This document shows, piece after piece, positions 1 through 64,000 of a DNA stretch of 64,000 bases (positions within the stretch are counted from its first letter, which is position 1; each line of letters opens with the position of its first letter). This DNA comes from Elusimicrobia bacterium RIFOXYA2_FULL_39_19 (lineage in GTDB: Bacteria; Elusimicrobiota; Endomicrobiia; CG1-02-37-114; XYA2-FULL-39-19). The position numbers and the translations under genes were made by a program. The stretch covers positions 1 to 64,000 of the forward strand of contig MGVC01000010.1 of the NCBI GenBank assembly GCA_001800285.1, given 5' to 3'. The notes beneath the pieces are model-generated. The model saw only the letters and a list, made by a program, of their open reading frames with translations, was not told the origin of the DNA and searched no databases.

Positions 1-123
1 TCTTGTCTATTTTTTTTCATTATTCTTTCATTTTAGTTTTGACATTATCTGTCACAACAATATTTGTGCCATAAATATTATACAATATTTTGGGCATATT
101 ATAAATATTTATAATTATTAAGA

Positions 124-152
124 TTGCTTATCTTTAACATAATTTGTAAAAT
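124..152 (+). promoter_or_regulatory. Candidate sigma-70 promoter for the left glycan cluster
   Basis: TTGCTT (124-129) is followed after 17 nt by TAAAAT (147-152), which fits a vegetative promoter with a good -10 and a weaker -35. It would start transcription near 159 and leave about 20 nt of leader containing GGGAG just before the ATG at 180. A perfect TTGACA at 39-44 has no convincing -10 at 16-18 nt. The rest of bases 1-179 is very AT-rich and shows no gene. Confidence 0.4.
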
Positions 153-179
153 ATTAAAGCAAATCTACGGGAGCGTAAA

Positions 180-1067
180 ATGGAAAATATTAAAAAATGT
201 ATAATCTGCGCAGAGGAAGGCAAGATTCTTTTTAAAATGGAAGATTACACTGTCAGAAAATGCTGTCAATGCGATTTATCCTGGGTAGAAGAAGTTTTTG
301 AGGAAAGTATACTGAAAGAAAAAGATTACTACTGGGCCCGGGATTTTTTTGTAAAAAATGAAAAACTGCTCAGAGATTTTTCCAGTAACGAGGTAAAAGA
401 AATTATCAAATTATTGAAATTTAAAACCTTAGCCGGTCTTAAGTGGCTTGATATCGGCAGCGGTATTGGATACATGATTTCTGAAGCCAGAAAACTTGGC
501 GCAGAAGTAACCGGCATTGAGATAAACAAAGATACGGCAGAGCTGGTAAGAAAAAGAGAGGACCTAAACGTCCTGCATACGTCAATTAAAGAATGTAATC
601 TGCCGGAAAACAGTTTTAATGTTATAACCATCTTTGATGTGCTGGAACACCTCCTGGACCCGGAGGAAGCCCTTAAAAAAGCAAACTTTCTGCTTAAAAC
701 AGGTGGTTTGCTGGCTGTAGAAGTACCGGATGATAAAAGCCTCTTTAGAAAAATATCTTATTTTCTGCATGACGCAAGCAAAGGCAAAATCAATACATTT
801 ATAAGGCATGCTTTTCACAAACATCCCGGCGGCCACAGAATTGCCTATTCAAAAAAATCCCTAAATATACTGCTTGAAAAACACAGGTTCAAGGTTTTTC
901 ATACCGGCAAAACCATGATACCCTATGCTTTGTTTATTGACGAAACCATAAGAAACAAGAAATTCTTTTCAAAAATATTCTATTTCACAGTATCTTCAGC
1001 CATTTATTTTCTTTCAATCTTAACCGGCACCCAGAACAGAATAAAACTCTATGCAAAAAAAATATAA
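180..1067 (+). CDS. Class I SAM-dependent methyltransferase with N-terminal zinc-knuckle-like motif
   Basis: The 295-residue protein has a Rossmann methyltransferase core. Motif I is LDIGSGIGY (90-98), the acidic residue binding the ribose is E114, and the post-motif is FDVLEHL (152-158). The N-terminus has C7-x2-C10 and C28/C29...C31, a small metal-binding knuckle shared with two other methyltransferase domains in this cluster. The C-terminal ~30 residues are hydrophobic and may touch the membrane. GGGAG precedes the ATG. The gene overlaps the next glycosyltransferase gene by 17 nt, so it probably modifies a sugar or lipid-linked glycan intermediate; the substrate is unknown. Confidence 0.85.
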   Translation: MENIKKCIICAEEGKILFKMEDYTVRKCCQCDLSWVEEVFEESILKEKDYYWARDFFVKNEKLLRDFSSNEVKEIIKLLKFKTLAGLKWLDIGSGIGYMISEARKLGAEVTGIEINKDTAELVRKREDLNVLHTSIKECNLPENSFNVITIFDVLEHLLDPEEALKKANFLLKTGGLLAVEVPDDKSLFRKISYFLHDASKGKINTFIRHAFHKHPGGHRIAYSKKSLNILLEKHRFKVFHTGKTMIPYALFIDETIRNKKFFSKIFYFTVSSAIYFLSILTGTQNRIKLYAKKI

Positions 1068-2934
1068 AATACTTTTTGTTGACACTCCCATCAATCCTCC
1101 TGGGGGCGGCCAGTTCAGCCTGCTGTTAATATTAAAAAATCTTAACCGCGATATTTTTACACCTATCGTTTATCTTCCTGAAGAAAGCATGTACTCCAAA
1201 ATCCTGGAAGAAAACGGCATAGCCTTTGAGCATGTAAGCCTTAGCAAAACATATTCCTCCTTAGCTTCGCTGAAACCTGATATCATCCATTGCAATGCCC
1301 CTACAACAAAATATAGTTTTATTCTTGCATTTTCAGCCGCCTGCCTGAAAATTCCTTTTGTCTGGCATGTCCGTGTTACGCAGTCAGTAGGCTGGAGAGA
1401 TAGCCTCATGGCGCGTTACAGCTCAAAAATAATTACCATTTCAGATGCCGTACTTCACAAAATACCGCTTAAGTACAGGCATAAGGTTGAAAAAATATTC
1501 AACGCCATAGATACCAGTACGTTTCATTCCGGAATTGACCCTTCCGCATTAAGAGAAGAATTTGGCATTAAAGAAAATGAATTAATTATTGGAATGATAG
1601 GAAGGCTGGATGGCTGGAAACATCAGGAATGTTTTATTGAAAGCGCCTCACTGATAAACCAGAAAGTGTCAAACTGCAAATTTTTTATAGTAGGGTCCGG
1701 TATAAACGAAAAAGCCCTTAAAAATATTGCTGCAAATTCTCCAATAAAAGACAAAATTATTTTCACGGGATACCGAAAAGATATTGCACAGATGAGCTCC
1801 CTGTTTTGTCTTATGATTCATACAGCGGAAAATGAAGCATTCGGCAGAACCATTGTAGAAGCCATGGCCTGCGCAAGGCCTGTTATAGCCATGAATAGCG
1901 GAGGACCTAAAGAAATAATTGAAAATGCAGTTGACGGCTTTATTACCGCCTGTAACCCTGACCAAATAGCAGAAATTGCAGTAAGGCTCCTTACAGATAA
2001 AAACCTTTATAAAACAATTGCCGAAAATGCAGAAAAGAAAATTAAGAAATGTTTTTCAATAGACCAACAGATTTCGAAAATAGAAAACATTTACAAAACA
2101 CTTATTGAAATTTATTATCCGGACATAAAGTGCAACCTCTGCGGAAACTCTTCTTTCGAGATGTTTGAAAGAGGTAACACCCTGAATGTTTTAAAATGCC
2201 GTACCTGCGGGCTGGTTTTTTTAAACCCCATACCCGATACTTCTATTTTAAAAGACAATTATACCGGCGCTTATTACAAGCCCTGGATAGACAACCTGCA
2301 AACAAGCAGATTGAAACTTTTTAGTAACCGCTGGAACAGGATAGGCAGGCATGTTAATAAAGGCAAAATACTTGATGTCGGCTGCGGGCTGGGTGAATTT
2401 CTGGAGTATGCAAAGAAAAACGGTGCGTACCCAACCGGAACTGAGCTGTCTTCCTATGCAGCAAACTACGTAAAAGAAAAACACGGGATTGACGTAATCA
2501 ACGGCACTCTTGAATCCGCAAAGTTTCCTGCCGATAATTTTGATTTTATTTCTATCTGGCACGTACTTGAACATGTTCCTGACCCGACATCTACCTTAAA
2601 AGAAATGCACCGTATTCTTAAGCCGGCAGGCAAAGCAGTGATAGCAGTGCCCAATTTGAATAATATTTTATACCGCCTTGTTTATTTTATTTTCAAAAGA
2701 AAAATACCCAGATTGTTCACAGAAAAAGAAAGAGAATTTCATGTGTATTTCTATACACATGCCACCCTTAGAAAAATGCTTACCAAGGCAGGATTTAGAA
2801 TAATTGAAGAAAGAATTGATATTGACAGGTCTTTCTGGGCAGAAAAACTTATAGACCGGATATCTTATGTCCTTTATAAACTTACCGGAATAAACACAGG
2901 CATTGCTATAGAATTCTTAGTTGAGAAACCTTAA
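1051..2934 (+). CDS. Bifunctional protein: GT4 glycosyltransferase fused to zinc-ribbon SAM methyltransferase
   Basis: The 627 residues carry two enzymes in one frame. Residues 1-350 are a GT-B fold glycosyltransferase of family 4, with a glycine-rich N-terminal loop (PGGGQF) and the nucleotide-sugar-binding EX7E motif at E262...E270. A linker leads to a four-cysteine knuckle (C361, C364, C383, C386). The class I methyltransferase follows, with motif I LDVGCGLGEF (441-450) and HVLEH (504-508). The methyltransferase half matches the stand-alone gene at 7122. The start overlaps the upstream gene by 17 nt and lacks a clear ribosome-binding site, so translation is probably coupled. The inference is sequential sugar transfer and methylation of a surface glycan. 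Confidence 0.85.
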   Translation: MQKKYKILFVDTPINPPGGGQFSLLLILKNLNRDIFTPIVYLPEESMYSKILEENGIAFEHVSLSKTYSSLASLKPDIIHCNAPTTKYSFILAFSAACLKIPFVWHVRVTQSVGWRDSLMARYSSKIITISDAVLHKIPLKYRHKVEKIFNAIDTSTFHSGIDPSALREEFGIKENELIIGMIGRLDGWKHQECFIESASLINQKVSNCKFFIVGSGINEKALKNIAANSPIKDKIIFTGYRKDIAQMSSLFCLMIHTAENEAFGRTIVEAMACARPVIAMNSGGPKEIIENAVDGFITACNPDQIAEIAVRLLTDKNLYKTIAENAEKKIKKCFSIDQQISKIENIYKTLIEIYYPDIKCNLCGNSSFEMFERGNTLNVLKCRTCGLVFLNPIPDTSILKDNYTGAYYKPWIDNLQTSRLKLFSNRWNRIGRHVNKGKILDVGCGLGEFLEYAKKNGAYPTGTELSSYAANYVKEKHGIDVINGTLESAKFPADNFDFISIWHVLEHVPDPTSTLKEMHRILKPAGKAVIAVPNLNNILYRLVYFIFKRKIPRLFTEKEREFHVYFYTHATLRKMLTKAGFRIIEERIDIDRSFWAEKLIDRISYVLYKLTGINTGIAIEFLVEKP

Positions 2935-4022
2935 TGATCATAGGCATAGACAGCAGGGAACTGACACACACCATGACCGGCACCGGCAGAACATTATTAA
3001 ATCTGCTGGAATACATTTCTAAAAATCCGGACCAAAACACCTATCACCTGTTCGGCAATCAAAAAACAAACCTTAATTTCTCATTTCTGAATAACAAAAC
3101 CTTTGTAAAAAATATAATCCCCGAAAAATTCACCTTTTTATGGGACCACTATACTTTAAAACAGCATGTTAAAGCTGCAGGCGTAGAATTGTTTTTTTCC
3201 CCGTACTACAAAGCGCCCTTTATAAAAAACATACCGGCAGTAATAGTAATTTTTGATATTTTTTACCTTAAAATCAAACCCTATTCCCGACGCTACTGCC
3301 GGAATATCTATTACAAAATCAAACTCAAATATAATTGCAGGAAAGCCTACAAAGTAATTACCGGTTCAGAATTTTCAAAAAAAGATTTAGTTGAATATTT
3401 AAACATTCCCAAAGATAAAATCACAGTAATTCCGCTTTCTATTGACAGCAGATACACACCTGCTTCCCGGGAGGCTGTTAACGCAGTAAGAAAAAAATAC
3501 TCTTTGGACAAAAAATACCTGCTCTGCGTGGGCAACTCAAGCCCGCACAAAAACATCAACCTGCTGATAGAAGCCTTTAAAGGGCTTCCGGAAAACATCA
3601 GGAGGGACTATCAGCTTGTTCTGGCGGGAATAAAAAAATCAAACACTGATTACGGCCCCGGTATAATAACAGCGGGTTTTATTTCTGACTCAGACCTGCC
3701 TGCGCTATACTCCGGCGCCGAGCTGTTTGTTTTCCCTTCATTATACGAAGGGTTCGGTTTGCCGGTACTTGAAGCCATGGCGTGTCAATGCCCGGTATTA
3801 ACTTCCAGCTCATCAAGCCTTCCTGAAATAGCCGGTGCGGCGGCGGAATATTTCAATCCTAATTATGCCAATGAACTTAAAAACAAAATACAGGCATTGC
3901 TAAACAACCCGGCGTTAATGAACCGGCTGAAACAAAAAGGTTTTGAAAGAGCAAAATTATTTTCTTCAGACAAAATGTCTAAAGATATTTTAAATATCCT
4001 AAAATCTGCAAAAGAGAAGTAA
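2934..4022 (+). CDS. GT4-family glycosyltransferase
   Basis: The 362-residue GT-B glycosyltransferase starts with the usual 'IGIDSREL' strand and a glycine-containing loop (MTGTGRT). It carries the EX7E motif E272-GFGLPVL-E280, followed by a P-V-L-T-S stretch that lines the donor site. It should use a nucleotide sugar to extend a lipid-linked glycan on the cytoplasmic side of the membrane. The ATG overlaps the preceding stop codon (TAATG), which indicates tight coupling with the fused GT/methyltransferase. The sugar specificity cannot be read from sequence. Confidence 0.88.
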   Translation: MIIGIDSRELTHTMTGTGRTLLNLLEYISKNPDQNTYHLFGNQKTNLNFSFLNNKTFVKNIIPEKFTFLWDHYTLKQHVKAAGVELFFSPYYKAPFIKNIPAVIVIFDIFYLKIKPYSRRYCRNIYYKIKLKYNCRKAYKVITGSEFSKKDLVEYLNIPKDKITVIPLSIDSRYTPASREAVNAVRKKYSLDKKYLLCVGNSSPHKNINLLIEAFKGLPENIRRDYQLVLAGIKKSNTDYGPGIITAGFISDSDLPALYSGAELFVFPSLYEGFGLPVLEAMACQCPVLTSSSSSLPEIAGAAAEYFNPNYANELKNKIQALLNNPALMNRLKQKGFERAKLFSSDKMSKDILNILKSAKEK

Positions 4023-4028
4023 TTTCTT

Positions 4029-7000
4029 ATGTGCGGTATCTGCGGATTCACTTCTACTGAAAACAAACAGCTGCTTCAGGCTATGACGGATGCTTTAATA
4101 CACCGCGGGCCTGACGGCTCTGGTTATTATGCTGATAACCAGGTATCCCTTGGCATGCGCCGGCTCAAAGTAATAGACCTTAATACGGGCGACCAGCCTA
4201 TATATAACGAAGATAAATCACTGGTAATAATTTTTAACGGCGAAATATATAACTTCAAAGCCCTCCGCAAAAACCTTTCCGCCAAAGGCCACATTTTTAA
4301 AACCCAATCTGATACAGAAGTAATCATACACCTTTATGAAGAATATAAAGAAAATTGTGTGACTTACCTTGCCGGCATGTTTGCTTTTTCAATATGGGAC
4401 ATAAAAAACAAGAAATTATTCATTGCCAGAGACCGGATAGGCATCAAACCCCTTTATTACTCCCTGAAAGGAAACCGGCTGATTTTTTCTTCTGAAATAA
4501 ACTCCCTTGTTAAATACCCTGACATATCAAGAGAAACAGACCCGTTATCCTTAAACGAATATCTTACCTTTCTATACATTCCTTCCCCTAATACAATATA
4601 TAAGGAAGTAAAACAGCTGCCGGCCGGTTATTATCTGACATGGGAAGCCGGAAAAACTGATATTAAAAAGTACTGGGATTTGAATTTTAATGATAATCCC
4701 GGACAAAATGAAGAATTCTATCTTGATAAGTTTGATGCCTTGCTTCAAACAGTGGTTAAAGAACATTTAATCAGTGATGTACCAACGGGTATATTTCTTT
4801 CCGGGGGCATTGATTCCAGCCTTATCTGTGCCGTAGCTGCCAAGACTTCCGGCAGCAGCATAAATACATTCAGCCTTGGCTTTTCAAAAAAAGATTCTAC
4901 TTTCAATGAGCTGGATAAAGCAAAAATCGTTTCTGACCACCTTAAAACCAAACACACCGAACATATTGTTTCTCCTGATATAAAAAATCTTACTGAGGCC
5001 ATCACCGCCAGTATGGGCCAGCCTTTTGCAGATTCGTCAGCGCTGGTAAACTACCTGATATCAAACATCAGCAGAAAAGACCTTACCGTTGCGCTTACAG
5101 GCATTGGCGGTGACGAACTCTTCTTTGGCTATCCCAGGTACCAGGGCATAAAACTTTCCACATTACTACCAAGAATTAAATTCCCAGACTTATTTATTAA
5201 CTCTATTCCCGAAACCTATTCTTCCTATAATTACACAGGCCGGATAAAAAGATTTCTCCAGGCCATGGAGCTGGATACCTTTGACAAGTACCTTTCCTAC
5301 ATTTCCTTTTATTATAAAAATGAAAAAAACAGGCTGTATACCGAATCTTATTCGGCATTACTTGCCGCCGAAACCCGGAAAAACGCCCACAAAGAATATT
5401 TTGATTCCTGCCGCTCAAAATCGCTGATGAACAGGATTTCCTATGTGGATATAAAGGCTTATTTGAAAAATGACCTGCTTTACATGGCTGATGCCATGAG
5501 CATGGCAAACTCGCTTGAACTGAGAGTGCCCTTATGTGACCACCGCATTGTAGAGTTTGCAGCAGAAATGCCTGTCGCACTTAAAATGAAAGGGTTTAAA
5601 TTAAAACACTTCCTTAAAAAACTTTCAGCAAGGTATCTGCCTGAAGAGATTCTTCATAAGAAAAAGCAGGGTTTTATGGTACCCATTGCCCGTATATTAA
5701 GGGATAAACTTAGAGCAGATGTTGAAGATTTTATTAAAAAGAAAGAATTTTCATCTTATCTGAACTATGATTACATCCATACCATGTGGCAGGTTCATCT
5801 AAACGGCAAACGCAACTACGCTGATCAGTTCTGGAGCTTCCTGATTCTTGAAAAATGGAAAACCTTAAACAACGTTGAATTTCCAACTGTTTCCGTGCAC
5901 AAATACAAAACAGAAAAGAAACTGAACATTCTGCTGGTATCAGACATTATTTTTGAAGATACTGAAGGCGGTTCCGGCAGAATGGTAACGGAAATGTCAA
6001 AAGCAATGGTAAGGAAAGGGCACTCTGTTACCATAATAACAAGAAATCCCGGTAACGCCCCTGAATTTGAAATAAGAGACACCAGAGAAATTATCCGCTA
6101 TCCTATTTCAACGGATTTGTCGTTGTCAATTTTTAGTTCCTGGGTTAGTCTTAATAAGCTTATCTCAAAACACCTGAAAAACAAACACTTTGATTTGATT
6201 AACTACTATCACCCGCTATCCGCATTGCTGGTAAATTATAACCCGCTTTTTAAAAATGTTCCGAAATTTTATAATTTTAATTCTCCCTGGCACGAAGAAT
6301 ACGAAATCCGGCAGAAGGAAATGGGACATTTGCATCTATTTTCAACTAAACTAAAATCATTTTTAAGGAAAAATATTGAAAAAAACATGATAAATGCCTG
6401 CAGGCATACCGGCGTTTTAAGCGCTTTTATGAAAGACCGCATGATAAAATACCACCATACAGATAAAAACACCATTACCATTGTACCCGGCGGCATAGAT
6501 ACCGCCAGATTTAGTCCAATAGAAAATGTAAATACAGCCAGAGACTCATTAAGTATGAGCAGGCAAAGCAAAATTCTTTTTACCGTAAGAAACCTTGAGC
6601 CAAGAATGGGCCTGGAAAACCTTACTCTTGCCATGAAAAATATTTTAAAAGTTCATCCTGACACATTGTTGTATATCGGCGGCAATGGTTCCATGAAACA
6701 AAAGCTTGAAGAACTTATAGAAGACCTCAAGCTTAACAACTCCGTTATACTGACCGGATTTATAGAAGATGATAAACTGCCGCTTTATTATCAGGCCGCA
6801 GATCTGTTTATCCTGCCGACAACAGAATTGGAAGGATTCGGATTAGTTACCGTAGAAGCGCTTTCCTGCGGTACCCCGGCACTTGGCACACCTATTGGCT
6901 CCACAAATGAAGTTTTAAAGGAACTTAACCTGCTGTTTAAATCACCCTCTCCGGAAGATATGGCAATTAAGATAAATGAATACCTGTCAAAATCTCAACA

Positions 7001-7106
7001 GGAAATTACCCTACTAAAAGAAAAATCCAGGCAGTTTGTGCTAAACACCTACTCCTGGGAAAAAGGCGCTGACAGTATGCTTGATATATTTCGTAAATCA
7101 AACTAA
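4029..7106 (+). CDS. Fusion of asparagine synthetase (AsnB-type) with a GT4 glycosyltransferase
   Basis: This 1025-residue protein is a complete glutamine-hydrolysing asparagine synthetase followed in frame by a complete glycosyltransferase. The N-terminal nucleophile is Cys2 (MCGICG), and the glutaminase part includes HRGPDGSG. The synthetase part has the pyrophosphatase loop SGGIDSS at 258-264. The AsnB part ends near residue 612. After a short charged linker, a GT-B domain begins near 630 (NILLVSDI) and has the EX7E motif E935-GFGLVTV-E943. Stand-alone AsnB homologues are common in O-antigen and EPS loci, where they amidate sugar or carrier carboxylates. The fusion suggests amidation coupled to sugar transfer. 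No stop or frameshift interrupts the junction. Confidence 0.9.
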   Translation: MCGICGFTSTENKQLLQAMTDALIHRGPDGSGYYADNQVSLGMRRLKVIDLNTGDQPIYNEDKSLVIIFNGEIYNFKALRKNLSAKGHIFKTQSDTEVIIHLYEEYKENCVTYLAGMFAFSIWDIKNKKLFIARDRIGIKPLYYSLKGNRLIFSSEINSLVKYPDISRETDPLSLNEYLTFLYIPSPNTIYKEVKQLPAGYYLTWEAGKTDIKKYWDLNFNDNPGQNEEFYLDKFDALLQTVVKEHLISDVPTGIFLSGGIDSSLICAVAAKTSGSSINTFSLGFSKKDSTFNELDKAKIVSDHLKTKHTEHIVSPDIKNLTEAITASMGQPFADSSALVNYLISNISRKDLTVALTGIGGDELFFGYPRYQGIKLSTLLPRIKFPDLFINSIPETYSSYNYTGRIKRFLQAMELDTFDKYLSYISFYYKNEKNRLYTESYSALLAAETRKNAHKEYFDSCRSKSLMNRISYVDIKAYLKNDLLYMADAMSMANSLELRVPLCDHRIVEFAAEMPVALKMKGFKLKHFLKKLSARYLPEEILHKKKQGFMVPIARILRDKLRADVEDFIKKKEFSSYLNYDYIHTMWQVHLNGKRNYADQFWSFLILEKWKTLNNVEFPTVSVHKYKTEKKLNILLVSDIIFEDTEGGSGRMVTEMSKAMVRKGHSVTIITRNPGNAPEFEIRDTREIIRYPISTDLSLSIFSSWVSLNKLISKHLKNKHFDLINYYHPLSALLVNYNPLFKNVPKFYNFNSPWHEEYEIRQKEMGHLHLFSTKLKSFLRKNIEKNMINACRHTGVLSAFMKDRMIKYHHTDKNTITIVPGGIDTARFSPIENVNTARDSLSMSRQSKILFTVRNLEPRMGLENLTLAMKNILKVHPDTLLYIGGNGSMKQKLEELIEDLKLNNSVILTGFIEDDKLPLYYQAADLFILPTTELEGFGLVTVEALSCGTPALGTPIGSTNEVLKELNLLFKSPSPEDMAIKINEYLSKSQQEITLLKEKSRQFVLNTYSWEKGADSMLDIFRKSN

Positions 7107-7121
7107 ACAGAGGTTATCTTA

Positions 7122-8000
7122 ATGGAAAGTAATTCATCACTGGAATTTGTAAAATGCAATGTCTGCGGGGCAGATAAAACCAGAACAATCATACCTACAA
7201 TGAAAAACCTTGTAAAATGCCTAAACTGCGGGCTTATTTACAGAAATCCCAGAATTCATCAAGAAGCATGGATTGACTCCCAGAAACAATCCCCTTATAA
7301 AAATACCGAGCTCACCTTTCACAGCGCAGAAGAAAATATAATGAAACACACCATTTCAAGGCTCCAGAAAAGATTTAAAGGAAAATCCGTGAAACTGATT
7401 GATATCGGCTGCGGTTTTGGGGCTTTTCTAAACCTTATAAAAGATTCCGGCTGGGACATAAGCGGTATGGATGTCTGTAAGGATGCTACTGATTTTGTAA
7501 AAGACAAACTTAATATTCCCGTGCTCTGTACCTACATTACCAACTCCGGATTAAAAGACAACACTTTTGACCTGGTTACCATGTTCAGCGTGATTGACAT
7601 GTTAAACGACCCTAAAAAGCAGCTGCAGGATGTAGCGCGCATACTTAAAAAAGACGGGTTGCTTGTTATGCGCATAAATAACGGACTCTGGCATGCCGCT
7701 CTTTCCAGGTTTAATTTTTTACTGAACAGAATTGGCATTTATCCCGCCGTAATACACCTTTACGCATTAAGGCCTAAAGATGTAAAGAAACTGCTCGAAC
7801 TTACCGGTTATAAAAACATAGTTATAGAAAACTCAAAATTTACCAAAGGAGATATTTATAATACAGGCGGGGTTTTCGGCAAATATTTTGTAATTCTTGG
7901 AAAGTTTGCCATGTACTACTTCTCCGAGATGGTTTACTATTTCTCATTTAAACAAATTGCCCTATTTCCCACAATAATGGCCTATGCCCAAAAAAACTAA
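7122..8000 (+). CDS. SAM-dependent methyltransferase with N-terminal zinc ribbon
   Basis: The 292-residue protein starts with a four-cysteine knuckle (C12, C15, C33, C36; 'KCLNCGLIYRNP'). The Rossmann core follows, with LIDIGCGFGAF as motif I. The usual D/E-VLEH post-motif reads FSVIDML, so the catalytic or binding details differ from its neighbours. It is clearly related to the methyltransferase half of the fused gene at 1051. The C-terminal ~50 residues are hydrophobic. GAGG lies about 10 nt before the ATG. It probably methylates a sugar within the glycan pathway of this cluster. Confidence 0.83.
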   Translation: MESNSSLEFVKCNVCGADKTRTIIPTMKNLVKCLNCGLIYRNPRIHQEAWIDSQKQSPYKNTELTFHSAEENIMKHTISRLQKRFKGKSVKLIDIGCGFGAFLNLIKDSGWDISGMDVCKDATDFVKDKLNIPVLCTYITNSGLKDNTFDLVTMFSVIDMLNDPKKQLQDVARILKKDGLLVMRINNGLWHAALSRFNFLLNRIGIYPAVIHLYALRPKDVKKLLELTGYKNIVIENSKFTKGDIYNTGGVFGKYFVILGKFAMYYFSEMVYYFSFKQIALFPTIMAYAQKN

Positions 8001-9210
8001 AATATTCCATATTATTACCAGGCTTGATAAAGGCGGGTCCGCGGAAAACACCATAATTACCTGCAGGCAGACAAACACGGAAAAGTTTGATTCTCACCTG
8101 CTGTTTGGGCCCAGTAATTTTAAAATCAGCGAGCTGTCGGGAATAAAGTATTTTCAAATCAAAAACCTTGAAAGAGAAATATCCCTTTTTACGGATATTA
8201 AAGCCTTTTTTGAAATTGCGCGCCTGTTAAAAACCGAACACCCTGATATTCTTCATACCCATTCTTCAAAAGCAGGTTTTCTCGGCAGATGGGCTGCCTT
8301 TTACGTTAATCATATTTCAAAGTTCACTCGTAACCATACAACGAGTAACCCCGTCGATTTTGGCACGACAGGCAAATCTCAAATCTCAATTAAGATAGTT
8401 CACACTCCGCACGGCCATGTATTTTATGGATACTCCGGACTTATAAAAACAAAACTGTTTATTATTCTTGAAAAAATTACCGCTCTTATAACTGATAAGC
8501 TGATAGCCCTGACAGAAGGCGAACGGGACGAATCAATAGCTTTTGGCGTAGGCAACATCGGACAATGGGCAGTTGTGCACAGCGGTGTTGATTACCCGGT
8601 AAATCTTGATTTTAACACTTCGGAGCTGAAAAAACAGCTAGACATAAGACCTGAAGCAGTGGTTATAGGTTCAGTAGCCCGGCTTGACCCGGTAAAAGGA
8701 ATAGTTCACCTTGTTGACGCATTCAAACTGCTTATTGATTACTCTTTACCGTTACCGGCTTATCTATTAATTGTCGGTGACGGCACAGAAAGAAAAAACA
8801 TAGAAAGCACAATTCAATCACTTAACTTGAAAAATAAAGTTATTCTTACCGGGATGAGAAATGATGTTATAAACCTCATGTCTATCATGGATATTTATGT
8901 TCAACCATCTTTAAATGAAGGCATGGGAAAAACCATTTTACAGGCCATGCTTCTGAAAAAAGCGGTTATTGGCACAAACGTTCAGGGCATACCCAGCCTT
9001 ATTAAGCATAATGATACAGGCATTTTAGTAAAACCGGCATCACCGCAGGAATTGGCAGAAGAAATTGAAAAGCTTATTAATGATAAAACCTATGCGGAAA
9101 AACTGGGTGCAAATGCTTATGCTTTCGTAACTGAAAAAAAAGACGGATTTCTTAAGTTCAGCCCGGAAAGAATGGTCTTTCTTTTAGAACAAATCTATGA
9201 AAATCTATAA
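7984..9210 (+). CDS. GT4 glycosyltransferase carrying an in-frame insertion
   Basis: The 408-residue GT-B enzyme is of the type seen in EPS and O-antigen clusters, with an HTHSSKAGF motif (from H91) and a THPGH-like acceptor-loop motif, TPHGH (141-145). Two things are unusual. Residues ~113-136 are extra sequence between the helix ending in 'GRWAAFYV' and the strand 'IKIVHTPHGH'; they are encoded by a hairpin and tandem micro-repeats. The second glutamate of EX7E is glutamine (E312...Q320). The gene overlaps the preceding and following genes by 17 and 14 nt. Most residues needed for donor binding remain, so the enzyme may be active. Confidence 0.85.
   Translation: MPKKTKIFHIITRLDKGGSAENTIITCRQTNTEKFDSHLLFGPSNFKISELSGIKYFQIKNLEREISLFTDIKAFFEIARLLKTEHPDILHTHSSKAGFLGRWAAFYVNHISKFTRNHTTSNPVDFGTTGKSQISIKIVHTPHGHVFYGYSGLIKTKLFIILEKITALITDKLIALTEGERDESIAFGVGNIGQWAVVHSGVDYPVNLDFNTSELKKQLDIRPEAVVIGSVARLDPVKGIVHLVDAFKLLIDYSLPLPAYLLIVGDGTERKNIESTIQSLNLKNKVILTGMRNDVINLMSIMDIYVQPSLNEGMGKTILQAMLLKKAVIGTNVQGIPSLIKHNDTGILVKPASPQELAEEIEKLINDKTYAEKLGANAYAFVTEKKDGFLKFSPERMVFLLEQIYENL
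8320..8391 (+). repeat. Micro-repeat insertion inside a glycosyltransferase gene
   Basis: This stretch keeps the reading frame but looks foreign to the fold. ACTCGT (8326-8331) and ACGAGT (8341-8346) form a 6-bp inverted repeat. Further on, CAAATCTC and AAATCTCAA form a direct repeat. It encodes residues ~113-136, a polar segment placed between two core secondary-structure elements of the GT-B fold. No second full copy was seen in the window, so calling it a mobile micro-repeat is an inference. Confidence 0.4.
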
Positions 9211-10615
9211 AATCAGCCGGTTTATCTTCTTGTTTGTTTTACTTTACTGCGTCTGTCAGATACCGATTGCTGCCTATCAGCAGGTTTCCTGTGTAATGCA
9301 CATTCATTCCGTTTTCAGCGCCAACGGCAGGCAGACGCTTGAACAAATAGCTGAAAATGCAAAAAATAGCGGCATAAATGTAATCATCCCTGCTGATCAT
9401 GATATCCAGGAATTTGAATACGGCATTTGGCCCTTTTCTCGGCTGATTAAAAAAACAATAATCAACAATTCAATTTTGTATATGGGCGGCAGTAAATACC
9501 TCAACGAAATACACAGGGTTCAGGAAAAATACCCTGATATGGTTATCATTCCGGGAGTTGAATCAGCCCCCTATTACTACTGGACCGGCAATCCTCTAAA
9601 AAAATCCCTTACCATGAATAACTGGCACAAACACATCCTGCTTATCGGATTGAATGACCCGCGCTCTTACGATAATCTGCCGGTACTTGGAAATCAAAAA
9701 TCAAAAACCTTTAATCCCATACTGTTGTGGCCGGCAGTTTTTATAATTGCCGGATTTTTTTTAATTAGAAACAGAACTTTACTTATACTTTTTCAGCTGG
9801 CGGCCTTACTGCTGCTGCTTTATAACTATCCTTACAATTCATATATGTTTAATCAGTATAATGGAGACCAGAAAGAACTGCCCTATCAAAATATAATAAA
9901 CTATACCGCTAATGCCGGCGGGCTTACTTTTTGGGCACACCCGGAAGCAAGAAACTGGAAAAATTCAGAAAACTTTAACGGCGTTTCAATTAAAACAAAA
10001 CCCTACCCGGAATCTATACTTGATACTTTCGGTTATACAGGATTTTCATACTTTTGGGAAGGAACAGATATAATCGGCAAACCCGAAGGTTTCTGGGACA
10101 CAGCCCTTACGCAGTACTGCAAAGGCACAAGAAAATCACCTGTTTGGGCCACGGCAGAGCTTGATTATATTGAAGACGGCCTGCGCAATAACTGGCTTAA
10201 CCTTAACAAAAATATTCTTTACGTAGAAAAACTTGATAAAGAAAATGTTATGGACTCTTTAAGAAAAGGCCGGTTTTTCATTACCTCAAAACAAAAACCC
10301 GATTCCCCTGACCCGGTCATGAACGATTTTGCAGTTTCTTCTGATAAAGGCAGCGCAATTTTTGGCGAAACCCTAAACTATTCAGGGTCTGTAAAGATTT
10401 CTTTCAATCTCAATACAACTGCCCGGATGAAAACAAACACAACGATTAGGCTGATTGAAAACGGCAGAATTGTTCAGGAATTCAATAAAAAAATACCGCT
10501 GAAATTTGAATATATTTTTACTCCATCAACTGACAGGTCTTACTGCCGCTTTGAAATAGATTTTGACTGCGGTGTAAAACTTGTTAGCAACCCCGTTTTT
10601 TTATATAATAATTAA
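9197..10615 (+). CDS. Membrane-anchored PHP-domain metallohydrolase-like protein
   Basis: The 472-residue protein has an N-terminal signal or anchor helix (residues 8-26). A PHP domain follows, with metal-ligand motifs H35-x-H37, D67-H68, GVES, and a late W-A-H248. PHP domains hydrolyse phosphoesters using a trinuclear metal site; this one resembles the CehA/McbA-like branch. Two adjacent hydrophobic helices (about 178-212) interrupt the catalytic domain between the E and the last H motif. The C-terminal ~100 residues look like a beta-sandwich. The active site is probably extracytoplasmic. Its place among glycan genes suggests removal of phosphate from a lipid or glycan carrier, but the substrate is unproven. 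Confidence 0.7.
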   Translation: MKIYKISRFIFLFVLLYCVCQIPIAAYQQVSCVMHIHSVFSANGRQTLEQIAENAKNSGINVIIPADHDIQEFEYGIWPFSRLIKKTIINNSILYMGGSKYLNEIHRVQEKYPDMVIIPGVESAPYYYWTGNPLKKSLTMNNWHKHILLIGLNDPRSYDNLPVLGNQKSKTFNPILLWPAVFIIAGFFLIRNRTLLILFQLAALLLLLYNYPYNSYMFNQYNGDQKELPYQNIINYTANAGGLTFWAHPEARNWKNSENFNGVSIKTKPYPESILDTFGYTGFSYFWEGTDIIGKPEGFWDTALTQYCKGTRKSPVWATAELDYIEDGLRNNWLNLNKNILYVEKLDKENVMDSLRKGRFFITSKQKPDSPDPVMNDFAVSSDKGSAIFGETLNYSGSVKISFNLNTTARMKTNTTIRLIENGRIVQEFNKKIPLKFEYIFTPSTDRSYCRFEIDFDCGVKLVSNPVFLYNN

Positions 10616-10616
10616 A

Positions 10617-11294
10617 ATGATTATGTCAGTACATCAGGCGCAGTACATTCCCTGGCTTGGATATTTCAATAAAATAGCAAAAAGCGACATTTTCGTAGTC
10701 CTTGACAACGTGCAGTACAAAAAAAGAGAATACCAAAACAGAAACCGCATAAGGACCAAGCAGGGCTGGCTCTGGCTTACGGTCCCGGTCATAACCAAAG
10801 AAAAGTTTTTTCAAAAAATCAACGAAGTGGAAATTGACAATACTGCCGACTGGAAAGAAAAACATTTTGAAACTATAAAAGTAAATTACAGCCACGCAAA
10901 ATTCTATAAAGATTACATAGGCTTTTTTGAAAACTGTTTTCAGAAAGACTGGCAGAAACTGCAGGATTTAAATATGGAAATAATTAATTTTGCCCTGCAA
11001 GTATTGGATATTAAAACACCCTTGAAACTTGAGTCCGAACTTCAGATTGAGGGCACATCAACTCAGCGTATTGTCAATATCTGTAAAAAGCTTTCTGCAA
11101 ATACTTATCTTTCCGGGTCCGGTGGAAAAGACTATATGAATGAAAGCCTGTTTCAGAATGAAAATATCGGCCTTGAATATCAGAGCTTCACCCATCCTCG
11201 TTACGAACAGGTTTATCCGGGCTTTGAACCCTATATGTCGATTATTGACCTTATTTTAAACCACGGGCAAGAAAGCAGAAACTTTATTATATAA
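10617..11294 (+). CDS. WbqC-like family protein
   Basis: The protein belongs to the WbqC-like family, shown by the N-terminal signature HQAQYIPWLGYFNKI, then DNVQYKKREYQNRNRI, and a later YLSGSGGKDY. Family members lie in O-antigen and EPS loci and are thought to act on amino-sugar or acyl modifications, but no activity is firmly established. I chose the ATG at 10617, just after the previous stop at 10613-10615. A longer reading from 10581 would add a hydrophobic leader that the family lacks. ATG 10623 is equally possible. No clear Shine-Dalgarno is seen, which fits translational coupling. Confidence 0.82.
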   Translation: MIMSVHQAQYIPWLGYFNKIAKSDIFVVLDNVQYKKREYQNRNRIRTKQGWLWLTVPVITKEKFFQKINEVEIDNTADWKEKHFETIKVNYSHAKFYKDYIGFFENCFQKDWQKLQDLNMEIINFALQVLDIKTPLKLESELQIEGTSTQRIVNICKKLSANTYLSGSGGKDYMNESLFQNENIGLEYQSFTHPRYEQVYPGFEPYMSIIDLILNHGQESRNFII

Positions 11295-11316
11295 ACACAC
11301 CTATCAGGACCTCATA

Positions 11317-12117
11317 ATGTACGAAAATTTCTGGGCCTTAAAAGAAAAACCGTTTGAAAACACTCCTGACCCGTTATTTTTCTTCAATTCCAAACAACAT
11401 GAAGAAGGCCTTTCAAGAATGCTTTATGTTATTCGTGAAAGCAAGGGGGCGGGGCTGCTTACCGGCATCTACGGCTGCGGCAAGACCCTTCTTTCCAGGG
11501 CCCTTTTTAAAGAACTGGAACAGGATATTTATAAAGTTGCCTTTATCACCAATCCCCGGCTTGACGATGTAGAACTGCTTAGAATGATCTCACACAACCT
11601 CGGCATTCAAAATGTCTCTTCTAAAAAATCCGACATACTTATCGGCCTTGAACTGGCGCTTAAAAACAATATGGCTGACGGCAAAAAATCCATAATAATC
11701 ATAGATGAAGCCCACGCTATTGAAGATAAAAATATATTTGAAGAAGTAAGGCTGCTGCTGAATTTCCAGTACGAAAATAAGTTTATGCTTACCCTCATAC
11801 TAATAGGCCAACCCGAATTAAAAGAAAAAATTGAAAATATAAAACAATTAAACCAGAGAATTGCCATGCGGTTCCACCTGGAAGGTTTAAACAAAGAAGA
11901 AACCAAAGGTTATATAACACACCGTTTAAATATAGCCGGCGCAAAAAAACCAATTTTCACAGATGATTCCATAAGCACCATTTTTGAACGCTCCGGCGGA
12001 ATACCCAGAAGAATAAACCAAATCTGCGACTGCGCCCTTTTAACAGGATTCGGCAAAGAAGTTAAACTTATAAATAAGGAAATAGTTGAAGAAACAATAA
12101 AAAGCCTGAACATATAA
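11317..12117 (+). CDS. ExeA/GspA-type AAA ATPase
   Basis: The 266-residue ATPase has the family's N-terminal pattern (FWALKEKPFENTPDP), Walker A G50-IYGCGKT-57 and Walker B IIIIDE (D130, E131). A sensor-type SGGIPRRINQICD lies near the C-terminus. ExeA-like ATPases energise assembly of secretion, pilus or EPS machinery; a related group accompanies PEP-CTERM/exosortase EPS loci. Here the peptidoglycan-binding C-terminal half of classical ExeA is missing and no exosortase is nearby. AGGA sits about 8 nt upstream of the ATG. Its partner is probably the surrounding glycan assembly system. Confidence 0.82.
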   Translation: MYENFWALKEKPFENTPDPLFFFNSKQHEEGLSRMLYVIRESKGAGLLTGIYGCGKTLLSRALFKELEQDIYKVAFITNPRLDDVELLRMISHNLGIQNVSSKKSDILIGLELALKNNMADGKKSIIIIDEAHAIEDKNIFEEVRLLLNFQYENKFMLTLILIGQPELKEKIENIKQLNQRIAMRFHLEGLNKEETKGYITHRLNIAGAKKPIFTDDSISTIFERSGGIPRRINQICDCALLTGFGKEVKLINKEIVEETIKSLNI

Positions 12118-12133
12118 TTCACCGGAGGTTAAT

Positions 12134-12769
12134 TTGAAAATACTTGTTATCGGCGCTCACCCGGATGACCTTGAATACGGATGCGGAGGCACTATTGCCA
12201 AACTTAAAAAACAGGGGTTTGAAATCTCCCTGCTTATTATGACACGGGGACAGATTGGCGGCAATTCAAAAACCCGTAAAAAAGAACAGGAAAGCGTAGC
12301 CAAACTGCTTGATGCCAAACTTTTCTGGGGCAACTTTACCGATACCCGGGTGCCCATAACAAAAGAAGTTGTAAATAAAATTGAATCTATTATAAAAATT
12401 GTAAACCCGGGCCTTATTTTTGTACATCATCCGGAAGACACCCATCAGGACCACCGCAACACCAGCCAGGCAACTATAACTGCCACCAGATATATCCGTA
12501 ACGTGCTTTTTTATGAAGTTCCCACAACCGTAAATTTTCAGCCGACGGTTTTTGTTGATATAGGAAACAGCATTCAAAGCAAAATAAGGATCCTTGAAGC
12601 TCATAAATCCCAAGTACATGCCACCAGAATAGCCGAACTTTCAATTTTAGAAAGCGCAAAAGCCTGCGCTATTTTTAGAGGATTCCAGAATAGGGTAAAA
12701 TATGCAGAAGGATTTGTCCCTTTGCGTTTAGCGCTTGATTATTATCTGGAAAAAAATGTCCAAATATAG
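12134..12769 (+). CDS. PIG-L family deacetylase (TTG start)
   Basis: The 211-residue zinc-dependent N-deacetylase of the LmbE/PIG-L/BshB family has AHPDD at 8-12 and the second metal motif H104-QDH-107. These enzymes remove acetyl groups from N-acetylglucosamine conjugates: GlcNAc-malate in bacillithiol synthesis, or GlcNAc-lipid. The neighbouring WecA-like transferase and glycosyltransferases favour a glycan substrate. The start is TTG at 12134: it has a strong GGAGGTT at 12124-12130, and the family's conserved 'ILVIGAHPDD' begins two residues later, so no ATG alternative is possible. Confidence 0.85.
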   Translation: MKILVIGAHPDDLEYGCGGTIAKLKKQGFEISLLIMTRGQIGGNSKTRKKEQESVAKLLDAKLFWGNFTDTRVPITKEVVNKIESIIKIVNPGLIFVHHPEDTHQDHRNTSQATITATRYIRNVLFYEVPTTVNFQPTVFVDIGNSIQSKIRILEAHKSQVHATRIAELSILESAKACAIFRGFQNRVKYAEGFVPLRLALDYYLEKNVQI

Positions 12770-13874
12770 AAAACTTTATTACTCATTTCTTGCTTTAATT
12801 ATACTATTGCTTATCCAGCCTAAGGGCGGCACCTGGTTTTATGCCAACTATCTTCGCTGGCTCTACCTCATGCTGCTTGGTTTTGCCATAGCAAACCTGC
12901 TTACACCCCTTTGCATTTATCTGGGACATAAACTCAATATCCTTGATAAGCCCGATGCCAGAAAGGTACATGATACACCTGTCCCCAGGATAGGCGGTAT
13001 AGTTATTTATACCGCATTTTTAATTACGGTGGTAAGAAACCTGCAGTTTACCAATGAAATTATCGGTATTACTTTAGGCGCCACCATAATATTTCTACTG
13101 GGTTTAAGAGATGACATAAAACCTGTTTCTGCCACTGCCAGAATAGTTTTTCAACTCCTGGCAGCAATCACCGCCATTTACTTCGGCGTGCGCACCGATA
13201 TTTTTCCAACTGCCATGCCTTTTCATGATGTCTTTGACATTATTCTTACCCTTCTATGGTTCATTGGAATTCTTAATGCTGTAAATTTTCTTGATGGAAT
13301 AGACGGCTTAGTTACATCTTTTGGCATTGTCTGCTCCTCGCTTTTCTTTCTTATTGCACTTCCCACTGAACAAAAATACCTGGCATGGATGTGCATCACC
13401 CTTGCCAGTGTATGTATGGGTTTTCTTCCTTACAATTGGAACAAAGCAAAAATTTTTCTTGGAGATTCCGGGTCTACCTTAATAGGTTTTCTTCTGGCGG
13501 GCTTCGCAGTGTTTGGCACCTGGGCAGACAACAATGCTGCGGTTGCTTTTTCAACCCCTCTTTTAATTTTAAGCATCCCCATTTTTGACATGATCTACAC
13601 CACTATTTCAAGGTTTAGAAATGGCAGTGTAAAAAACGTGAAAGAATGGCTGGAATATGTAGGAAAAGACCATTTTCACCACAGGCTTCTCACTTTAGGG
13701 CTAAACGTCAAACAAAGCGTCAGCTTTATTGTACTGTTAAATTTAATTCTGGGGCTTGGTGCACTGTTAATCAGAAGCGTGGGATCAAACGGTTCTTATG
13801 TACTACTTATACAGGCCTTTGGTATTTTCTCAATAATCGTCATACTGATGTTATCAGGCAGAACCATTGAATAG
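12756..13874 (+). CDS. WecA/TagO-like undecaprenyl-phosphate sugar-1-phosphate transferase
   Basis: This polytopic membrane enzyme of the MraY/WecA superfamily has about eleven hydrophobic segments. It has the conserved RKVHDTPVPRIGG loop, the metal-binding LRDD, NFLDGIDGL, FLGDSGS and the HFHHRLL loop. It transfers a sugar-1-phosphate, usually GlcNAc-1-P, to undecaprenyl phosphate and so starts glycan assembly on the lipid carrier. I prefer the ATG at 12756 to an upstream TTG at 12735. It overlaps the deacetylase gene by 14 nt. Its product is the natural platform for the glycosyltransferases upstream and for the deacetylase immediately before it. Confidence 0.87.
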   Translation: MSKYRKLYYSFLALIILLLIQPKGGTWFYANYLRWLYLMLLGFAIANLLTPLCIYLGHKLNILDKPDARKVHDTPVPRIGGIVIYTAFLITVVRNLQFTNEIIGITLGATIIFLLGLRDDIKPVSATARIVFQLLAAITAIYFGVRTDIFPTAMPFHDVFDIILTLLWFIGILNAVNFLDGIDGLVTSFGIVCSSLFFLIALPTEQKYLAWMCITLASVCMGFLPYNWNKAKIFLGDSGSTLIGFLLAGFAVFGTWADNNAAVAFSTPLLILSIPIFDMIYTTISRFRNGSVKNVKEWLEYVGKDHFHHRLLTLGLNVKQSVSFIVLLNLILGLGALLIRSVGSNGSYVLLIQAFGIFSIIVILMLSGRTIE

Positions 13875-13882
13875 GAGGCGAA

Positions 13883-14266
13883 ATGTCAGAAAAAAACGCA
13901 TCAAAGAAAAGCATCATTTTAGTAATTGATGATGAACCGGATATTGTTATTGTGCTGGGTCAATATCTTGCAAAAGAAGGATTCAAAGTCTTTACTGCAC
14001 ACACCGGCAAACAAGGGATTGAAAAAATCAAAGAAAACGAAATTGACATGGTTCTTCTTGATATTGCCATGCCTGTCATGGATGGTATTGAAACACTTAA
14101 AAATATAAAAGAAATAAAACCGGAAATGAACGTAATAATGATAACCGCGTATCATGATGCAGATAAAGTAGTGCAAACTTTCAGGCTGGGCGCTTTTGAC
14201 TGCATATTTAAGCCCATTGATTTCAAGTATCTCAGGAAAAGCCTGTTTGCAAAACTTTTGGAATAA
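13883..14266 (+). CDS. CheY-like single-domain response regulator
   Basis: The 127-residue receiver domain has the acidic pair D16-D17, phospho-acceptor D60 (LLDIAMP), T88 and K110 (FKP). There is no output domain, so it signals through protein contact. AGGAGG lies 5-6 nt before the ATG. It sits between the WecA-like gene and an HNH gene with only 8 and 6 nt gaps. No kinase is adjacent; the nearest histidine kinase in the window is at 31710-33851. Confidence 0.88.
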   Translation: MSEKNASKKSIILVIDDEPDIVIVLGQYLAKEGFKVFTAHTGKQGIEKIKENEIDMVLLDIAMPVMDGIETLKNIKEIKPEMNVIMITAYHDADKVVQTFRLGAFDCIFKPIDFKYLRKSLFAKLLE

Positions 14267-14272
14267 TTATTT

Positions 14273-14866
14273 ATGGAAGTACTCGTACTAAACCGCAATT
14301 TTTTTGCTATTCAAATCACCTCCTGGAGACGGGCATTGAGGCTTGTCTGCTTAGACAGAGCCCAGGTAGTGGACCAGGAATACAGAACCTATAATTTTGA
14401 TGACTGGTGCACATTGTCCCGCGCTGTAAAAGACCATCCCGGAGGGTTTGTAAAAACGCCCAACTTTAATCTTGCTATACCTGAAGTAATAGCTTTGAAA
14501 TTTTATGATAAAGTCCCCATGCGGGAAATGAAATTCACCAGAAAAAATATTTACGAACATTATGATTATAAATGTTGTTACTGCGGCAAAAAACTGGCCC
14601 CGAATGAACTAAATCTGGACCACATTGTACCAAAATCACGAGGCGGTAAAACAGACTGGAAAAACATAGTCACATCCTGTTTTCCCTGCAACCTGAAAAA
14701 AGGCAACATGCTGCTTAATGAAGCTAAAATGAAACTACTAATCAAACCCAACCGGCCATCCATAAATCCCGGATTCGGGATTATACTTAAAAGCCCTATC
14801 CGCCTAAGAACGTCCTGGCAAAAATTTATTGATAATATTTACTGGAATATTGAATTGGAGAATTAA
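14273..14866 (+). CDS. HNH endonuclease-domain protein
   Basis: The 197-residue protein has an HNH/treble-clef fold. Zinc cysteines are C101/C102-x-C104 and C136-x2-C139, the catalytic D116-H117 lies in 'LNLDHIVPKSRGG', and N131/N140 follow. The N-terminal ~95 residues (MEVLVLNRNFFAIQITSWRR...) match the widespread conserved HNH protein of many bacteria that is not part of a restriction or intron system. Its role is not known; DNA-repair or nicking functions are only guesses. It is co-transcribed with a CheY-like regulator and NfnAB. Confidence 0.82.
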   Translation: MEVLVLNRNFFAIQITSWRRALRLVCLDRAQVVDQEYRTYNFDDWCTLSRAVKDHPGGFVKTPNFNLAIPEVIALKFYDKVPMREMKFTRKNIYEHYDYKCCYCGKKLAPNELNLDHIVPKSRGGKTDWKNIVTSCFPCNLKKGNMLLNEAKMKLLIKPNRPSINPGFGIILKSPIRLRTSWQKFIDNIYWNIELEN

Positions 14867-14868
14867 AA

Positions 14869-15696
14869 ATGAATAAAATTTTGGAAAAAAGAAAATTAGC
14901 GCAAGACACTACGCTGATGGTAATTGATACCCAGCCCATTTCCGCAAAAGCCCTCCCGGGCCAGTTTATAATTCTACGCACCCATGACAATGGCGAAAGA
15001 ATCCCCTTAACCATAGTTAACAGCAATCCGGAAAACAAAACTATAACCATTGTTTTTCAGGAAATCGGAAAAACCACAAAACTTTTAGGCAGGCTTAATA
15101 CCGGAGAATATATCCATGATTTAGCAGGCCCCCTGGGCCACGCAAGCGAGCTTATAAAATACCCGAACAAAATTGTTGTCATCGGCGGCGGAGTAGGTAT
15201 AGCTGAACTTCTGCCGGTAACCATAGGTTTAAAAAACGCCGGTAACAGTGTCGCAGGCATTATAGGCGCACGCAACAAGGACTTATTGATATTTGAAGAT
15301 GAACTAAGAAAAACAGTTGATGAACTGCATGTAGTGACAGATGACGGTTCAAAAGGACAGAAAGGGTTTGTAACGGATGCCCTAAATAATATTATAAATA
15401 ATGGCGGAACACCTGAAAATATTTCCCTTGTTTATGCAGTCGGGCCGGTTCCCATGATGAGAGCGGTCTCAGTCCTTACCCTCAATTTTAAAATAAAAAC
15501 AATCGTCAGCCTAAATCCAATTATGATTGACGGCACCGGCATGTGCGGGTCCTGCAGGTGCACCATAAACGGTAAAACAAAATTTGGCTGTGTTGACGGC
15601 CCTGAATTTGACGGCCATAGTGTTGACTGGAATGAATTACAGACCCGTCTGGGCCAGTTTAAACCGTTTGAAAAACAATCTCTGGGGACAATATGA
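14869..15696 (+). CDS. nfnA: NfnA-like small subunit (FAD, [2Fe-2S]) of NAD(P)H:ferredoxin oxidoreductase
   Basis: The 275-residue protein has the ferredoxin-reductase-like layout: an N-terminal FAD-binding barrel ('GERIPLTIV'), an NAD-binding Rossmann part (GGGVGIAELLPV), and a C-terminal [2Fe-2S] site with C226, C229, C231 and C241 in 'GTGMCGSCRC...FGC'. This matches NfnA / sulfide dehydrogenase beta, and less exactly PyrK. Paired with the following gene (4-nt ATGA overlap), it should form the NfnAB complex, which couples ferredoxin and NADH oxidation to NADP+ reduction in anaerobes. GGAGA precedes the ATG. Confidence 0.85.
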   Translation: MNKILEKRKLAQDTTLMVIDTQPISAKALPGQFIILRTHDNGERIPLTIVNSNPENKTITIVFQEIGKTTKLLGRLNTGEYIHDLAGPLGHASELIKYPNKIVVIGGGVGIAELLPVTIGLKNAGNSVAGIIGARNKDLLIFEDELRKTVDELHVVTDDGSKGQKGFVTDALNNIINNGGTPENISLVYAVGPVPMMRAVSVLTLNFKIKTIVSLNPIMIDGTGMCGSCRCTINGKTKFGCVDGPEFDGHSVDWNELQTRLGQFKPFEKQSLGTI

Positions 15697-17111
15697 AAAA
15701 TACAGAAAAACAGAAAATGAATGAAGCGCCCGCGCAGGAAAGAATTAACAATTTTTCTGAGGTTGCTTTAGGTTACAATGAAGAACAGGCAAGAATAGAA
15801 GCTCAAAGATGCATACAGTGCAAAAAACCGTCCTGCGTAGCAGGCTGCCCTGTTGAAATAAATATCCCTAAATTCATAAAAGAAATAGCATCCGGAGAAT
15901 ACAGCAAATCCATAAGCACACTGAAAGAAAAAAGCAATCTGCCTGCTGTCTGCGGAAGAGTCTGCCCCCAGGAAACTCAGTGTGAATTAAAATGCATACT
16001 TAGCAAAAAAGGCAATCCCGTAGCCATAGGCTACCTGGAAAGGTTTGCTGCCGACTATGAAATGAAAAATAAAAAAGACAGTTTGCCGGTTATTTCTGTA
16101 AAAAAAACACAGGGCCATAAAGTTGCAATTATCGGATCCGGCCCTGCCGGATTAACCTGCGCAGGAGACCTGGCAAGAGCAGGAGCAAGTGTTACCATTT
16201 TTGAAGCCTTGCATAAATCAGGAGGCGTATTAAGCTACGGCATTCCTCCTTTCAGGCTTCCAAGAAATATACTTAACGATGAACTAAACTACATAAAATC
16301 CCTTGGGGTAGAAATTCAAAACAACATAATCATAGGAAAAACTTTTTCCATTGAAGACTTATTCGCCGCAGGCTATAAGGCTGTTTTCATCGGTGCCGGC
16401 GCAGGATTACCGGTTTTCCCGGGCCTGCCGGGTGAAAATCTCTGCGGTATTTACTCAGCCAATGAGTTTTTAACCAGAATTAACCTTATGTCTGCAGACA
16501 AATTCCCTGAATCTGATACACCCCTAAATATCGGCAGCAAAACAGTTGTTATTGGCGGAGGCAACACCGCCATGGACTCCGCCCGCTGTGCCATAAGAAT
16601 AATCAAAACCCGTTTTCCTGACATAAAGCCGGAAGTAACTATTATTTACCGCAGGACCGAAAGTGAAATGCCGGCAAGAAAAGAAGAAATTGAACACGCA
16701 AAACAGGAAGGCATTAACTTTGAATTCCTAACCCAACCGGTTGAATTTATAAATAACGGAGACGGGTTTTTAAGCGCAGTTAAATGTTTAAAATGCGAAC
16801 TTGGAGCACCGGATTCATCCGGCAGAAGAAAACCCGTCCCCTTAAAAAATTCAGAATTCATCATTGAAACCAATACCGCAGTTCTTGCCCTCGGTTTAAA
16901 ACCAAACCCTCTTGTGCCGCAATCTTTGAAAGGCCTTAAAACTGATGATGAAGGTAACGTTATTGTGAACCCGGAAACAGCCCAAACAAGTATTGATAAC
17001 GTATATGCAGGCGGAGATATTATCGGCGGTGAAGGTACAGTGATAGAAGCAATGGGGATGGGTAAAAAAGCCGCAAAATCTATAATAAATGTATATTTAA
17101 ATACCCATTGA
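15693..17111 (+). CDS. nfnB: NfnB-like large subunit / glutamate-synthase small-subunit family
   Basis: The 472-residue flavoprotein binds two [4Fe-4S] clusters near its N-terminus (C40, C43, C48, C52 and C87, C91, C97, C101). It has two dinucleotide folds: FAD at IIGSGPAGLTCAG and NADP at VIGGGNTAMDSARCAIR. Homologues are annotated as glutamate synthase subunit GltA or NfnB. The directly coupled nfnA-like partner, and no glutamate-synthase large subunit in view, make NfnB the better call. It would supply NADPH from ferredoxin and NADH in the cytoplasm. Confidence 0.85.
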   Translation: MKNTEKQKMNEAPAQERINNFSEVALGYNEEQARIEAQRCIQCKKPSCVAGCPVEINIPKFIKEIASGEYSKSISTLKEKSNLPAVCGRVCPQETQCELKCILSKKGNPVAIGYLERFAADYEMKNKKDSLPVISVKKTQGHKVAIIGSGPAGLTCAGDLARAGASVTIFEALHKSGGVLSYGIPPFRLPRNILNDELNYIKSLGVEIQNNIIIGKTFSIEDLFAAGYKAVFIGAGAGLPVFPGLPGENLCGIYSANEFLTRINLMSADKFPESDTPLNIGSKTVVIGGGNTAMDSARCAIRIIKTRFPDIKPEVTIIYRRTESEMPARKEEIEHAKQEGINFEFLTQPVEFINNGDGFLSAVKCLKCELGAPDSSGRRKPVPLKNSEFIIETNTAVLALGLKPNPLVPQSLKGLKTDDEGNVIVNPETAQTSIDNVYAGGDIIGGEGTVIEAMGMGKKAAKSIINVYLNTH

Positions 17112-17136
17112 CTTAACAATGAATGCATCCTATAAC
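17108..17136 (+). promoter_or_regulatory. Promoter for the pilin genes, predicted leaderless
   Basis: TTGACT (17108-17113) and TATAAC (17131-17136) are spaced by exactly 17 nt. The -35 overlaps the nfnB stop codon. Transcription would start near 17143, only a few bases before the ATG at 17146, leaving essentially no 5' leader. This argues against the in-frame ATG at 17119, which would not be on the transcript. Confidence 0.6.
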
Positions 17137-17145
17137 CATATTAGA

Positions 17146-19755
17146 ATGAAAAGCAAACTTTTTGTAAACAGCAAAAAATCACAATTGGGATTCTCCCTTG
17201 TTGAAGTAATGGTCATAGTTGTTGTTATGAGCATTTTCTTCGTTACTCTTGGGGGTATTTTCTATTCAATATCAAAAGGATCATTTCTTTCCAAATCAAG
17301 AACTATTGCCACAAATCTTGGACAGGAAAAAATAGAATATTTAAAAAACTATAACTATTTCCGGCTTATGGTCACCCCTCAGGAAGATTATACTTTATAC
17401 GGCCACGATAACACCTATTATCCCCCGGAAACAATGGTTATAGGAGACATTACATTTACTAGAGAAACGTTAGTTAGAAAAGTACGCGAAACAGGCACGG
17501 GGTCTGACAGAAAAATTGAAGAAGTCCCGTCTGATTATAACGATATGGGCCTAAAAAAAGTCAGAGTAAACATTTCCTGGATTGAAAATGGTAACCTAAA
17601 AAGATATGAATTCTCAAATTTAAGAGAAAACCCAAACAGGCTTCCTTTAAGCGGTAAAATATACGGAACAGTAACATCAACAGGCACACCTTTTTCAATA
17701 AACGGAGTTACAGTCCAGGTTATTGAAAACATGAACTATGAAACTGTAACAAACGGCAGCGGTTATTATGAAATAGCAATCGCTACCGGCACCTGGCATA
17801 CAAAAGCCACTAAATACGGTTACTGGGAAAAGATATCTCCTGATTTAGTGGTAACAGATGGCGGCTCAGTAGAATACTCCCCTCAATTGCAGGGAAGACT
17901 ATTAGGAAGAGTTACCGGATATGTATGCATGAACACAAACTTAGTTATTGGCCAAGTGGTTGCCAGCACAGTATCCCCCGCAGGTTTTAATCAGGAATTT
18001 ATTGAACTCTTTAACCCAACAACCTTTCAAATTCAATTTGGTATCGGTATGAATGCCGGATTTTATAAACTTAAATATGCAGAAAGAACAGTCGGAATCC
18101 CGGGGCCTAATGATTTTGTACTCCATACAATAGTATTAAATCCATTTTTATACCTGGACCCTGTTGTTCCTTCCTATGGTTATCTTTTAATAGCAAACAC
18201 CTCGCCTGTAATAATAAACGGCGTTTCAAAAAATGCTGATTTGTTAATGTATGATGACACAGCCGGCGACCCAACTTACCCGGATCCTGCATGGGGGTTT
18301 ATTGAAGAAAACGAATCCGGAGGTTTATGCCTTACAGATGATTCTGATAATAATGTTGACCGTATTGGCTGGAAAGATAACGGCGGTTTGAACCAGGCTC
18401 CGTTAATAGCTACTGAAAGCACTCCATTTGATTTTACAGGAGTATTTTCTCCTAACTATTTAATAAGGCGTTCTCATTCAAAACCTCCTTTAGGCAGCTG
18501 GTTTGCAGGAGCACCGGCCACAGACACTGATAACAATGACTATGATTTTGGGTATCAAACAAAAATTACTGCTAGTTATTTTCAAAATTCATCCTCACCT
18601 GTATCTATTCCAATTTATGGGAAGCCGGCCGTTGGAGCCGTAGTTACCTGCAATGATGGCCTTTCTTCTTCTGTTATTGCCCAGGGAATAGGAACCCCTG
18701 CAAAAGGAGCCTATTACGAAATTATAACCGCAGCAACAGGAACCTGGGTTGTATCAATTTCAAGCGGTAATTATTACATAGAAATATCCAGTGTAACTGT
18801 TTTAGAAGGACAAGCAACATCCATTCCCAACGCTTCAACAGACCCCAGCTTTACAGCTACTACAATTCCAAATTACAGGACAGCGCTTCTTAATCAAATA
18901 ACTTATGAAGGAATAATAGCAGGCAGAGTAGTAAACAACTCAGGAACTGCTCTGCAAAACATTAAAATTGATGCAGGCGGTTATGTTGGATGGACAGATA
19001 ATAACGGCAGATTCATGGTAAGAGTCACAACCAACACTACTGTTACAATAAACCCTGAAAATTTCAATAAAAATTATACCAGCTATACAACCACATATAC
19101 AGTTAACGTTACAGTAGGCCAAATAACAAATATTGATGAAGTCACATTGCTTTCCGGAGGACAGATTACCGGGTGGGTTACTTCAAACGGAACCGATAAT
19201 TTACCTGATATCGCACTGCTTGCTACCTGCGGTTCTTTAAGCTACACAACAGTATCAGAAAGTAACGGACAATTTATTTTAACCGATTTACCCGTAGGAA
19301 CCTATAATGTAAGCCCCCAGATTGATTCCATGGAATCATCTTCCCCCACCGCTAAATCTGTCGCTGTCGGTCAGGGACAGGTAGTCTGGTCTTCAACATT
19401 TGTGATCACCGGTGCTTTTGGTAAATTTGCGGGGACAGTGTACAAAGATACTGAAATAATAAAGACAGGAGTTCTTGTAATTGCTACATTAGAAACAATC
19501 AGCTCAGACCCTCCTGATTTTGATTATGACAGAAGAAACGGCACAAACATTTATTATGCGGCAGTCAGCAAAGATGACGGGACCTATGAAATATCAGTCA
19601 GAGGAACTGCAACTGTTTATAATATTTACGGCTGGTATACAGAAATATCCGGAGACGGCACATCAACTGTCAAACGCTCAAAAACCGGAACAGCATCCGC
19701 GTCAGTAACAACTACTGTAAATTTCGGGCCGGGGAGCGGAAATGATTCCTGGTAA
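17146..19755 (+). CDS. Large type IV prepilin-like protein with lamin-tail and carboxypeptidase-regulatory-like domains
   Basis: The N-terminus is a prepilin leader and helix: a basic stretch, then cleavage before F in LGFSLVEVMVIVVVMSIFF, with the conserved glutamate at +5. Classical pilins have 150-200 residues; this one has 869. After the pilin head come CarboxypepD_reg-like beta-sandwiches (from ~190), a lamin-tail-like domain (about 280-480, 'EFIELFNPT...YGYLLIAN'), then three or four more small beta domains (VTSNGTDNLPDIALLA; YKDTEIIKTGVLVI). The start at 17146 gives a typical short leader and suits the promoter; 17119 is the longer alternative. It is probably a tip or minor pseudopilin with an adhesin-like extension. 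Confidence 0.8.
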   Translation: MKSKLFVNSKKSQLGFSLVEVMVIVVVMSIFFVTLGGIFYSISKGSFLSKSRTIATNLGQEKIEYLKNYNYFRLMVTPQEDYTLYGHDNTYYPPETMVIGDITFTRETLVRKVRETGTGSDRKIEEVPSDYNDMGLKKVRVNISWIENGNLKRYEFSNLRENPNRLPLSGKIYGTVTSTGTPFSINGVTVQVIENMNYETVTNGSGYYEIAIATGTWHTKATKYGYWEKISPDLVVTDGGSVEYSPQLQGRLLGRVTGYVCMNTNLVIGQVVASTVSPAGFNQEFIELFNPTTFQIQFGIGMNAGFYKLKYAERTVGIPGPNDFVLHTIVLNPFLYLDPVVPSYGYLLIANTSPVIINGVSKNADLLMYDDTAGDPTYPDPAWGFIEENESGGLCLTDDSDNNVDRIGWKDNGGLNQAPLIATESTPFDFTGVFSPNYLIRRSHSKPPLGSWFAGAPATDTDNNDYDFGYQTKITASYFQNSSSPVSIPIYGKPAVGAVVTCNDGLSSSVIAQGIGTPAKGAYYEIITAATGTWVVSISSGNYYIEISSVTVLEGQATSIPNASTDPSFTATTIPNYRTALLNQITYEGIIAGRVVNNSGTALQNIKIDAGGYVGWTDNNGRFMVRVTTNTTVTINPENFNKNYTSYTTTYTVNVTVGQITNIDEVTLLSGGQITGWVTSNGTDNLPDIALLATCGSLSYTTVSESNGQFILTDLPVGTYNVSPQIDSMESSSPTAKSVAVGQGQVVWSSTFVITGAFGKFAGTVYKDTEIIKTGVLVIATLETISSDPPDFDYDRRNGTNIYYAAVSKDDGTYEISVRGTATVYNIYGWYTEISGDGTSTVKRSKTGTASASVTTTVNFGPGSGNDSW

Positions 19756-20257
19756 AAAAAGCAGGATAATCGGTTTAACACTTATCGAGCTAATGGTTGT
19801 TACCATGATTATCGGCATTATTATGCTCGGTGTGCAGACTTTTTTTGGCAACGGTTTGCGTTTCTTTAAAATTCAGCAGTCAAAAATGGAAACACAAAGA
19901 GACGCCAGAAGATGCCTGAGCCTTCTAAACAGAAAACTAAGAGAATCAAAATCCACAACAATAATAGTATCAAGAATAGACAGTACCCAACCCCCATGTT
20001 CATCAATATATTTTCAAACTGTTAAAGATGAACAGTTCAGGTTTTTCCAAAGCGGTACAAAACTTTACATGGCCGACTTAAACAGAGGAGCCACCCAGCA
20101 AATAGCAGAAAACTTAAGGCATATCACTTACTGTTATCCCATGCTTTCAAATGATAAAATAATTTCTATTTCCATATGCTTTGAAAAATATTCTAAATCT
20201 CCTGACGTAAAATCCCTGCAGCTTTCAGTTGAAAAAGTTAGAATAATGAACGACTGA
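19742..20257 (+). CDS. PilW/GspJ-like minor (pseudo)pilin
   Basis: The 171-residue protein has a prepilin leader (basic MIPGKKSR, then GLTLIELMVVTMIIGIIM). It should be cleaved after the glycine by prepilin peptidase and inserted in the inner membrane. The rest is a short pilin head with the QRDARRC helix typical of PilW/GspJ-type proteins. It overlaps the previous pilin gene by 14 nt, and GGGGAG lies just upstream. It belongs to the three-gene minor pilin operon. Confidence 0.8.
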   Translation: MIPGKKSRIIGLTLIELMVVTMIIGIIMLGVQTFFGNGLRFFKIQQSKMETQRDARRCLSLLNRKLRESKSTTIIVSRIDSTQPPCSSIYFQTVKDEQFRFFQSGTKLYMADLNRGATQQIAENLRHITYCYPMLSNDKIISISICFEKYSKSPDVKSLQLSVEKVRIMND

Positions 20258-20284
20258 GAAACAGTAGTTAATAGAGGCATCAAA

Positions 20285-21778
20285 ATGCTAAATAAGCTCG
20301 TGGATTCGTTAAAAACTAAGTTCAATTACTTAAATCCCAAAACTCATTATCGGTATCTAATACCCAATACCCTTATGCCTAAACCCCGCAATTCTGAGTC
20401 CGGGCAGGTTATTGTTATAGTCATTGTCATCATTATGGTTTTCCTAATTCTCATCCCGCTAAACATTGATTTACTTCAACAAGAAAGCACTTTAACAATT
20501 AAAGATAAAAACTCTACTTCTGCTTTTCAACTGGCAGAAGCCGGCCTTGACAGAGGTTATTGGAAACTTAAAGAAAACAACAATTACTGGTCAATGATTG
20601 GAAACGGATACAGGCTTGCTGGGTATACTTTTGACCTGGCATACTCTGACATTCCCTCAACAGGCCCTGCCTCAGCAGGTTATTATTGCGTAGAAATCAC
20701 CACACATCCCACAAACAACAGGAAAAGAATAATACGGTCCATAGGTATTGATAAAGACAGAAAAGAAACCCGCGCACTTCAAGCAATTTATGAAGTGCAA
20801 GGTATTGATTCTGCAATTTTTTCTGATGCTGGAATAGATGTTGGAGGCAATGTAGAAGTACACTGGGGCCCTGTAAGGTCATACCAAACTATTGATGCAG
20901 GAAGCAGAAAATATCCCAGAATGTATTCTAAGCAACTTGTCGTTGATTGGGACGCTTCCTACGGGCCTCCTACCGCAGGAGGAGATGCTGTCGGAGTACC
21001 ACCGGCACAATGGTTCTGGTGGACGGAATATGATGTACCCTCAAGAGCTCAAATAAATTTCAATGCCTACCGTTCAAGCTCAATTGCTTTAGGCAGATAT
21101 TCTTATGGTGATAATAATCATACAAACGGCGGAACTATTGAATTTCCAAATATAGCTGAAACAAATGGCTGGACCTACTTTTATGAAAGCACCGGAACCA
21201 ATCCAACAGGAGAAAATGTTGCTGATGGAACACAGATGTGCCGGGGAAAAGCTATAAAAATGCCCCATGGACATAACGGCAACGTAAGAGTTGCCGGCGG
21301 CAGTACTTATATAATTGGTAATGTAATTGTAATGGGTGATATGCAAACCTCCGGCACAGCAGGCGGAGGAAATTATGTTTATACTCTTTCAGAAAGTATT
21401 AAAGAAGAAATACCTAAGGAATATGTGGCTATAAATACAAGTGCCGCCAATGAATTCCCCGCTGATGCAGGAACAACCATAAACAACACATTTGAATGGG
21501 ACAGCTCAGGGCCTTCCCCGTACCCGGTTGATGGGAATCAATACGGAATGAAAAGAGGAGTGACTTTTCGTGGTTTTGTATACGTTAACGGCAATCTTGA
21601 CAGCCAGGGCAACATTGTTATACACGGGTCAATATTAGTAAAAGGAACTGTTTCCGGGATGGGAACGGTTAAAGTTTTTTATAATGATTCATTAGATGTT
21701 GAGACTCTTACCACCAGTTTTTCACGCAAAGAATGGAAAGAATATGTAGCTGTATTTCCTACCGGATTACTTCCTTAA
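20285..21778 (+). CDS. PilX-like pilus-assembly protein with DUF7305/bactofilin-like beta domain
   Basis: The 497-residue protein begins with an unusual ~38-residue polar N-terminus, then a single membrane helix (QVIVIVIVIIMVFLILIPL). The PilX-type motif FQLAEAGLDRGYWKL follows. The large C-terminal part is a glycine-rich parallel-beta region (GGNVEVHWGP, IIGNVIVMGDMQTSG, FVYVNGNLDSQGNIVIHGSI) like the DUF7305/bactofilin-like domains attached to PilX proteins. Part of the N-terminal extension is encoded by a repetitive stretch (20351-20374). AGAGG precedes the ATG. The operon ends right after it with a strong terminator. Confidence 0.78.
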   Translation: MLNKLVDSLKTKFNYLNPKTHYRYLIPNTLMPKPRNSESGQVIVIVIVIIMVFLILIPLNIDLLQQESTLTIKDKNSTSAFQLAEAGLDRGYWKLKENNNYWSMIGNGYRLAGYTFDLAYSDIPSTGPASAGYYCVEITTHPTNNRKRIIRSIGIDKDRKETRALQAIYEVQGIDSAIFSDAGIDVGGNVEVHWGPVRSYQTIDAGSRKYPRMYSKQLVVDWDASYGPPTAGGDAVGVPPAQWFWWTEYDVPSRAQINFNAYRSSSIALGRYSYGDNNHTNGGTIEFPNIAETNGWTYFYESTGTNPTGENVADGTQMCRGKAIKMPHGHNGNVRVAGGSTYIIGNVIVMGDMQTSGTAGGGNYVYTLSESIKEEIPKEYVAINTSAANEFPADAGTTINNTFEWDSSGPSPYPVDGNQYGMKRGVTFRGFVYVNGNLDSQGNIVIHGSILVKGTVSGMGTVKVFYNDSLDVETLTTSFSRKEWKEYVAVFPTGLLP

Positions 21779-21806
21779 TGTTTCAAAAATATTAACAATA
21801 TTTATC

Positions 21807-21842
21807 AAGGCGGTTTCTTTGACAATACCGCCTTTTTTTTAT
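21807..21842 (+). terminator. Rho-independent terminator after the pilin operon
   Basis: AAGGCGGT (21807-21814) pairs perfectly with ACCGCCTT (21827-21834) across a 12-nt loop, and a run of T follows (21833-21840). This is the clearest intrinsic terminator in the window. The loop and T-run also hold the promoter of the next gene. Confidence 0.85.
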
Positions 21843-21847
21843 AGAAT
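21819..21847 (+). promoter_or_regulatory. Promoter for tmk embedded in the terminator, predicted leaderless
   Basis: A perfect TTGACA (21819-21824) lies in the terminator loop. After 17 nt comes TAGAAT (21842-21847), one base off consensus. Transcription would begin at about 21853-21855, directly before the ATG at 21856, and no Shine-Dalgarno is present, so the mRNA should be leaderless. Confidence 0.62.
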
Positions 21848-21855
21848 TATTATCG

Positions 21856-22482
21856 ATGAAACATGGTCTATTTATCACTTTTGAGGGGCCGGACGGCTCC
21901 GGCAAATCCACTCACGCAGAAAAGCTTAAACAATGGTTCAAAAACAAAGGCTTTTCTGTAATTCTTACCAGAGAACCCGGCGGAACCAGGCTGGCTGAAT
22001 CTATAAGAAAGCTTCTTTTAAATTCAGAAAATTCGGTTTCCCCCATTACAGAACTTCTGCTTTATGCCGCCAGCCGCGCCCAGCATACCCAGGAACTTAT
22101 TTTACCGTCGTTAAAACAGGGCAAAATCATTATTAGCGACAGATATTATGATTCCACCGTTGCCTATCAGCATTATGGCAGAGGGCTGGACCTTAAAACA
22201 ATCAAAGAATTAAATACAATTGCTTCCGGCGGACTGACGCCAGACCTTACAATCCTGATAGATCTGGAAACAAAAAAAAGCCTGGGAAGACTGAAAAATA
22301 CAAGAAAAAAAGACCGCATAGAAAATGAAAACACAGCTTTTCACAGAAAAATTCGAAACGGTTATCTGGCTTTGGCAAAAAACGAGCCAAGACGCATAAA
22401 AATAGTCAAAAGTAACAATGAAATGTCAGCCACTTTTGAAAGTATTCTATCTGTTGTAAAGGATTTCATAAAAAAACAATGA
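21856..22482 (+). CDS. tmk: Thymidylate kinase
   Basis: The 208-residue enzyme phosphorylates dTMP to dTDP for DNA synthesis. The P-loop is G11-PDGSGKS-18, the dTMP-binding DR motif is in SDRYYDSTVAYQ, and the LID region carries RLKNTRKKDRIE. Length and motifs are normal. The next gene starts inside its stop codon (ATGA), the common tmk-holB pairing. Confidence 0.95.
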   Translation: MKHGLFITFEGPDGSGKSTHAEKLKQWFKNKGFSVILTREPGGTRLAESIRKLLLNSENSVSPITELLLYAASRAQHTQELILPSLKQGKIIISDRYYDSTVAYQHYGRGLDLKTIKELNTIASGGLTPDLTILIDLETKKSLGRLKNTRKKDRIENENTAFHRKIRNGYLALAKNEPRRIKIVKSNNEMSATFESILSVVKDFIKKQ

Positions 22483-23438
22483 GCTTTTCAAATATAATCG
22501 GCCAGGACAAGGCCGTAGCTTTGCTTTTAAAGCAGTTATCCGGCAACCGGACCCCTCACGCTTATCTTTTTTCCGGGCCTTCCGGTGTAGGCAGAAAAAA
22601 AGCTGCATTAGAGCTTGCCCGCACGCTTAACTGCACAAATTTGAAAGAAAATTTTCTCAGTTGCAACGAATGTGCTTCCTGCCTGAAAATTGAAAAAGAA
22701 ATCCACCCGGATATTCATATAATTGACTTCAATTATCAGGCGATGCTATTAGACGAGGCACCGGAGAAACAAGCCCAGCTAAGAATTGACACCATCCGTG
22801 AACTCCAGAAAACTATAAACATGAAAACCAACGAAAGCACCTGGAAAGTATTTATTATTGACCCTGCCGAAAAACTTACAGCGGATTCTGCTAACTGCCT
22901 TCTAAAAACTCTTGAAGAACCGCCAAAAAACTCACTGCTCGTACTAATTTCTACTGCAAAAGAGCTTTTACCCCAAACCATAGTTTCCAGATGCCAGCAC
23001 ATTAGATTTAACAGGCTCCGCTATGAAAACGTGCTGGAAATTATAAAACGCCGGGAATTTGAAAACTTAAATAACATGGAAGACATTATTACACTTTCAG
23101 ACGGCTCAGCCGGCAAGGCTATCAACCTTATTAATGATACTGATAAGCTATCTGTTACACTGGCACTGTGGAACGGGCTGAAAAACAAAACCATTCAAAC
23201 GGAACAACTGTTTGAATTAAGCGAAACTGTATCAAAAGACAGACAGCTTTTAAACGAAATTATAAACGATTTGCTTATTTTATCCAGAACCAGCCTTTTA
23301 GAATCCGGAAACACCGAACTGATTGGCTTTATGCTGCAGTGCAAAAAAGCTATCAAGTATAATGTAAATACAAATCTATTAGCAGATATTCTTTTTTTGA
23401 AGCTTCAAGATTTTTCAAAAAATAATACTTTGCAATAA
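22479..23438 (+). CDS. holB: DNA polymerase III delta' subunit
   Basis: The 319-residue clamp-loader AAA+ protein opens with the typical IIGQDKAVALL...HAYLFSGPSGVGRKKAA P-loop. A zinc module of four cysteines (CTNLKENFLSCNECASC) follows, then LLKTLEEPP with the sensor 1 region and SRCQHIRF. It loads the sliding clamp as part of the gamma complex. It overlaps tmk by 4 nt and precedes the ricT-like gene, a gene order found in many bacteria (tmk-holB-ricT). Confidence 0.93.
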   Translation: MSFSNIIGQDKAVALLLKQLSGNRTPHAYLFSGPSGVGRKKAALELARTLNCTNLKENFLSCNECASCLKIEKEIHPDIHIIDFNYQAMLLDEAPEKQAQLRIDTIRELQKTINMKTNESTWKVFIIDPAEKLTADSANCLLKTLEEPPKNSLLVLISTAKELLPQTIVSRCQHIRFNRLRYENVLEIIKRREFENLNNMEDIITLSDGSAGKAINLINDTDKLSVTLALWNGLKNKTIQTEQLFELSETVSKDRQLLNEIINDLLILSRTSLLESGNTELIGFMLQCKKAIKYNVNTNLLADILFLKLQDFSKNNTLQ

Positions 23439-23456
23439 AACAATTCAGGGGTACTT

Positions 23457-24455
23457 ATGTCAATTGTTGTTGACTTAATAGTAAGAAGAAAAGAAGACAG
23501 TGTATTGGGAGATGTTGGCAAACTAAACCTGTCTGTTGGCGAGAAGGTAATAGTTGATATAGACCAATCCCAGGAAATAGGAACTGTTTCCAGCAAAGAA
23601 CGGTTCATTGAAAAACACAAGCAGGATGTTTACAGGATTTCCAGAAAATTAACCAAAGAAGACTGTCCCAGAATGCGCGATAATAAACAAAAATGCATTG
23701 AAGCCGGGAAAATAATTATTCAGAAAATTGAAGATTACGAACTGGACATGAAACTTACCTGTGTTGAGTTTTCCTTTGACCGTTCCAGGTTGTTTGTTTA
23801 CTATACAGCAGACAGCCGCATAGATTTCCGCCAACTCATCAAGGACCTGGGCCATCTTTTAAAAACCCGCATCCAAATGGTTCAGATAGGCGTAAGGGAT
23901 GAAGCTAAAATGCTTGGCGGTTTCGGCCCCTGCGGATGCCAGCTGTGCTGTAAAACATTTCTTAAAACATTCAACTCTGTCACTGTTGAAATGGCAAAAA
24001 TCCAGGACCCGTCTCTTAATATCGCTAAAATGACGGGTGTCTGCGGCAGGCTTATGTGCTGTCTCGGTTATGAAGATGCTTTTTATTCGGAACAGGCCAA
24101 AAAACTTCCCAAGCAAGGCAGCAGAATCAGCGTTGCTGACGGCCAGGGCATAGTTACACATGTGAATTATATTAAAGACGAAGTGACCGTAGAACTGCCT
24201 GATAAGCAGTATAAAAAATACAAATCAACCCAAATTAACTCAGTAATAAGCACGCCAAGCGAAGAAAGACAGAATAACGCCCAAAACCAGCAGAAGAATA
24301 ACAGCAATCAGCCTAATAATAATCAAAAACCAAGCAATCCAAATGGCGGTCAAAGAAACAATAATCAAAATAACAATCAAAAAAATAATAACCAAAACAA
24401 TAATCAGCGAAACAATAACCATCAGAACAGAAAATTTTTTAACAAGCCTAAATAA
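23457..24455 (+). CDS. ricT: PSP1-domain protein RicT (YaaT) with Asn/Gln-rich tail
   Basis: The PSP1/RicT family core spans residues ~1-265, with the cysteine-rich signature GPCGCQLCCKTF and VCGRLMCCLGYE that binds Fe-S clusters in Bacillus RicAFT. RicT binds RNase Y and affects RNA maturation. The last ~65 residues are low complexity, mostly N and Q with a few K and R (encoded by 24261-24440), ending in a basic HQNRKFFNKPK. That tail is not part of the core and could drive RNA or condensate association. AGGGG precedes the ATG. Confidence 0.88.
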   Translation: MSIVVDLIVRRKEDSVLGDVGKLNLSVGEKVIVDIDQSQEIGTVSSKERFIEKHKQDVYRISRKLTKEDCPRMRDNKQKCIEAGKIIIQKIEDYELDMKLTCVEFSFDRSRLFVYYTADSRIDFRQLIKDLGHLLKTRIQMVQIGVRDEAKMLGGFGPCGCQLCCKTFLKTFNSVTVEMAKIQDPSLNIAKMTGVCGRLMCCLGYEDAFYSEQAKKLPKQGSRISVADGQGIVTHVNYIKDEVTVELPDKQYKKYKSTQINSVISTPSEERQNNAQNQQKNNSNQPNNNQKPSNPNGGQRNNNQNNNQKNNNQNNNQRNNNHQNRKFFNKPK

Positions 24456-24473
24456 AAATCAGGATTACAGCAA

Positions 24474-26000
24474 ATGAAAGACAGTTATTATATAACTACT
24501 CCTATATATTATGCCAATGACGTATTGCATATTGGCCATACCTATACAACCGTAGCAGCTGACATAATCACCCGGTGGAAAAAAAATTCGGTAAACAACG
24601 TTTTTTTCCTCACGGGTTCCGATGAACACGGCAGTAAAATCTGTGAGGCGGCCAAAGAAAAAAACAAAGAACCTCTTGCATACTGCAATGAAATAGTAGA
24701 TTCTTTTAAAAATACCTGGCAACAGCTCAACATTGAATATACTTCTTTCATCAGGACCACGGATACAGTTCATATACTAACCGTAGAAAAATTCATCCAG
24801 GCCCTTTATGACAACGGGGACATTTATAAATCCAATTACGAAGGCCTTTACTGTGTACCCTGCGAAAAATTTCTTTCCCCTACAGAATTAGTAAATGATT
24901 TATGTCCTGACCATAATACAAAACCCGTAAAACAATGCGAAGAAAACTATTTTTTCCGTTTAAGCAAATACCGGGACCAACTGATAGAACTGATTACCAA
25001 TAAAAATCACCTCCAACATTTTGATATACTGCCCGAACAAAGAAGAAACGAGGTATTGGGCAAGCTGAAACTGGGACTGGATGATATAAGCATCTCCAGA
25101 ACTAATCTCCCCTGGGCTATCCCGCTTCCTTTTGATAAATCACAGACAATCTATGTATGGATAGATGCTCTATTAAACTATATTTCTGCCATTGGCTATG
25201 CAGATGACAGCGAGAAAACACAATTCAAAAAGTTCTGGCCTGCGGATGTGCACCTGCTGGCAAAAGATATACTTTGGTTTCATTCGGTTATCTGGCCTGC
25301 CATGCTTCTGGCGCTGAAACTGCCGCTTCCGGCAAAGGTGTTTTCTCACGGTTTCTTCACAGTAGAAGGCCAGAAAATGTCAAAAACCATTGGCAATGTA
25401 CTGCACGCGGAAGACTTAGTAAAGATTTACGGTGTTGATGCTACGCGCTTTCTTCTTTTAACTGCCTTTCCTTTCGGCAGTGACGGAGATATCAGCCTGG
25501 CATTATTTAAAGAAAAATATAACGCGCATCTGGCAAATAATATTGGAAACTTTGTTTCCCGCGTTACTAATATGGCGCAAAAGTACTTTAACGGAAAAGT
25601 TACAATACCCGAAAACTGGCCGGATCCGGAAATAACCGAAATTCTTAAAATACTGGAACCGGCAGATACACACATAAGCAATGTCAGGGTAGATTCTTTT
25701 ATTGAAATCATGATTTCACTTTCATCTTGGGGTAACCTTTACATAGACAAAAACGCACCCTGGCAATTGGCAAAAACAGATATGAAAGCACTTGAAAAAG
25801 TGCTCTATAACGCTCTCATAATAATAAAATATATTGCTGTTTTAAGCAGTGCCGTTATGCCTGAATCAGCAGTAAAAATATGGAAAACAATTGATGAGAA
25901 ACAGGATATTCAGGAATGTGCCCGAAACCTGGCAAAGCTTTCCCCTTTAACAGGAAGCAATGTAAATAAACCTGAAATATTATTTCCTAAAATATTATGA
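24474..26000 (+). CDS. metG: Methionyl-tRNA synthetase
   Basis: The 508-residue class I synthetase has the HIGH motif H19-IGH-22, the KMSKS-type motif K301-MSKT-305 and a zinc-knuckle insertion (CVPCEKF...CPDHNTKPVKQC). An anticodon-binding helical domain follows. It charges tRNA-Met. It lacks the C-terminal EMAP/OB-fold dimerisation domain that longer MetG proteins have. AGGA lies before the ATG. The following radical-SAM gene starts within its stop codon. Confidence 0.95.
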   Translation: MKDSYYITTPIYYANDVLHIGHTYTTVAADIITRWKKNSVNNVFFLTGSDEHGSKICEAAKEKNKEPLAYCNEIVDSFKNTWQQLNIEYTSFIRTTDTVHILTVEKFIQALYDNGDIYKSNYEGLYCVPCEKFLSPTELVNDLCPDHNTKPVKQCEENYFFRLSKYRDQLIELITNKNHLQHFDILPEQRRNEVLGKLKLGLDDISISRTNLPWAIPLPFDKSQTIYVWIDALLNYISAIGYADDSEKTQFKKFWPADVHLLAKDILWFHSVIWPAMLLALKLPLPAKVFSHGFFTVEGQKMSKTIGNVLHAEDLVKIYGVDATRFLLLTAFPFGSDGDISLALFKEKYNAHLANNIGNFVSRVTNMAQKYFNGKVTIPENWPDPEITEILKILEPADTHISNVRVDSFIEIMISLSSWGNLYIDKNAPWQLAKTDMKALEKVLYNALIIIKYIAVLSSAVMPESAVKIWKTIDEKQDIQECARNLAKLSPLTGSNVNKPEILFPKIL

Positions 26001-26602
26001 TAGTATATCCTTACAAAGACAACATCTACCTTAATATCACCAATAAATGCAGCATGAGCTGTTCTTACTGCATAAGATACAAATGGGACTGGCAGTACAG
26101 GGGCCATGACCTGAAGCTTGCCAAAGACCCCTCTTTTCCAGAAGTAATAAGTGAATTTGAAAAGTTTATATCAGCATACAAACCGGGACAGGTTATAAAC
26201 GAAGTTGTATTCTGCGGTTATGGCGAACCGTTAATGCGTTTTGAAGTTTTCAAGAAAACAGCTGCATACCTGAAATCAAAAAACTTCACAGTCCGGCTTA
26301 ACACAAACGGGCATGGCAACCTGATAAACAAGAAAAACATCTGCCCGGAACTTAAAAAACTTGTTGATGCGGTGTGTATAAGTTTAAATGGAGAAACCCG
26401 GGAAACATATTTAAAACTTAATAAACCCCGCTATGGTATAAAATCTTTTGATGCAGTAATTGATTTTGCTAAAAAGTGTAAAAAGTACGTAAAAAATGTA
26501 TGTCTGACATCATTAGCAATTGAAGATATAGACATAAAAGCCTGTAGAAAAATAGCCAAAAAAGCAGGAGTTAAGTTTGCCGTTAGGCCTTATCTGGATT
26601 AA
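25997..26602 (+). CDS. TatD-associated radical SAM protein
   Basis: The small (201-residue) radical SAM protein has the cluster motif C18-x3-C22-x2-C25 in 'NITNKCSMSCSYC'. The SAM-binding region is FCGYGEPLMRF, followed by LNTNGHGNL. Size and N-terminus (IYLNITNKCS) match the radical SAM family found next to or fused with TatD-type hydrolases. It overlaps metG by 4 nt, but no tatD gene is in the window: the next gene is a response regulator. Function is unknown; the metG context is typical of the family. Confidence 0.8.
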   Translation: MIVYPYKDNIYLNITNKCSMSCSYCIRYKWDWQYRGHDLKLAKDPSFPEVISEFEKFISAYKPGQVINEVVFCGYGEPLMRFEVFKKTAAYLKSKNFTVRLNTNGHGNLINKKNICPELKKLVDAVCISLNGETRETYLKLNKPRYGIKSFDAVIDFAKKCKKYVKNVCLTSLAIEDIDIKACRKIAKKAGVKFAVRPYLD

Positions 26603-26632
26603 TTCTAATTAATTGTTTTAGGAGGATAAATC

Positions 26633-27343
26633 ATGGTAGAAAAAATTCTTGTAATTGAAGATGAAGAAGAAACCCAGGAGTATCTGAAGCTTGGTCTTGA
26701 ACTTGAAAAATATTCAGTAATCACCGCCTTAAACGGCACCACCGGATTGTCTCTTGCCAAACACGAAGCGCCTAATTTAATTATTTTGGACCTTGGGCTT
26801 CCGGACGTTGACGGAATAGATGTCTGCAAAGAACTCAAACAGGCCGCTGCCACAAAAACAATACCGGTCGTTATACTTACTGCCCGCGCCAGAACCAATG
26901 ACAAGGTGACCGGGCTGGATGCCGGCGCCGATGATTACATTATTAAACCTTTTGAAATCAAAGAACTGGTGGCCAGAATGAAAGCATTATTCAGAAGAAT
27001 GGAGTTTTATGCCCCCCAGCCTGATGAAGTAATCACAAAAGGCGGAATAACTATTGACGTTGGCAAACATAAGGTAACTGTAAATTTCAAGGCAGACATT
27101 GATTTATCTCCTAAGGAATTTCAGCTTTTATACCTGCTGATGAAAAACAGCGAAAAAACACTTGAAAGAAACTATCTTTTAAAATCACTATGGGGTTATT
27201 CCGACAATGTGGAATCCAGGACTGTTGACGTGCATATACAGAGATTAAGAAAAAAACTTACCGAACAGGTTGGTAAGTTTGACGATCATCTAAACAAACG
27301 CATTATCACTATGGAAGGTTTTGGTTATAAATTTGTTGAATAG
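26633..27343 (+). CDS. OmpR-family response regulator
   Basis: The 236-residue DNA-binding regulator has a receiver domain with acidic E9-D10 and phospho-acceptor D53, then LTAR and FKPFE-like KPFEIKEL. A C-terminal winged helix (about 135-235) has LSPKEFQLL, LKSLWG and VDVHIQRLRKKL. AGGAGG lies 7-8 nt before the ATG. It is followed by htrA after 21 nt, so it may control envelope stress; its kinase may be the one encoded at 31710-33851. Confidence 0.9.
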   Translation: MVEKILVIEDEEETQEYLKLGLELEKYSVITALNGTTGLSLAKHEAPNLIILDLGLPDVDGIDVCKELKQAAATKTIPVVILTARARTNDKVTGLDAGADDYIIKPFEIKELVARMKALFRRMEFYAPQPDEVITKGGITIDVGKHKVTVNFKADIDLSPKEFQLLYLLMKNSEKTLERNYLLKSLWGYSDNVESRTVDVHIQRLRKKLTEQVGKFDDHLNKRIITMEGFGYKFVE

Positions 27344-27364
27344 CTTTTTTTTCTGGATGTAACT

Positions 27365-28891
27365 ATGAAAAACAAACTTTATTTCTACAGACTGATTATA
27401 GCAGTATCCTTTTGTTTCATTGTTTATTTACTTTTTGTAGGAATCAAAAACAACAAAATCGGCTTTTTCTATAATGCCCAGTATGCATCTAACATAGAAC
27501 CGCTCAAAGACAGTGAGATTGGAAACGATGTATTAAACCTGCAGGAAACCTTTGTAACGGTTGCTAAAAGAATAAAACCCGCCGTTGTTAACATCTCTAC
27601 AGTTCAAATGCTTGATTACCCGCAGTATGACTTCTATTTTGGCGACCCGCTAGAAGAATTTTTCGGTGATTTTTTTGGTGATGAAAAACCCAGAAAGAAA
27701 CAACGCAAATATAAAGCCGAAGGCGGCGGTACTGGCGTAATAATTGATCCTGACGGTTATGTACTTACCAATGAACATGTCATTCACGGAGCAGACGAAA
27801 TAAAGGTTACAGCTGTTATAGACAACAATGAAAAAACTTTTACCGGCAAAGTTATAGGAAAAGATTCCAGGACAGATTTAGCCATAGTAAAAATTAACTC
27901 TTCTTCCAGATTGCCTGCTGCACCTCTTGGAGATTCCGGCAAAATACGCGTAGGTGAGTGGGTTATTGCTATAGGCTCTCCATTCGGGCTTGAACAAACA
28001 GTTACCAGCGGTATTATTTCTGCTTTAAGGCAATCTATAAGAATTGAAGATAAAGAATACAGGGATTTCATACAGACTGATGCGGCAATTAACCGCGGAA
28101 ATTCCGGAGGGCCTCTATGCAATATAAGAGGCGAAATAATCGGAATTAATACTGCAATTTATGCTCCTACGGGTGTTTTTTCAGGAATCGGGTTTGCTAT
28201 TCCTATTAACAGAGCCAAAGAAATTCTTGATGACCTTATACATAAAGGAAAAGTTGTACGCGGCTGGCTGGGTGTTGAAATAATACCCGTTGACCCGGCT
28301 ATAAAAAAACAGTTCAACCTTAAAAACATGGAAGGAGCACTTGTAAATAATGTATTGCGCAATTCTCCCGCACAGAAAGCCGGCGTTAAAAGAGGAGACT
28401 GCATCATAGAGTTTAATAAAAGAAAAATAGTTAAACCTGCTGATTTACAAGCCTCTGTTTCCGAAACCAATCCAAAAAAAACCGTACCGGTTAAAATTAT
28501 CAGAAACGGAAATGAGCTGAATCTGGAACTCACAATCGGAGAAATGCCTGATGAGGCAGGAGATGAGACTTCAATCAAGCAGGATTCACCGGAAGCGGCC
28601 GGCGTCACCTGGCTTGGCATAACGGTAAATAAATTATCGGGCAGCTTAATGCAGAAATATAAAATACCGGAAGATGAAACAGGCGTTGTAGTTACCGGCA
28701 TTGACTCTAAAGGCCGCGGATATGATATTGGAATAAATGAAGGCGATTTGATAAAATCAATAAACAATATTGAAACAAAAACCATTGAAACCTTTAACAA
28801 GGCAACCAAAAAAGTAAATCTTTCTGACGGCATTGTGTTTGATATAGTAAGAAACGGCAAACCGGTTTACTTATCGTATTCCGGCAAATAA
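27365..28891 (+). CDS. HtrA/DegP-type periplasmic serine protease
   Basis: The 508-residue protein has one N-terminal membrane helix (7-27) that exports or anchors it. A trypsin-like domain follows with catalytic triad H138 (TNEHVIHG), D171 (SRTDLAIVKI) and S247 (NRGNSGGPL). Two PDZ domains follow (about 295-385 and 410-500). These proteases degrade misfolded envelope proteins. Residues 90-120 form a charged, glycine-poor linker with FFGDFFGDEKPRKK. It sits among three response-regulator genes, an unusual but telling context for envelope stress control. Confidence 0.92.
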   Translation: MKNKLYFYRLIIAVSFCFIVYLLFVGIKNNKIGFFYNAQYASNIEPLKDSEIGNDVLNLQETFVTVAKRIKPAVVNISTVQMLDYPQYDFYFGDPLEEFFGDFFGDEKPRKKQRKYKAEGGGTGVIIDPDGYVLTNEHVIHGADEIKVTAVIDNNEKTFTGKVIGKDSRTDLAIVKINSSSRLPAAPLGDSGKIRVGEWVIAIGSPFGLEQTVTSGIISALRQSIRIEDKEYRDFIQTDAAINRGNSGGPLCNIRGEIIGINTAIYAPTGVFSGIGFAIPINRAKEILDDLIHKGKVVRGWLGVEIIPVDPAIKKQFNLKNMEGALVNNVLRNSPAQKAGVKRGDCIIEFNKRKIVKPADLQASVSETNPKKTVPVKIIRNGNELNLELTIGEMPDEAGDETSIKQDSPEAAGVTWLGITVNKLSGSLMQKYKIPEDETGVVVTGIDSKGRGYDIGINEGDLIKSINNIETKTIETFNKATKKVNLSDGIVFDIVRNGKPVYLSYSGK

Positions 28892-28914
28892 TCTTTTTAT
28901 GCTGGGTTATACTT

Positions 28915-29280
28915 ATGAAAAAAATAGTTGTAGCTGATGATGACAGGTCTATTGTCAAAATTCTTTCAGCTCTTTTGAAGCATGAAAATTATCAGGTAAA
29001 AACCGCTCCGGAAGGCGCGTCTGCCCTTAAATATATTAAAGAATTTAAGCCGGATCTGGTAATACTTGATATAATGATGCCGATTATTGACGGTTATCAC
29101 ATATGTAAAATCCTTTCTGAAGACACACAATATGAACCGGTACCGAAAATAATTGTACTTACTGCCAGAAAAGAAGAATGGGACAGAAGAATCAGCAGTT
29201 TTGCCGGAGCTGATGCGTTTATTCAGAAACCTTTTAATACTACAGATGTATTATCAAAAATTAAGGAGTTAATAGGTTAA
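28915..29280 (+). CDS. CheY-like single-domain response regulator
   Basis: The 121-residue receiver domain has acidic D8-D9-D10, phospho-acceptor D52 (VILDIMMP), LTAR and QKPF. There is no output domain. It lies 23 nt after htrA and 2 nt before the next regulator, so it probably works in the same phosphorelay. It resembles the receivers found in EPS and motility loci, but nothing fixes its target. Confidence 0.88.
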   Translation: MKKIVVADDDRSIVKILSALLKHENYQVKTAPEGASALKYIKEFKPDLVILDIMMPIIDGYHICKILSEDTQYEPVPKIIVLTARKEEWDRRISSFAGADAFIQKPFNTTDVLSKIKELIG

Positions 29281-29282
29281 CT

Positions 29283-30194
29283 ATGACAAAAATTCTTATA
29301 GCAGATGATGATACGGAGATACAGGAACTATTAAACTTTACGCTGGAAAATGAGGGGTACAATGTAGTTATATGTTCTGACGGCGAAGAAGCAGAAAGAA
29401 GAGCTTATGCAGAAAAACCCGATCTTATTGTCCTTGACGTGATGATGCCCAAAATGACCGGTTATGAAGTCTGTGAAAAACTCCGCGAAGATCCCCGCAC
29501 AGCACTTACACCCATTATCATGCTTACATCCCTCTCTCAGACCAAGGACAAGATAACAGGTATAAAGCTGGGCGCAGATGAATACCTTAACAAACCCTTT
29601 GAACCTTTTGAACTGGCTGCCCGCATTGAAGGCCTTTTAAAAAGGGTTAAAGCAGAAATTTCAGCAAACCCTGTCACAAATCTTTCGGGTTCCACACAGA
29701 TAGAGATGGAAATAAAAAAACTGCTTTCTGCCGGTAAGAACTTCAGCCTTTTTTATATTGACATTGATAACTTTAAACCGTTTAACGAAAAATACGGGTT
29801 TGATGCAGGCGATGTTTTCTTAAAAAAGTTCGCAGAAGTTCTCCGTAACATCGTTTCTGTTTCCAGGGAAAAGTTTTTTCTGGGCCATTTAACTGCTGAT
29901 GACTTTGTAATTGTTACCGTTAATGAAGATATTGAAGCCATTGCAAATAATATTTTGCATGCTTTTAACACTCTTCCTGTTCTTCAGTATGATGAAAATA
30001 CTATTCAAAAAGGCTACATGCTTTCTATTGACAAAGAAGGCAAAGAAATAAAAGCGCCTCTTATGACCGCTTCTATAGGCATTGCACAAGTTTCTTCTGG
30101 AAACCTAAAGCACTTTTTACAGGTAATTGAGAAAGCCAAGGATTTGTGCAGAGATGCTAAAAATACCGGCGGGAACAAATATATATTCGGATAA
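29283..30194 (+). CDS. Response regulator with degenerate GGDEF domain
   Basis: The receiver domain (1-120; acidic D8-D10, phospho-acceptor D52, KPFEPFEL) is followed by a GGDEF-fold domain, recognisable from 'FYIDIDNFKPFNEKYGFDAGD' in parts and the terminal ASIGIAQV. The signature GGDEF has become T204-ADDF-208, so two glycines are lost and diguanylate cyclase activity is unlikely. It may instead bind a nucleotide or act as a scaffold. It is the last gene of the rightward run and ends 31 nt from the convergent LysM gene. Confidence 0.85.
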   Translation: MTKILIADDDTEIQELLNFTLENEGYNVVICSDGEEAERRAYAEKPDLIVLDVMMPKMTGYEVCEKLREDPRTALTPIIMLTSLSQTKDKITGIKLGADEYLNKPFEPFELAARIEGLLKRVKAEISANPVTNLSGSTQIEMEIKKLLSAGKNFSLFYIDIDNFKPFNEKYGFDAGDVFLKKFAEVLRNIVSVSREKFFLGHLTADDFVIVTVNEDIEAIANNILHAFNTLPVLQYDENTIQKGYMLSIDKEGKEIKAPLMTASIGIAQVSSGNLKHFLQVIEKAKDLCRDAKNTGGNKYIFG

Positions 30195-30225
30195 TCACAC
30201 CACGAAATTTCTCCGCAATTCAAAA

Positions 30226-31713
30226 TCAACGCTTTACTATCGCCACAAGCACGCTTAGGATAACAATAATAGACATTAAAGACATAGCCAGATTTACAGT
30301 TTTGTTTGATGCTGACTCTCTTTGCATGCCCGCCAATTTAGGCCTTTTTGAATTACTGAAAACAGTAGTTTTATAGACAATTTTTTCTATTCTGGTGAGA
30401 TTTCCTGCCTTGTCTTTTACATTAATAACAATTATATTTCTGCCTTGTCTTGCCGTAACAGCTGTTACAAAACCGCCGTTTTCAACTATCTGCACCACCC
30501 GGTCATTAACCTGCAGGTAACTACCCGGCTCCGTTTTACCTTCAACATAAATAAAATCATCAGGAGTCTGCTCTTCATCAGCGGGCTTAGTTACTTCCAG
30601 CACAGGGGCCGTGTTATCAATAGAAAATACCTTAGGCTGAGAAAACCTGCTTTCAAAATCCAGATCATCTATATAACTTACTCTGTAATAATACTTTCCG
30701 TCTACCAGTTTCATTTGCGAAAAATCAAAATTCATTTTATCTTTAATTTCGCTTATTTCATTTACAATTATAGTCTTAAACTCATAATCTTTGGCTATCT
30801 GAAGATGATATTTTTTTATTCCGGCTGAAAGTATTTTGGACTGGTCATCCTTGCCTTTTTTTGTGTCCGGAGTTTTTAAATTAAAGTTTAAAGAATCTTT
30901 GGCAAAATTTTCATCTAAATCTGTTTTCTTTCCTGTTCCTAGATTAAATTCCGGCAATGGTGGAAGCTGTCTGGGCAAAGACGGCGGAGCCATATACTTA
31001 ATTTCTGTCCCAAAACCCTTGGTCAGCGTAACGGTTTTATCCTGGGCAGTTACATCAACTACACCTTCATAAACTTCAACTAATGTGGTTTTATCCGGTT
31101 TTACTCTTGTTTTAAAGTCTGCCTCTTTTGACCTCGGCTGAATTTTCGGGTCAATGACAATGCTTTCTGATAATACTCTGGCACGCGAAGCTCTTACGGC
31201 GCCGCTGAATATTTCCACTTCTTCCCTTTTCTTTTCAGGCCTCAAAATAATGAATGAATTTTCATCAACACGTATAATTTCCCCGGTTAAAAACTTTACA
31301 TTTGCTTCAGAATTACTCATAGTTCTTATGCCGTCGTCATTAAACAGCTCCATATTTAAACGGGCAGGATCCCAGTTTACATTATCTCTTTTTCTGAATT
31401 TTACGTCATTTGTCATATAAATCAGTGTAGCAGGTCTTAAAGATTCTTTTACCAATATTATAGGAATTCTTAATACCATGCCCGGTAAAATTACGTTCGG
31501 GTCACTGGAAGCAATTTTGTTATACTTCAATATTTCCGGCCAGGCCTGAGGGTCTTTCAAATAAAAGTTGGCAACACTCCACATGGTATCGCCATCTTTT
31601 ACTTTAACTTCCTGAAAAACTACTTCCTTTGTAGCTTCCTGTGCATAAACCTGGAAAACACCAAAAGCTGTAGTATGTATCATAATTATTAGAAGTAAGA
31701 CTTTTTTCATCAT
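30226..31713 (-). CDS. LysM and FecR domain envelope protein
   Basis: The 495-residue protein has a signal peptide (KVLLLIIMIHTTAFGVFQVYA) and a LysM domain (about 35-85, KDGDTMWSVANFY...LPGMVLRIP) that should bind peptidoglycan. A FecR-like domain follows (about 130-245), then beta-sandwich segments (VTKPADEEQTPDDFIYVEGKTEPGS in parts). A C-terminal membrane helix (residues ~473-492) ends the protein. This layout, LysM-FecR-Ig with a C-terminal anchor, occurs beside signal-transduction genes in several phyla. It overlaps the sensor kinase stop codon by 4 nt and is probably co-transcribed with it, perhaps as its cell-wall sensor. Confidence 0.8.
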   Translation of the reverse strand: MMKKVLLLIIMIHTTAFGVFQVYAQEATKEVVFQEVKVKDGDTMWSVANFYLKDPQAWPEILKYNKIASSDPNVILPGMVLRIPIILVKESLRPATLIYMTNDVKFRKRDNVNWDPARLNMELFNDDGIRTMSNSEANVKFLTGEIIRVDENSFIILRPEKKREEVEIFSGAVRASRARVLSESIVIDPKIQPRSKEADFKTRVKPDKTTLVEVYEGVVDVTAQDKTVTLTKGFGTEIKYMAPPSLPRQLPPLPEFNLGTGKKTDLDENFAKDSLNFNLKTPDTKKGKDDQSKILSAGIKKYHLQIAKDYEFKTIIVNEISEIKDKMNFDFSQMKLVDGKYYYRVSYIDDLDFESRFSQPKVFSIDNTAPVLEVTKPADEEQTPDDFIYVEGKTEPGSYLQVNDRVVQIVENGGFVTAVTARQGRNIIVINVKDKAGNLTRIEKIVYKTTVFSNSKRPKLAGMQRESASNKTVNLAMSLMSIIVILSVLVAIVKR

Positions 31714-33851
31714 ATATCCGTCACATTACTGCTGGTAAGATTTTTTGGAATATAGAAGTTAAATGCTGACCCTTCTTTAAGTTTTGATTCAACCCAGATT
31801 TTACCTTTGTGGGATTCTACAATATACCTGCATATGGTTAGCCCCAGCCCGGTACCACCCTTCTTTTGGCCCGTAACCTGCTGGAATTTATCAAATATTT
31901 TATCAATATAATCCATGGGGATACCTTCACCCGTATCTTTGACCTGGTATTCAAATTTGTCGGGATGATCGGTTATAGTTATGGTTATGCTTCCTTTTTC
32001 CGGGGTAAATTTCAGCGCGTTGCCTACAAGATTATTTATTACTCTTTCAATAAGCTGCGGATCTGCATTTAATACCGTAGGAAATGTAATTTCCGGGATT
32101 ATCATGTTTATTTCTTTTTTCTGGATCTGCGGCTGGAGAAGTTCTACTACCCTACGTGTTAAATCAAGCAGTTGTGTTTCTCCTAACTGAAGCGACATTC
32201 TGCCTGATTCCAGTTTTGCCAGGTCAAGAATATCATTGATAAGAGACATCAGCCTGAGGGAGGCCCTGTCCATAATTTCAACCATTTTCTTCTGCTGTTC
32301 GTTAAGCGGCCCGCCAATGCCGTCGCTGAGGAATTTCAGGAAACCTCTTATGGAGGTCATGGGGTTTCTCAGGTCATGCGTAATAGAATGCATGAAATCA
32401 TCTTTCATTCTGTCTATTTCTTTTTCAAGAGTTATATCTCTTACTACTGTTACAACTCCCAACTGTTCACCTTTTACCGTAGTTACAGGTTTTGTGGTTG
32501 TTTTAAAGAAACGCATAAGGTTGGAAGTAGATAAATCGATTTCCTTTGAAATAATGGTATCTTCCTCTTCATACTTTTTAATTACTTCTGAAAATACGCC
32601 GGCCAGAGACTCTTCTTTCAGCAGGCTCCATAGAACTTTGCCTTCAATATTCTGGTCTTCTATGGAAAGCATGTTTCTGGCCTGCTTGTTTGCCAGCAGG
32701 ATTTTGCCTTCAAAATCCGTCATTATTATGCCGTCGGCAATAGAAAATATTACGGCTTCTGTCTTGGTTTTTTCCGCTACAATTTTATCAACCTGCATTT
32801 CATCATATCTTTTTAACTCGTCAGTCATGACATTAAATGTTGAAATGAGGTCGTTTATTTCATCATTGGTTTTAATATTAACTCTTTGGGAAAAATCCTG
32901 TTTGGCTATCCTGCTGGCCACTTTGGTAAGAGCTAATATGGGTTTTGTCATGCTTCTTGAAATCACAATAGCTATCAGAATGCTCAGTAACACGCTTCCG
33001 ATTATCATTAAAAACGCCTGGCGCTGCATTCTGTAACTTGAATAGTAGGCTTCATTTTTCTGTTGTTCCACAATTACAGACCATTTGAAATCCTTAATGG
33101 GTGCATAAGCGCCTATCATAACCTGTTTTGTAAGAGGGTTATAATATTCACTGGAACCGATGGATACAGCATTCATGGCCTGGCTAATTATGGATATGGA
33201 AGTCTGAGGTTTAAGGACTAATTCTTTGTCTTTATGTGCTATAATTTGCCCTTTTGCATTTATCAGAAATGCATAACCGGTTTTTCCAAGCCTTAACTCA
33301 ATCAGCTCGTTCCACAGTTCCTCAAAACTTACTATCATGAGCACGGTAATGTTTTTTCCAATATCAAAATACATGTTTACAAACGGTTTATTATCTATGA
33401 AATATATGGCGCTTATTGCCTTTGCAAGTTTTTGCTCCTTTAGCAGTTTAAATGTTTCATCATCTTTTAATGAAAGAAGCTTTGCATCCTTATCAATAAG
33501 GAGATTAAAAACCTTTACTTTTTCGGCACCAGTTTTATCCAGCAAAGATATGGATGAAATACTTTTATTTGAATCTATAATGGTTTTCAGTATTACATCC
33601 CTGAGCTGGTAATCATTGACGGCAAGAATCTGGGTGACGTACGGGATTTCATTCTGGATAATTGAAAGGCGGTAATTTACTTTTTCTGCAAAGGAACCTG
33701 CAAGCTGGGTATGCAATTCAAGCATTGAGGTTTGAAGGGCATCTTTGTTTATGTTAATAGTCCTGATGCCTACCACAACGAGAGGGCCTACGCTAAGGAT
33801 TATTAAAACAGCAAAGAATTTAATAAAAAGTGGTATTTTAATATCTTTCAT
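31710..33851 (-). CDS. Sensor histidine kinase (Cache-HAMP-PAS-HisKA-HATPase)
   Basis: The 713-residue kinase has a membrane helix (10-28), a periplasmic Cache-type sensor domain (about 40-275) and a second helix (~280-300). HAMP, a PAS domain (about 365-480) and the HisKA motif with phospho-acceptor H492 (SITHDLRNP) follow. The ATPase domain has N-box NNLVGNALKF, G1 DTGEGIP and G2 GGTGLGL. It senses a periplasmic ligand and should phosphorylate one or more of the orphan receivers encoded convergently at 26633-30194. Its promoter predicts a leaderless mRNA. Confidence 0.92.
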   Translation of the reverse strand: MKDIKIPLFIKFFAVLIILSVGPLVVVGIRTININKDALQTSMLELHTQLAGSFAEKVNYRLSIIQNEIPYVTQILAVNDYQLRDVILKTIIDSNKSISSISLLDKTGAEKVKVFNLLIDKDAKLLSLKDDETFKLLKEQKLAKAISAIYFIDNKPFVNMYFDIGKNITVLMIVSFEELWNELIELRLGKTGYAFLINAKGQIIAHKDKELVLKPQTSISIISQAMNAVSIGSSEYYNPLTKQVMIGAYAPIKDFKWSVIVEQQKNEAYYSSYRMQRQAFLMIIGSVLLSILIAIVISRSMTKPILALTKVASRIAKQDFSQRVNIKTNDEINDLISTFNVMTDELKRYDEMQVDKIVAEKTKTEAVIFSIADGIIMTDFEGKILLANKQARNMLSIEDQNIEGKVLWSLLKEESLAGVFSEVIKKYEEEDTIISKEIDLSTSNLMRFFKTTTKPVTTVKGEQLGVVTVVRDITLEKEIDRMKDDFMHSITHDLRNPMTSIRGFLKFLSDGIGGPLNEQQKKMVEIMDRASLRLMSLINDILDLAKLESGRMSLQLGETQLLDLTRRVVELLQPQIQKKEINMIIPEITFPTVLNADPQLIERVINNLVGNALKFTPEKGSITITITDHPDKFEYQVKDTGEGIPMDYIDKIFDKFQQVTGQKKGGTGLGLTICRYIVESHKGKIWVESKLKEGSAFNFYIPKNLTSSNVTDI

Positions 33852-33858
33852 TAGCTAC

Positions 33859-33887
33859 ATTATATTTGAACTTTTAATTAAAATCAA
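33859..33887 (-). promoter_or_regulatory. Promoter for the sensor kinase, predicted leaderless
   Basis: On the minus strand TTGATT (33887-33882) is followed after 17 nt by a perfect TATAAT (33864-33859). Only 7 nt separate the -10 from the ATG at 33851, so transcription should start at or next to the start codon. No Shine-Dalgarno is present. The N-terminal membrane helix begins at residue ~8, so the protein cannot start much further downstream. Confidence 0.65.
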
Positions 33888-33958
33888 ATCTCATACTAAT
33901 AATTTTAATTATATTCCATATTTTCCTGTTGTTACCTGATGTTTACTTCAATGTTTAT

Positions 33959-33987
33959 TTGAATTTAGCCTCCTTATTTTGTATTTA
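33959..33987 (+). promoter_or_regulatory. Candidate promoter for the O-antigen ligase gene, predicted leaderless
   Basis: TTGAAT (33959-33964), 17 nt, then TATTTA (33982-33987). The -10 is weaker than in the other promoters here. The spacing to the second in-frame ATG (33996) is 8 nt, as in the other leaderless candidates, while the first ATG (33990) would lie upstream of the transcript start. Confidence 0.45.
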
Positions 33988-33995
33988 ATATGAAG

Positions 33996-35951
33996 ATGAA
34001 AAAACAAAAAAATAAACTGCATATTCAGAAAACAACACCACAAGAACCTGCAAAACTGCCGTTTTCAGATTATATTCCGGCAGTAGTACTCGCTCTTACC
34101 TTAGTTCTAGCGCCCATCCTGCCCGATGTCCAGATTACCCGGCCCAAATTAATGGTAATTGAGCTGGGTATATTTACCGCCATTCTTGTTTTTATTATTA
34201 AAATCTTAAATTCAGGAACAATCCGCATACGGCTTAACCCTCTTAATGTCCCCATTCTGATGTACATAATTTATATCTTTACCTGTTATATGTTCAGCGA
34301 TAATAAATCAGTGGCATTCAACGAATTTAAAAGAATGCTTCTTTGTTCCTCTATATTTTTTCTATCCGCAAACATTATCAGTCCCGACGAATCTCTTTGC
34401 CGCAAACAAAGAAACCTGGTTTTGGCCGGTTTATTAATAGGGTCTTCCATAGCGGTGATTTATGGAATTATGCAGCATTTCGGAAACATAAGATTTTTCG
34501 GAGTTGTTTTTAGCGTCCCGCAAATGGGACGCTGCGCATCAACTTTTGGAAACCCTATTTTTTTTGCTGCACACCTGATTATATTTATTCCTATTGTATC
34601 AGGATTGCTTTTAAACTCTTTTAGAAAAGACCTGAAATCCAGTTTTAGCTTTAATAGCTACCGCTTTTTTTTGATAATAATTATTTTCTCGGCTTTAATT
34701 GCGCTTTACTACACGCAGACAAGAGCGGCCTGGATTGCCTTTGCATTCTCAGCGGTACTTTTCGGCATAATCAATATAAAATCAAAGAAACTCAAACTTA
34801 CTTTTCTCATAATTGCCGGTATTTCCATAGCCGGGTTTACCTTACTTACCTGGCAGGTATGGCTCAGGCACCAGGCCCATCCCTTAATATGGAAAGACAC
34901 CCTGCGTTTATGGCTTAGCAGCCCCTTATTCGGCACCGGGCCTGGTACTTTCCATATTAATTTTCCTGCCTTTGCCTCTCCGGAACTGCTAAAAATCTGG
35001 CCCCAGTCGCAGCAAATAATAAACGATGCCCATAATGAGTATGTTCAGATACTCGCGGAAACCGGCATTATCGGCTTTGCGATTTTTTTTGCCATAATAT
35101 TTTTCTTTTTCAAATACGGCTTTGATGTTTACAAACAGAAACCCCGGAATAAATATATGCTTTCAGGGCTTTTATGCAGTGCGGCAGCAATCCTGGCACA
35201 GAATGTTTTCTCTGTTGATATGCGCTTCATAATTTCTGCTTTTTACCTTTTTCTGGTAATCGGCCTACTCTGTTCTTTCGGCAACACTTTTTTCACTTAT
35301 AATTTTCAATTAAAAAAAGTCTATTCTCTAATTATTACTGTAATAATTCTGGCTGTTTTCGGAGTTATCGGTATTGAAAAAAATAACCGGATCCATATTT
35401 GTTCCTTTATTCACTATGATTATAAAGAAAATAAATTAAACTTTAAACCTTTGTTTGAAGGAGCCGGACTGCTGCCCCAAATCCTTAAACCCTATCTTGT
35501 CCAACAGTCATTGAACGAAAAACCTGATTTTTTTGACGAAAAAATACTTGAGCCTGTAAAAACCATAGAAGGGCTTGAAAAAATTTCTGAGCAACACCCC
35601 GGCGAACCGAAGGTTTATGAAAAACTCGGCTGGGCTTACTCAAAAGAAAGAATGTTCGGTAAAGCCATAGAAAACTATGAAAAAGCAATAAAACTCAATC
35701 CATCAAATCCCGGCCCTTATAACAATATCGGCAACATTTATTTTCTTTCCCAAAACAGGCTCAAAGCTATTGAATATTATCAGCGATCCCTTTCTGTAAA
35801 CCCTGCCCAAATTGACGCCCACAGCAATATCGGTATTCTTTATTATTACGAAGGAAAACTTAAGGATGCCGCGGAACATTTCAACATTGTGCTGAAAACC
35901 AATCCCAATGACGAAAAAGCTATTTATTACCTTAAAAGAATGAGAGAATGA
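33996..35951 (+). CDS. O-antigen ligase/polymerase-like membrane protein with TPR repeats
   Basis: The polytopic membrane protein of ~650 residues has about twelve hydrophobic segments. The Wzy_C-type periplasmic loop contains TQTRAAWIAF, and a GTGPGTF...DAHNEYVQILAETG motif is typical of WaaL/PglL-like ligases. Three TPR units follow at ~538-650 (KAIENYEKAIKLNP, KAIEYYQRSLSVNP, DAAEHFNIVLKTNP). It should move lipid-linked glycan to an acceptor in the periplasm. An ATG at 33990 is also in frame, two codons earlier. It overlaps the next gene by 4 nt. A second such ligase is at 48472. Confidence 0.83.
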   Translation: MKKQKNKLHIQKTTPQEPAKLPFSDYIPAVVLALTLVLAPILPDVQITRPKLMVIELGIFTAILVFIIKILNSGTIRIRLNPLNVPILMYIIYIFTCYMFSDNKSVAFNEFKRMLLCSSIFFLSANIISPDESLCRKQRNLVLAGLLIGSSIAVIYGIMQHFGNIRFFGVVFSVPQMGRCASTFGNPIFFAAHLIIFIPIVSGLLLNSFRKDLKSSFSFNSYRFFLIIIIFSALIALYYTQTRAAWIAFAFSAVLFGIINIKSKKLKLTFLIIAGISIAGFTLLTWQVWLRHQAHPLIWKDTLRLWLSSPLFGTGPGTFHINFPAFASPELLKIWPQSQQIINDAHNEYVQILAETGIIGFAIFFAIIFFFFKYGFDVYKQKPRNKYMLSGLLCSAAAILAQNVFSVDMRFIISAFYLFLVIGLLCSFGNTFFTYNFQLKKVYSLIITVIILAVFGVIGIEKNNRIHICSFIHYDYKENKLNFKPLFEGAGLLPQILKPYLVQQSLNEKPDFFDEKILEPVKTIEGLEKISEQHPGEPKVYEKLGWAYSKERMFGKAIENYEKAIKLNPSNPGPYNNIGNIYFLSQNRLKAIEYYQRSLSVNPAQIDAHSNIGILYYYEGKLKDAAEHFNIVLKTNPNDEKAIYYLKRMRE

Positions 35952-37126
35952 AAATGAACTGTAAACATTTCGGTATTTGCGGCGGCTGCTCGCACCTGGA
36001 TATTCCCTACGGAGACCAATTAAGAACCAAGCAGAAGCTGGTTCACGATTCCTTTCATTTTCTATGCGATAATTCAAACGTTATCAGACAGATAGCCCCC
36101 TGCCCGGTTGATGCTTACTACAGAAACAAAATGGAATTTGTTTTTGATGATGAATCCGGAGCTTTTGCCCTGGGACTGCACCAGAAAGCCAGGTATAATA
36201 AAATTGTAGATATTAAGGAATGTTCTGCTTTCTCAGAAAACACCGGGAAAATACTTGATACGGCACGCCAGTGGGCAATGGACAACAGAATTCCTATTTT
36301 CAGCATAAAAAAACAAACAGGGATACTGCGCTATCTTGTGTTAAGAGAAACAAAAAAAACCAAACAACTCATGTGTAACCTCATAGTTTCTGTATCACCC
36401 TATGTCTTTGAATATGAATTCAAAAAACTTGCACTTAATCTTGCAGAAAGGCTTAAAAAAGCAAATGTTAGCCTGGCTTGCATGACCGTTGGGTTAAGCA
36501 ACAGCAAGTCTGATGTGGCACTGGCAGACCAGAACTATCTGATCTACGGCAATGACTCTATAGATGAAAAAATAGGAAAACTGACTTATAAGATTTTTCC
36601 CTACACCTTTTTCCAGACCAATAGTTATGTCTGCGAAGAACTGTATAATACTCTCAGGGAACTCTCTGGCCACTCGGAAGAGACCACCGCATTTGACCTT
36701 TTCTGCGGATCCGGAGGGATTGCACTTTACGTATCAAAAGTTTTTGAAAAAATTATTGGGATAGAATTAAACCCAAAATCTATTGAGAATGCCGCCTTAA
36801 ACGCAAATTTGAACTCAATAAAGAACTGTGAATTTGTCTGCGACCGGGTAGAAAATTACCTTAGTAAGTTTGATTTTTCAAAGTTTAAAGTCAAGCTTTC
36901 AACGGTCATCATAGACCCCCCACGGGCGGGTTTGCAAAAGAAATCCGTACAGGCTGTTATTGATCTTAACCCGTCATCGATAATCTATGTTTCCTGCAAA
37001 CCGGAATCCATACTCAATGATTTGCAAAACCTCCTCCAATATTATAAAATAACATTTGTACAACCGTTTGACATGTTCCCTCATACACCACATCTTGAAA
37101 TCGCAGTAAAATTAGTCCATAAGTGA
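35948..37126 (+). CDS. TrmA/RlmD-family RNA (uracil-5-)-methyltransferase
   Basis: The 392-residue enzyme methylates uracil C5 in rRNA or tRNA. The N-terminal C5-x5-C11-x2-C14 with a later cysteine forms the RumA-type [4Fe-4S] site. The SAM motif is FDLFCGSGGIALYV, and the catalytic region is DPPRAGLQ with nucleophile C350 in YVSCKPES. The Fe-S cysteines favour the rRNA-modifying RlmC/RlmD branch over classical TrmA. The TRAM domain usual in RlmD is absent or very short, since the cysteines begin at residue 5. Confidence 0.88.
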   Translation: MKMNCKHFGICGGCSHLDIPYGDQLRTKQKLVHDSFHFLCDNSNVIRQIAPCPVDAYYRNKMEFVFDDESGAFALGLHQKARYNKIVDIKECSAFSENTGKILDTARQWAMDNRIPIFSIKKQTGILRYLVLRETKKTKQLMCNLIVSVSPYVFEYEFKKLALNLAERLKKANVSLACMTVGLSNSKSDVALADQNYLIYGNDSIDEKIGKLTYKIFPYTFFQTNSYVCEELYNTLRELSGHSEETTAFDLFCGSGGIALYVSKVFEKIIGIELNPKSIENAALNANLNSIKNCEFVCDRVENYLSKFDFSKFKVKLSTVIIDPPRAGLQKKSVQAVIDLNPSSIIYVSCKPESILNDLQNLLQYYKITFVQPFDMFPHTPHLEIAVKLVHK

Positions 37127-37300
37127 AGCACTGTAGCAACCGCTTCAGCTTCGGCAAAACCCGCCGAAGCACATCCCCCAACGCTAACCGCTTCTGCAAT
37201 ATTCACAGCTTTTTGTCGTATTGCATAAGCAGCTCTAGGGGATACCCTAAAACGCATTCATCCCGAGTAGAACTCGGGCATTCTGCGAAGGCGGGTAAAA
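37127..37300. repeat. Structured intergenic element with three inverted repeats
   Basis: This 174-bp gap is more GC-rich than its surroundings and non-coding. GCTTCGGC (37148-37155) pairs with GCCGAAGC (37163-37170). CCCGAGT (37262-37268) pairs with ACTCGGG (37272-37278) over a 3-nt loop. TAGGG and CCCTA (about 37236-37248) form a third, smaller pair. The words AACCGCTTC and CTAACCGCTTCTG also recur. Neither large hairpin has a T-run on either strand, so they are not ordinary terminators. It looks like a dispersed repeat or RNA element; no second copy is in the window. Confidence 0.55.
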
Positions 37301-39442
37301 ATGATAAATCTTACAAGTGACCTTAATGAACAACAAAGAGAAGCTGTATTGCATACAGAAGGCCCTCTTTTGGTTCTGGCAGGTGCCGGTACCGGCAAAA
37401 CCAGGGTCATAACTTACCGTATAGCGCATTTACTAAATAATGCTGTTCCCCCTTTCAATATTCTTGCCATTACTTTTACCAATAAAGCCGCCGGAGAAAT
37501 GAAAAACCGGGTTATTAACCTGGCCCAGGATAAAGGCGCCTATGTCTGGATATCTACATTCCATTCTTTTGCCGCCAGGGTCTTAAGGTCTGAAGCCGGT
37601 TACATTAAACTTAATAAAAATTTTGTAATTTATGATGAAACAGACCAGAGAAACCTTGTTAAGCAATGCATGAAGGAACTTAATATAGATGAAAAACATT
37701 ACAAACCGGCAGTTATACAGAATGCTATTTCCAGAGCCAAGGATGACCTTATAGACGCCGTCTCCTACGGCATCTACGCTCTGGCGGAAAATGACAAATT
37801 AAGACAGGTCGTATCGAATGTTTATACTTTATACCAGAAAAAACTTAACAGCTGCGACGCTCTTGATTTCGGTGACCTGCTCTTAAGGCTTATGGATACT
37901 TTTTACAATTATCCCGAGCTGAAGGAAAAATACCAGTCCCGGTTTAAATATATCCTGGTTGATGAATACCAGGATACTAATAAAGCCCAGTATATGCTGG
38001 TTAAAAACCTTGCCTGCAAACACAGAAACCTCTGCGTAGTTGGCGATGATGACCAGGCCATTTATTCCTGGCGCGGAGCTAATGTAAGAAATATTCTTGA
38101 TTTCGAAAAGGATTATCCTGAAGTTAAAATAATAAAACTTGAACAAAACTACCGGTCAACAAAAAACATCCTTGATTGTGCCTGGAACGTTATTAAAAAC
38201 AATCCCAGCCGGAAAGAAAAGCGCCTATGGACCCAAAAGGCAGCCGAAACCAATGTAACAGCCGTTGATTTTAGTGATGAGGTTTCGGAAGCTAAATCCA
38301 TTGCCCGGCAGATAAAAGAAATGCATGAAAACGACAATGTTGCTTATAAAAACTTTGCAGTTTTCTACAGAACCAATGCCCAGAGCCGTGTTTTTGAAGA
38401 TGCTTTCAGAATAGAAAGAATTTCCTACAATATAGTAGGAACCCTGAAGTTTTATGAACGCAAGGAAATAAAAGACATCATCTCCTATCTTAGAGTCATT
38501 GTAAATCCTAACGACAACTTAAGTTTAAAACGCATCATCAATGTCCCGCACAGAAATATCGGTGAAACAACCGTAAAAATGCTGGAAGAATATGCGGCAA
38601 AAAATAACATATCGCTCTGGGAAACCCTGCAACAGTCTAACAAAATAGACATAATGCCCAAAACTGCAAGAAATGTGGAAGAATTTAAGAATCTCATCAA
38701 CCATTTCAGGCAGTTAAAAGAACAGTCCAACGGTATTGACCTGACTAACGCAGTTATAAATGAGTCGGGCTATCTTGATGACCTGAAACTTGAAGACTCT
38801 ATACAATCCAAGGAAAGAATAGGAAACTTGATGGAATTTATTTCCGCCATACAGGAATACAGCGAAACCACAAACAAAACAGATATTGAAGAATTTCTTG
38901 CCAGTATTACTTTGATGAGCGAAATTGATACTTTTGATAAAACCAGCAACGCGGACAACGTCACGCTTATGACGCTTCATTTAGCCAAAGGCCTTGAGTT
39001 TGACACAGTTTTTGTTACCGGGCTTGAAGAAGGGCTTTTTCCTATTGCCTCATCCCTTATGGAAGATAATATTGATGAAGAAAGGCGTTTATGCTATGTA
39101 GGCATGACAAGAGCAAGAAATAATTTGTTTTTAACCTACGCCCAGGCAAGGCGTTTATTCGGCCAGATAAGGTTCAATGCACCTTCAAGGTTTATACAGG
39201 AGGCTCAGTTAAACACTGAAATGAAAAGTATAAATAAAATCGCAGACACACCAAGGCACCACTCGGCAGGACACCCTAAAACAGGGTTTAGAAGAGGCCA
39301 GAAAGTAAAACATCCGGAATTCGGCAGCGGCAGGATTGTAAACATCAGCGGAAAAGAAGAAGAAATGAAAGTTACTGTTTTATTTGAAAACGGCAACATG
39401 AAAAAACTTCTTGTAAAATATGCTAACCTGAATTCCAACTAA
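37301..39442 (+). CDS. pcrA: UvrD/PcrA-type DNA helicase
   Basis: The 713-residue superfamily 1A 3'-5' helicase has the Q-motif LNEQQREAV, Walker A AGAGTGKT, Walker B LVDEYQDTN, motif III GDDDQAIYSWRGA, motif IV QNYRS, motif V TLHLAKGLEFDTVF and motif VI YVGMTRARNNLFL. It acts in excision repair and removal of protein roadblocks. The C-terminal ~45 residues form a Tudor-like KVKHPEFGSGRIV fold, which in PcrA contacts RNA polymerase. The start follows the structured element at 37127-37300 directly, and only a weak GGCGGG lies upstream. Confidence 0.92.
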   Translation: MINLTSDLNEQQREAVLHTEGPLLVLAGAGTGKTRVITYRIAHLLNNAVPPFNILAITFTNKAAGEMKNRVINLAQDKGAYVWISTFHSFAARVLRSEAGYIKLNKNFVIYDETDQRNLVKQCMKELNIDEKHYKPAVIQNAISRAKDDLIDAVSYGIYALAENDKLRQVVSNVYTLYQKKLNSCDALDFGDLLLRLMDTFYNYPELKEKYQSRFKYILVDEYQDTNKAQYMLVKNLACKHRNLCVVGDDDQAIYSWRGANVRNILDFEKDYPEVKIIKLEQNYRSTKNILDCAWNVIKNNPSRKEKRLWTQKAAETNVTAVDFSDEVSEAKSIARQIKEMHENDNVAYKNFAVFYRTNAQSRVFEDAFRIERISYNIVGTLKFYERKEIKDIISYLRVIVNPNDNLSLKRIINVPHRNIGETTVKMLEEYAAKNNISLWETLQQSNKIDIMPKTARNVEEFKNLINHFRQLKEQSNGIDLTNAVINESGYLDDLKLEDSIQSKERIGNLMEFISAIQEYSETTNKTDIEEFLASITLMSEIDTFDKTSNADNVTLMTLHLAKGLEFDTVFVTGLEEGLFPIASSLMEDNIDEERRLCYVGMTRARNNLFLTYAQARRLFGQIRFNAPSRFIQEAQLNTEMKSINKIADTPRHHSAGHPKTGFRRGQKVKHPEFGSGRIVNISGKEEEMKVTVLFENGNMKKLLVKYANLNSN

Positions 39443-39473
39443 AGTATTTGATTAAACTCTGATCTTCAACTCT

Positions 39474-39493
39474 TGCCTTTTTCAGGCATTTTT
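39474..39493 (+). terminator. Weak intrinsic terminator after the helicase gene
   Basis: TGCCT (39474-39478) and AGGCA (39484-39488) form a 5-bp stem followed by TTTTT. It overlaps the 3' end of the convergent DUF47 gene. The stem is short, so efficiency is uncertain. Confidence 0.35.
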
Positions 39494-40087
39494 AATCATA
39501 ATGTCGCCGATAATATTGGCAGACTCATCGCCTCTGTCTGCGGCATTGGAAAGATGCCTGTACAACTCTCTGGTTTTAAGTATTTTTATAACATCCGTAG
39601 TTTTAAAAAGTTCAAGCAGGGCTTCTCTGTATTTTCTTTCTACAGAATTTTCAATTTTTTTTGCCCTTATTATATGTTCTGAACATACACCGTGATGTGA
39701 CTTAAAAGTGCCTAAAGCAGCTGTTATCTCCCTGCTGGCATCAAGCAGCAGTTTTGAAATCGCAATAAAGTACTCATTTGTTTCTACCTCAAACAAAAGC
39801 ATTTCTTCTACTGTAGATTTGGCATAATCTATCATGTCGTCAATTGTCCTTGAAAGAGAAAAAATGTCTTCCCTGTCTATAGGCGTGACAAAAGACCTGT
39901 TAAGCTCATCAATAAGTATCCTTCGCAATTCATCAGCCTCTTCTTCTATCTGATAAATTTTTTGACCGGTTTCCTTTGTAGGGTTTTGCATGAACTCATT
40001 TAAAAGGCTTAACCCTTCCTGTACTTTCTGCGACTGTGAAATAATCATACCAATAAAATCAAACCTTTTTCTTTTCCAAAACAACAT
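39482..40087 (-). CDS. DUF47 (PhoU-like) phosphate-transport accessory protein
   Basis: The 201-residue all-helical PhoU-like protein of the DUF47/TIGR00153 family has QIEEEADELRRILIDELNRSFVTPIDREDIFSL in parts, a family hallmark with acidic metal-binding residues. DUF47 proteins pair with Pit transporters and regulate phosphate uptake. It is the last gene of the minus-strand operon, 16 nt after pit, with a strong GGAGG before the ATG. Confidence 0.9.
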   Translation of the reverse strand: MLFWKRKRFDFIGMIISQSQKVQEGLSLLNEFMQNPTKETGQKIYQIEEEADELRRILIDELNRSFVTPIDREDIFSLSRTIDDMIDYAKSTVEEMLLFEVETNEYFIAISKLLLDASREITAALGTFKSHHGVCSEHIIRAKKIENSVERKYREALLELFKTTDVIKILKTRELYRHLSNAADRGDESANIIGDIMIKNA

Positions 40088-40103
40088 AAATTATCCTCCG
40101 GTG

Positions 40104-41120
40104 TTATATAGATAGCATTTTCTTTAACAATAAATGTATTAAACCTGAAACCACTGCAGCCAAAGGCATGGTAATAACCCACACAAATACAATTTCAATT
40201 ATTTTATCCCATTTTACATATTTTGCTTTTTCTGCAGAGCCCGTACCCATAATAGCCGATGAAATAATATGTGTTGATGACACCGGGTATCCAAATACCG
40301 TAGAAAAATACAGGACTATACTTCCTGAAAACTGCGCTGCAAAACCGTTTATCTGCCTGATTTTGTATATTCCTGCACCCACTGTTTTAATAACATGTTC
40401 CCCGCCGAATAATATGCCGAAAGACATAAAAACAGCTACGGGTATTTTTACCCATAACGATACAGTACCCGCAGCGGCATTACCCGTTGCCAGAAGTGAA
40501 AGCATTATTATACCCACGGTTTTCTGCGTATCATTGGCCCCGTGCGAAAATGCCATAAGCATAGAAAACAATATCTGCAGAACTTTGAATACCTTTTTAA
40601 TCCGCGGGGTACTGCCTTCGACAAGGAAATAAGTAATTTTTGTTACCAGAAAACCTATTAACAGGCCAATAAACGGGGTTGCTATCATTATTAAAATTAA
40701 TTTTAGAATTCCATACCATTTTATGGAATGAACGCCATAGCCGATATACATACTTCCTGTAAGCGCGCCTATAAGCGAATGTGACGCGGAAACAGGAAAC
40801 CCAAGCCTGGTACAAAATATATTCCATAAAGCTGCTCCTAATAAGGATGCAAAAATCATAGTCACTCCGGCACTTTGGCTGCTTTGCAAAACCATGGGGT
40901 CTATGACTCCGGTAATCATGGTTTTTGCAACTCCTGTACCAAGAAAAACAGCGCCAAAAAATTCACATATTGCCGCCAGCACAACAGCTTTTCTAAGAGA
41001 TAATGACTGAGTAGATACAATGGTAGCTACAATGTCTGCGGAATTGTTATAACCGTTTGAAAATATAAATATCAGTGCAGTTATAAAAACGAATAATGTA
41101 AGAATAAATGATAAATCCAT
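40104..41120 (-). CDS. pit: Inorganic phosphate transporter, PiT family
   Basis: The 338-residue membrane protein has about ten helices and the duplicated PiT signatures GYNNSADIVA (near residue 23) and GANDTQKTVG. It should import phosphate, driven by protons or sodium. It lies 3 nt after the glycosyltransferase gene of the EPS operon and just before DUF47, so it probably shares the EPS transcript. The length is normal for bacterial PiT of the shorter type. Confidence 0.92.
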   Translation of the reverse strand: MDLSFILTLFVFITALIFIFSNGYNNSADIVATIVSTQSLSLRKAVVLAAICEFFGAVFLGTGVAKTMITGVIDPMVLQSSQSAGVTMIFASLLGAALWNIFCTRLGFPVSASHSLIGALTGSMYIGYGVHSIKWYGILKLILIMIATPFIGLLIGFLVTKITYFLVEGSTPRIKKVFKVLQILFSMLMAFSHGANDTQKTVGIIMLSLLATGNAAAGTVSLWVKIPVAVFMSFGILFGGEHVIKTVGAGIYKIRQINGFAAQFSGSIVLYFSTVFGYPVSSTHIISSAIMGTGSAEKAKYVKWDKIIEIVFVWVITMPLAAVVSGLIHLLLKKMLSI

Positions 41121-41123
41121 TTT

Positions 41124-42203
41124 TTACAGCCACCTGGCCTTCACGTATTCACAAAAAGGTTTCACTACTTTTTCTGGTGTTAATGTTTCAATATATAATG
41201 TATAGCCTTTTTCACCAATTTTATTTCTTAGCTCCGGGCTGTTTTTTAGGTACATTATTTCGTAAGCCAGTGATTCATCATTTGCTATTTCGCAAAATAC
41301 TGCTGTTTCACCGTTTTTAAGTACTTCTGCAGCGGCACGTGTTTCTGCGGTAATAACCGGTTTTTTCATAGCCAGCGCCTGGTAAACTTTATGAGGCAGC
41401 ACGTTTCTTGCTTTATCCGAATTATTAAATATGCCTAAACAAATATCTGATTTAGCAATCAATCCTGGAAGAATACCTTCATCAACAGTTCCGATAAGCT
41501 CAATATTTTTAATATCCAGTTCATTAATTATTGTTACTATTTCCTGATAAGTCTGGCCCATGCCAATAATTTTAAAAACTATATCTTTCTGGTTTTCAAG
41601 CCTTTTAGCGGCTTTCACTATGTATTCAATGCCATGCAGAGGAATAAAAGTACCCCAGAAAAGCACAGTAAAGCATTTTTCCCGCACCTGGTGCTGATAT
41701 TTTTTGCAATCAAAAACCTCACTATCCGCTCCAACCAGAATTCTTAAGAATTTTTTATGATAAAGAAAAAATGTTCTTTTAAAATAATCTATGTGTGCAA
41801 AAGTATCCAGAATTATTGCATCTGCCAATAAACAACCGATTTTTTCTATCAGGTACATTTTTTTTGCCGCAAAGGAATTTTCAGGAATCAGCTTTCTGTC
41901 ATAGACATTCATCTGGTAAACGGAAAAAAAAGCATCCAGAATAACGGGCTTTCCCCACAACAAACCAATCATTTTTGCCAGAGGCATCAGCACAAAACCC
42001 GTTTCCCCTACTATAATTACATCTATATTTTTATTAAGCTTCAGCCATTTAAAAAACAACTTAACATACACTTTCATAAAACCCGAATATTGCGTATTAC
42101 ACAAAATTACTTCATGGCTATTTTTTTCCAGGCCCTTCCTTATTATTCTATTGCGCTGATAAGTAGGCTCAAAAGTTCCAAAATAACAGATATTCATATT
42201 CAA
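41124..42203 (-). CDS. GT4-like glycosyltransferase
   Basis: The 359-residue GT-B glycosyltransferase starts NICYFGTFEPTYQRNRI. A donor-binding region follows with VLFWGTFIPLHGIEYIVKAA, and a C-terminal part with PHKVYQALAMKKPVITAE replaces the classical EX7E by a K-x2-QALA pattern. That pattern is common in the GT4 branch that transfers sugars in EPS loci. It starts one base after the next upstream methyltransferase gene ends. The specific sugar is unknown. Confidence 0.85.
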   Translation of the reverse strand: MNMNICYFGTFEPTYQRNRIIRKGLEKNSHEVILCNTQYSGFMKVYVKLFFKWLKLNKNIDVIIVGETGFVLMPLAKMIGLLWGKPVILDAFFSVYQMNVYDRKLIPENSFAAKKMYLIEKIGCLLADAIILDTFAHIDYFKRTFFLYHKKFLRILVGADSEVFDCKKYQHQVREKCFTVLFWGTFIPLHGIEYIVKAAKRLENQKDIVFKIIGMGQTYQEIVTIINELDIKNIELIGTVDEGILPGLIAKSDICLGIFNNSDKARNVLPHKVYQALAMKKPVITAETRAAAEVLKNGETAVFCEIANDESLAYEIMYLKNSPELRNKIGEKGYTLYIETLTPEKVVKPFCEYVKARWL

Positions 42204-42974
42204 TCAACCCTTACTCTGATGTTTTGTGCATATATATATATCGTCACTTATGTCTAATGAGTATTTCTTAACCTGTTCTGGCGTAAACTCTGCGGCATAA
42301 TTTTCAATTTTTACTTTAAATCCGGATAATTCAAGAATATTTTTGTAATCAATTCCATAGAGCCTTATATGGCCTTCCAACCCAAACTTTCTTTTTTGCT
42401 CCAGGGGATCGGTAAGGGAAATGTCTTGTATTGTCTGTATAAGGGTTTTATCCAGCGGCGCCATAATTATTGCCCAGCCGCCGGGTTGCAGGACTCTATA
42501 AAGTTCTTTTAATGCCAGCTTATCATCTGCGACATGTTCAAGCACATGAACGCATATTATAACGTCAAAAAAACCGTCCGGATATTTTATGTTTGTGATA
42601 TCCATTTTTTCCATTGCCTGCTTATTGCTTATGTCAACGCTCAGGTAGGATAAATTTTTAATTTTTTTCAGCCTATCACCGATTATCTTTTCAGGGCCTA
42701 TAGCCGCAAAATGTAAAACAGCATGTTTATTTGTTAATATATCCGTTTTTTTCTGCAGGTAGCTCCATGTAAGGCGCTGTCTTTCCAGTGAAAAACACCT
42801 GGGGCATTGCACATTTTCCCTGCCGTTTAATTCAAGAAATTTCCTGCCTTTCCAGCCGCAACAGAGGCATTCTACATTATTGCCGGCATACCAGAATGAC
42901 TTAACTATGGATTTAAGTTTTAAAAGTATAGCATTGTCAGGCACTGTATTGTTCAACTTCTCACTGTTTATCAT
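42204..42974 (-). CDS. SAM-dependent methyltransferase with N-terminal cysteine knuckle
   Basis: The 256-residue class I methyltransferase has an N-terminal four-cysteine module (CLCCGWKGRKF...VQCPRC). Motif I is less obvious (VLHFAAIGPEK), followed by LSVDIS and the post-motif HVLEHVADDKLALKE with the PGG loop. This layout recurs in EPS loci. It overlaps the following methyltransferase gene by 4 nt, so the two may act in sequence on one glycan. Confidence 0.83.
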   Translation of the reverse strand: MINSEKLNNTVPDNAILLKLKSIVKSFWYAGNNVECLCCGWKGRKFLELNGRENVQCPRCFSLERQRLTWSYLQKKTDILTNKHAVLHFAAIGPEKIIGDRLKKIKNLSYLSVDISNKQAMEKMDITNIKYPDGFFDVIICVHVLEHVADDKLALKELYRVLQPGGWAIIMAPLDKTLIQTIQDISLTDPLEQKRKFGLEGHIRLYGIDYKNILELSGFKVKIENYAAEFTPEQVKKYSLDISDDIYICTKHQSKG

Positions 42975-43681
42975 ATTATCTCAATTGTAAATATTTTTCT
43001 GTAACAGCTTCCAAAATTAAAATGTTTCCATAAAAACAAAAGCAAAAGGCCGAACCTGCCCCTTAAAGGAAGCAGCAGGTAGTTGCCGGGAAGATTTGAA
43101 ATTCTTGAATAATACCACAAATATACATTCACGTTGTTTTTTACTTTTATGCTGATTGATTTTTTTAGTTTTTCTGAAGCATTTTTAACAGCAGCTGATA
43201 TTTCTTCTACCTGCGGAAAAGCGTATTTCATATGTTCCTGCAGAAACGGGTTATCTTTTCCAAAAACCTTTTTGTATCTGTTATTATATTTCTGTTCATG
43301 ATTTCTGGCACTGTGGCCGCAGGGCACGCCTAAAATAACAGCCCTGCCCGCTGTTCTAAGAAGCTCTGTTATTACAGCTTCTCTTGCTGATGCCTCTATA
43401 TGCTCAAGCATATCCAGGGAAATCACATACTCATAACTGTTATCATTAAACGGCATTTTAGCAGCGTCACAGGTTACTCTTTTAATGTGCGGTTGATTGT
43501 CCGGGTAAAGATCTACATCAAGAGCAGTAATTTCAAACGGATAAAACTGAGTGATACCCAAAATATTAGCACCAACTTCAAGAATTTTATCAGTCTCTTT
43601 TTTATGATTTTTAAGATATTCAATTACGGGCAGATATCTTAACACGTGGTCTAATGTACTTTTTCCGTACTTTTTAATCAC
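42971..43681 (-). CDS. SAM-dependent methyltransferase (GTG start)
   Basis: The 236-residue class I methyltransferase has EVGANILGITQFYPF as motif I, TALDVD as the acidic strand end and SLDMLEHI as post-motif. The start is GTG, which shares its last base region with the radical-SAM stop codon (TAGTG). The C-terminal ~50 residues are basic and hydrophobic and may lie at the membrane. It is in the centre of the EPS operon between a radical SAM enzyme and another methyltransferase. Confidence 0.8.
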   Translation of the reverse strand: MIKKYGKSTLDHVLRYLPVIEYLKNHKKETDKILEVGANILGITQFYPFEITALDVDLYPDNQPHIKRVTCDAAKMPFNDNSYEYVISLDMLEHIEASAREAVITELLRTAGRAVILGVPCGHSARNHEQKYNNRYKKVFGKDNPFLQEHMKYAFPQVEEISAAVKNASEKLKKSISIKVKNNVNVYLWYYSRISNLPGNYLLLPLRGRFGLLLLFLWKHFNFGSCYRKIFTIEII

Positions 43682-44742
43682 TATATTCCCCTAAGCAACA
43701 TGCAGTGCCTGCACTCGGAAGCAACAGCTTCCCTGCTGATTTTCCTGAACTCTTTATATTTTGAAGAATTGAATATCTCCTTAATTGTGTTATTATTTAC
43801 ATTTCCTATTACTAACTGCGTGTTTTGAATTATTTTGTTTCTGCTTATAACTCCGGGTACCGGATGCCCCAAATCACAGCAGGGAGAAACGTTGCCATCC
43901 CAGGAAATAAACATGGTTTTTTCTATATTTAACGGGCACAGGCCCGGCGCCTGCGGTTCAAAGGATTTAAAACAAAACTCTATTGTTACTCCAAGTTTTT
44001 GGGCCAAAGCCCTGCTTTCTTTTACTATATTGTCTCTTTTTTGCACATCAATACACTGCTGCTCATCAATTTTATATAGCAGCAAATCAATCTCTTCTTC
44101 TCTGGATACTACATGCTGCTGGTTTACCAGTAGCCTGTGTGCTTTTAAATCTTTTGCCATTTGAACCATTTTGGGCAGGTCTTCTAAGTTTTGCTTGTTA
44201 ATTACAATAGCTATATCAATTAAAGGCGAACCTGTTGAATATTTTTCCTTAAAATAGTTCAGCCTTTCAATATTATTAAGCAGTTTTTCCAGGCTGGCAC
44301 CGCGTATCTTTTTGTAGGTTTCTTCTGTAGCACCGTCAACAGAAAATGCCATCCAGTCTACACCAAGCTCTACCAGTTTTTGAGTTTTTGCTTCATCCAG
44401 CGCCTGCCCGTTTGTAGTAAATTTTACAATGCACTTTTTGTCCTTTGCTTTTTTTATAAATTCAAATATGTCCGGGTGAAGCAGTGGTTCACCCCAGCCT
44501 GTGAGGTCCACCATTTTAAACAGGCCGAATTCCCGGGCAATTTTCAGAAATAAATCCCTGGTCATATGCTCATCACAGGACTTAAAAGACCTTCTGGGGC
44601 AAATGGTGCATTTGAGATTACACTTGGAGGTGATTTCCACATTCACCCAGTCAAAAGGCCTGAAATACCTGAGCGCTTTGTTAAAGTACTTTGTAAACGA
44701 TGTTTCCATTAGTGTTATAAACCGCCTTGAACTTATTTGCAT
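43681..44742 (-). CDS. Radical SAM enzyme with SPASM-type C-terminus
   Basis: The 353-residue protein has the radical SAM motif C-x3-C-x2-C in EITSKCNLKCTIC (residues ~38-45), GWGEPLLHP, and TTNGQAL. A C-terminal auxiliary-cluster region has CPLNIEKTMFISWDGNVSPCCD and CRHC. SPASM-type proteins modify peptides, or act in EPS loci on sugars or lipids. The start overlaps the upstream gene by 62 nt; an internal ATG at 44709 would shorten this to 29 nt and is equally plausible. The substrate is unknown. Confidence 0.87.
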   Translation of the reverse strand: MQISSRRFITLMETSFTKYFNKALRYFRPFDWVNVEITSKCNLKCTICPRRSFKSCDEHMTRDLFLKIAREFGLFKMVDLTGWGEPLLHPDIFEFIKKAKDKKCIVKFTTNGQALDEAKTQKLVELGVDWMAFSVDGATEETYKKIRGASLEKLLNNIERLNYFKEKYSTGSPLIDIAIVINKQNLEDLPKMVQMAKDLKAHRLLVNQQHVVSREEEIDLLLYKIDEQQCIDVQKRDNIVKESRALAQKLGVTIEFCFKSFEPQAPGLCPLNIEKTMFISWDGNVSPCCDLGHPVPGVISRNKIIQNTQLVIGNVNNNTIKEIFNSSKYKEFRKISREAVASECRHCMLLRGI

Positions 44743-46147
44743 TTTTTCTTATCACCGGCTCAATTACATCATAAGACAGCATAAATTCCGGAGAAACTGT
44801 CAGATATTTGATGTTGTTGCTTTTGATAATATCATATACCAGGCTGGTATCTCTGGTTACGGGTATCTGCAGTGCTGACTTTCTGCCGGAATACATATAA
44901 AGCCAGTATTGCATGCTTTCGCTGGCAAAGACAGCATTTTCCGGCGTATTATCTTTAATCCAGCCGCACATAGTCAGGAATTCTGAGTTATTCACCTTGT
45001 TTTGCCTGAAAGCATAATTAAAAGACAGTATTGCGTTTACTGTTATAAATAATGCGCAAATACTTGCAGCAATTTTTCTTTTGTTCCAGACAATCATATT
45101 TATACCCGTTAAAAAGTAGTAAAAAACAAAGGGTAAAATCCCTACAATGTATCGGGTGCCTGCTTTTGCAAACGCCGCCCACAGCATAAGCATTGCAATA
45201 TACGTAATAAAGTAGATTTCTATAATGCCAATTTTTTGTTTTACAGCTTTTATGAAACCCATTAAAACAATTATTCCCGGTATTACCGCTAAATAATTCC
45301 GTTTGTCTATGGTCAGTCCCGTTAGACACTGCGGAAATGCATAGAACATTAACGCATAAATGTTCTTTACAACTATTTTTAACGTACCCAATAAACTGCC
45401 GTCATGTTTTTCATAAGTAAAAAAATCAGTCACAGCAAAAAACTCTTTTGAGTAGCTGTTAAAAACACCGGAGTTTGAACTCTCAAGATATTTTGACCTT
45501 ATAAACCATAAAGCGCAAACAAGTGAAACACTTGCGAGCAGGATAATTACCTTATTTAACTTTACATATTTCCGGTGCACTGCTGCATAAACCGCCAGCG
45601 CTGCTATCAACGCTATACCAGTAACCTTTGTATAAAAAGCCAGCACGATAAAAATAAATGACAAATATAAACCAACCTGGGTTGAGTGTTTAAAATATTT
45701 ATCCAGATAATACAATGCTGCTAGAGAAAAAAACAGGTATGGTATGTCAATTGCAAGGTTATAGGTGTAGTATAAAAACCAAGAAGAAAATGCAACAAAT
45801 AAAACCACCAATTCAGGAAGACCTGAACTTTGTCTTCTAAATAATACATAGGAAAAAATAATTATTCCTACCGCAAACAAAAACATTAACAGCCTCATAA
45901 TGAGAAAATTATAACCGAAATTGGTTATTAAAGGCATTAATATCAATGGCAGCACAAACGGGTATTTTGTATGCACGGGATTTCCAGAATAGCACAAATC
46001 ACTATATCCCTGGCCTGAAACCAGGCTTTGGGCCAGCAGGGCATAAACAGCAATATCTTCTGATACAGGCCTTGCACCGTCAATAGTTTTCAAAATTAGA
46101 AAACAACACACTGCAATAAATAAGATAATTAGTAGTTTTTTATACAC
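44681..46147 (-). CDS. GT39-like membrane glycosyltransferase (GTG start)
   Basis: The 488-residue polytopic protein of the ArnT/PMT type has an N-terminal helix, then the first periplasmic loop with the acidic catalytic region SEDIAVYALLAQSLVSGQGY. About ten further helices and a C-terminal periplasmic domain follow. These enzymes use polyprenyl-phosphate sugars as donors and modify lipid A, glycans or proteins on the periplasmic side. GTG is the start, overlapping the GT2 gene by 8 nt. Confidence 0.82.
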   Translation of the reverse strand: MYKKLLIILFIAVCCFLILKTIDGARPVSEDIAVYALLAQSLVSGQGYSDLCYSGNPVHTKYPFVLPLILMPLITNFGYNFLIMRLLMFLFAVGIIIFSYVLFRRQSSGLPELVVLFVAFSSWFLYYTYNLAIDIPYLFFSLAALYYLDKYFKHSTQVGLYLSFIFIVLAFYTKVTGIALIAALAVYAAVHRKYVKLNKVIILLASVSLVCALWFIRSKYLESSNSGVFNSYSKEFFAVTDFFTYEKHDGSLLGTLKIVVKNIYALMFYAFPQCLTGLTIDKRNYLAVIPGIIVLMGFIKAVKQKIGIIEIYFITYIAMLMLWAAFAKAGTRYIVGILPFVFYYFLTGINMIVWNKRKIAASICALFITVNAILSFNYAFRQNKVNNSEFLTMCGWIKDNTPENAVFASESMQYWLYMYSGRKSALQIPVTRDTSLVYDIIKSNNIKYLTVSPEFMLSYDVIEPVIRKNANKFKAVYNTNGNIVYKVL

Positions 46148-47039
46148 TTGCTTTTATTACCATCCAATAAAACCTGCATTCTTCTGTTTTTAATACTAAT
46201 GCCCATCTTAAAATATATAACAGGCTCGAGATATTCACAAATACTTTTACTAATATAGTCTTTACGGGGCCATGGTATTTATTTAAATAAATGTACTTTC
46301 CGCGATGCCACAAATAAATTCTGTCAAGATTTTCCCTCTGGCCCCTGTAGTCTTTGTGATGTATTACATGAGAATCATTGTTAAAATATATTTTCCAGCC
46401 CTGCTGTTTCATTCTCATACACCAATCTGCTTCTTCAAAAAAGAAAAAGAACCTTTCGTCAAGCAGTCCTATATCATTTATAGTTTTTCTATTAACAATC
46501 AAAGCCGCACCCATGGGTTGATCAACTTCAATGGTTTTCTCATATTCAAATTCGCTAAAATAGTACTTTTCAATCAATGACGGAAATAACTTATATAAAA
46601 AAGTATCTATAACAAATGATGTTTTATAATCAAGAAATCTCTTGCAGGACTTATAAACAGTCATGCCTTTTACGTAAATCTTAAATCCGGAAGCACCGGC
46701 GTCAGGATTTCTATCCATAAACTCAACCATATTATCCAAAGCGCCTTTTAGTACTACAGTGTCTGAGTTCAGTAAAAGATAGTAGCTTGACTGTGTTTGT
46801 TTGATAATTTGATTATTGGCATAGGCAAAACCCATGTTTCTTTCATTTTGGATAAATCTTACTTCCGGGTATTCTTTTTTCAGCAATTCTGCCAGTCCGT
46901 CATTGGAACCATTATCTACTACACAGATTTCAAAACTGCTTTTTGTGCCGGATTCATATATTGATTTTATGCACTTAACCGTTAAATCACAGGTATAATA
47001 ATTTATTATACCAATAGTTACACTTTTAAGTTTTTCCAT
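46140..47039 (-). CDS. GT2-family glycosyltransferase
   Basis: The 299-residue GT-A enzyme has the rhamnosyltransferase-like layout. The N-terminal nucleotide region is VTIGIINYYTCD, then CVVDNGSNDG, GFAYANNQI and the metal-binding LLNSDTVV. An acceptor region follows with DERFFFFFEEADWCMRMKQQG (the catalytic E-D-W) and VIHHKDYRG. Nucleotide-sugar donors such as dTDP-rhamnose are usual. It lies 12 nt after the flippase gene. Confidence 0.9.
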   Translation of the reverse strand: MEKLKSVTIGIINYYTCDLTVKCIKSIYESGTKSSFEICVVDNGSNDGLAELLKKEYPEVRFIQNERNMGFAYANNQIIKQTQSSYYLLLNSDTVVLKGALDNMVEFMDRNPDAGASGFKIYVKGMTVYKSCKRFLDYKTSFVIDTFLYKLFPSLIEKYYFSEFEYEKTIEVDQPMGAALIVNRKTINDIGLLDERFFFFFEEADWCMRMKQQGWKIYFNNDSHVIHHKDYRGQRENLDRIYLWHRGKYIYLNKYHGPVKTILVKVFVNISSLLYILRWALVLKTEECRFYWMVIKASV

Positions 47040-47051
47040 ACAAAGCTCTTT

Positions 47052-48479
47052 CTATCGTTTGATTAAAGAGGCAAGTAACTCATATTCATCTTTATCAATG
47101 CCTCTGGTTATATAAAGCATCAGAAGATAAATAATTCCTCCGGATGCAATTAATACAATTAAATTTAAATTTCTGAATAAATATATAAATAACCCCATAA
47201 TAACAACTGCCGGCAAAGGCTTTAATAATACTTTAAAAAGGTCCAATACTTTGTAACTGTCCCTTAAAACAAACAAAGACAAAATAAGAATAAGCACCAT
47301 AGTTACCAGGCGTGCTATGGAAGCGCCTAAATAATCCATTTCAGTAATCAGTACAAAACATAAAACAAGATTTATAAGCATGGCATAAAGATTGATTTTT
47401 GCCTGCAGGTGCTGCCTGTTAGTCGCCTGGAGAAATGTTGAAGTAATAGTCCCTGCAGATAAAAACAACCAGGCCCACATAATTACAATAAAACTGCTGT
47501 ATGCAGGCAGATAATTATTGCCATATATATACACTATCAATTCCCTGCTTAACACACACCCGCCCATCGCCACAGGAAGCACAATTATAAGAAGCAGTTC
47601 CATGGATTTTCTAAAATATCTCTCCAAAGCTTCTTTTGATTCATTAAAAAACCGGCTGAACACCGGATAAAGAGCGCTCCCCAGGCTGGTGCTGATAAAA
47701 AGCAGGCCTACAAGAAAAGTAAGGCCTATTCCATAAAAACCGGTACTGGTATCGCCCTTAAGTGTTCTCAATATTATCACATCCGCCTGCATTATAGTTA
47801 CGCCTATAAGCGTTGATAGCAGAAACATATTTCCTTTTTTAAGATATTCAAAGCTGTTGCTTACGGACAGCTTTAACCCCCTGTATTTGCTTAAAAATAT
47901 GACAAGTCCTGCAATAAACCAGATTGTAATAGCAAATAAATAAATAAAAAATGTTTTATCCAGCGTCAGAACCTGCAGTTTTGATATTAATAAAACACCC
48001 GCGAAAACAATAACAGTGAAAGACAAGTCCAGCCAGGCACAGATATCCAGCCGTTCGTGCGCCATAAAAAATGCACTGATAAATATGCCGAAAGACTTAA
48101 CTATCACATAGAGCAGGCCAATTATCAAAACATACTTCAAACCTTTTTCAAAAGGAAAGAGCTGTAAAAGCAGAAAGTATATTCCAGAAAGAATTAATGC
48201 GATAAATATTTTTAAAATACCAATTTCAAAAAAATATTTTCCTATCAATGACTTATCCCTGGCTACATCGCGGGCAGTCAGAATATTCATGCCGGAATCA
48301 TTAAACAACAGAAAAAAACTTGTGAGTGAAAAGACAAAAGTAAACTGCCCATAAAGAGCTTCCCCTAAATTTCTTGCAATAATAATGGATGTTAAAAGAC
48401 CTATTATTTTGGCAACAATGCTTGAGATGTTAAGGAAAACAATATTTTTAGCGGTTCTTTTTGCCGTAGAATCATTCAC
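47052..48479 (-). CDS. wzx: Oligosaccharide flippase Wzx (GTG start)
   Basis: The 475-residue membrane protein of the MATE/PST superfamily has about 12-14 helices and the N-terminal signature NIVFLNISSIVAKIIGLLTSIIIARNLGEALYGQF in parts. It should flip the undecaprenyl-linked repeat unit across the inner membrane. Start is GTG, overlapping the ligase/polymerase gene by 8 nt. With Wzy, Wza and the autokinase it completes a Wzx/Wzy-dependent export set. Confidence 0.9.
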   Translation of the reverse strand: MNDSTAKRTAKNIVFLNISSIVAKIIGLLTSIIIARNLGEALYGQFTFVFSLTSFFLLFNDSGMNILTARDVARDKSLIGKYFFEIGILKIFIALILSGIYFLLLQLFPFEKGLKYVLIIGLLYVIVKSFGIFISAFFMAHERLDICAWLDLSFTVIVFAGVLLISKLQVLTLDKTFFIYLFAITIWFIAGLVIFLSKYRGLKLSVSNSFEYLKKGNMFLLSTLIGVTIMQADVIILRTLKGDTSTGFYGIGLTFLVGLLFISTSLGSALYPVFSRFFNESKEALERYFRKSMELLLIIVLPVAMGGCVLSRELIVYIYGNNYLPAYSSFIVIMWAWLFLSAGTITSTFLQATNRQHLQAKINLYAMLINLVLCFVLITEMDYLGASIARLVTMVLILILSLFVLRDSYKVLDLFKVLLKPLPAVVIMGLFIYLFRNLNLIVLIASGGIIYLLMLYITRGIDKDEYELLASLIKR

Positions 48480-49929
48480 TGGGAGTATCCTTATAGATTT
48501 CAGGCAATACCATTACCAGCCCGGTTAGAAACCAGAATGGTTCCATAATCCTAATTGTAATAAACGTATTTACAGCGGTTGACTGAAAAAACAATGCAAT
48601 TAATGCCGCAAACAACCCCAAAGATAAACTTTTAGCAAGCCAGTCATCTATGCTTCTGTAATTGTATAAGGCATGTTTTCCCACTTTCCACAACAACCAT
48701 AGAAAAGCCATTAGACCCACCAGACCCAACTCTCCTATAGTCAGAGGAATCTGGGTATCTACCAGACCTACTCCCGTTATCCCGTGCCCGAAAAAAGGCT
48801 GTTTAGGAAGCCAGATATATAACCCTTTCTTCCAGTTTTCTATACGAAGAAGTGCTGAAGTTTCTCTTACTTCCATACCCATCATTTCCGCTTCGCCGCC
48901 GCTGCCATCACTGGCAAAAGTTTCCCCCACTCTATTTCTTACGCTGTTTGGAAGAGCGGCCATTTTTGACATTATAGTGCTGCCGCCGCTTGAGTAACCC
49001 TGCATCATTCCCTGTATCATTTTATCTACAAAATACTGAAGAAAAATCGGGGCTATGGCCAGGCCAAAAACCAGCGTACCTATGACCACCATTCTTCTTT
49101 GGGTAGCAAAGATGATAATAATTACACACAGAACTGCAAAACCTAAAAATGATGCCCTGGATAAAGTGGCAGCCATGACAGGAAGAGAAAAAGCAAATAG
49201 AGTAAAAAAAGTAACTGCTGATTTTTTGTTGGGTGTAAAACAGAATAAACTTAAAAGCACAGACATAAGCACAAGCAGGTACCCGCCTAATGCAGCACAT
49301 TCTCCGGATTTTGAAAGAGGGTCTACGTCAAACGGGGCATAAATTCTGGGTACGCCCTGGAGTATAAGCACATAACCGTGAATGATTACTATTACATAGG
49401 TAATAGCTCCGGCAAAAAGCAGTTTCTTTAAAAACTTTTTATCTTTAACAAGATTTACCGTCATCATATAGAGCGCAAAATATTCTATATATTTTAAAAC
49501 ATAAAATGTGGCTTTTACAGGTTGAACAAAACCTATCATCATAGCCCGGGCAGTAAATAAAATACAGATGATAACATAAAGAATAATAGGGCGGTTAAGC
49601 GGTGTTTTTTTGAAAAAACCTATGTCTTTTTTAAGAGCCATATGTGCCAGCCAGACAATTAAAAGAACCAATATCATAAAATCATCCAGCCTTATAGCAA
49701 TAGTTCTTCCAGGAAGCTGGGACAGGGTTATTTCAGGAGACAACAGCATGGAATAAACCAGAATAATAAGCCCGGTTTCAGGGTTTCTGAATGAAACAAT
49801 AAGAAACGCAATTATTACAAGGCCCATCAGGGGCAATAATTGCCCCGGCGTTGTTACTATTTTACCTACTATGATTGATATTATCAGGATTCCCAGGAAA
49901 AGAAATATGCGGCTTATTGAGGTTTGCAT
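48472..49929 (-). CDS. O-antigen polymerase/ligase (Wzy/WaaL-like)
   Basis: The 485-residue protein has about twelve membrane helices and a large periplasmic loop (RIENWKKGLYIWLPKQPFFGHGITG in parts) that marks the Wzy_C family. In this operon it is best read as the polymerase, because a flippase, a co-polymerase kinase and an export protein are present. It begins one base before the kinase gene's end. A ligase of the same family with TPRs lies at 33996, so the genome has at least two. Confidence 0.83.
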   Translation of the reverse strand: MQTSISRIFLFLGILIISIIVGKIVTTPGQLLPLMGLVIIAFLIVSFRNPETGLIILVYSMLLSPEITLSQLPGRTIAIRLDDFMILVLLIVWLAHMALKKDIGFFKKTPLNRPIILYVIICILFTARAMMIGFVQPVKATFYVLKYIEYFALYMMTVNLVKDKKFLKKLLFAGAITYVIVIIHGYVLILQGVPRIYAPFDVDPLSKSGECAALGGYLLVLMSVLLSLFCFTPNKKSAVTFFTLFAFSLPVMAATLSRASFLGFAVLCVIIIIFATQRRMVVIGTLVFGLAIAPIFLQYFVDKMIQGMMQGYSSGGSTIMSKMAALPNSVRNRVGETFASDGSGGEAEMMGMEVRETSALLRIENWKKGLYIWLPKQPFFGHGITGVGLVDTQIPLTIGELGLVGLMAFLWLLWKVGKHALYNYRSIDDWLAKSLSLGLFAALIALFFQSTAVNTFITIRIMEPFWFLTGLVMVLPEIYKDTPSE

Positions 49930-49930
49930 T

Positions 49931-51826
49931 TCACTTTACTTTGGAGGTTTTTTCATCTTTGCTGTAATACTTATAGGCGTAATAATATCCGTATCTGGGT
50001 TCCATGTCAGTTGATTTTATATCGTTTAATACTATGCCCACTACTTTTGCTTTTGCATTTATAAGCTGATCTTTTGTTCTTTTCAGGGCTCCGCGCGGAA
50101 TTCTGCCTACGCGGTAAACCAGCACGCAGGTATCCGCATATTTTGACACTACCATAGTGTCGGCGAAAAGCAGAACCGGCGGGCAGTCAAATATTATAAG
50201 GTCAAACTGTTTTTTAAGTTCTTCAATCATTGTGCTTACATAAGGAGAATTCAGCACATCCACAGGATTCGGCGGTATGGTTCCGCAGGGCAATATTTTC
50301 AAGTTTTCCAGTCCCGGCGTTTTAAGCAGTTTTTCCAGGGCCAGTTCTCCTAAAAGAAAATCCGTAGTACCGCGGATTACTTCATTGAGATGTTTTTTAC
50401 CTAACACGCAGTCTGTAAAACCCGGTACTCTTTTTATGCCGAAAACTTTATGTATGGACGGTCTTCTTAAATCCATTTCCACATACATTGTTTTTATGCC
50501 CGTCTGAGCAGCAGCCAGCGCAAAATTAATAGAGGTCAGGGTTTTGCCTTCCATTACACCGGCTGAAGTAAAAAGCATAGTGCTCCCGGAAGTAAAGGAT
50601 TCTTCTTTTGCAAATTTAATATTGGTCCTTAGAGTGTGATAAGACTCTACAAAAGGCGATTTACTGGAATGGTAAACAATGAGTTTTGCACGCAGTTCTG
50701 CATCCGTTGATTCCTGGCCTAAACTAAAACCGATACCGTATTTTTTATGGAACTCTGTTTCCACGCGCGGGATTATGCCGATAACCGGTATCTGCATATA
50801 AGTTTCCACGTCTTCAATAGTGCCGATTGACGTATCCAGGTGTTCAATTAAAAGGGCAAAGATGAAACCCATAAATATTCCAATCAGGACACCAATGGAG
50901 TAATTGGCAAATTTATTGGGTTTTATGGGTGCTGTAGGTGCCATGGCAGGGGTAACAATAAATGCACTCTGGTCTCTGTCAGCTTCAGAAATCTGGGCTT
51001 CTTTATATCTTTTTGCAAGCATGGTATAAAGCTCTTCATTTAACCTTAAATCCCTGATCAACCGGGCATATTCCAGTTCTTCTTTCGGCAGCTGCTTTAA
51101 CTGGTCTTCCATGGATTCTATCTGCCGGTCAATCATCACTACATCCGGATGATGGGCTGTATAATTTTTTAGCAGGTCGGTTCTTTTGGTCTGCAGATCC
51201 AGCAGTTTCATCGTAAGGGAATTGCCGATACCCTTGGTATTATTATTTTCAGAAAACTTTTTTACTTTATCTTCGGAATCTTTCAGTTTTACTTCTGCGT
51301 CTACCATCTGCTTCTGAATAAATTCGCGTAATTCCCTGGCACGGCGGCTTCTGTCTTCTACACCTTTTTCAATATAAACCTCTGCCGTAGCATTTGCCAG
51401 GCGCGCGGTTTCTTCAGGGTCGGAAGAAATGCAGGTAATTCTTATAAGGTTAGTATCCGGGGTTCTTTCTGCATCTATTTTTGACTGAATGGATTCCAGT
51501 ATCTCCTGTTTTTTTGCGGGAGTGGTTTTTTCGTTAATTAGTTTAAGCATATGCGCCGTTCTCTCTGCAACAACAGCGCTTTTAATAATTTTCACTTCAG
51601 TGTTTATGGCAGTCAGTACGTCCCAGCCCGCCGCTTCTGTGGCAATACCCGGCACAATAAGTGACGGCTCTACCTTTACGGTAGAAACGGACTGAAATAC
51701 AAGAGTCTGCATACTTGTAAATATCCAAGTGGAAAGCATGACTGAAGTAAAAGTAAAAAACAGAATGAATTTTCTTCTTTTTACTATCCGCCAGTAATCG
51801 TACAAACTTAATTCATACTGCGCCAT
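49931..51826 (-). CDS. Polysaccharide co-polymerase / tyrosine autokinase (Wzc-like)
   Basis: The 631-residue protein has a Wzz domain with two membrane helices (~17-37 and ~305-330) and a periplasmic coiled-coil part between. A cytoplasmic BY-kinase follows, with Walker A TSAGVMEGKT (K428), Walker A' VEMDLRRPSIHK and Walker B LIIFDCPP. Residues 612-631 are a tyrosine cluster with seven tyrosines, the autophosphorylation sites that control chain length. The Walker A lacks the usual P-G-E-G-K-S spacing, having V-M-E-G-K-T. AAGGAA lies 8 nt upstream of the ATG. Confidence 0.92.
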   Translation of the reverse strand: MAQYELSLYDYWRIVKRRKFILFFTFTSVMLSTWIFTSMQTLVFQSVSTVKVEPSLIVPGIATEAAGWDVLTAINTEVKIIKSAVVAERTAHMLKLINEKTTPAKKQEILESIQSKIDAERTPDTNLIRITCISSDPEETARLANATAEVYIEKGVEDRSRRARELREFIQKQMVDAEVKLKDSEDKVKKFSENNNTKGIGNSLTMKLLDLQTKRTDLLKNYTAHHPDVVMIDRQIESMEDQLKQLPKEELEYARLIRDLRLNEELYTMLAKRYKEAQISEADRDQSAFIVTPAMAPTAPIKPNKFANYSIGVLIGIFMGFIFALLIEHLDTSIGTIEDVETYMQIPVIGIIPRVETEFHKKYGIGFSLGQESTDAELRAKLIVYHSSKSPFVESYHTLRTNIKFAKEESFTSGSTMLFTSAGVMEGKTLTSINFALAAAQTGIKTMYVEMDLRRPSIHKVFGIKRVPGFTDCVLGKKHLNEVIRGTTDFLLGELALEKLLKTPGLENLKILPCGTIPPNPVDVLNSPYVSTMIEELKKQFDLIIFDCPPVLLFADTMVVSKYADTCVLVYRVGRIPRGALKRTKDQLINAKAKVVGIVLNDIKSTDMEPRYGYYYAYKYYSKDEKTSKVK

Positions 51827-51850
51827 TTTAGATTCCTTGATACGTAACTA

Positions 51851-51935
51851 ATGTTTATAAGTTGATAAGATGATAAGTTTATAAGTACAACCGTCTCCTA
51901 TCAACATGTCATCCTATTAACTTATCAACTATCTT
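51851..51935. repeat. GTTGATAAG-type intergenic repeat with inverted ends
   Basis: The 112-bp gap between the kinase and wza holds tandem words (ATAAGTTGATAAG, ATGATAAG, TTTATAAG) and an inverted 10-bp pair, AGTTGATAAG (51860-51869) and CTTATCAACT (51921-51930). It lacks a clear promoter or T-run terminator. The same word family recurs at 58361-58393. It may be a spacer repeat that could form a weak cruciform or RNA hairpin. Confidence 0.5.
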
Positions 51936-51938
51936 TTT

Positions 51939-53204
51939 TTACTTGTTCGTAAACGTAATTATTACAAATACCATGCTTACTAAACTAAGCCAGGGCAAAA
52001 GATTGCTGACAAACCACTGGTTTGATGCCAGAGGTTTTTTGGGGATATATACAATGTCTGCTGATTGCAGCCTCATATCCAGCTGAGTTTCCCCATCCAT
52101 AATTCTTTTTAAGTCTATTTCAAATGTCTGCCGGGCAGATTCTGTGCCTCTGAACACTTTAACCGAATTCATCTTTGCGGTATCGTTCGGGCCACCGGCC
52201 AGGGATACCACATCAAGAATAAATAAATCCTCCCGCCATTCATAACTTCCCGGAGACCGGACATCTCCGATTACCGATACTTTCTTTGTTTCTTTGGGAA
52301 TTTCCACAATATCGCCTGACTGAAGCACCAGGTCTTTCGAAAAATCCCCGGTGGCCATTATTTCTTCCAGATTTACTGCAATAGTTTTTCTTTCCAGAGA
52401 TTCACCGCGGTGCACTTTAATATTTTTTTTCCCTGCAGTAGTGGTCAGCCCGCCGGCAGCTGTTATCAAATCAAACAATCTGAAATTTTCTTTAAAAGGG
52501 TAGGACCCGGGTTTTCTTATTTCACCTAAAATAAAAATCTGACGTTTATTAAAATACTTCATCCCGATAGAGACTTTCGGGCTTGCTACATATACTGAAA
52601 GGGCCCGGGATATAGAATTTTCCAGGTCAATTACTGTTTTCCCTTCAGCTTTTATTACACCTATCAGCTGCATGGTTATGGTACCATCCGGTTTTACTAC
52701 TGATTCTACCGATAATTCCTTTGCCGGCATAACATTAATGCTTAGTATGTCGCCCTGGTCTATTTTATAATTTTTAATATCTGATTCTGCGAGAGTTTTT
52801 GCAGGAACCTCATTTTCTTTAGCAGGATCAGCTGCTGGTAATGCAGAACTGTTTACAGCAACAGCCGGTTCCTGAACTTTTGTAGTTTCTGACGTTGAAG
52901 TATTTGTTTGTGGAGTGGCTTCTGCCTGGGCAGGTTTCTTTGCGGGCTTAACTTTGGATATTTCTGCTTCAAGACTTATTAAACTTACATCTGAATTTTT
53001 ATATTTATCATATATTTTTTGAAGTATGTAATAGCGGTCATTGTCGTTTAGTTTGTTCTGGGATGCGGTTTTATTGTAATAGGAAAGGTCATTACTGAGG
53101 GTTGTTTCTGATAGTTTTGTTTCTTTTGATTCCTGCGAAAAGATAGTGCTTCCAGTGATAATTATTAAAAGGCCCAGGAGTATTACGGCGGGGTTTTTTT
53201 TCAT
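51939..53204 (-). CDS. wza: Polysaccharide export outer-membrane protein (Wza-like)
   Basis: The 421-residue protein has a signal peptide (AVILLGLLIIITGSTIFS) without an obvious lipobox. A Poly_export domain follows (about 145-225, KIDQGDILSINVMPAKEL), then two SLBB domains (~225-300 and 310-395, each with GEIRKPGSYPF or GDVRSPGSYEW). A C-terminal membrane helix (~398-418) replaces the classical outer-membrane helix. Residues 90-140 are a P/A/T-rich linker. It should form the export channel or its periplasmic part, working with the Wzc-like kinase downstream. Confidence 0.9.
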   Translation of the reverse strand: MKKNPAVILLGLLIIITGSTIFSQESKETKLSETTLSNDLSYYNKTASQNKLNDNDRYYILQKIYDKYKNSDVSLISLEAEISKVKPAKKPAQAEATPQTNTSTSETTKVQEPAVAVNSSALPAADPAKENEVPAKTLAESDIKNYKIDQGDILSINVMPAKELSVESVVKPDGTITMQLIGVIKAEGKTVIDLENSISRALSVYVASPKVSIGMKYFNKRQIFILGEIRKPGSYPFKENFRLFDLITAAGGLTTTAGKKNIKVHRGESLERKTIAVNLEEIMATGDFSKDLVLQSGDIVEIPKETKKVSVIGDVRSPGSYEWREDLFILDVVSLAGGPNDTAKMNSVKVFRGTESARQTFEIDLKRIMDGETQLDMRLQSADIVYIPKKPLASNQWFVSNLLPWLSLVSMVFVIITFTNK

Positions 53205-53246
53205 TTAGCGTTTAAGGTGCCGATTATCCTATAATCCGGTATTTAC

Positions 53247-53681
53247 TTATTCCTTTCCTATTGAAGAAAGGACATGGTAAATCGCATCCATTTTAGCGTT
53301 AAGCTTTGCCAGTTGTTCTTTGAAATATTCGGGATCAAAATTTAATTCAGCCTTCTGAGGAGTTGAAACCTGTTTTTCGATTTTATCCAGTTTTTCCAGT
53401 TTATCAAGCTTATCTAACTTTTCCATCTTTGTTTTAATGTTTGTTATTTCTTCGGATATGGAATTGAGATGAGCCTCAAGCAGAGATAATTCGCTGTCGT
53501 TCTGGACAGGCACGGAGCCTTCCTCGTCATCGTTTTGCTGCTCCACCTCCTGAAGGTCTTTCGGAAGGTTCTGGGTTTTATTGAAAATATTGCTTAAAAC
53601 AAGTACAAGCAATATTAATCCCCCCATGAGAAGGATGACTGCCATAAGCGTAACGTTGTCTTTTAGTATAAATTCAACCAT
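53247..53681 (-). CDS. Small membrane protein with coiled coil, first gene of the EPS operon
   Basis: I do not recognise this 144-residue protein. It has one membrane helix (about 11-32), an acidic linker, and a coiled coil from ~65 to 140. Within the coil, five repeats of a 3-5-residue unit (KLDKLDKLEKLDKIEK) are encoded by imperfect DNA repeats at about 53382-53430. As the first gene of the operon, 42 nt behind a strong promoter, it may be a scaffold for the Wza-Wzc complex. No enzymatic motif is seen. Confidence 0.7.
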   Translation of the reverse strand: MVEFILKDNVTLMAVILLMGGLILLVLVLSNIFNKTQNLPKDLQEVEQQNDDEEGSVPVQNDSELSLLEAHLNSISEEITNIKTKMEKLDKLDKLEKLDKIEKQVSTPQKAELNFDPEYFKEQLAKLNAKMDAIYHVLSSIGKE

Positions 53682-53723
53682 AATTAATCCAATAACTATA
53701 TTTTAATTATAATTATTAGAGTT

Positions 53724-53752
53724 AGTATAACGAAAATATTTGAATTTGTCAA
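53724..53752 (-). promoter_or_regulatory. Strong sigma-70 promoter of the EPS operon
   Basis: On the minus strand a perfect TTGACA (53752-53747) and TATACT (53729-53724) are separated by exactly 17 nt. Transcription would start near 53717, giving a ~35-nt leader before the ATG at 53681. This is the best promoter in the window. Its -35 region overlaps the -35 of the divergent promoter at 53740-53768, so the two may compete or share regulation. Confidence 0.8.
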
Positions 53753-53768
53753 ACTAAAAAGATAGAAT
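53740..53768 (+). promoter_or_regulatory. Divergent promoter for the ABC exporter genes
   Basis: TTGAAT (53740-53745), 17 nt, then TAGAAT (53763-53768). Transcription would begin near 53775. The following 24 nt consist largely of a repeat that supplies AGGTGG and the GTG start at 53799. The -10 matches the tmk promoter exactly. Confidence 0.58.
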
Positions 53769-53777
53769 GAAACAATC

Positions 53778-53806
53778 AAGTGGTAATTAGGTGGTTAAGT
53801 GATTAG
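53778..53806 (+). repeat. GTGGTTA-type repeat that supplies ribosome-binding site and start codon
   Basis: The stretch contains AAGTGGTAATTAG and GGTGGTTAAGTGATTAG, variants of the same word found at 55223-55311, 59256-59280 and 60966-60998. AGGTGG (53789-53794) resembles a Shine-Dalgarno, and the GTG at 53799 inside it starts the ABC ATPase. An in-frame TAA directly precedes this GTG, so no upstream start is available. Confidence 0.6.
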
Positions 53807-54479
53807 TATTAAAAACCTCAGCAAAACATTCGGAACCAAAAAAGTACTTGCAGATATCAACATTGATATCGAAAAAGGCGCTATCGTTGCCTTAACAGGT
53901 CCTAACGGAGCGGGAAAAACAACTCTTTTAAAAATATTATCCTGCCTTATTCTGCCTTCAATAGGTACTGCAGAAATAAACGGGGTTAACTGCATAACAA
54001 ACCGGACTTCATGCCTGAAAAATACCGGAATAGCCCTCAACTCTGAATACGGGTTTTATGCCCAGCTCACAGTAAAAGAAAATCTGCAGTTTTTTTGCCG
54101 GCTTTATGAAACGGACTGCACAAAAATAGCCGAAATGCTTGAATTGTTATCACTTGCAGAATTTAAAAACACGAAGTTTCTATTCTGTTCTGCCGGAACC
54201 AAACAAAAACTAACCCTGGCGCGCGCCTTAATTAAAAATCCCGCAGTAATTTTAATCGATGAACTTTCCAAGTCACTGGACAACACCTCTGCAGAAAACA
54301 TTTATAATATTTTAAAGAATATAAACTCCATAAATAACACAACCATTCTTTTTGTTACACATAATATTAATGAAATCTTAAACCTTTCAACACACTATTT
54401 TATCCTCAAGGAAGGCACAATAATTTCAGAAGGAAAAACAGATGCCGTTAAAAATAATCCTGGCTTTTTTAATCCGTGA
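53799..54479 (+). CDS. ABC transporter ATP-binding protein (GTG start, variant signature)
   Basis: The 226-residue ABC ATPase has Walker A GPNGAGKTT, Walker B VILIDE with the catalytic glutamate, D-loop KSLD and H-loop VTHN. Two motifs deviate: the signature LSGGQ reads CSAGTKQK, and the Q-loop position has N in 'IALNSEYGFY'. It is paired with the permease gene, overlapping it by 38 nt, in an ABC-2 exporter. The cargo is unknown; the flanking EPS operon makes a polysaccharide or lipid substrate possible. The GTG start lies in a repeat. Confidence 0.88.
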   Translation: MISIKNLSKTFGTKKVLADINIDIEKGAIVALTGPNGAGKTTLLKILSCLILPSIGTAEINGVNCITNRTSCLKNTGIALNSEYGFYAQLTVKENLQFFCRLYETDCTKIAEMLELLSLAEFKNTKFLFCSAGTKQKLTLARALIKNPAVILIDELSKSLDNTSAENIYNILKNINSINNTTILFVTHNINEILNLSTHYFILKEGTIISEGKTDAVKNNPGFFNP

Positions 54480-55209
54480 TTTCAAAATAGAAAAAGCCTA
54501 CAGGCTTCATTTTTTAGTAAAGCTGGCAACGGTTGGTTTTCAGTTTGCGGTTTTTTTCTTTTTAGGCAAAATGGTAAACGAAAACTACTTTCCTTTTGTG
54601 TTTACGGGGCTGTTGTTTTCTAAAATTTTTGAATTTACTTTAAGCGGTATTACAGATTCCATAAGGCAGGAGCAGCACTGGGGCACGCTGGAAAGCCTGT
54701 TATTATGTCCGAAAGGCCATCAACGCATTCTGTTTTCTATGTTTGCTTCAAAAACAGTACTTTTTTTCTTTGAATTTCTGGCCTATATTTTAATTGGTGT
54801 GTTTTTCTTCGGTATAAGCCTGAGCCTGCTAAAGATTTTTTACCTTGTTTTGTTTTGGCTGGTTGTAATTTTCTCTTTTTACGGGCTGGGGCTGTTAAAT
54901 GCAAGTTATGTTTTAGTTTTTAAACGCGGAGACCCGGCCGGCTGGCTGATATCTACATTAACTGACCTTTTAAGCGGAGTTTATTTTCCTTCAAATCTTT
55001 TGCCGTTATGGCTTGTAAAGATCTCCTATCTGCTTCCCACTACTTATGCGCTGGCTTTTATAAGACAACTTTTGTTTGACGGCACGCTAAATCCGGGTTA
55101 TCTTTTAATAGTATTTTTCAGCGGATTTATTCTCTATATTGCCGGAACTGCCTGCCTGAAGCTTGCGTTAAATTCCTGCAAGAAAAATGGAACCCTGGGC
55201 AGCTACTAA
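54442..55209 (+). CDS. ABC-2 type transporter permease
   Basis: The 255-residue membrane protein has about six helices and the ABC-2 layout, including a conserved 'LPLWLVKISYLLPTTYAL' segment before the fifth helix. It should form the channel of the exporter with the ATPase encoded just upstream. There is no large periplasmic domain, unlike lipoprotein exporters. The ATG lies inside the ATPase gene, implying coupled synthesis. Confidence 0.87.
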   Translation: MPLKIILAFLIRDFKIEKAYRLHFLVKLATVGFQFAVFFFLGKMVNENYFPFVFTGLLFSKIFEFTLSGITDSIRQEQHWGTLESLLLCPKGHQRILFSMFASKTVLFFFEFLAYILIGVFFFGISLSLLKIFYLVLFWLVVIFSFYGLGLLNASYVLVFKRGDPAGWLISTLTDLLSGVYFPSNLLPLWLVKISYLLPTTYALAFIRQLLFDGTLNPGYLLIVFFSGFILYIAGTACLKLALNSCKKNGTLGSY

Positions 55210-55222
55210 AAAACAGTTATTA

Positions 55223-55311
55223 TGTGATTGAGTGGTTAGAAAAGCTTTTAATAACTATTATTTTGTTTTTTATCAATTGATATAAGTTGCTACCGTAACC
55301 ACGTAATCACA
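55223..55311. repeat. Intergenic GTGGTTA-type inverted repeat between convergent genes
   Basis: The arms at 55223-55238 (TGTGATTGAGTGGTTA) and 55296-55311 (TAACCACGTAATCACA) are inverted copies that match at 14 of 16 positions. Between them an AT-rich 8-bp stem (AGTTATTA 55215-55222 with TAATAACT 55249-55256) precedes a T-rich tract, a possible weak terminator for the exporter genes. The gap of 116 bp holds no gene. Confidence 0.55.
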
Positions 55312-55325
55312 TAATCACTTCTTCA

Positions 55326-55670
55326 TTACCAGAGTTGTTTGTCTTTTGTTTTCAATAAATAATAATCCCACTTGCCTAATACTCCGCAGTAAATAAGAAA
55401 CGGAAACCATAGCGCTCCGCCAGAAAAAATGGACATAGTAAGCATAAGCAGGCCCTTAACCCACATACCTTTAAAAAAATACCAAATAAATCCGAATAAA
55501 AAACCTGTCCAACTCCAGGTAGGAATCAATCCTTTTTTATCAAACTCATAAAAAACCTGTGCATAAACTTCTTTTTCTTCTTTATATGATTTTTCCATTA
55601 CAACGGTGCCGCAGGAAGGACAAAAATTAACATCTGACGAAATATCTTTTGCACACTTTTTACATAACAT
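55326..55670 (-). CDS. Zinc-ribbon membrane protein (DUF2628-like)
   Basis: The 114-residue protein has an N-terminal zinc ribbon (C3-x2-C6 ... C18-x2-C21, 'NFCPSCGTV'). A linker and two or three hydrophobic segments follow (PTWSWTGFLFGFIWYFFKGMW, MLTMSIFSGGALWFPFL), as in DUF2628-type small membrane proteins. Function is unknown. GGAG lies 8 nt before the ATG, and it is the last gene of the minus-strand PorV cluster. Confidence 0.65.
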   Translation of the reverse strand: MLCKKCAKDISSDVNFCPSCGTVVMEKSYKEEKEVYAQVFYEFDKKGLIPTWSWTGFLFGFIWYFFKGMWVKGLLMLTMSIFSGGALWFPFLIYCGVLGKWDYYLLKTKDKQLW

Positions 55671-55714
55671 AGCACAGTATCTCCTTTATTTTATTACTTT
55701 ATAGCTTTTTAACT

Positions 55715-56041
55715 TTATTGCTGCCTGCTCATCATTCTCTGCTTCATTTCTTCCATATTAGGAGCGCCTCCTGAAGGCCCTGGTTTTTTATCTTTTTCTT
55801 TAATAGCATTATCAGTAATATAAGTAATCAATGCCCCTGCACCTATGGAGCCTGCCAGAATAATCAACAGCATTATCCAGGACAATCCGCTGAAACCCAT
55901 GACTTTTTTTCTGCGGATTTTTCTCATCATTATTTTCCTAAGGGTGGGCCTTTTTTTCAGCACAATATTATCTAAACTAATTGTTTCAACCGGCTGATTG
56001 TTTTTCAACGGTTTTTGAGATTCGTGGTAATTATCATGCAT
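55715..56041 (-). CDS. Small single-pass membrane protein of unknown function
   Basis: I do not recognise this 108-residue protein. The N-terminal half is polar, then very basic (RPTLRKIMMRKIRRKK). One membrane helix follows (about 51-73, SWIMLLIILAGSIGAGALITYI), then a charged tail with GPSGGAP and EEMKQRMMSRQQ. The basic side suggests an inside N-terminus. GGAG precedes the ATG. It overlaps the nucleotidyltransferase gene by 8 nt, which supports a real gene in this operon. Confidence 0.6.
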   Translation of the reverse strand: MHDNYHESQKPLKNNQPVETISLDNIVLKKRPTLRKIMMRKIRRKKVMGFSGLSWIMLLIILAGSIGAGALITYITDNAIKEKDKKPGPSGGAPNMEEMKQRMMSRQQ

Positions 56042-56843
56042 TTTTTTTCTCCGATTTACTTATAAAACTTAATGAAAGCTTAAATGTTTCTAAAAACAAA
56101 AGAAACGGCCTTGAAAACCTGTACAGGGTTATCTCAAATACATTTTTCAAATCATACCTGTTCAAAAGAAAATCATTTGACGGGAAAATGGCTTTAAACA
56201 AATAAATCATTTTTTTCTTTAACGGTAAAAAAGCAAACCGTGATATATGCCCTATTCGGGGAATATCCGTCACAGAAACTGAAAGCGCTTTTGAAAGGCC
56301 GTATTTCTGAATCCATATATCTAAACCGGTATCTGTAAGGTTGTCTTTAAACTTTTCTTTAAGTATTGCCAGGTCTTTCTGCCACTTTTCGTCATTTTTT
56401 GCATGATGAATTCTTGCATGGGCCTGGACATGAATATAAAAATCAACCGGATTTAAATAAAAAACATCAGAAACAGCGCTTTGCACCGGGATTTTTAAGG
56501 AATGTTTCCATAAATCGGCGTTTTCTTCTGTTGACAGGTACCATAGAGCGTCCGTAATGTCTATGGCGGCTAAAGTACCTTCTCTATAATAAGCGTCCGG
56601 ATCCAGAGGCGCTTTTTTATAACCCAGCGCTTTAATAATTTCCCGCACTTTCTTTATTTTAGAAGGTTTTATAAGCAGGTCCATATCTTCCATTTCCCTT
56701 TCATGCATGTAATCAGGGAATAATTCAATGAGAGCAATACCTTTTAAAAGAATTACCTCAATACCGGCACGGCTGAATTCTTTTAAGAGTTCATATAACT
56801 GCGCGTGAATGCGCAGGTTGCGGGCAAACAGTTCTTTGTTCAT
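56034..56843 (-). CDS. Nucleotidyltransferase-fold protein (NTP_transf_5-like)
   Basis: The protein (269 residues from the ATG at 56843) has a nucleotidyltransferase-like core: LLKGIALIELFPDY, then the metal-binding EDMDLLI (D-x-D) pattern and later basic helices. This family is common in O-antigen, capsule and peptide-modification loci, with no proven substrate. A TTG at 56870 would give a longer form overlapping the PorV-like gene; the ATG fits the family N-terminus (MNKELFARNLRIHAQLYELL in parts). The C-terminal ~50 residues are basic. Confidence 0.7.
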   Translation of the reverse strand: MNKELFARNLRIHAQLYELLKEFSRAGIEVILLKGIALIELFPDYMHEREMEDMDLLIKPSKIKKVREIIKALGYKKAPLDPDAYYREGTLAAIDITDALWYLSTEENADLWKHSLKIPVQSAVSDVFYLNPVDFYIHVQAHARIHHAKNDEKWQKDLAILKEKFKDNLTDTGLDIWIQKYGLSKALSVSVTDIPRIGHISRFAFLPLKKKMIYLFKAIFPSNDFLLNRYDLKNVFEITLYRFSRPFLLFLETFKLSLSFISKSEKKNA

Positions 56844-56847
56844 TATA

Positions 56848-58320
56848 TTATCGTTTAAACACAACGGCAAAGTTCATAGAAGGCAGGTTATCAACTCTTA
56901 TTCTGTACAAGTCTGGGTCGTCGGTAATAATGTTTATATCCCAGTCAATAAATTTTCTGGTTTCCTTGTCATAAATACGGATAGTGCTTATGCTTACACT
57001 GTTTGTTTCCATCCATTCCTTAGAAACATTAAATTCATATACTGTATTAGCCGGAAACTTTTTCAGGTTGGACTTAATTTCAAAGGATTTAAACACCAGC
57101 ACATCCCCGAATTCCTGCATACCGGTATCTGTTAATACCTCTATGGTTATGTTTCTGTCAGTACCTCTTGGTGTTCTGAAATAAATTCTCAGGTCATCTT
57201 TTGAATATTCCACGCGGTACTGCCTGTTTTTATTCCCCGCACCTGATGTAATGGTTTCAACTATAACTCCCGCAGAAGACACAAACGGCTGTTCAGTTTT
57301 TTCCATATTAACCTGCTGCTTTTCTGCTTCTGATACCGGCTTATCATACCTCATGGCCAGGGAAATATGATGCGTCACACCGAAGGTATTAAACGGCTTC
57401 ATGGAATAATCAAACCTTAAATCGTTATAATTCAACCCTACACCGAAAGCCAGCCCTTTGGAAGGATTGTCATAAAGCCTGTATTTTGTACCGGCTCTTA
57501 ACGTAATCAGTTTTATCGGGCTATACTGAAACCCGCCTGAAATATTAAGATAATCATCAGTGTACTGATTCAAATCAAATAACAACTGTATCTTTTCACT
57601 TAATAAATAATTTATACCGGCATTGGCGGATAACGGCAGGCTGAAGGATTTTTCAAGATATTTTATTCCCGGGCCGATATTTCTTATACTAAAACCCGCT
57701 GTTAAAGGGTGTTCGTATTCTTCTGAACTTCTAATTTTCCAGACACAACCCAAGTCTGCGGCAACACTATAGGTATTTTCCCACTCAATAGCTTCCTTAA
57801 CAAGCTTTAAGGAAACACCTGCGGATATTTTTTCTGTAATAGTGCGGGCATAACTGCCGGTTAAACAAAATGCATTAGCTCCGTAATAACCCGCAGGAAG
57901 CGTGATGGGGTCATAAATATCATCTTCTCCGGCACCGGTTCTGCTTTCAATATCATCTTTTACATTAAATACTGTTACACCAAACCCCAGAACATAGTTA
58001 TCAAAAGGATTAATATATCCTAAAAAATCATGTCTTAACCCTTCATAAAGCTCGTTATGGCTGAAACTTATATCTTTTTTATCAAAATCTGCAATACCGG
58101 CCGGATTATAATACAGGCCTAAAGAATCCTTTGTTACAGCACTATAACTTTCACCCAACGCTATCGGACTGGCACCTGGTGCTAATTTTAAAAATGTTGC
58201 GCCGGTACTTCCTGCATCAGGGTGAATGTTTTCTGCCTTAATAGCAGAAGAAAAGGTTAATGGCATAGAAGCCAAAAAAAACAAAATAATTTTTAAATTC
58301 TTTTTTCTTAATTTATTCAT
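56848..58320 (-). CDS. PorV/PorQ-like outer-membrane protein with PGF-pre-PGF-like C-terminus
   Basis: The 490-residue protein has a signal peptide (IILFFLASMPLTFSSAIKA) and a PorV/PorQ-type beta-barrel (30-330) with the typical 'GATFLKLAPGASPIALGESYSAV' and 'GLYYNPAGIA' beginning. The extra C-terminal ~150 residues resemble the PGF-pre-PGF fold (F-NVSKEWMETNSVSISTIRIYD...FIDWD...FAVVF). PorV proteins hand cargo from the type IX secretion translocon to the surface; whether a T9SS exists here is not shown. The ATG at 58320 has a strong GAGGGA; an upstream TTG (58341) does not. The giant secreted protein nearby is possible cargo. Confidence 0.75.
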   Translation of the reverse strand: MNKLRKKNLKIILFFLASMPLTFSSAIKAENIHPDAGSTGATFLKLAPGASPIALGESYSAVTKDSLGLYYNPAGIADFDKKDISFSHNELYEGLRHDFLGYINPFDNYVLGFGVTVFNVKDDIESRTGAGEDDIYDPITLPAGYYGANAFCLTGSYARTITEKISAGVSLKLVKEAIEWENTYSVAADLGCVWKIRSSEEYEHPLTAGFSIRNIGPGIKYLEKSFSLPLSANAGINYLLSEKIQLLFDLNQYTDDYLNISGGFQYSPIKLITLRAGTKYRLYDNPSKGLAFGVGLNYNDLRFDYSMKPFNTFGVTHHISLAMRYDKPVSEAEKQQVNMEKTEQPFVSSAGVIVETITSGAGNKNRQYRVEYSKDDLRIYFRTPRGTDRNITIEVLTDTGMQEFGDVLVFKSFEIKSNLKKFPANTVYEFNVSKEWMETNSVSISTIRIYDKETRKFIDWDINIITDDPDLYRIRVDNLPSMNFAVVFKR

Positions 58321-58360
58321 ATTTCCCTCAATAAATATCAATAAGCGGTGTTTGGTAGTT

Positions 58361-58393
58361 ATCTTATCAACCTATCAACTTCTCAACTGATTA
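58361..58393. repeat. GTTGATAAG-type micro-repeat
   Basis: The minus strand carries TTGAGAAGTTGATAGG followed by TTGATAAGATAAC, tandem variants of the words seen at 51851-51935. It fills most of the 70-bp gap between the DUF6528 gene and the PorV-like gene. TTGAGA-N17-GATAAC within it could be a weak promoter for the PorV cluster. Confidence 0.45.
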
Positions 58394-59182
58394 ATACCAT
58401 CTTGCCTTGTACCATTCTGTGCCTGACGGCAATTTATACATTTTTTTTGTGCCGTCCGGAGAAATTACAAAAAACGAATCCGTCCACCAGCATTCTTCAA
58501 GCGCCTGGGTATATAATAAAAAACCTTCAGCATTAACGCTGCAGCTTTTCACAGTTCTACAAAGAACAAGTTTTTCGAATTCTTTAACCTTACCTGTATT
58601 TAAATCAAATATCACTACATTTTCATCACCCGTAACTATAAAACTATCTTCCGTTAAAAATGACATATCATGAATTTCAGCAATAACTTTATCAAACCGC
58701 TTCTTTTCCTTTAAACTTTCCCCGTCATAACTATAAGCAATGATTGTATTATTTCCACCCGCCCATAATACGCTGCGTTTCTTATCCCAGCGCAAGGCGT
58801 GCGCATGCAAAAAATCAATTTTCTGTACAGGATTAGCCAGCAAAGCCGCATCTTTAGGTTCATACAGGCATAAACAATCACCCCCGGTAGAAGCCGCTGC
58901 CGTAACTTTCCCGTCTGGCAGAAGCTCCAGGGAATGGGCATTTTTCAATTCCGCTATAAAATCAGCTTTAAATGTATTTTTATCAAGGATCAGCACGCCG
59001 CCGTCACCGGAACTTGTAAGCAGGAGTTTTTCTGCTGTTTGCTTACATTCATCAATATCTTCAAATAACCGTGAATTTTTTTTCTCTCCCAGCTTATCGC
59101 TGTTCCAGAAATCTGTAATCTTAGCGCCATTATCCAAATCACAGATAATCAGCTGTTTGCACCCCCCTATAATTACTTTCAT
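58391..59182 (-). CDS. DUF6528-type beta-propeller protein
   Basis: The 263-residue protein has repeated beta-blades, each with a 'LLTSSGDGGVLILD', 'NAHSLELLPDG', 'LWAGGNNTIIAYSYD', 'FIVTGDENVVIFDL' type motif. It ends in 'TEWYKARWY', matching the DUF6528 family pattern as I know it. No signal peptide is seen, so it is probably cytoplasmic. DUF6528 proteins are uncharacterised; a ligand-binding or sugar-metabolism role is only a guess. AAGGA precedes the ATG. Confidence 0.72.
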   Translation of the reverse strand: MKVIIGGCKQLIICDLDNGAKITDFWNSDKLGEKKNSRLFEDIDECKQTAEKLLLTSSGDGGVLILDKNTFKADFIAELKNAHSLELLPDGKVTAAASTGGDCLCLYEPKDAALLANPVQKIDFLHAHALRWDKKRSVLWAGGNNTIIAYSYDGESLKEKKRFDKVIAEIHDMSFLTEDSFIVTGDENVVIFDLNTGKVKEFEKLVLCRTVKSCSVNAEGFLLYTQALEECWWTDSFFVISPDGTKKMYKLPSGTEWYKARWY

Positions 59183-59255
59183 TTTATTATTCCTTTTCCG
59201 CGCTTTGCATCGTCAGACGGGATTAAGTAGTTTACTGTTTTTATGTTTTACCTAT

Positions 59256-59305
59256 GCTAACCACTTAACCACTTTCTTTTTAGTTTAGCATTCAGAGTTT
59301 AGCGT
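59256..59305. repeat. GTGGTTA-type repeat between the DUF6528 gene and the giant gene
   Basis: GCTAACCACTTAACCACTT is followed by TAGTTTAGCATTCAGAGTTTAGCG with direct copies of TTTAGC. On the minus strand it reads AAGTGGTTAAGTGGTTAGC. It overlaps the end region downstream of the giant gene and shows no T-run terminator. Confidence 0.5.
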
Positions 59306-59308
59306 TTC

Positions 59309-62300
59309 TTACTGTATTACTGCCAGTTTCTTAATTACTTTTATTGGCTGTTCCCCGGACTTTTCTGCAAGGATATAATAAATATACACACCGCTGGCTA
59401 CTGTGTTTGCATTTAATGTGTATTCATAGCAGTACGTATTATTTATTATCTGCGGATTACTGGCATCTATCTGCTGCTGCGCTATTTTCTCACCGGCAAT
59501 ATTATATATTTTTATTTCTACATTATCTGCAATACCGCATTCTATGTGTATAATTGAATTTGCTCCGTTTTTTGCTGGGTTTGGATACGCATAAATATCT
59601 CTTAATCTAAATGTTGCATCTAAAACTTTTATACTTAAAGCCTTTTTATTACCTTTAGTATCTTCTTGTGTAGTATTTTCCGCTACCTCAACTACTTCTT
59701 CTTTCACTGAATCATATACCCTTGCATTTCCGGTGATATCTGCATTTTTACAGAAAATACTTCCGGTAAAACCACTTTCACCAGATAACCTTGCTTCTGA
59801 ATATGGTGCATATACTAAAGCATTTATCAAAGCATTACCAGATAACTTAATTTCTGTTTTTTCTTCTTTTGTTTTACTTTTCTTATTATCTTCTTCCCAG
59901 ATATTTATGCCCCAACTGCTTACATAAATTGTTAAATTATACGGGTTATTATTATAATTCAACTGTGCATTAGCGCTTAACACTATTTTTCCAGTGCATA
60001 AAATCTCAACCTTACCTGTTATTTCAAGTTTTGATTCCGCTGATAGTTCCATACCATTTAAATAATATAACCCTGTTGTAAGTGCTAATACTTCTTTACT
60101 CTTTAGCACTAATACGCCTTTTTTGTCTACTGCTGATTTATTGTTGTTTAACAATGGGATTGTATTGTTATTGTTGAACTGGCTTACTGAATCTACTATA
60201 GGCGTTAAATCTACGGGATTAGTAATAATTGGGCCTACGTTTTGATAAGTTGCACCTGTTACCAACGGGTTTCCTTTTATTGCTATTGTTTCACAATAAA
60301 TGTCACCCGTTATTCCTGGATTCCCATTAATCTCTATTTGGTTGTTACTTCTTAATGAACCTATAACCTTTACATTTCCGTTAATATTTATCCCTTCTGT
60401 TCCTAACAATGCATATACAGGTAACACTGTTACTGTAACGGTGAATACATTTTTACCTTCCGTATTATCAAGATTGTCTGATGAATAATATTCAATTGTA
60501 TGAATTCCCTCGGTACTTATGGTAAACGGTAAGTTATAAGCAGTAAATGGTGAACCGCCAATTGAATATTTGATTTCCTTCACCCCGGAAGCTACTTCTT
60601 CTACTACAGGGTCTGTTGCTGTTAATTCTATCTGCGTATTTGGCGAAATTATTGTATTTCCAAAAGATTCATACTTCATACCTATTAATTCAAGCTTGCT
60701 TTCCGGTGCTGTATTGTCAACATAAACAACTATAGATTGTAAGGTTTCTGTATTTCCTATTACATCAATTGCCTGATATTCTATTGTATGAACTCCTTCA
60801 GTTGTAAGCGTAAGTGGTTCAATATAATCCGTGAACGGTAAACCGTCAACCGTAAACTTTATCGCTTCCACTCCCAACCCTACCCCGTCTCCCGATTCTA
60901 TTAAATCATCTACCGCAGTTAACTCAATTTGCGTCTGTGAAGATATATAATTTTTTTCGTCTTTCACTAACCACTTACCACTAACCACTTGCCATTGACT
61001 TCTTGGTGGTTTAACATCATGTATCACTTCAAAACTTGCTGTGGTTGAACTGGTTGTATTTTCTGCCCAATCAACTGCCTCTACTGTCAATTTCCAAATT
61101 CCTGCTGATATACTTAATGGTTCTATCTCATTTCCCTTACACACAATTAGCTTCTCTCCACTGGTTTGATTATACAGATATGCACTAACCTCAGGATTTG
61201 GATCTAAATTATCTGTTACATTAAAATTTACATTAATTTTGTTAACTGTTGCTATAAATTTCTCACTGCCTATAGGTGCTAACAACTGGACAACAGGAGC
61301 AGTGTTATCAACGGTTACTTCTCCTGTTGCATCTTCCGAAATGTTCCCAAACTGGTCAATCGCTTTTATTTTGTATGCATATATACCGTCAATAACTATT
61401 GAACTAAAATCATTTTTACCATTCCAAATTTCTGAATTTTCTCCCAACAACCTGCGGTTATTGTTTACTATTGTTCGGACTAACTCGTTCTGTTGGTTAT
61501 AAATGTTTAGTTTCAACTGCGGGATTGGCCTGGAAATATTATCTTTTAATGTATAGTTTATTACAGTCATGTCTTTTTTGCTGTCATTGTTCGGTGAAAA
61601 TACTACCGGGTTTGCTGATAGGTTTACAATTTCGGGCTTTGCGGTATCCCTTATCTTAAATACTGCATATAATGAAACATGTGTTAACTGGGCTATTATC
61701 TGATTATTTCCCGCATCTACATATTGGTTTTCTACCATTTCCCAAAGCATGGTTTCTGGATTATAAGTATATAGCGCTATCTGGTCGCCATAAAATGTTG
61801 GGTCATAACTGAAACTTAATATTGCAGGTGCGTTAGCGGGAAAGGTAGTTCCAACAGGCCCTAAATCATATATTCCGCTTACCAAATACTGTCCCTGCTG
61901 ACCTGCTAATATTAACGCTATTTGCGCATCCTGTGGGATTACAGGGTTATCAATAATGGTTACAGGTTGTTCTGACAATACCGCCACTTTCTCATCTTCA
62001 CTTTTTTTAGGTGCTGGCGCTGTGTTTGAATACAGGGTTAATGTTCCTTCCCGTGCATTTGCAGACCTGCCGGAATATACCGTTGAACCATTAACTTTAG
62101 CTTCCCGGGCTTCTATCCGATATTTGTATGTACCATAATCTAACGGTGTTGTACCATCTTTCCCATCCCAAACAATACTGTTTATACCTGACATTTGAAT
62201 AATAGGGCCTAACTGAGTTTTTAAAACTTCAAGTGAATCATAAATTCCAATAGTTACTTCTAAATTCCAGCCGGCGTTTGCATATAACTGGTATGAAAAC

Positions 62301-64000
62301 TGTATTGTTTCGCTTGCCTGTGGGTCAATCGGATCAGGAGAATCAAACGTATTTTCACCTGACAATAATGATATTGTAGGATTAGACTGAATCTCCATTG
62401 TAAAGCTGTTATCCCTGCTGTCAACAGTAGTAAGATTATTTAGTGAATCTTTAACTTTAACTACAAAATAGTATTCTTCACCTGATACTCCTGTCAATCC
62501 AGACCAAACATACGGATGAACACCTGCCTGTTGGTTTTCAAACGGGCCAAGTGTTTCTATAAGACTTAAATTTGCTGCGTTATATATTTCAATTGTTACC
62601 TGCGATACTTCATTTATTTCTATAGGTATAGTGGTTTTTTCACCGGCTGCTGGATTAAATATTTTTGGTACCGGAGAATTTAACGATACTACAGGCGCTA
62701 TTGTGTCTATAATAAACCTGCCGGTTTCATTTACTGTTATATGGCTTACATAATCTTGCGCTTCTATTCTTACTACTGCTTCACCCTGTTGGTCACCGGC
62801 AGTTACTGAATATATATAACTGTAAGTTAGTGTATTTGAATCAAAAGAACCAAACACTGATTGATTGCCGTTTACTGTAATTTGCGGATTTTCTTTCAAA
62901 TTTTCTGAAGTTTTAAATGTAATAGTAACAGGGTTAACACTGGTTTTATCAGGCATTATTGAGATATTTGTAATTTCAGGTGCAGTTTTATCAAACACTA
63001 TGAGTTTTTTTATCGGTTCATAATCTTCAATATTATCCGAATTGTCTATACTCCTGAAACATAATTCATGTTCGCCTTCAGTTAGTTCAACCGTCGCGGT
63101 GCCTTCGCTTCTGGTGGTAATCTCTTCAGGTGTTAATACCCGGTTATAAATTGCTAAATCATCTATTGAACCCTTAAAATATTCGTTAGGTATCCAGGCC
63201 CGGGCTATTTCTATTGGATTTGTGTTTGATGCTAAAGTCCCAAAAGACGGCCCCTCACTTACTTTTTCTCCATTTAAATATATTTTACCACCATCTGAAG
63301 AACTATAAGTCCAGGCTACATGTGTCCATTCGTTTATCATTATTTCAGGTGTTACAGGCCCTAAGTTACTGCCCCATCCGCTTTCAGCCTTACCTGTTAC
63401 CCATAGTTTCTTTTGGTTTGCTACACCGCTGGCAGGCCCTAACCAATAAAAAATATAACTCATGTTACTGGTATTTGTTCCTTTACTTAATGGATATTTT
63501 GCATATGAAGGAATATCAGCCGGGTTAAACCAAAATTCTATGGTAATATTTTCGGTTATGTTTAACGAGCTATTATTTGGAATACTTACATAATCATCTA
63601 TTCCGTCAAAGTATAAAGCAGTACCAGTTAAAAGGTCTGAACCTACTATCCTTGTTGCTCCGTATATTACAGCATCGTTTCCGTTACCGCTAATATCAAC
63701 TGCCGTGTCTCCTGATTCTTCGTTAAATTTCCAGTGGCCGACACATCCCACAGGTAAAGCCGGTTCAGTGCCATATTCAACTAAAGTAAACGGATGGAGA
63801 TAATTTACCCATTTACCTCCATTTATTTTCCATTCAGTCCGTTTAAGCTCGCTTGCTGTTGCCCCGGAATCAGACCCGGTTAAAGTTATTTCCGTTGTTT
63901 CATTCATATATATTTTATTTTCAAGTTCATAATTCGGCAAACCTACAGTTATCTGTGTTACAGGCAGTGTATTATCTACCATAAAATCAAACGTAAGCGC
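59309..64000 (-). CDS. Giant secreted multidomain protein with FlgD/Por-sorting-like C-terminus (5'-partial)
   Basis: The frame stays open to the right edge, so the true start lies outside; the first visible Met (63982) is internal. Numbering from it: an OmpL47-like repeat split by a LamG-type domain (78-298), FlgD-Ig-like modules (about 440-530, 545-640 and 795-900), and a 'LYTYNPETMLWEMVEN' beta domain (~690-775). Two OmpL47-like repeats follow (1010-1075, 1100-1165), then a DUF7305-like parallel-beta region (1195-1430) like that in the pilin gene at 20285. The C-terminal FlgD-like sorting domain (~1465-1557) has YPNPAKNG, NIAGEKI and ASGVYIY. It is probably a surface or cell-bound adhesin. 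An intergenic-type repeat is embedded at 60966-60998. Confidence 0.85.
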   Translation of the reverse strand, partial: ALTFDFMVDNTLPVTQITVGLPNYELENKIYMNETTEITLTGSDSGATASELKRTEWKINGGKWVNYLHPFTLVEYGTEPALPVGCVGHWKFNEESGDTAVDISGNGNDAVIYGATRIVGSDLLTGTALYFDGIDDYVSIPNNSSLNITENITIEFWFNPADIPSYAKYPLSKGTNTSNMSYIFYWLGPASGVANQKKLWVTGKAESGWGSNLGPVTPEIMINEWTHVAWTYSSSDGGKIYLNGEKVSEGPSFGTLASNTNPIEIARAWIPNEYFKGSIDDLAIYNRVLTPEEITTRSEGTATVELTEGEHELCFRSIDNSDNIEDYEPIKKLIVFDKTAPEITNISIMPDKTSVNPVTITFKTSENLKENPQITVNGNQSVFGSFDSNTLTYSYIYSVTAGDQQGEAVVRIEAQDYVSHITVNETGRFIIDTIAPVVSLNSPVPKIFNPAAGEKTTIPIEINEVSQVTIEIYNAANLSLIETLGPFENQQAGVHPYVWSGLTGVSGEEYYFVVKVKDSLNNLTTVDSRDNSFTMEIQSNPTISLLSGENTFDSPDPIDPQASETIQFSYQLYANAGWNLEVTIGIYDSLEVLKTQLGPIIQMSGINSIVWDGKDGTTPLDYGTYKYRIEAREAKVNGSTVYSGRSANAREGTLTLYSNTAPAPKKSEDEKVAVLSEQPVTIIDNPVIPQDAQIALILAGQQGQYLVSGIYDLGPVGTTFPANAPAILSFSYDPTFYGDQIALYTYNPETMLWEMVENQYVDAGNNQIIAQLTHVSLYAVFKIRDTAKPEIVNLSANPVVFSPNNDSKKDMTVINYTLKDNISRPIPQLKLNIYNQQNELVRTIVNNNRRLLGENSEIWNGKNDFSSIVIDGIYAYKIKAIDQFGNISEDATGEVTVDNTAPVVQLLAPIGSEKFIATVNKINVNFNVTDNLDPNPEVSAYLYNQTSGEKLIVCKGNEIEPLSISAGIWKLTVEAVDWAENTTSSTTASFEVIHDVKPPRSQWQVVSGKWLVKDEKNYISSQTQIELTAVDDLIESGDGVGLGVEAIKFTVDGLPFTDYIEPLTLTTEGVHTIEYQAIDVIGNTETLQSIVVYVDNTAPESKLELIGMKYESFGNTIISPNTQIELTATDPVVEEVASGVKEIKYSIGGSPFTAYNLPFTISTEGIHTIEYYSSDNLDNTEGKNVFTVTVTVLPVYALLGTEGININGNVKVIGSLRSNNQIEINGNPGITGDIYCETIAIKGNPLVTGATYQNVGPIITNPVDLTPIVDSVSQFNNNNTIPLLNNNKSAVDKKGVLVLKSKEVLALTTGLYYLNGMELSAESKLEITGKVEILCTGKIVLSANAQLNYNNNPYNLTIYVSSWGINIWEEDNKKSKTKEEKTEIKLSGNALINALVYAPYSEARLSGESGFTGSIFCKNADITGNARVYDSVKEEVVEVAENTTQEDTKGNKKALSIKVLDATFRLRDIYAYPNPAKNGANSIIHIECGIADNVEIKIYNIAGEKIAQQQIDASNPQIINNTYCYEYTLNANTVASGVYIYYILAEKSGEQPIKVIKKLAVIQ
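60966..60998. repeat. GTGGTTA-type repeat inside the giant gene
   Basis: The plus strand reads CACTAACCACTTACCACTAA followed by CCACTTGCC. On the coding strand it encodes WQVVSGKWLVKD at about residues 994-1006, between two beta domains. The word family is the one found between genes at 53778-53806, 55223-55311 and 59256-59305, yet here the reading frame is kept open. Confidence 0.6.

Follow-up and report, generated by a model that had tools for sequence, protein, structure and literature searches.

Amidotransferases of the WbpS kind are the closest described counterparts of the protein considered here. WbpS of Pseudomonas aeruginosa and WbqG of E. coli O121 are placed in the TIGR03108 group, and PGN_1234 is likened to them (PMC7468200). 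All three are reported as uronamide makers (PMC7468200; for WbpS also PMC3684757), and deletion of PGN_1234 abolishes the uronamide (PMC7468200). The wbpS gene is listed between two glycosyltransferase genes and a wbpS mutant has a colony phenotype (PMC3684757). Transposon hits in a Sphingomonas polysaccharide cluster fall in an exosortase-associated amidotransferase (PMC11340318). Like the amidotransferase described below, the enzymes of the WbpS, WbqG and PGN_1234 group are glutamine-dependent and belong to surface-glycan loci, where they are found among glycosyltransferases; the passages that deal with them do not describe them as fused (PMC7468200, PMC3684757).

The protein analysed here is encoded in the first 64,000 nucleotides of contig MGVC01000010.1 of Elusimicrobia bacterium RIFOXYA2_FULL_39_19, a stretch referred to below as the window. 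It differs from the WbpS group in that its AsnB part is fused, scores below the TIGR03108 cut-off and comes from a genome in which no exosortase was found. The asparagine synthetase AsnB (PDB 1ct9, 6gq3 and 8sue) is of the same family by sequence and has Cys2, the glutamine-site motifs and the ATP-loop motif in common with it. However, asparagine synthetase carries Glu in the motif SGEGSDE where the fusion protein has Ile359, and the fusion protein further differs in its glycosyltransferase partner and in its place in a glycan operon. The C-terminal part has the GT-B domains and the EX7E motif in common with GT4 family glycosyltransferases, but is covalently joined to AsnB.

Structure of the fusion gene

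An open reading frame on the forward strand (4029-7106) runs from ATG to TAA through 1025 codons with no interruption. It encodes an AsnB-type amidotransferase joined via a short linker to a complete GT4 glycosyltransferase, and the catalytic motifs of both are intact, which confirms the reading of an earlier note on this DNA that a full AsnB continues unbroken into a full GT-B enzyme. The amidotransferase part (residues 1-612, 4029-5864) consists of an Ntn glutaminase domain and an ATP-dependent synthetase domain, matched by the Pfam models GATase_7 (residues 44-161, E 3.5e-46) and Asn_synthase (residues 235-611, model positions 2-353 of 354, E 7e-88). Cys2 (4032-4034), the glutaminase nucleophile, is kept in 49 of 51 aligned AsnB rows, the other two being gapped. 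The ATP pyrophosphate loop SGGIDSS (residues 258-264, 4800-4820) follows the pattern SGGxDS found in all 51 rows, and the glutamine-site residues and Lys546 are also kept in the fusion protein. After the linker (residues 613-631, 5865-5921), the glycosyltransferase part, here labelled GT4a (residues ~632-1025, 5922-7106), has the features by which GT4 membership was judged. Its two GT-B domains, Glyco_transf_4 (PF13439, residues 647-827, 77.9 bits) and Glycos_transf_1 (PF00534, residues 838-991, E 1.1e-33, 116.6 bits), both exceed their Pfam cut-offs, and its EX7E motif (E935-E943, 6831-6857) is intact and present in all 30 GT4a rows. All NCBIfam glycosyltransferase models among the 25 matches listed for the fusion protein are below cut-off.

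The 340 genomes of the phylum were searched with the whole fusion protein and separately with the GT4 half. The GT4 half matches 29 genomes at E up to 1e-30, and 14 of the 340, the window's own included, have the AsnB-GT4a order, which amounts to 14 of the 29 GT4a-bearing genomes. The search suggested earlier for further fusions of the same domain order has thus yielded 13 other genomes, two of them cut at contig ends or gaps. Complete fusions are present in 12 genomes, again including the window's own, at 13 loci, two of which are in G182. The remaining two genomes, G171 and G183, are counted as fused although contig ends or gaps interrupt GT4a; the AsnB frame enters the start of GT4a at a contig end and the remainder begins at the end of another contig or past masked or missing bases. 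In the other 15 GT4a-bearing genomes there is no AsnB in the GT4a frame, and one of them (G156) has only a partial piece. An assembly join is rejected on account of these 13 genomes and of the even GC content over the junction (0.398 in the AsnB part, 0.385 in the glycosyltransferase part and 0.403 at the junction). The codon CTG for Leu632 (5922-5924) occupies the position of the likely start ATG in the unfused GT4a of G001, the nearest relative. The only in-frame ATG, GTG or TTG codons near the junction are GTG at 5895 and ATG at 5982, and by eye no ribosome site is obvious at either of them, so translation of the glycosyltransferase from its own start is unlikely.

The surface-glycan operon

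The conserved order of the operon is GT4d, AsnB, GT9 (where present), GT4a, MT3, GT4b, metallohydrolase, WbqC, ATPase, PIG-L and WecA-like, each genome being without some members. All genes of the cluster in the window are on the forward strand, and the methyltransferases and glycosyltransferases were assigned with Pfam. The methyltransferase MT1 (180-1067), which has a homologue in G327, is followed by a second fusion, of GT4c with the methyltransferase MT2 (1051-2934), fused likewise in G327, and by the conserved neighbour GT4d (2934-4022), immediately upstream of the AsnB-GT4 gene. Downstream are the methyltransferase MT3 (7122-8000), another conserved neighbour, which is fused to GT4b in G003, G007, G206 and G208; GT4b itself (7984-9210), part of an AsnB fusion in G266; a CehA/McbA-like metallohydrolase (9197-10615; NF038032, 63.7 bits, cut-off 80), also fused in G266; a WbqC family protein (10614-11294; PF08889, E 1.9e-81); an ATPase like the XrtA-associated ATPase (11317-12117; TIGR03015, 244.5 bits, cut-off 324.5); a PIG-L type deacetylase (12134-12769; PF02585, E 3.1e-27); and a WecA-like polyprenyl-phosphate sugar-phosphate transferase (12735-13874; TIGR02380, 121.6 bits, cut-off 326). 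The window starts at the contig start, and the upstream part of the operon lies beyond the contig end. The placing of AsnB in a glycan locus agrees with this gene content and with the top NCBIfam match, a glycan-type amidotransferase model, albeit below cut-off.

The ATPase of the XrtA-associated type is present even though a search of the window's own genome, which is 97.8% complete, found no exosortase (PF09721), the control matching only in M. jannaschii. A second glycan locus on the reverse strand of the window (41124-53204) encodes Wza-like export and Wzc-like kinase proteins and, by eye, flippase-like, polymerase-like and glycosyltransferase proteins. Two further reverse-strand intervals, 56848-58341 and 59309-63982, together hold a member of the PorV/PorQ family (145.1 bits, cut-off 90) and a 1557-residue surface protein whose T9SS type A sorting domain scores 28.7 bits (cut-off 23). 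On contig C81 of the same genome, a 1762-residue frame matches SprA below cut-off. A search for peptidase C25 matched nothing in any control and therefore carries no information. A T9SS link of the genome is a lead only.

Changing fusion partners

In G001, which belongs to the same family and whose AsnB is 59% identical to that of the window, AsnB is fused to a heptosyltransferase-like GT9, and GT4a follows as a gene of its own, with a likely ATG 11 bases past the AsnB-GT9 stop. G195 has the same arrangement, and AsnB-GT9 fusions are also found in G014, G016 and a group of family f16 genomes. No GT9 was found in the window by tblastn with the GT9 of G001 at E up to 1. A triple fusion is present in G266 (L116, 6249-10661), where AsnB, GT4b and the metallohydrolase form a single frame of 1470 residues, the last two parts matching 7984-9210 and 9197-10615 of the window. 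Unfused arrangements comprise AsnB and GT4a as neighbours with a 2-base gap (G006), AsnB and GT9 in two frames that overlap (G119) and a separate AsnB with GT4a upstream (G208). An operon-type AsnB in G152 (L143, 3552-5183) is shortened by an in-frame TAA, and GT9, MT3 and WbqC are its separate neighbours.

The earlier note held that close relatives with two separate genes would speak against the fusion. This holds in part (G001, G003 and G006). The fusion itself is real and recurs outside this genome. The same note took the covalent link as the mark of one substrate common to AsnB and GT4, which is not supported. In the closest relative AsnB is joined to GT9 instead, the GT4 orthologue being a gene of its own, and the variation of the partner among GT9, GT4a and GT4b with metallohydrolase argues against one specific shared substrate. 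The partner is always an operon neighbour; every fusion observed (AsnB-GT9, AsnB-GT4a, AsnB-GT4b-metallohydrolase, MT3-GT4b and GT4c-MT2) joins neighbours of the operon, the last two doing so without AsnB. That AsnB and the glycosyltransferase share a pathway is supported, and one specific substrate shared by the two is only a proposal.

History of the fusions

The AsnB tree was built from 51 rows and rebuilt from 44 after seven partial or distant ones had been dropped and G171 and G183 relabelled as fused. Subclade II (37 of the 51 rows, SH-aLRT 99) contains every fusion. Thirty of its 37 rows are fused and seven unfused, with the two contig-cut rows relabelled, a share that is no estimate of frequency because the rows were drawn from best-scoring loci and fetched stretches. 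The AsnB of the window is sister to the AsnB-GT9 of G001 in the 44-row tree (support 100/100), and in the GT4a tree, of 30 rows, its GT4a has the unfused copy of G001 as sister (99/98). For both halves, a clade test rejects a single origin of AsnB-GT4a, with p-AU of 3e-77 for the AsnB half and of 6e-46 for the GT4a half, where the contig-cut pieces of G171 and G183 still counted as unfused, as did the partial G156; the clade test leaves room for an old fusion with many losses or domain swaps. Because the trees reject a single AsnB-GT4 clade, fusion has probably occurred repeatedly between neighbours of one conserved operon, and separate fusion events are the simplest reading of the trees. In this lineage the window gene most likely came about when operon neighbours were joined in frame. 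The probable route starts from AsnB-GT9 followed by GT4a, as in G001, where loss of the GT9 would produce the window gene in one step. The linker of the window resembles by eye that of the AsnB-GT9 protein of G001, which is weak evidence for this route.

Such fusions may also be neutral by-products of a dense operon, in which a stop is lost between close neighbours and the only cooperation of the two enzymes is their production in equal amounts. This possibility, which is compatible with amidation chemistry, deserves serious weight, though somewhat less than an even chance. It accords with the union of operon neighbours in all fusions seen and with the spacing of the separate genes, 2 bases apart in G006 and overlapping in G119. 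However, AsnB fusions recur and persist inside one genus-level group, which hints at selection but does not prove it.

AsnB and glycosyltransferase genes outside the phylum

A plasmid search returned 899 matching records; among the 15 matches listed, 13 have asnB and at least one glycosyltransferase gene as separate features and two have asnB alone. Eight plasmid regions were examined. A glycosyltransferase gene lies directly downstream of asnB in Gloeothece, Haloarcula, Isosphaeraceae, Gemmobacter and Alteromonas, as two unfused genes, in contrast to the fusion of the window; the Gloeothece plasmid, with GT4, asnB, glycosyltransferase and methyltransferase, has the order of the window. The Sphingomonas plasmid has a GT2 downstream of asnB and another glycosyltransferase upstream, Natrononativus has one upstream, and in Methanosarcina none adjoins asnB. 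No fused AsnB-GT4 frame was found among six loci from a scan of named genome contigs. Sampling beyond the phylum is thin, comprising plasmids and this one scan, and the fusion is not claimed to be unique to the phylum. A literature search by title found no publication on AsnB-glycosyltransferase fusions.

Substrate of the amidotransferase part

The top NCBIfam model for the fusion protein is TIGR03108, which describes the XrtA/PEP-CTERM, WbpS-type amidotransferases, at 566.6 bits against a curated cut-off of 816.9; the co-occurring exosortase that belongs to this model in the XrtA sense was not found in the genome. The asparagine synthase model TIGR01536 passes its cut-off (480.1 bits against 267.1), and the glutamate associated with it (E348 of the E. 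coli enzyme, in SGEGSDE), which human asparagine synthetase also carries, is replaced by Ile359 (5103-5105) in the motif LTGIGGDE. We take this glutamate to be an active-site position; a literature search found no paper on its role. The column holds I, V, L or T, that is an aliphatic residue or rarely Thr, in all 37 rows of subclade II, and Asp in all 14 others. A non-acidic residue is not unique to subclade II, since the plasmid AsnBs of Gloeothece and Methanosarcina have T and Q; those of Haloarcula, Isosphaeraceae, Gemmobacter and Natrononativus have D, and in Sphingomonas and Alteromonas the motif pattern did not locate the site.

If the AsnB part were an ordinary asparagine synthetase, present by chance in a glycan operon, the fusion would have no meaning for the glycan. 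The TIGR01536 score and the intact catalytic motifs would suit such an enzyme, but the absence of an acidic residue throughout subclade II, the conserved place of AsnB between glycosyltransferases and the second AsnB of many phylum genomes, the window's own included, make this very unlikely. The second AsnB of the window's own genome (contig C13; L043, 4953-6854) is unfused, belongs to a different subclade, reads NGDGGDE at the 359 motif and lies beside a GT9-like gene.

Given the non-acidic residue at the Glu position and the top score with the XrtA/WbpS-type model, though below its cut-off, the best guess is that the window AsnB amidates a sugar carboxylate to a uronamide. A nucleotide-sugar dehydrogenase in another glycan locus of the genome (TIGR03026, 413 bits; contig C48, 5578-6891) is a possible source of uronic acid. 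Such dehydrogenases are present in 161 of 166 AsnB-positive and 84 of 174 AsnB-negative phylum genomes (odds ratio 34.5), an association that counts any AsnB and in which genome size and lineage are confounders. A Pfam scan of operon genes in the window revealed no uronic-acid gene among those covered. The acceptor might instead be another carboxylate of the pathway, for example an amino-acid or lactyl substituent. The WbqC and PIG-L genes hint at N-acylated amino sugars, on what we presume to be the function of WbqC. In T9SS linking sugars an amino-acid substituent and a uronamide occur together (PMC7468200). The relatives described in the same paper, however, act on uronic acids (PMC7468200), and an acceptor other than a uronic acid appears unlikely.

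The reading preferred here, at slightly better than even chances, is that a conserved surface-glycan operon encodes a two-enzyme protein in which an amidotransferase of the WbpS/XrtA kind and a GT4 of one pathway were fused from operon neighbours. The N-terminal part would hydrolyse glutamine and deliver ammonia to an ATP-activated carboxylate and so form an amide, for which a carboxylated sugar in the glycan or in its precursor is the most likely site, a uronic acid becoming a uronamide. The C-terminal GT4 would attach a sugar to a lipid-linked chain as a step of that assembly pathway, and channelling between the two sites is conceivable. The conserved operon of glycosyltransferases, methyltransferases, WbqC, PIG-L and WecA-like genes supports this reading. 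The explanation is weakened by the TIGR01536 and TIGR03108 scores, by the location of the dehydrogenase in a different locus with no uronic-acid gene among those scanned in the operon, and by the non-acidic column 359 of some AsnBs outside the phylum. A more far-reaching version, which seems quite unlikely, is a phylum-wide assembly line in which a retuned amidotransferase, devoid of an acidic residue where asparagine synthetase has its glutamate, was combined on independent occasions with three kinds of glycosyltransferase, coupling amidation to growth of the lipid-linked chain, possibly the anchor glycan of the T9SS-like system hinted at in the genome.

Implications

The gene is a real fusion of two known kinds of enzyme, and its interest lies in its repeated, partner-swapping origin and in the altered active-site position. 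That one amidotransferase was joined repeatedly to several glycosyltransferases from a single operon amounts to a natural experiment, which ties the amidotransferase firmly to glycan assembly. Residue 359 may help to tell such amidotransferases from asparagine synthetases in annotation. To our knowledge, it is not settled whether uronamide glycans receive their amide at the nucleotide-sugar stage or while the chain is being extended, and single-gene fusion proteins could be used to test this timing.

What the first reader, a model, noticed from the sequence alone, without database searches (positions are those of the whole stretch)
17108..17148. A promoter grammar that predicts leaderless mRNAs
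Four promoter-proximal genes share TTGAnn-N17-TAnnnn with the -10 box ending 7-9 nt before the start codon: pilin (17131-17136 to ATG 17146), tmk (21842-21847 to ATG 21856), sensor kinase (33859 to ATG 33851) and O-antigen ligase (33987 to ATG 33996). None has a Shine-Dalgarno, while genes inside operons often do. Leaderless transcripts are well known in Actinobacteria and Deinococcus; finding a consistent set in this diderm window is notable.
Basis: partly seen in the sequence, partly recalled or inferred. Interest (0 to 1): 0.62.

Follow-up and report, generated by a model that had tools for sequence, protein, structure and literature searches.

The report
Minority leaderless genes in Elusimicrobiota
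About one in fifteen of the genes that begin a transcription unit in this uncultured Elusimicrobiota bacterium has its promoter so close to the start codon that the messenger RNA should begin at or within a few bases of it, a known style of gene start that appears not to have been described for this phylum and is kept at some genes across related species.

Summary
Three (tmk, sensor kinase, O-antigen ligase) are supported by relatives that keep a -10 box 6-12 nt before ATG without a Shine-Dalgarno (SD). The pilin is weak: poor -10, alternative in-frame ATG, 7 nt behind the upstream gene, SD-led in the nearest relative. A fifth case, wbqC at 10617, was missed and is among the best conserved. 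Genome-wide (784 kb sampled, 248 promoter-proximal genes) the peak is real but small: 16 genes (6.5%) against 1.5 in shuffles, with an empty valley just upstream. A sister genus gives 6/85 against 0.6. The 16S anti-SD is intact. Best reading: an SD-using Elusimicrobiota genome with a minority of leaderless or near-leaderless sigma-70-type genes, as Zheng et al. 2011 found at low levels in many phyla. New member of a known kind; 5' ends remain unmeasured.

The parts
21819..21847 (+). tmk promoter, TTGACA-N17-TAGAAT, -10 ends 8 nt before ATG 21856
   Evidence: sequence; 11/12 consensus match; in orthologs 12 of 28 readable tmk genes have a promoter with -10 ending 5-12 nt before the start against 1.45 in shuffles (maximum 6), and only 1 of 28 has an SD of 5 nt or more
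21856..22482 (+). tmk, thymidylate kinase; start fixed by the conserved N-terminus MKxGxFITFEGPDGSGKS
   Evidence: Pfam PF02223 E=1.3e-55; ortholog alignment
33859..33887 (-). sensor kinase promoter, TTGATT-N17-TATAAT, -10 ends 7 nt before ATG 33851
   Evidence: sequence; relatives: G002 TTGCTT-N17-TATAAT-N10-ATG, G003 TTGATT-N17-TATAAT-N6-ATG
31710..33851 (-). dCache-HAMP-PAS-HisKA-HATPase sensor kinase
   Evidence: Pfam; orthologs align from residue 1-4
33959..33987 (+). O-antigen ligase promoter, TTGAAT-N17-TATTTA, -10 ends 8 nt before ATG 33996
   Evidence: sequence; relatives G001 TTGCTT-N17-TATTTT-N7-ATG and G004 TTGCAA-N17-TATCCT-N9-ATG; weak -10, not among the hits of the matrix scan
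33990..35951 (+). O-antigen ligase/TPR protein; ATG 33990 or, if leaderless, ATG 33996
   Evidence: Pfam PF04932 Wzy_C E=9.1e-18
   Evidence: matrix scan; conserved with -10 ending 5-8 nt before ATG in G001, G003 and G004, SD-led in G002
10617..11294 (+). WbqC-like protein; ATG 1 nt after the stop of the upstream gene
   Evidence: Pfam PF08889 E=1.9e-81
17108..17136 (+). putative pilin-gene promoter, TTGACT-N17-TATAAC; weakest of the set, -35 overlaps the stop codon of the upstream gene
   Evidence: sequence; not conserved: ortholog in G002 has TATATA 19 nt before ATG and an SD (GGGGAG); not listed by the scan
17119..19755 (+). type IV pilin-like protein (N_methyl) with carboxypeptidase-regulatory-like domain; in-frame ATGs at 17119 and 17146
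   Evidence: Pfam

Best explanation
The window lies in an Elusimicrobiota MAG whose ribosomes use ordinary Shine-Dalgarno initiation (intact anti-SD), but in which a minority of transcription units, about 6% of promoter-proximal genes, have a sigma-70-type promoter whose -10 box ends 6-9 nt before ATG. RNA polymerase normally starts about 7 nt after the -10 box, so these mRNAs should begin at the A of ATG or 1-3 nt before it; 70S ribosomes or 30S subunits loaded with fMet-tRNA and IF2 would then recognise the 5'-terminal AUG without an SD. tmk, the sensor kinase, the O-antigen ligase and wbqC belong to this class; the pilin is uncertain. Shown here: promoter-like sequences, their spacing to the start codon, absence of SD, genome-wide excess and conservation. 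Inferred: the actual 5' ends and the mode of ribosome recruitment.
For: (1) Positional excess: 16 of 248 promoter-proximal genes have a promoter with -10 end at d=6-9, dinucleotide shuffles mean 1.3-1.5 (maximum 4 of 60 and 7 of 40 shuffles), at a stricter score 13 against 0.37; the neighbouring distances d=10-13 hold none. Sister genus G001: 6/85 against 0.6, operon-internal 0/153; pooled first versus internal 22/333 against 4/365, Fisher p = 1e-4. (2) Independent -35 test: among 53 -10-like hexamers at d=6-9 of first genes, chosen without regard to a -35, 17 have at least 4/6 of TTGACA at a spacer of exactly 17, against about 2 at other spacers; genes that are not first show no such peak. 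(3) Conservation with turnover of surrounding bases: tmk in 12 of 28 orthologs from several families; wbqC in four of five species, a gene that by its N-terminal sequence looks like a D-alanine-D-alanine ligase in four of four readable, a PHP gene in three of four; orthologs of candidates 10/19 with a promoter at d=5-12, orthologs of SD-led control genes 1/19. (4) N-termini of tmk and the kinase are conserved from the first residues, so those start codons are right. (5) Anti-SD CCTCCTTTCT present in 16S.
Against: No transcript 5' ends are available. Start codons come from a simple caller written here. Some ortholog distances (10-12 nt in tmk and kinase relatives) would give 3-6 nt leaders rather than none. 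The excess outside the own family is modest (G038 4/68, five other families 0-2 each). The promoter matrix is E. coli-like, not trained on this organism.
Confidence: 0.82

Rival explanations
1. Near-start promoters give short-leadered mRNAs (3-10 nt) translated by non-SD recruitment (S1, AU-rich leader) rather than true leaderless mRNAs.
For: Some orthologs have d=10-12 (kinase in G002 and G038, tmk in L044, L050); the genome encodes a protein with several S1 domains.
Against: In G000 itself the peak is at d=6-9 and d=10-13 is empty, which is the leaderless distance.
Confidence: 0.1
2. A/T-rich upstream composition or an AT-rich non-SD ribosome-binding motif (as in Bacteroidetes) mimics -10 boxes; there is no leaderless transcription.
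For: Upstream regions are 67% A+T; about 40% of genes lack an SD.
Against: Dinucleotide shuffles keep composition and give 1.5 against 16; a -35 hexamer at exactly 17 nt is enriched independently; operon-internal genes, equally A+T-rich upstream, lack most of the signal.
Confidence: 0.04
3. Wrong start codons: the true starts lie downstream behind an SD, and the promoters make ordinary leaders.
For: Possible for the pilin (two ATGs); the N-terminus of the O-antigen ligase is not conserved.
Against: tmk, kinase, wbqC and valS starts are conserved to the first residues in relatives.
Confidence: 0.04

Closest known systems
TA-led (leaderless) bacterial genes of Zheng et al. 2011, BMC Genomics 12:361 (PMC3160421)
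   Same: TANNNT about 12 bp before the start, no SD, a few per cent of genes in an otherwise SD-using genome; same inference of leaderless transcripts
   Different: Elusimicrobia are not named in the main text; here conservation gene by gene among orthologs is shown
GeneMarkS-2 class of bacterial genomes with leaderless transcription alongside SD sites (Lomsadze et al. 2018, as cited in PMC9581028)
   Same: mixed SD plus promoter-at-start signal; 21.6% of bacterial species reported as such
   Different: the paper itself is not held; whether Elusimicrobiota are in that class could not be checked
Leaderless mRNAs of Mycobacterium and Deinococcus
   Same: -10 box 6-9 nt before ATG at promoter-proximal genes
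   Different: there 20-40% of genes, shown by mapping of transcript starts; here about 3% of all called genes, prediction only

Membership tests
Leaderless bacterial genes (TA-led, sigma-70 type) | -10-like TANNNT about 12 bp upstream of the start, in excess over shuffled sequence | tested here: met
   16/248 against 1.5 in shuffles; peak at -12/-13
Leaderless bacterial genes (TA-led, sigma-70 type) | -35 element at 16-18 nt from that -10 | tested here: met
   17 of 53 with spacer 17, about 2 at other spacers
Leaderless bacterial genes (TA-led, sigma-70 type) | no SD before the start codon | tested here: met
   no SD in 15 of the 19 listed genes, three of the other four with only a 4-nt match; tmk orthologs 27/28 without an SD of 5 nt
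Leaderless bacterial genes (TA-led, sigma-70 type) | transcript 5' end at the start codon | not testable with these tools
   no RNA data held
Leaderless bacterial genes (TA-led, sigma-70 type) | translation from a 5'-terminal AUG | not testable with these tools
   needs toeprinting, ribosome profiling or reporter assays
Genome rich in leaderless genes (Deinococcus/Actinobacteria-like) | 20% or more of genes leaderless | tested here: not met
   6.5% of promoter-proximal genes, about 3% of all called genes

The most novel reading that the evidence does not exclude
Leaderless status is selectively maintained at particular genes (tmk, wbqC, a D-Ala-D-Ala-ligase-like gene, a PHP gene) across Elusimicrobiota families, so that these genes respond together to conditions that favour 70S/IF2-type initiation: a translational regulon set by promoter position.
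Probability: 0.2. Interest if true: 0.55.

Novelty: new member of a known kind. Interest (0 to 1): 0.35.

Why it matters
It extends leaderless gene starts to a phylum for which no paper in the searched library reports them, gives specific, conserved test genes, and warns that gene callers that rely on SD will misplace starts here (the mechanical start of wbqC, TTG 10581, is the first half of its -35 box). It does not change the general picture of bacterial initiation.

Tried and rejected
A general promoter-proximal grammar: rejected, 61% of first genes have an SD. A clear -10 peak in every Elusimicrobiota family: not found; G024, G021, G007, G019 and G006 each have 0-2 cases in 37-61 first genes. 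The pilin as a leaderless case: not supported by its orthologs. A T-tract in the spacer as a phylum-specific promoter element: suggestive only (TTTTTT then TANAAT 9 against 3 in reverse order in the own family, 13 against 1 elsewhere, overlapping counts). Two paper searches failed for punctuation; the GeneMarkS-2 paper is not held. A first ortholog script stopped halfway and was completed.

Full report
What the window is. The window is contig C10 of a 3.09 Mb, 86-contig assembly, 97.8% complete, about 38% G+C. The nearest named relatives of its thymidylate kinase are Elusimicrobia bacterium RIFOXYB2_FULL_48_7 (61% identity) and RIFOXYA2_FULL_47_53, so it belongs to Elusimicrobiota. The 16S 3' end reads GGATCACCTCCTTTCT, an intact anti-SD.

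The four motifs. All are present as described. The exact grammar TTGAnn-N17-TAnnnn-N7..9-ATG occurs at 0.17% of all ATGs in 784 kb; in the window it occurs at five ATGs, of which four are the four named gene starts and one (59925, minus strand) lies inside a gene. The four differ in quality. tmk has an 11/12 consensus promoter. The kinase has a perfect TATAAT. The O-antigen ligase has a weak -10, TATTTA, and a second ATG at 33990; if transcription starts 7 nt after the -10, only ATG 33996 is on the transcript. The pilin has TATAAC, its -35 overlaps the stop codon of the upstream gene, and an in-frame ATG at 17119 lies 7 nt after that stop, so read-through from upstream with that start is as likely.

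Genome-wide test. I took stretches of the own genome (784 kb with the window) and of seven relatives, called genes by codon usage and open length, chose starts by codon type, SD and coding potential but never by promoter, and scored an E. coli-type promoter matrix. SD dominates: 61% of 248 promoter-proximal genes and 54% of 212 internal genes. Yet promoter hits at d=6-9 (nt between -10 and start) number 16 against 1.5 in dinucleotide shuffles; d=10-13 has none, and hits resume from about d=17. This two-part distribution is what leaderless plus SD-led genes should give. G001, same family, shows 6/85 against 0.6, and none among 153 internal genes. G038 has 4/68 against 0.6; five other families have 0-2 each.

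Independent check. Taking first genes only by a -10-like hexamer at d=6-9, a TTGACA-like hexamer appears at spacer 17 in 17 of 53, about 2 at other spacers, and no such peak appears in genes that are not first. This argues against an A/T-rich ribosome-binding motif.

Conservation. tmk: 12 of 28 readable orthologs, spread over several families of the class, have a promoter ending 5-12 nt before the start (shuffles 1.45, maximum 6), and only one has an SD of 5 nt or more. The start is fixed by the conserved N-terminus. Kinase: G003 TTGATT-N17-TATAAT-N6-ATG and G002 TATAAT-N10-ATG, while G058 has a promoter some tens of bases upstream. O-antigen ligase: G001 and G004 keep the layout with different -10 boxes. 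Pilin: the G002 ortholog has an SD and d=19. From the genome-wide list, wbqC (window 10617; also G001, G003, G004), a D-alanine-D-alanine-ligase-like gene (four of four readable species; named from its sequence only), a PHP gene (three of four) and valS (with G001, not G003 or G004) keep it; in all, 10 of 19 orthologs of candidates against 1 of 19 orthologs of SD-led controls. The one control hit is aspS in G001, leaderless-type there and SD-led here, a switch of mode between relatives.

Mechanism. RNA polymerase with the housekeeping sigma factor starts about 7 nt after the -10 (established knowledge), which places +1 at, or 1-3 nt before, the A of ATG. Translation would start on the 5'-terminal AUG with 70S or IF2/fMet-tRNA-loaded 30S (established for leaderless mRNAs in E. 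coli; inferred here). Leader lengths of 3-6 nt in some relatives suggest that the exact length is not fixed.

Relation to what is known. Zheng et al. 2011 (PMC3160421) defined TA-led genes by exactly this signal and found them in 207 of 953 bacterial genomes, usually at a few per cent, including several diderm groups. The StartLink paper (PMC9581028; [quoted passage not shown] Full-text searches found no paper reporting leaderless genes in Elusimicrobiota; a 2024 survey (PMC10783764) records the canonical anti-SD CCUCCUUU for Elusimicrobia and Endomicrobia. This is therefore a new member of a known kind.

Noticed in passing
window 21809-21847: An inverted repeat GGCGGT...ACCGCC followed by eight T, looking like a terminator, contains the tmk -35 in its loop, and the T-run forms part of the promoter spacer, so terminator and promoter are interleaved. 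The T-run is kept in many tmk relatives, the hairpin not obviously.
   Followed up: partly
window 10581-10617: The longest ORF of wbqC starts at a TTG that is the first half of its -35 box; the likely true start is ATG 10617.
   Followed up: yes
L240 and L125:8143 (-): aspS is leaderless-type in G001 (TTGAAC-N17-TATAAT-N8-ATG) but SD-led with a GTG start in the own genome: a change of initiation mode between close relatives.
   Followed up: no
upstream regions of several Elusimicrobiota: Spacers with a T-run just before the -10 (for example CCCnTTTTTTT then TATAAT at tmk and wbqC) look over-represented.
   Followed up: partly
L129:2295, L129:7278, L139:4683: Three similar ATPase genes (AAA_14/DUF4143 type; checked by Pfam for L129:7278 only) are all in the leaderless-type list.
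   Followed up: partly
G003:C52:6316-7333: A second, partial tmk-like stretch lies next to tmk in G003.
   Followed up: no
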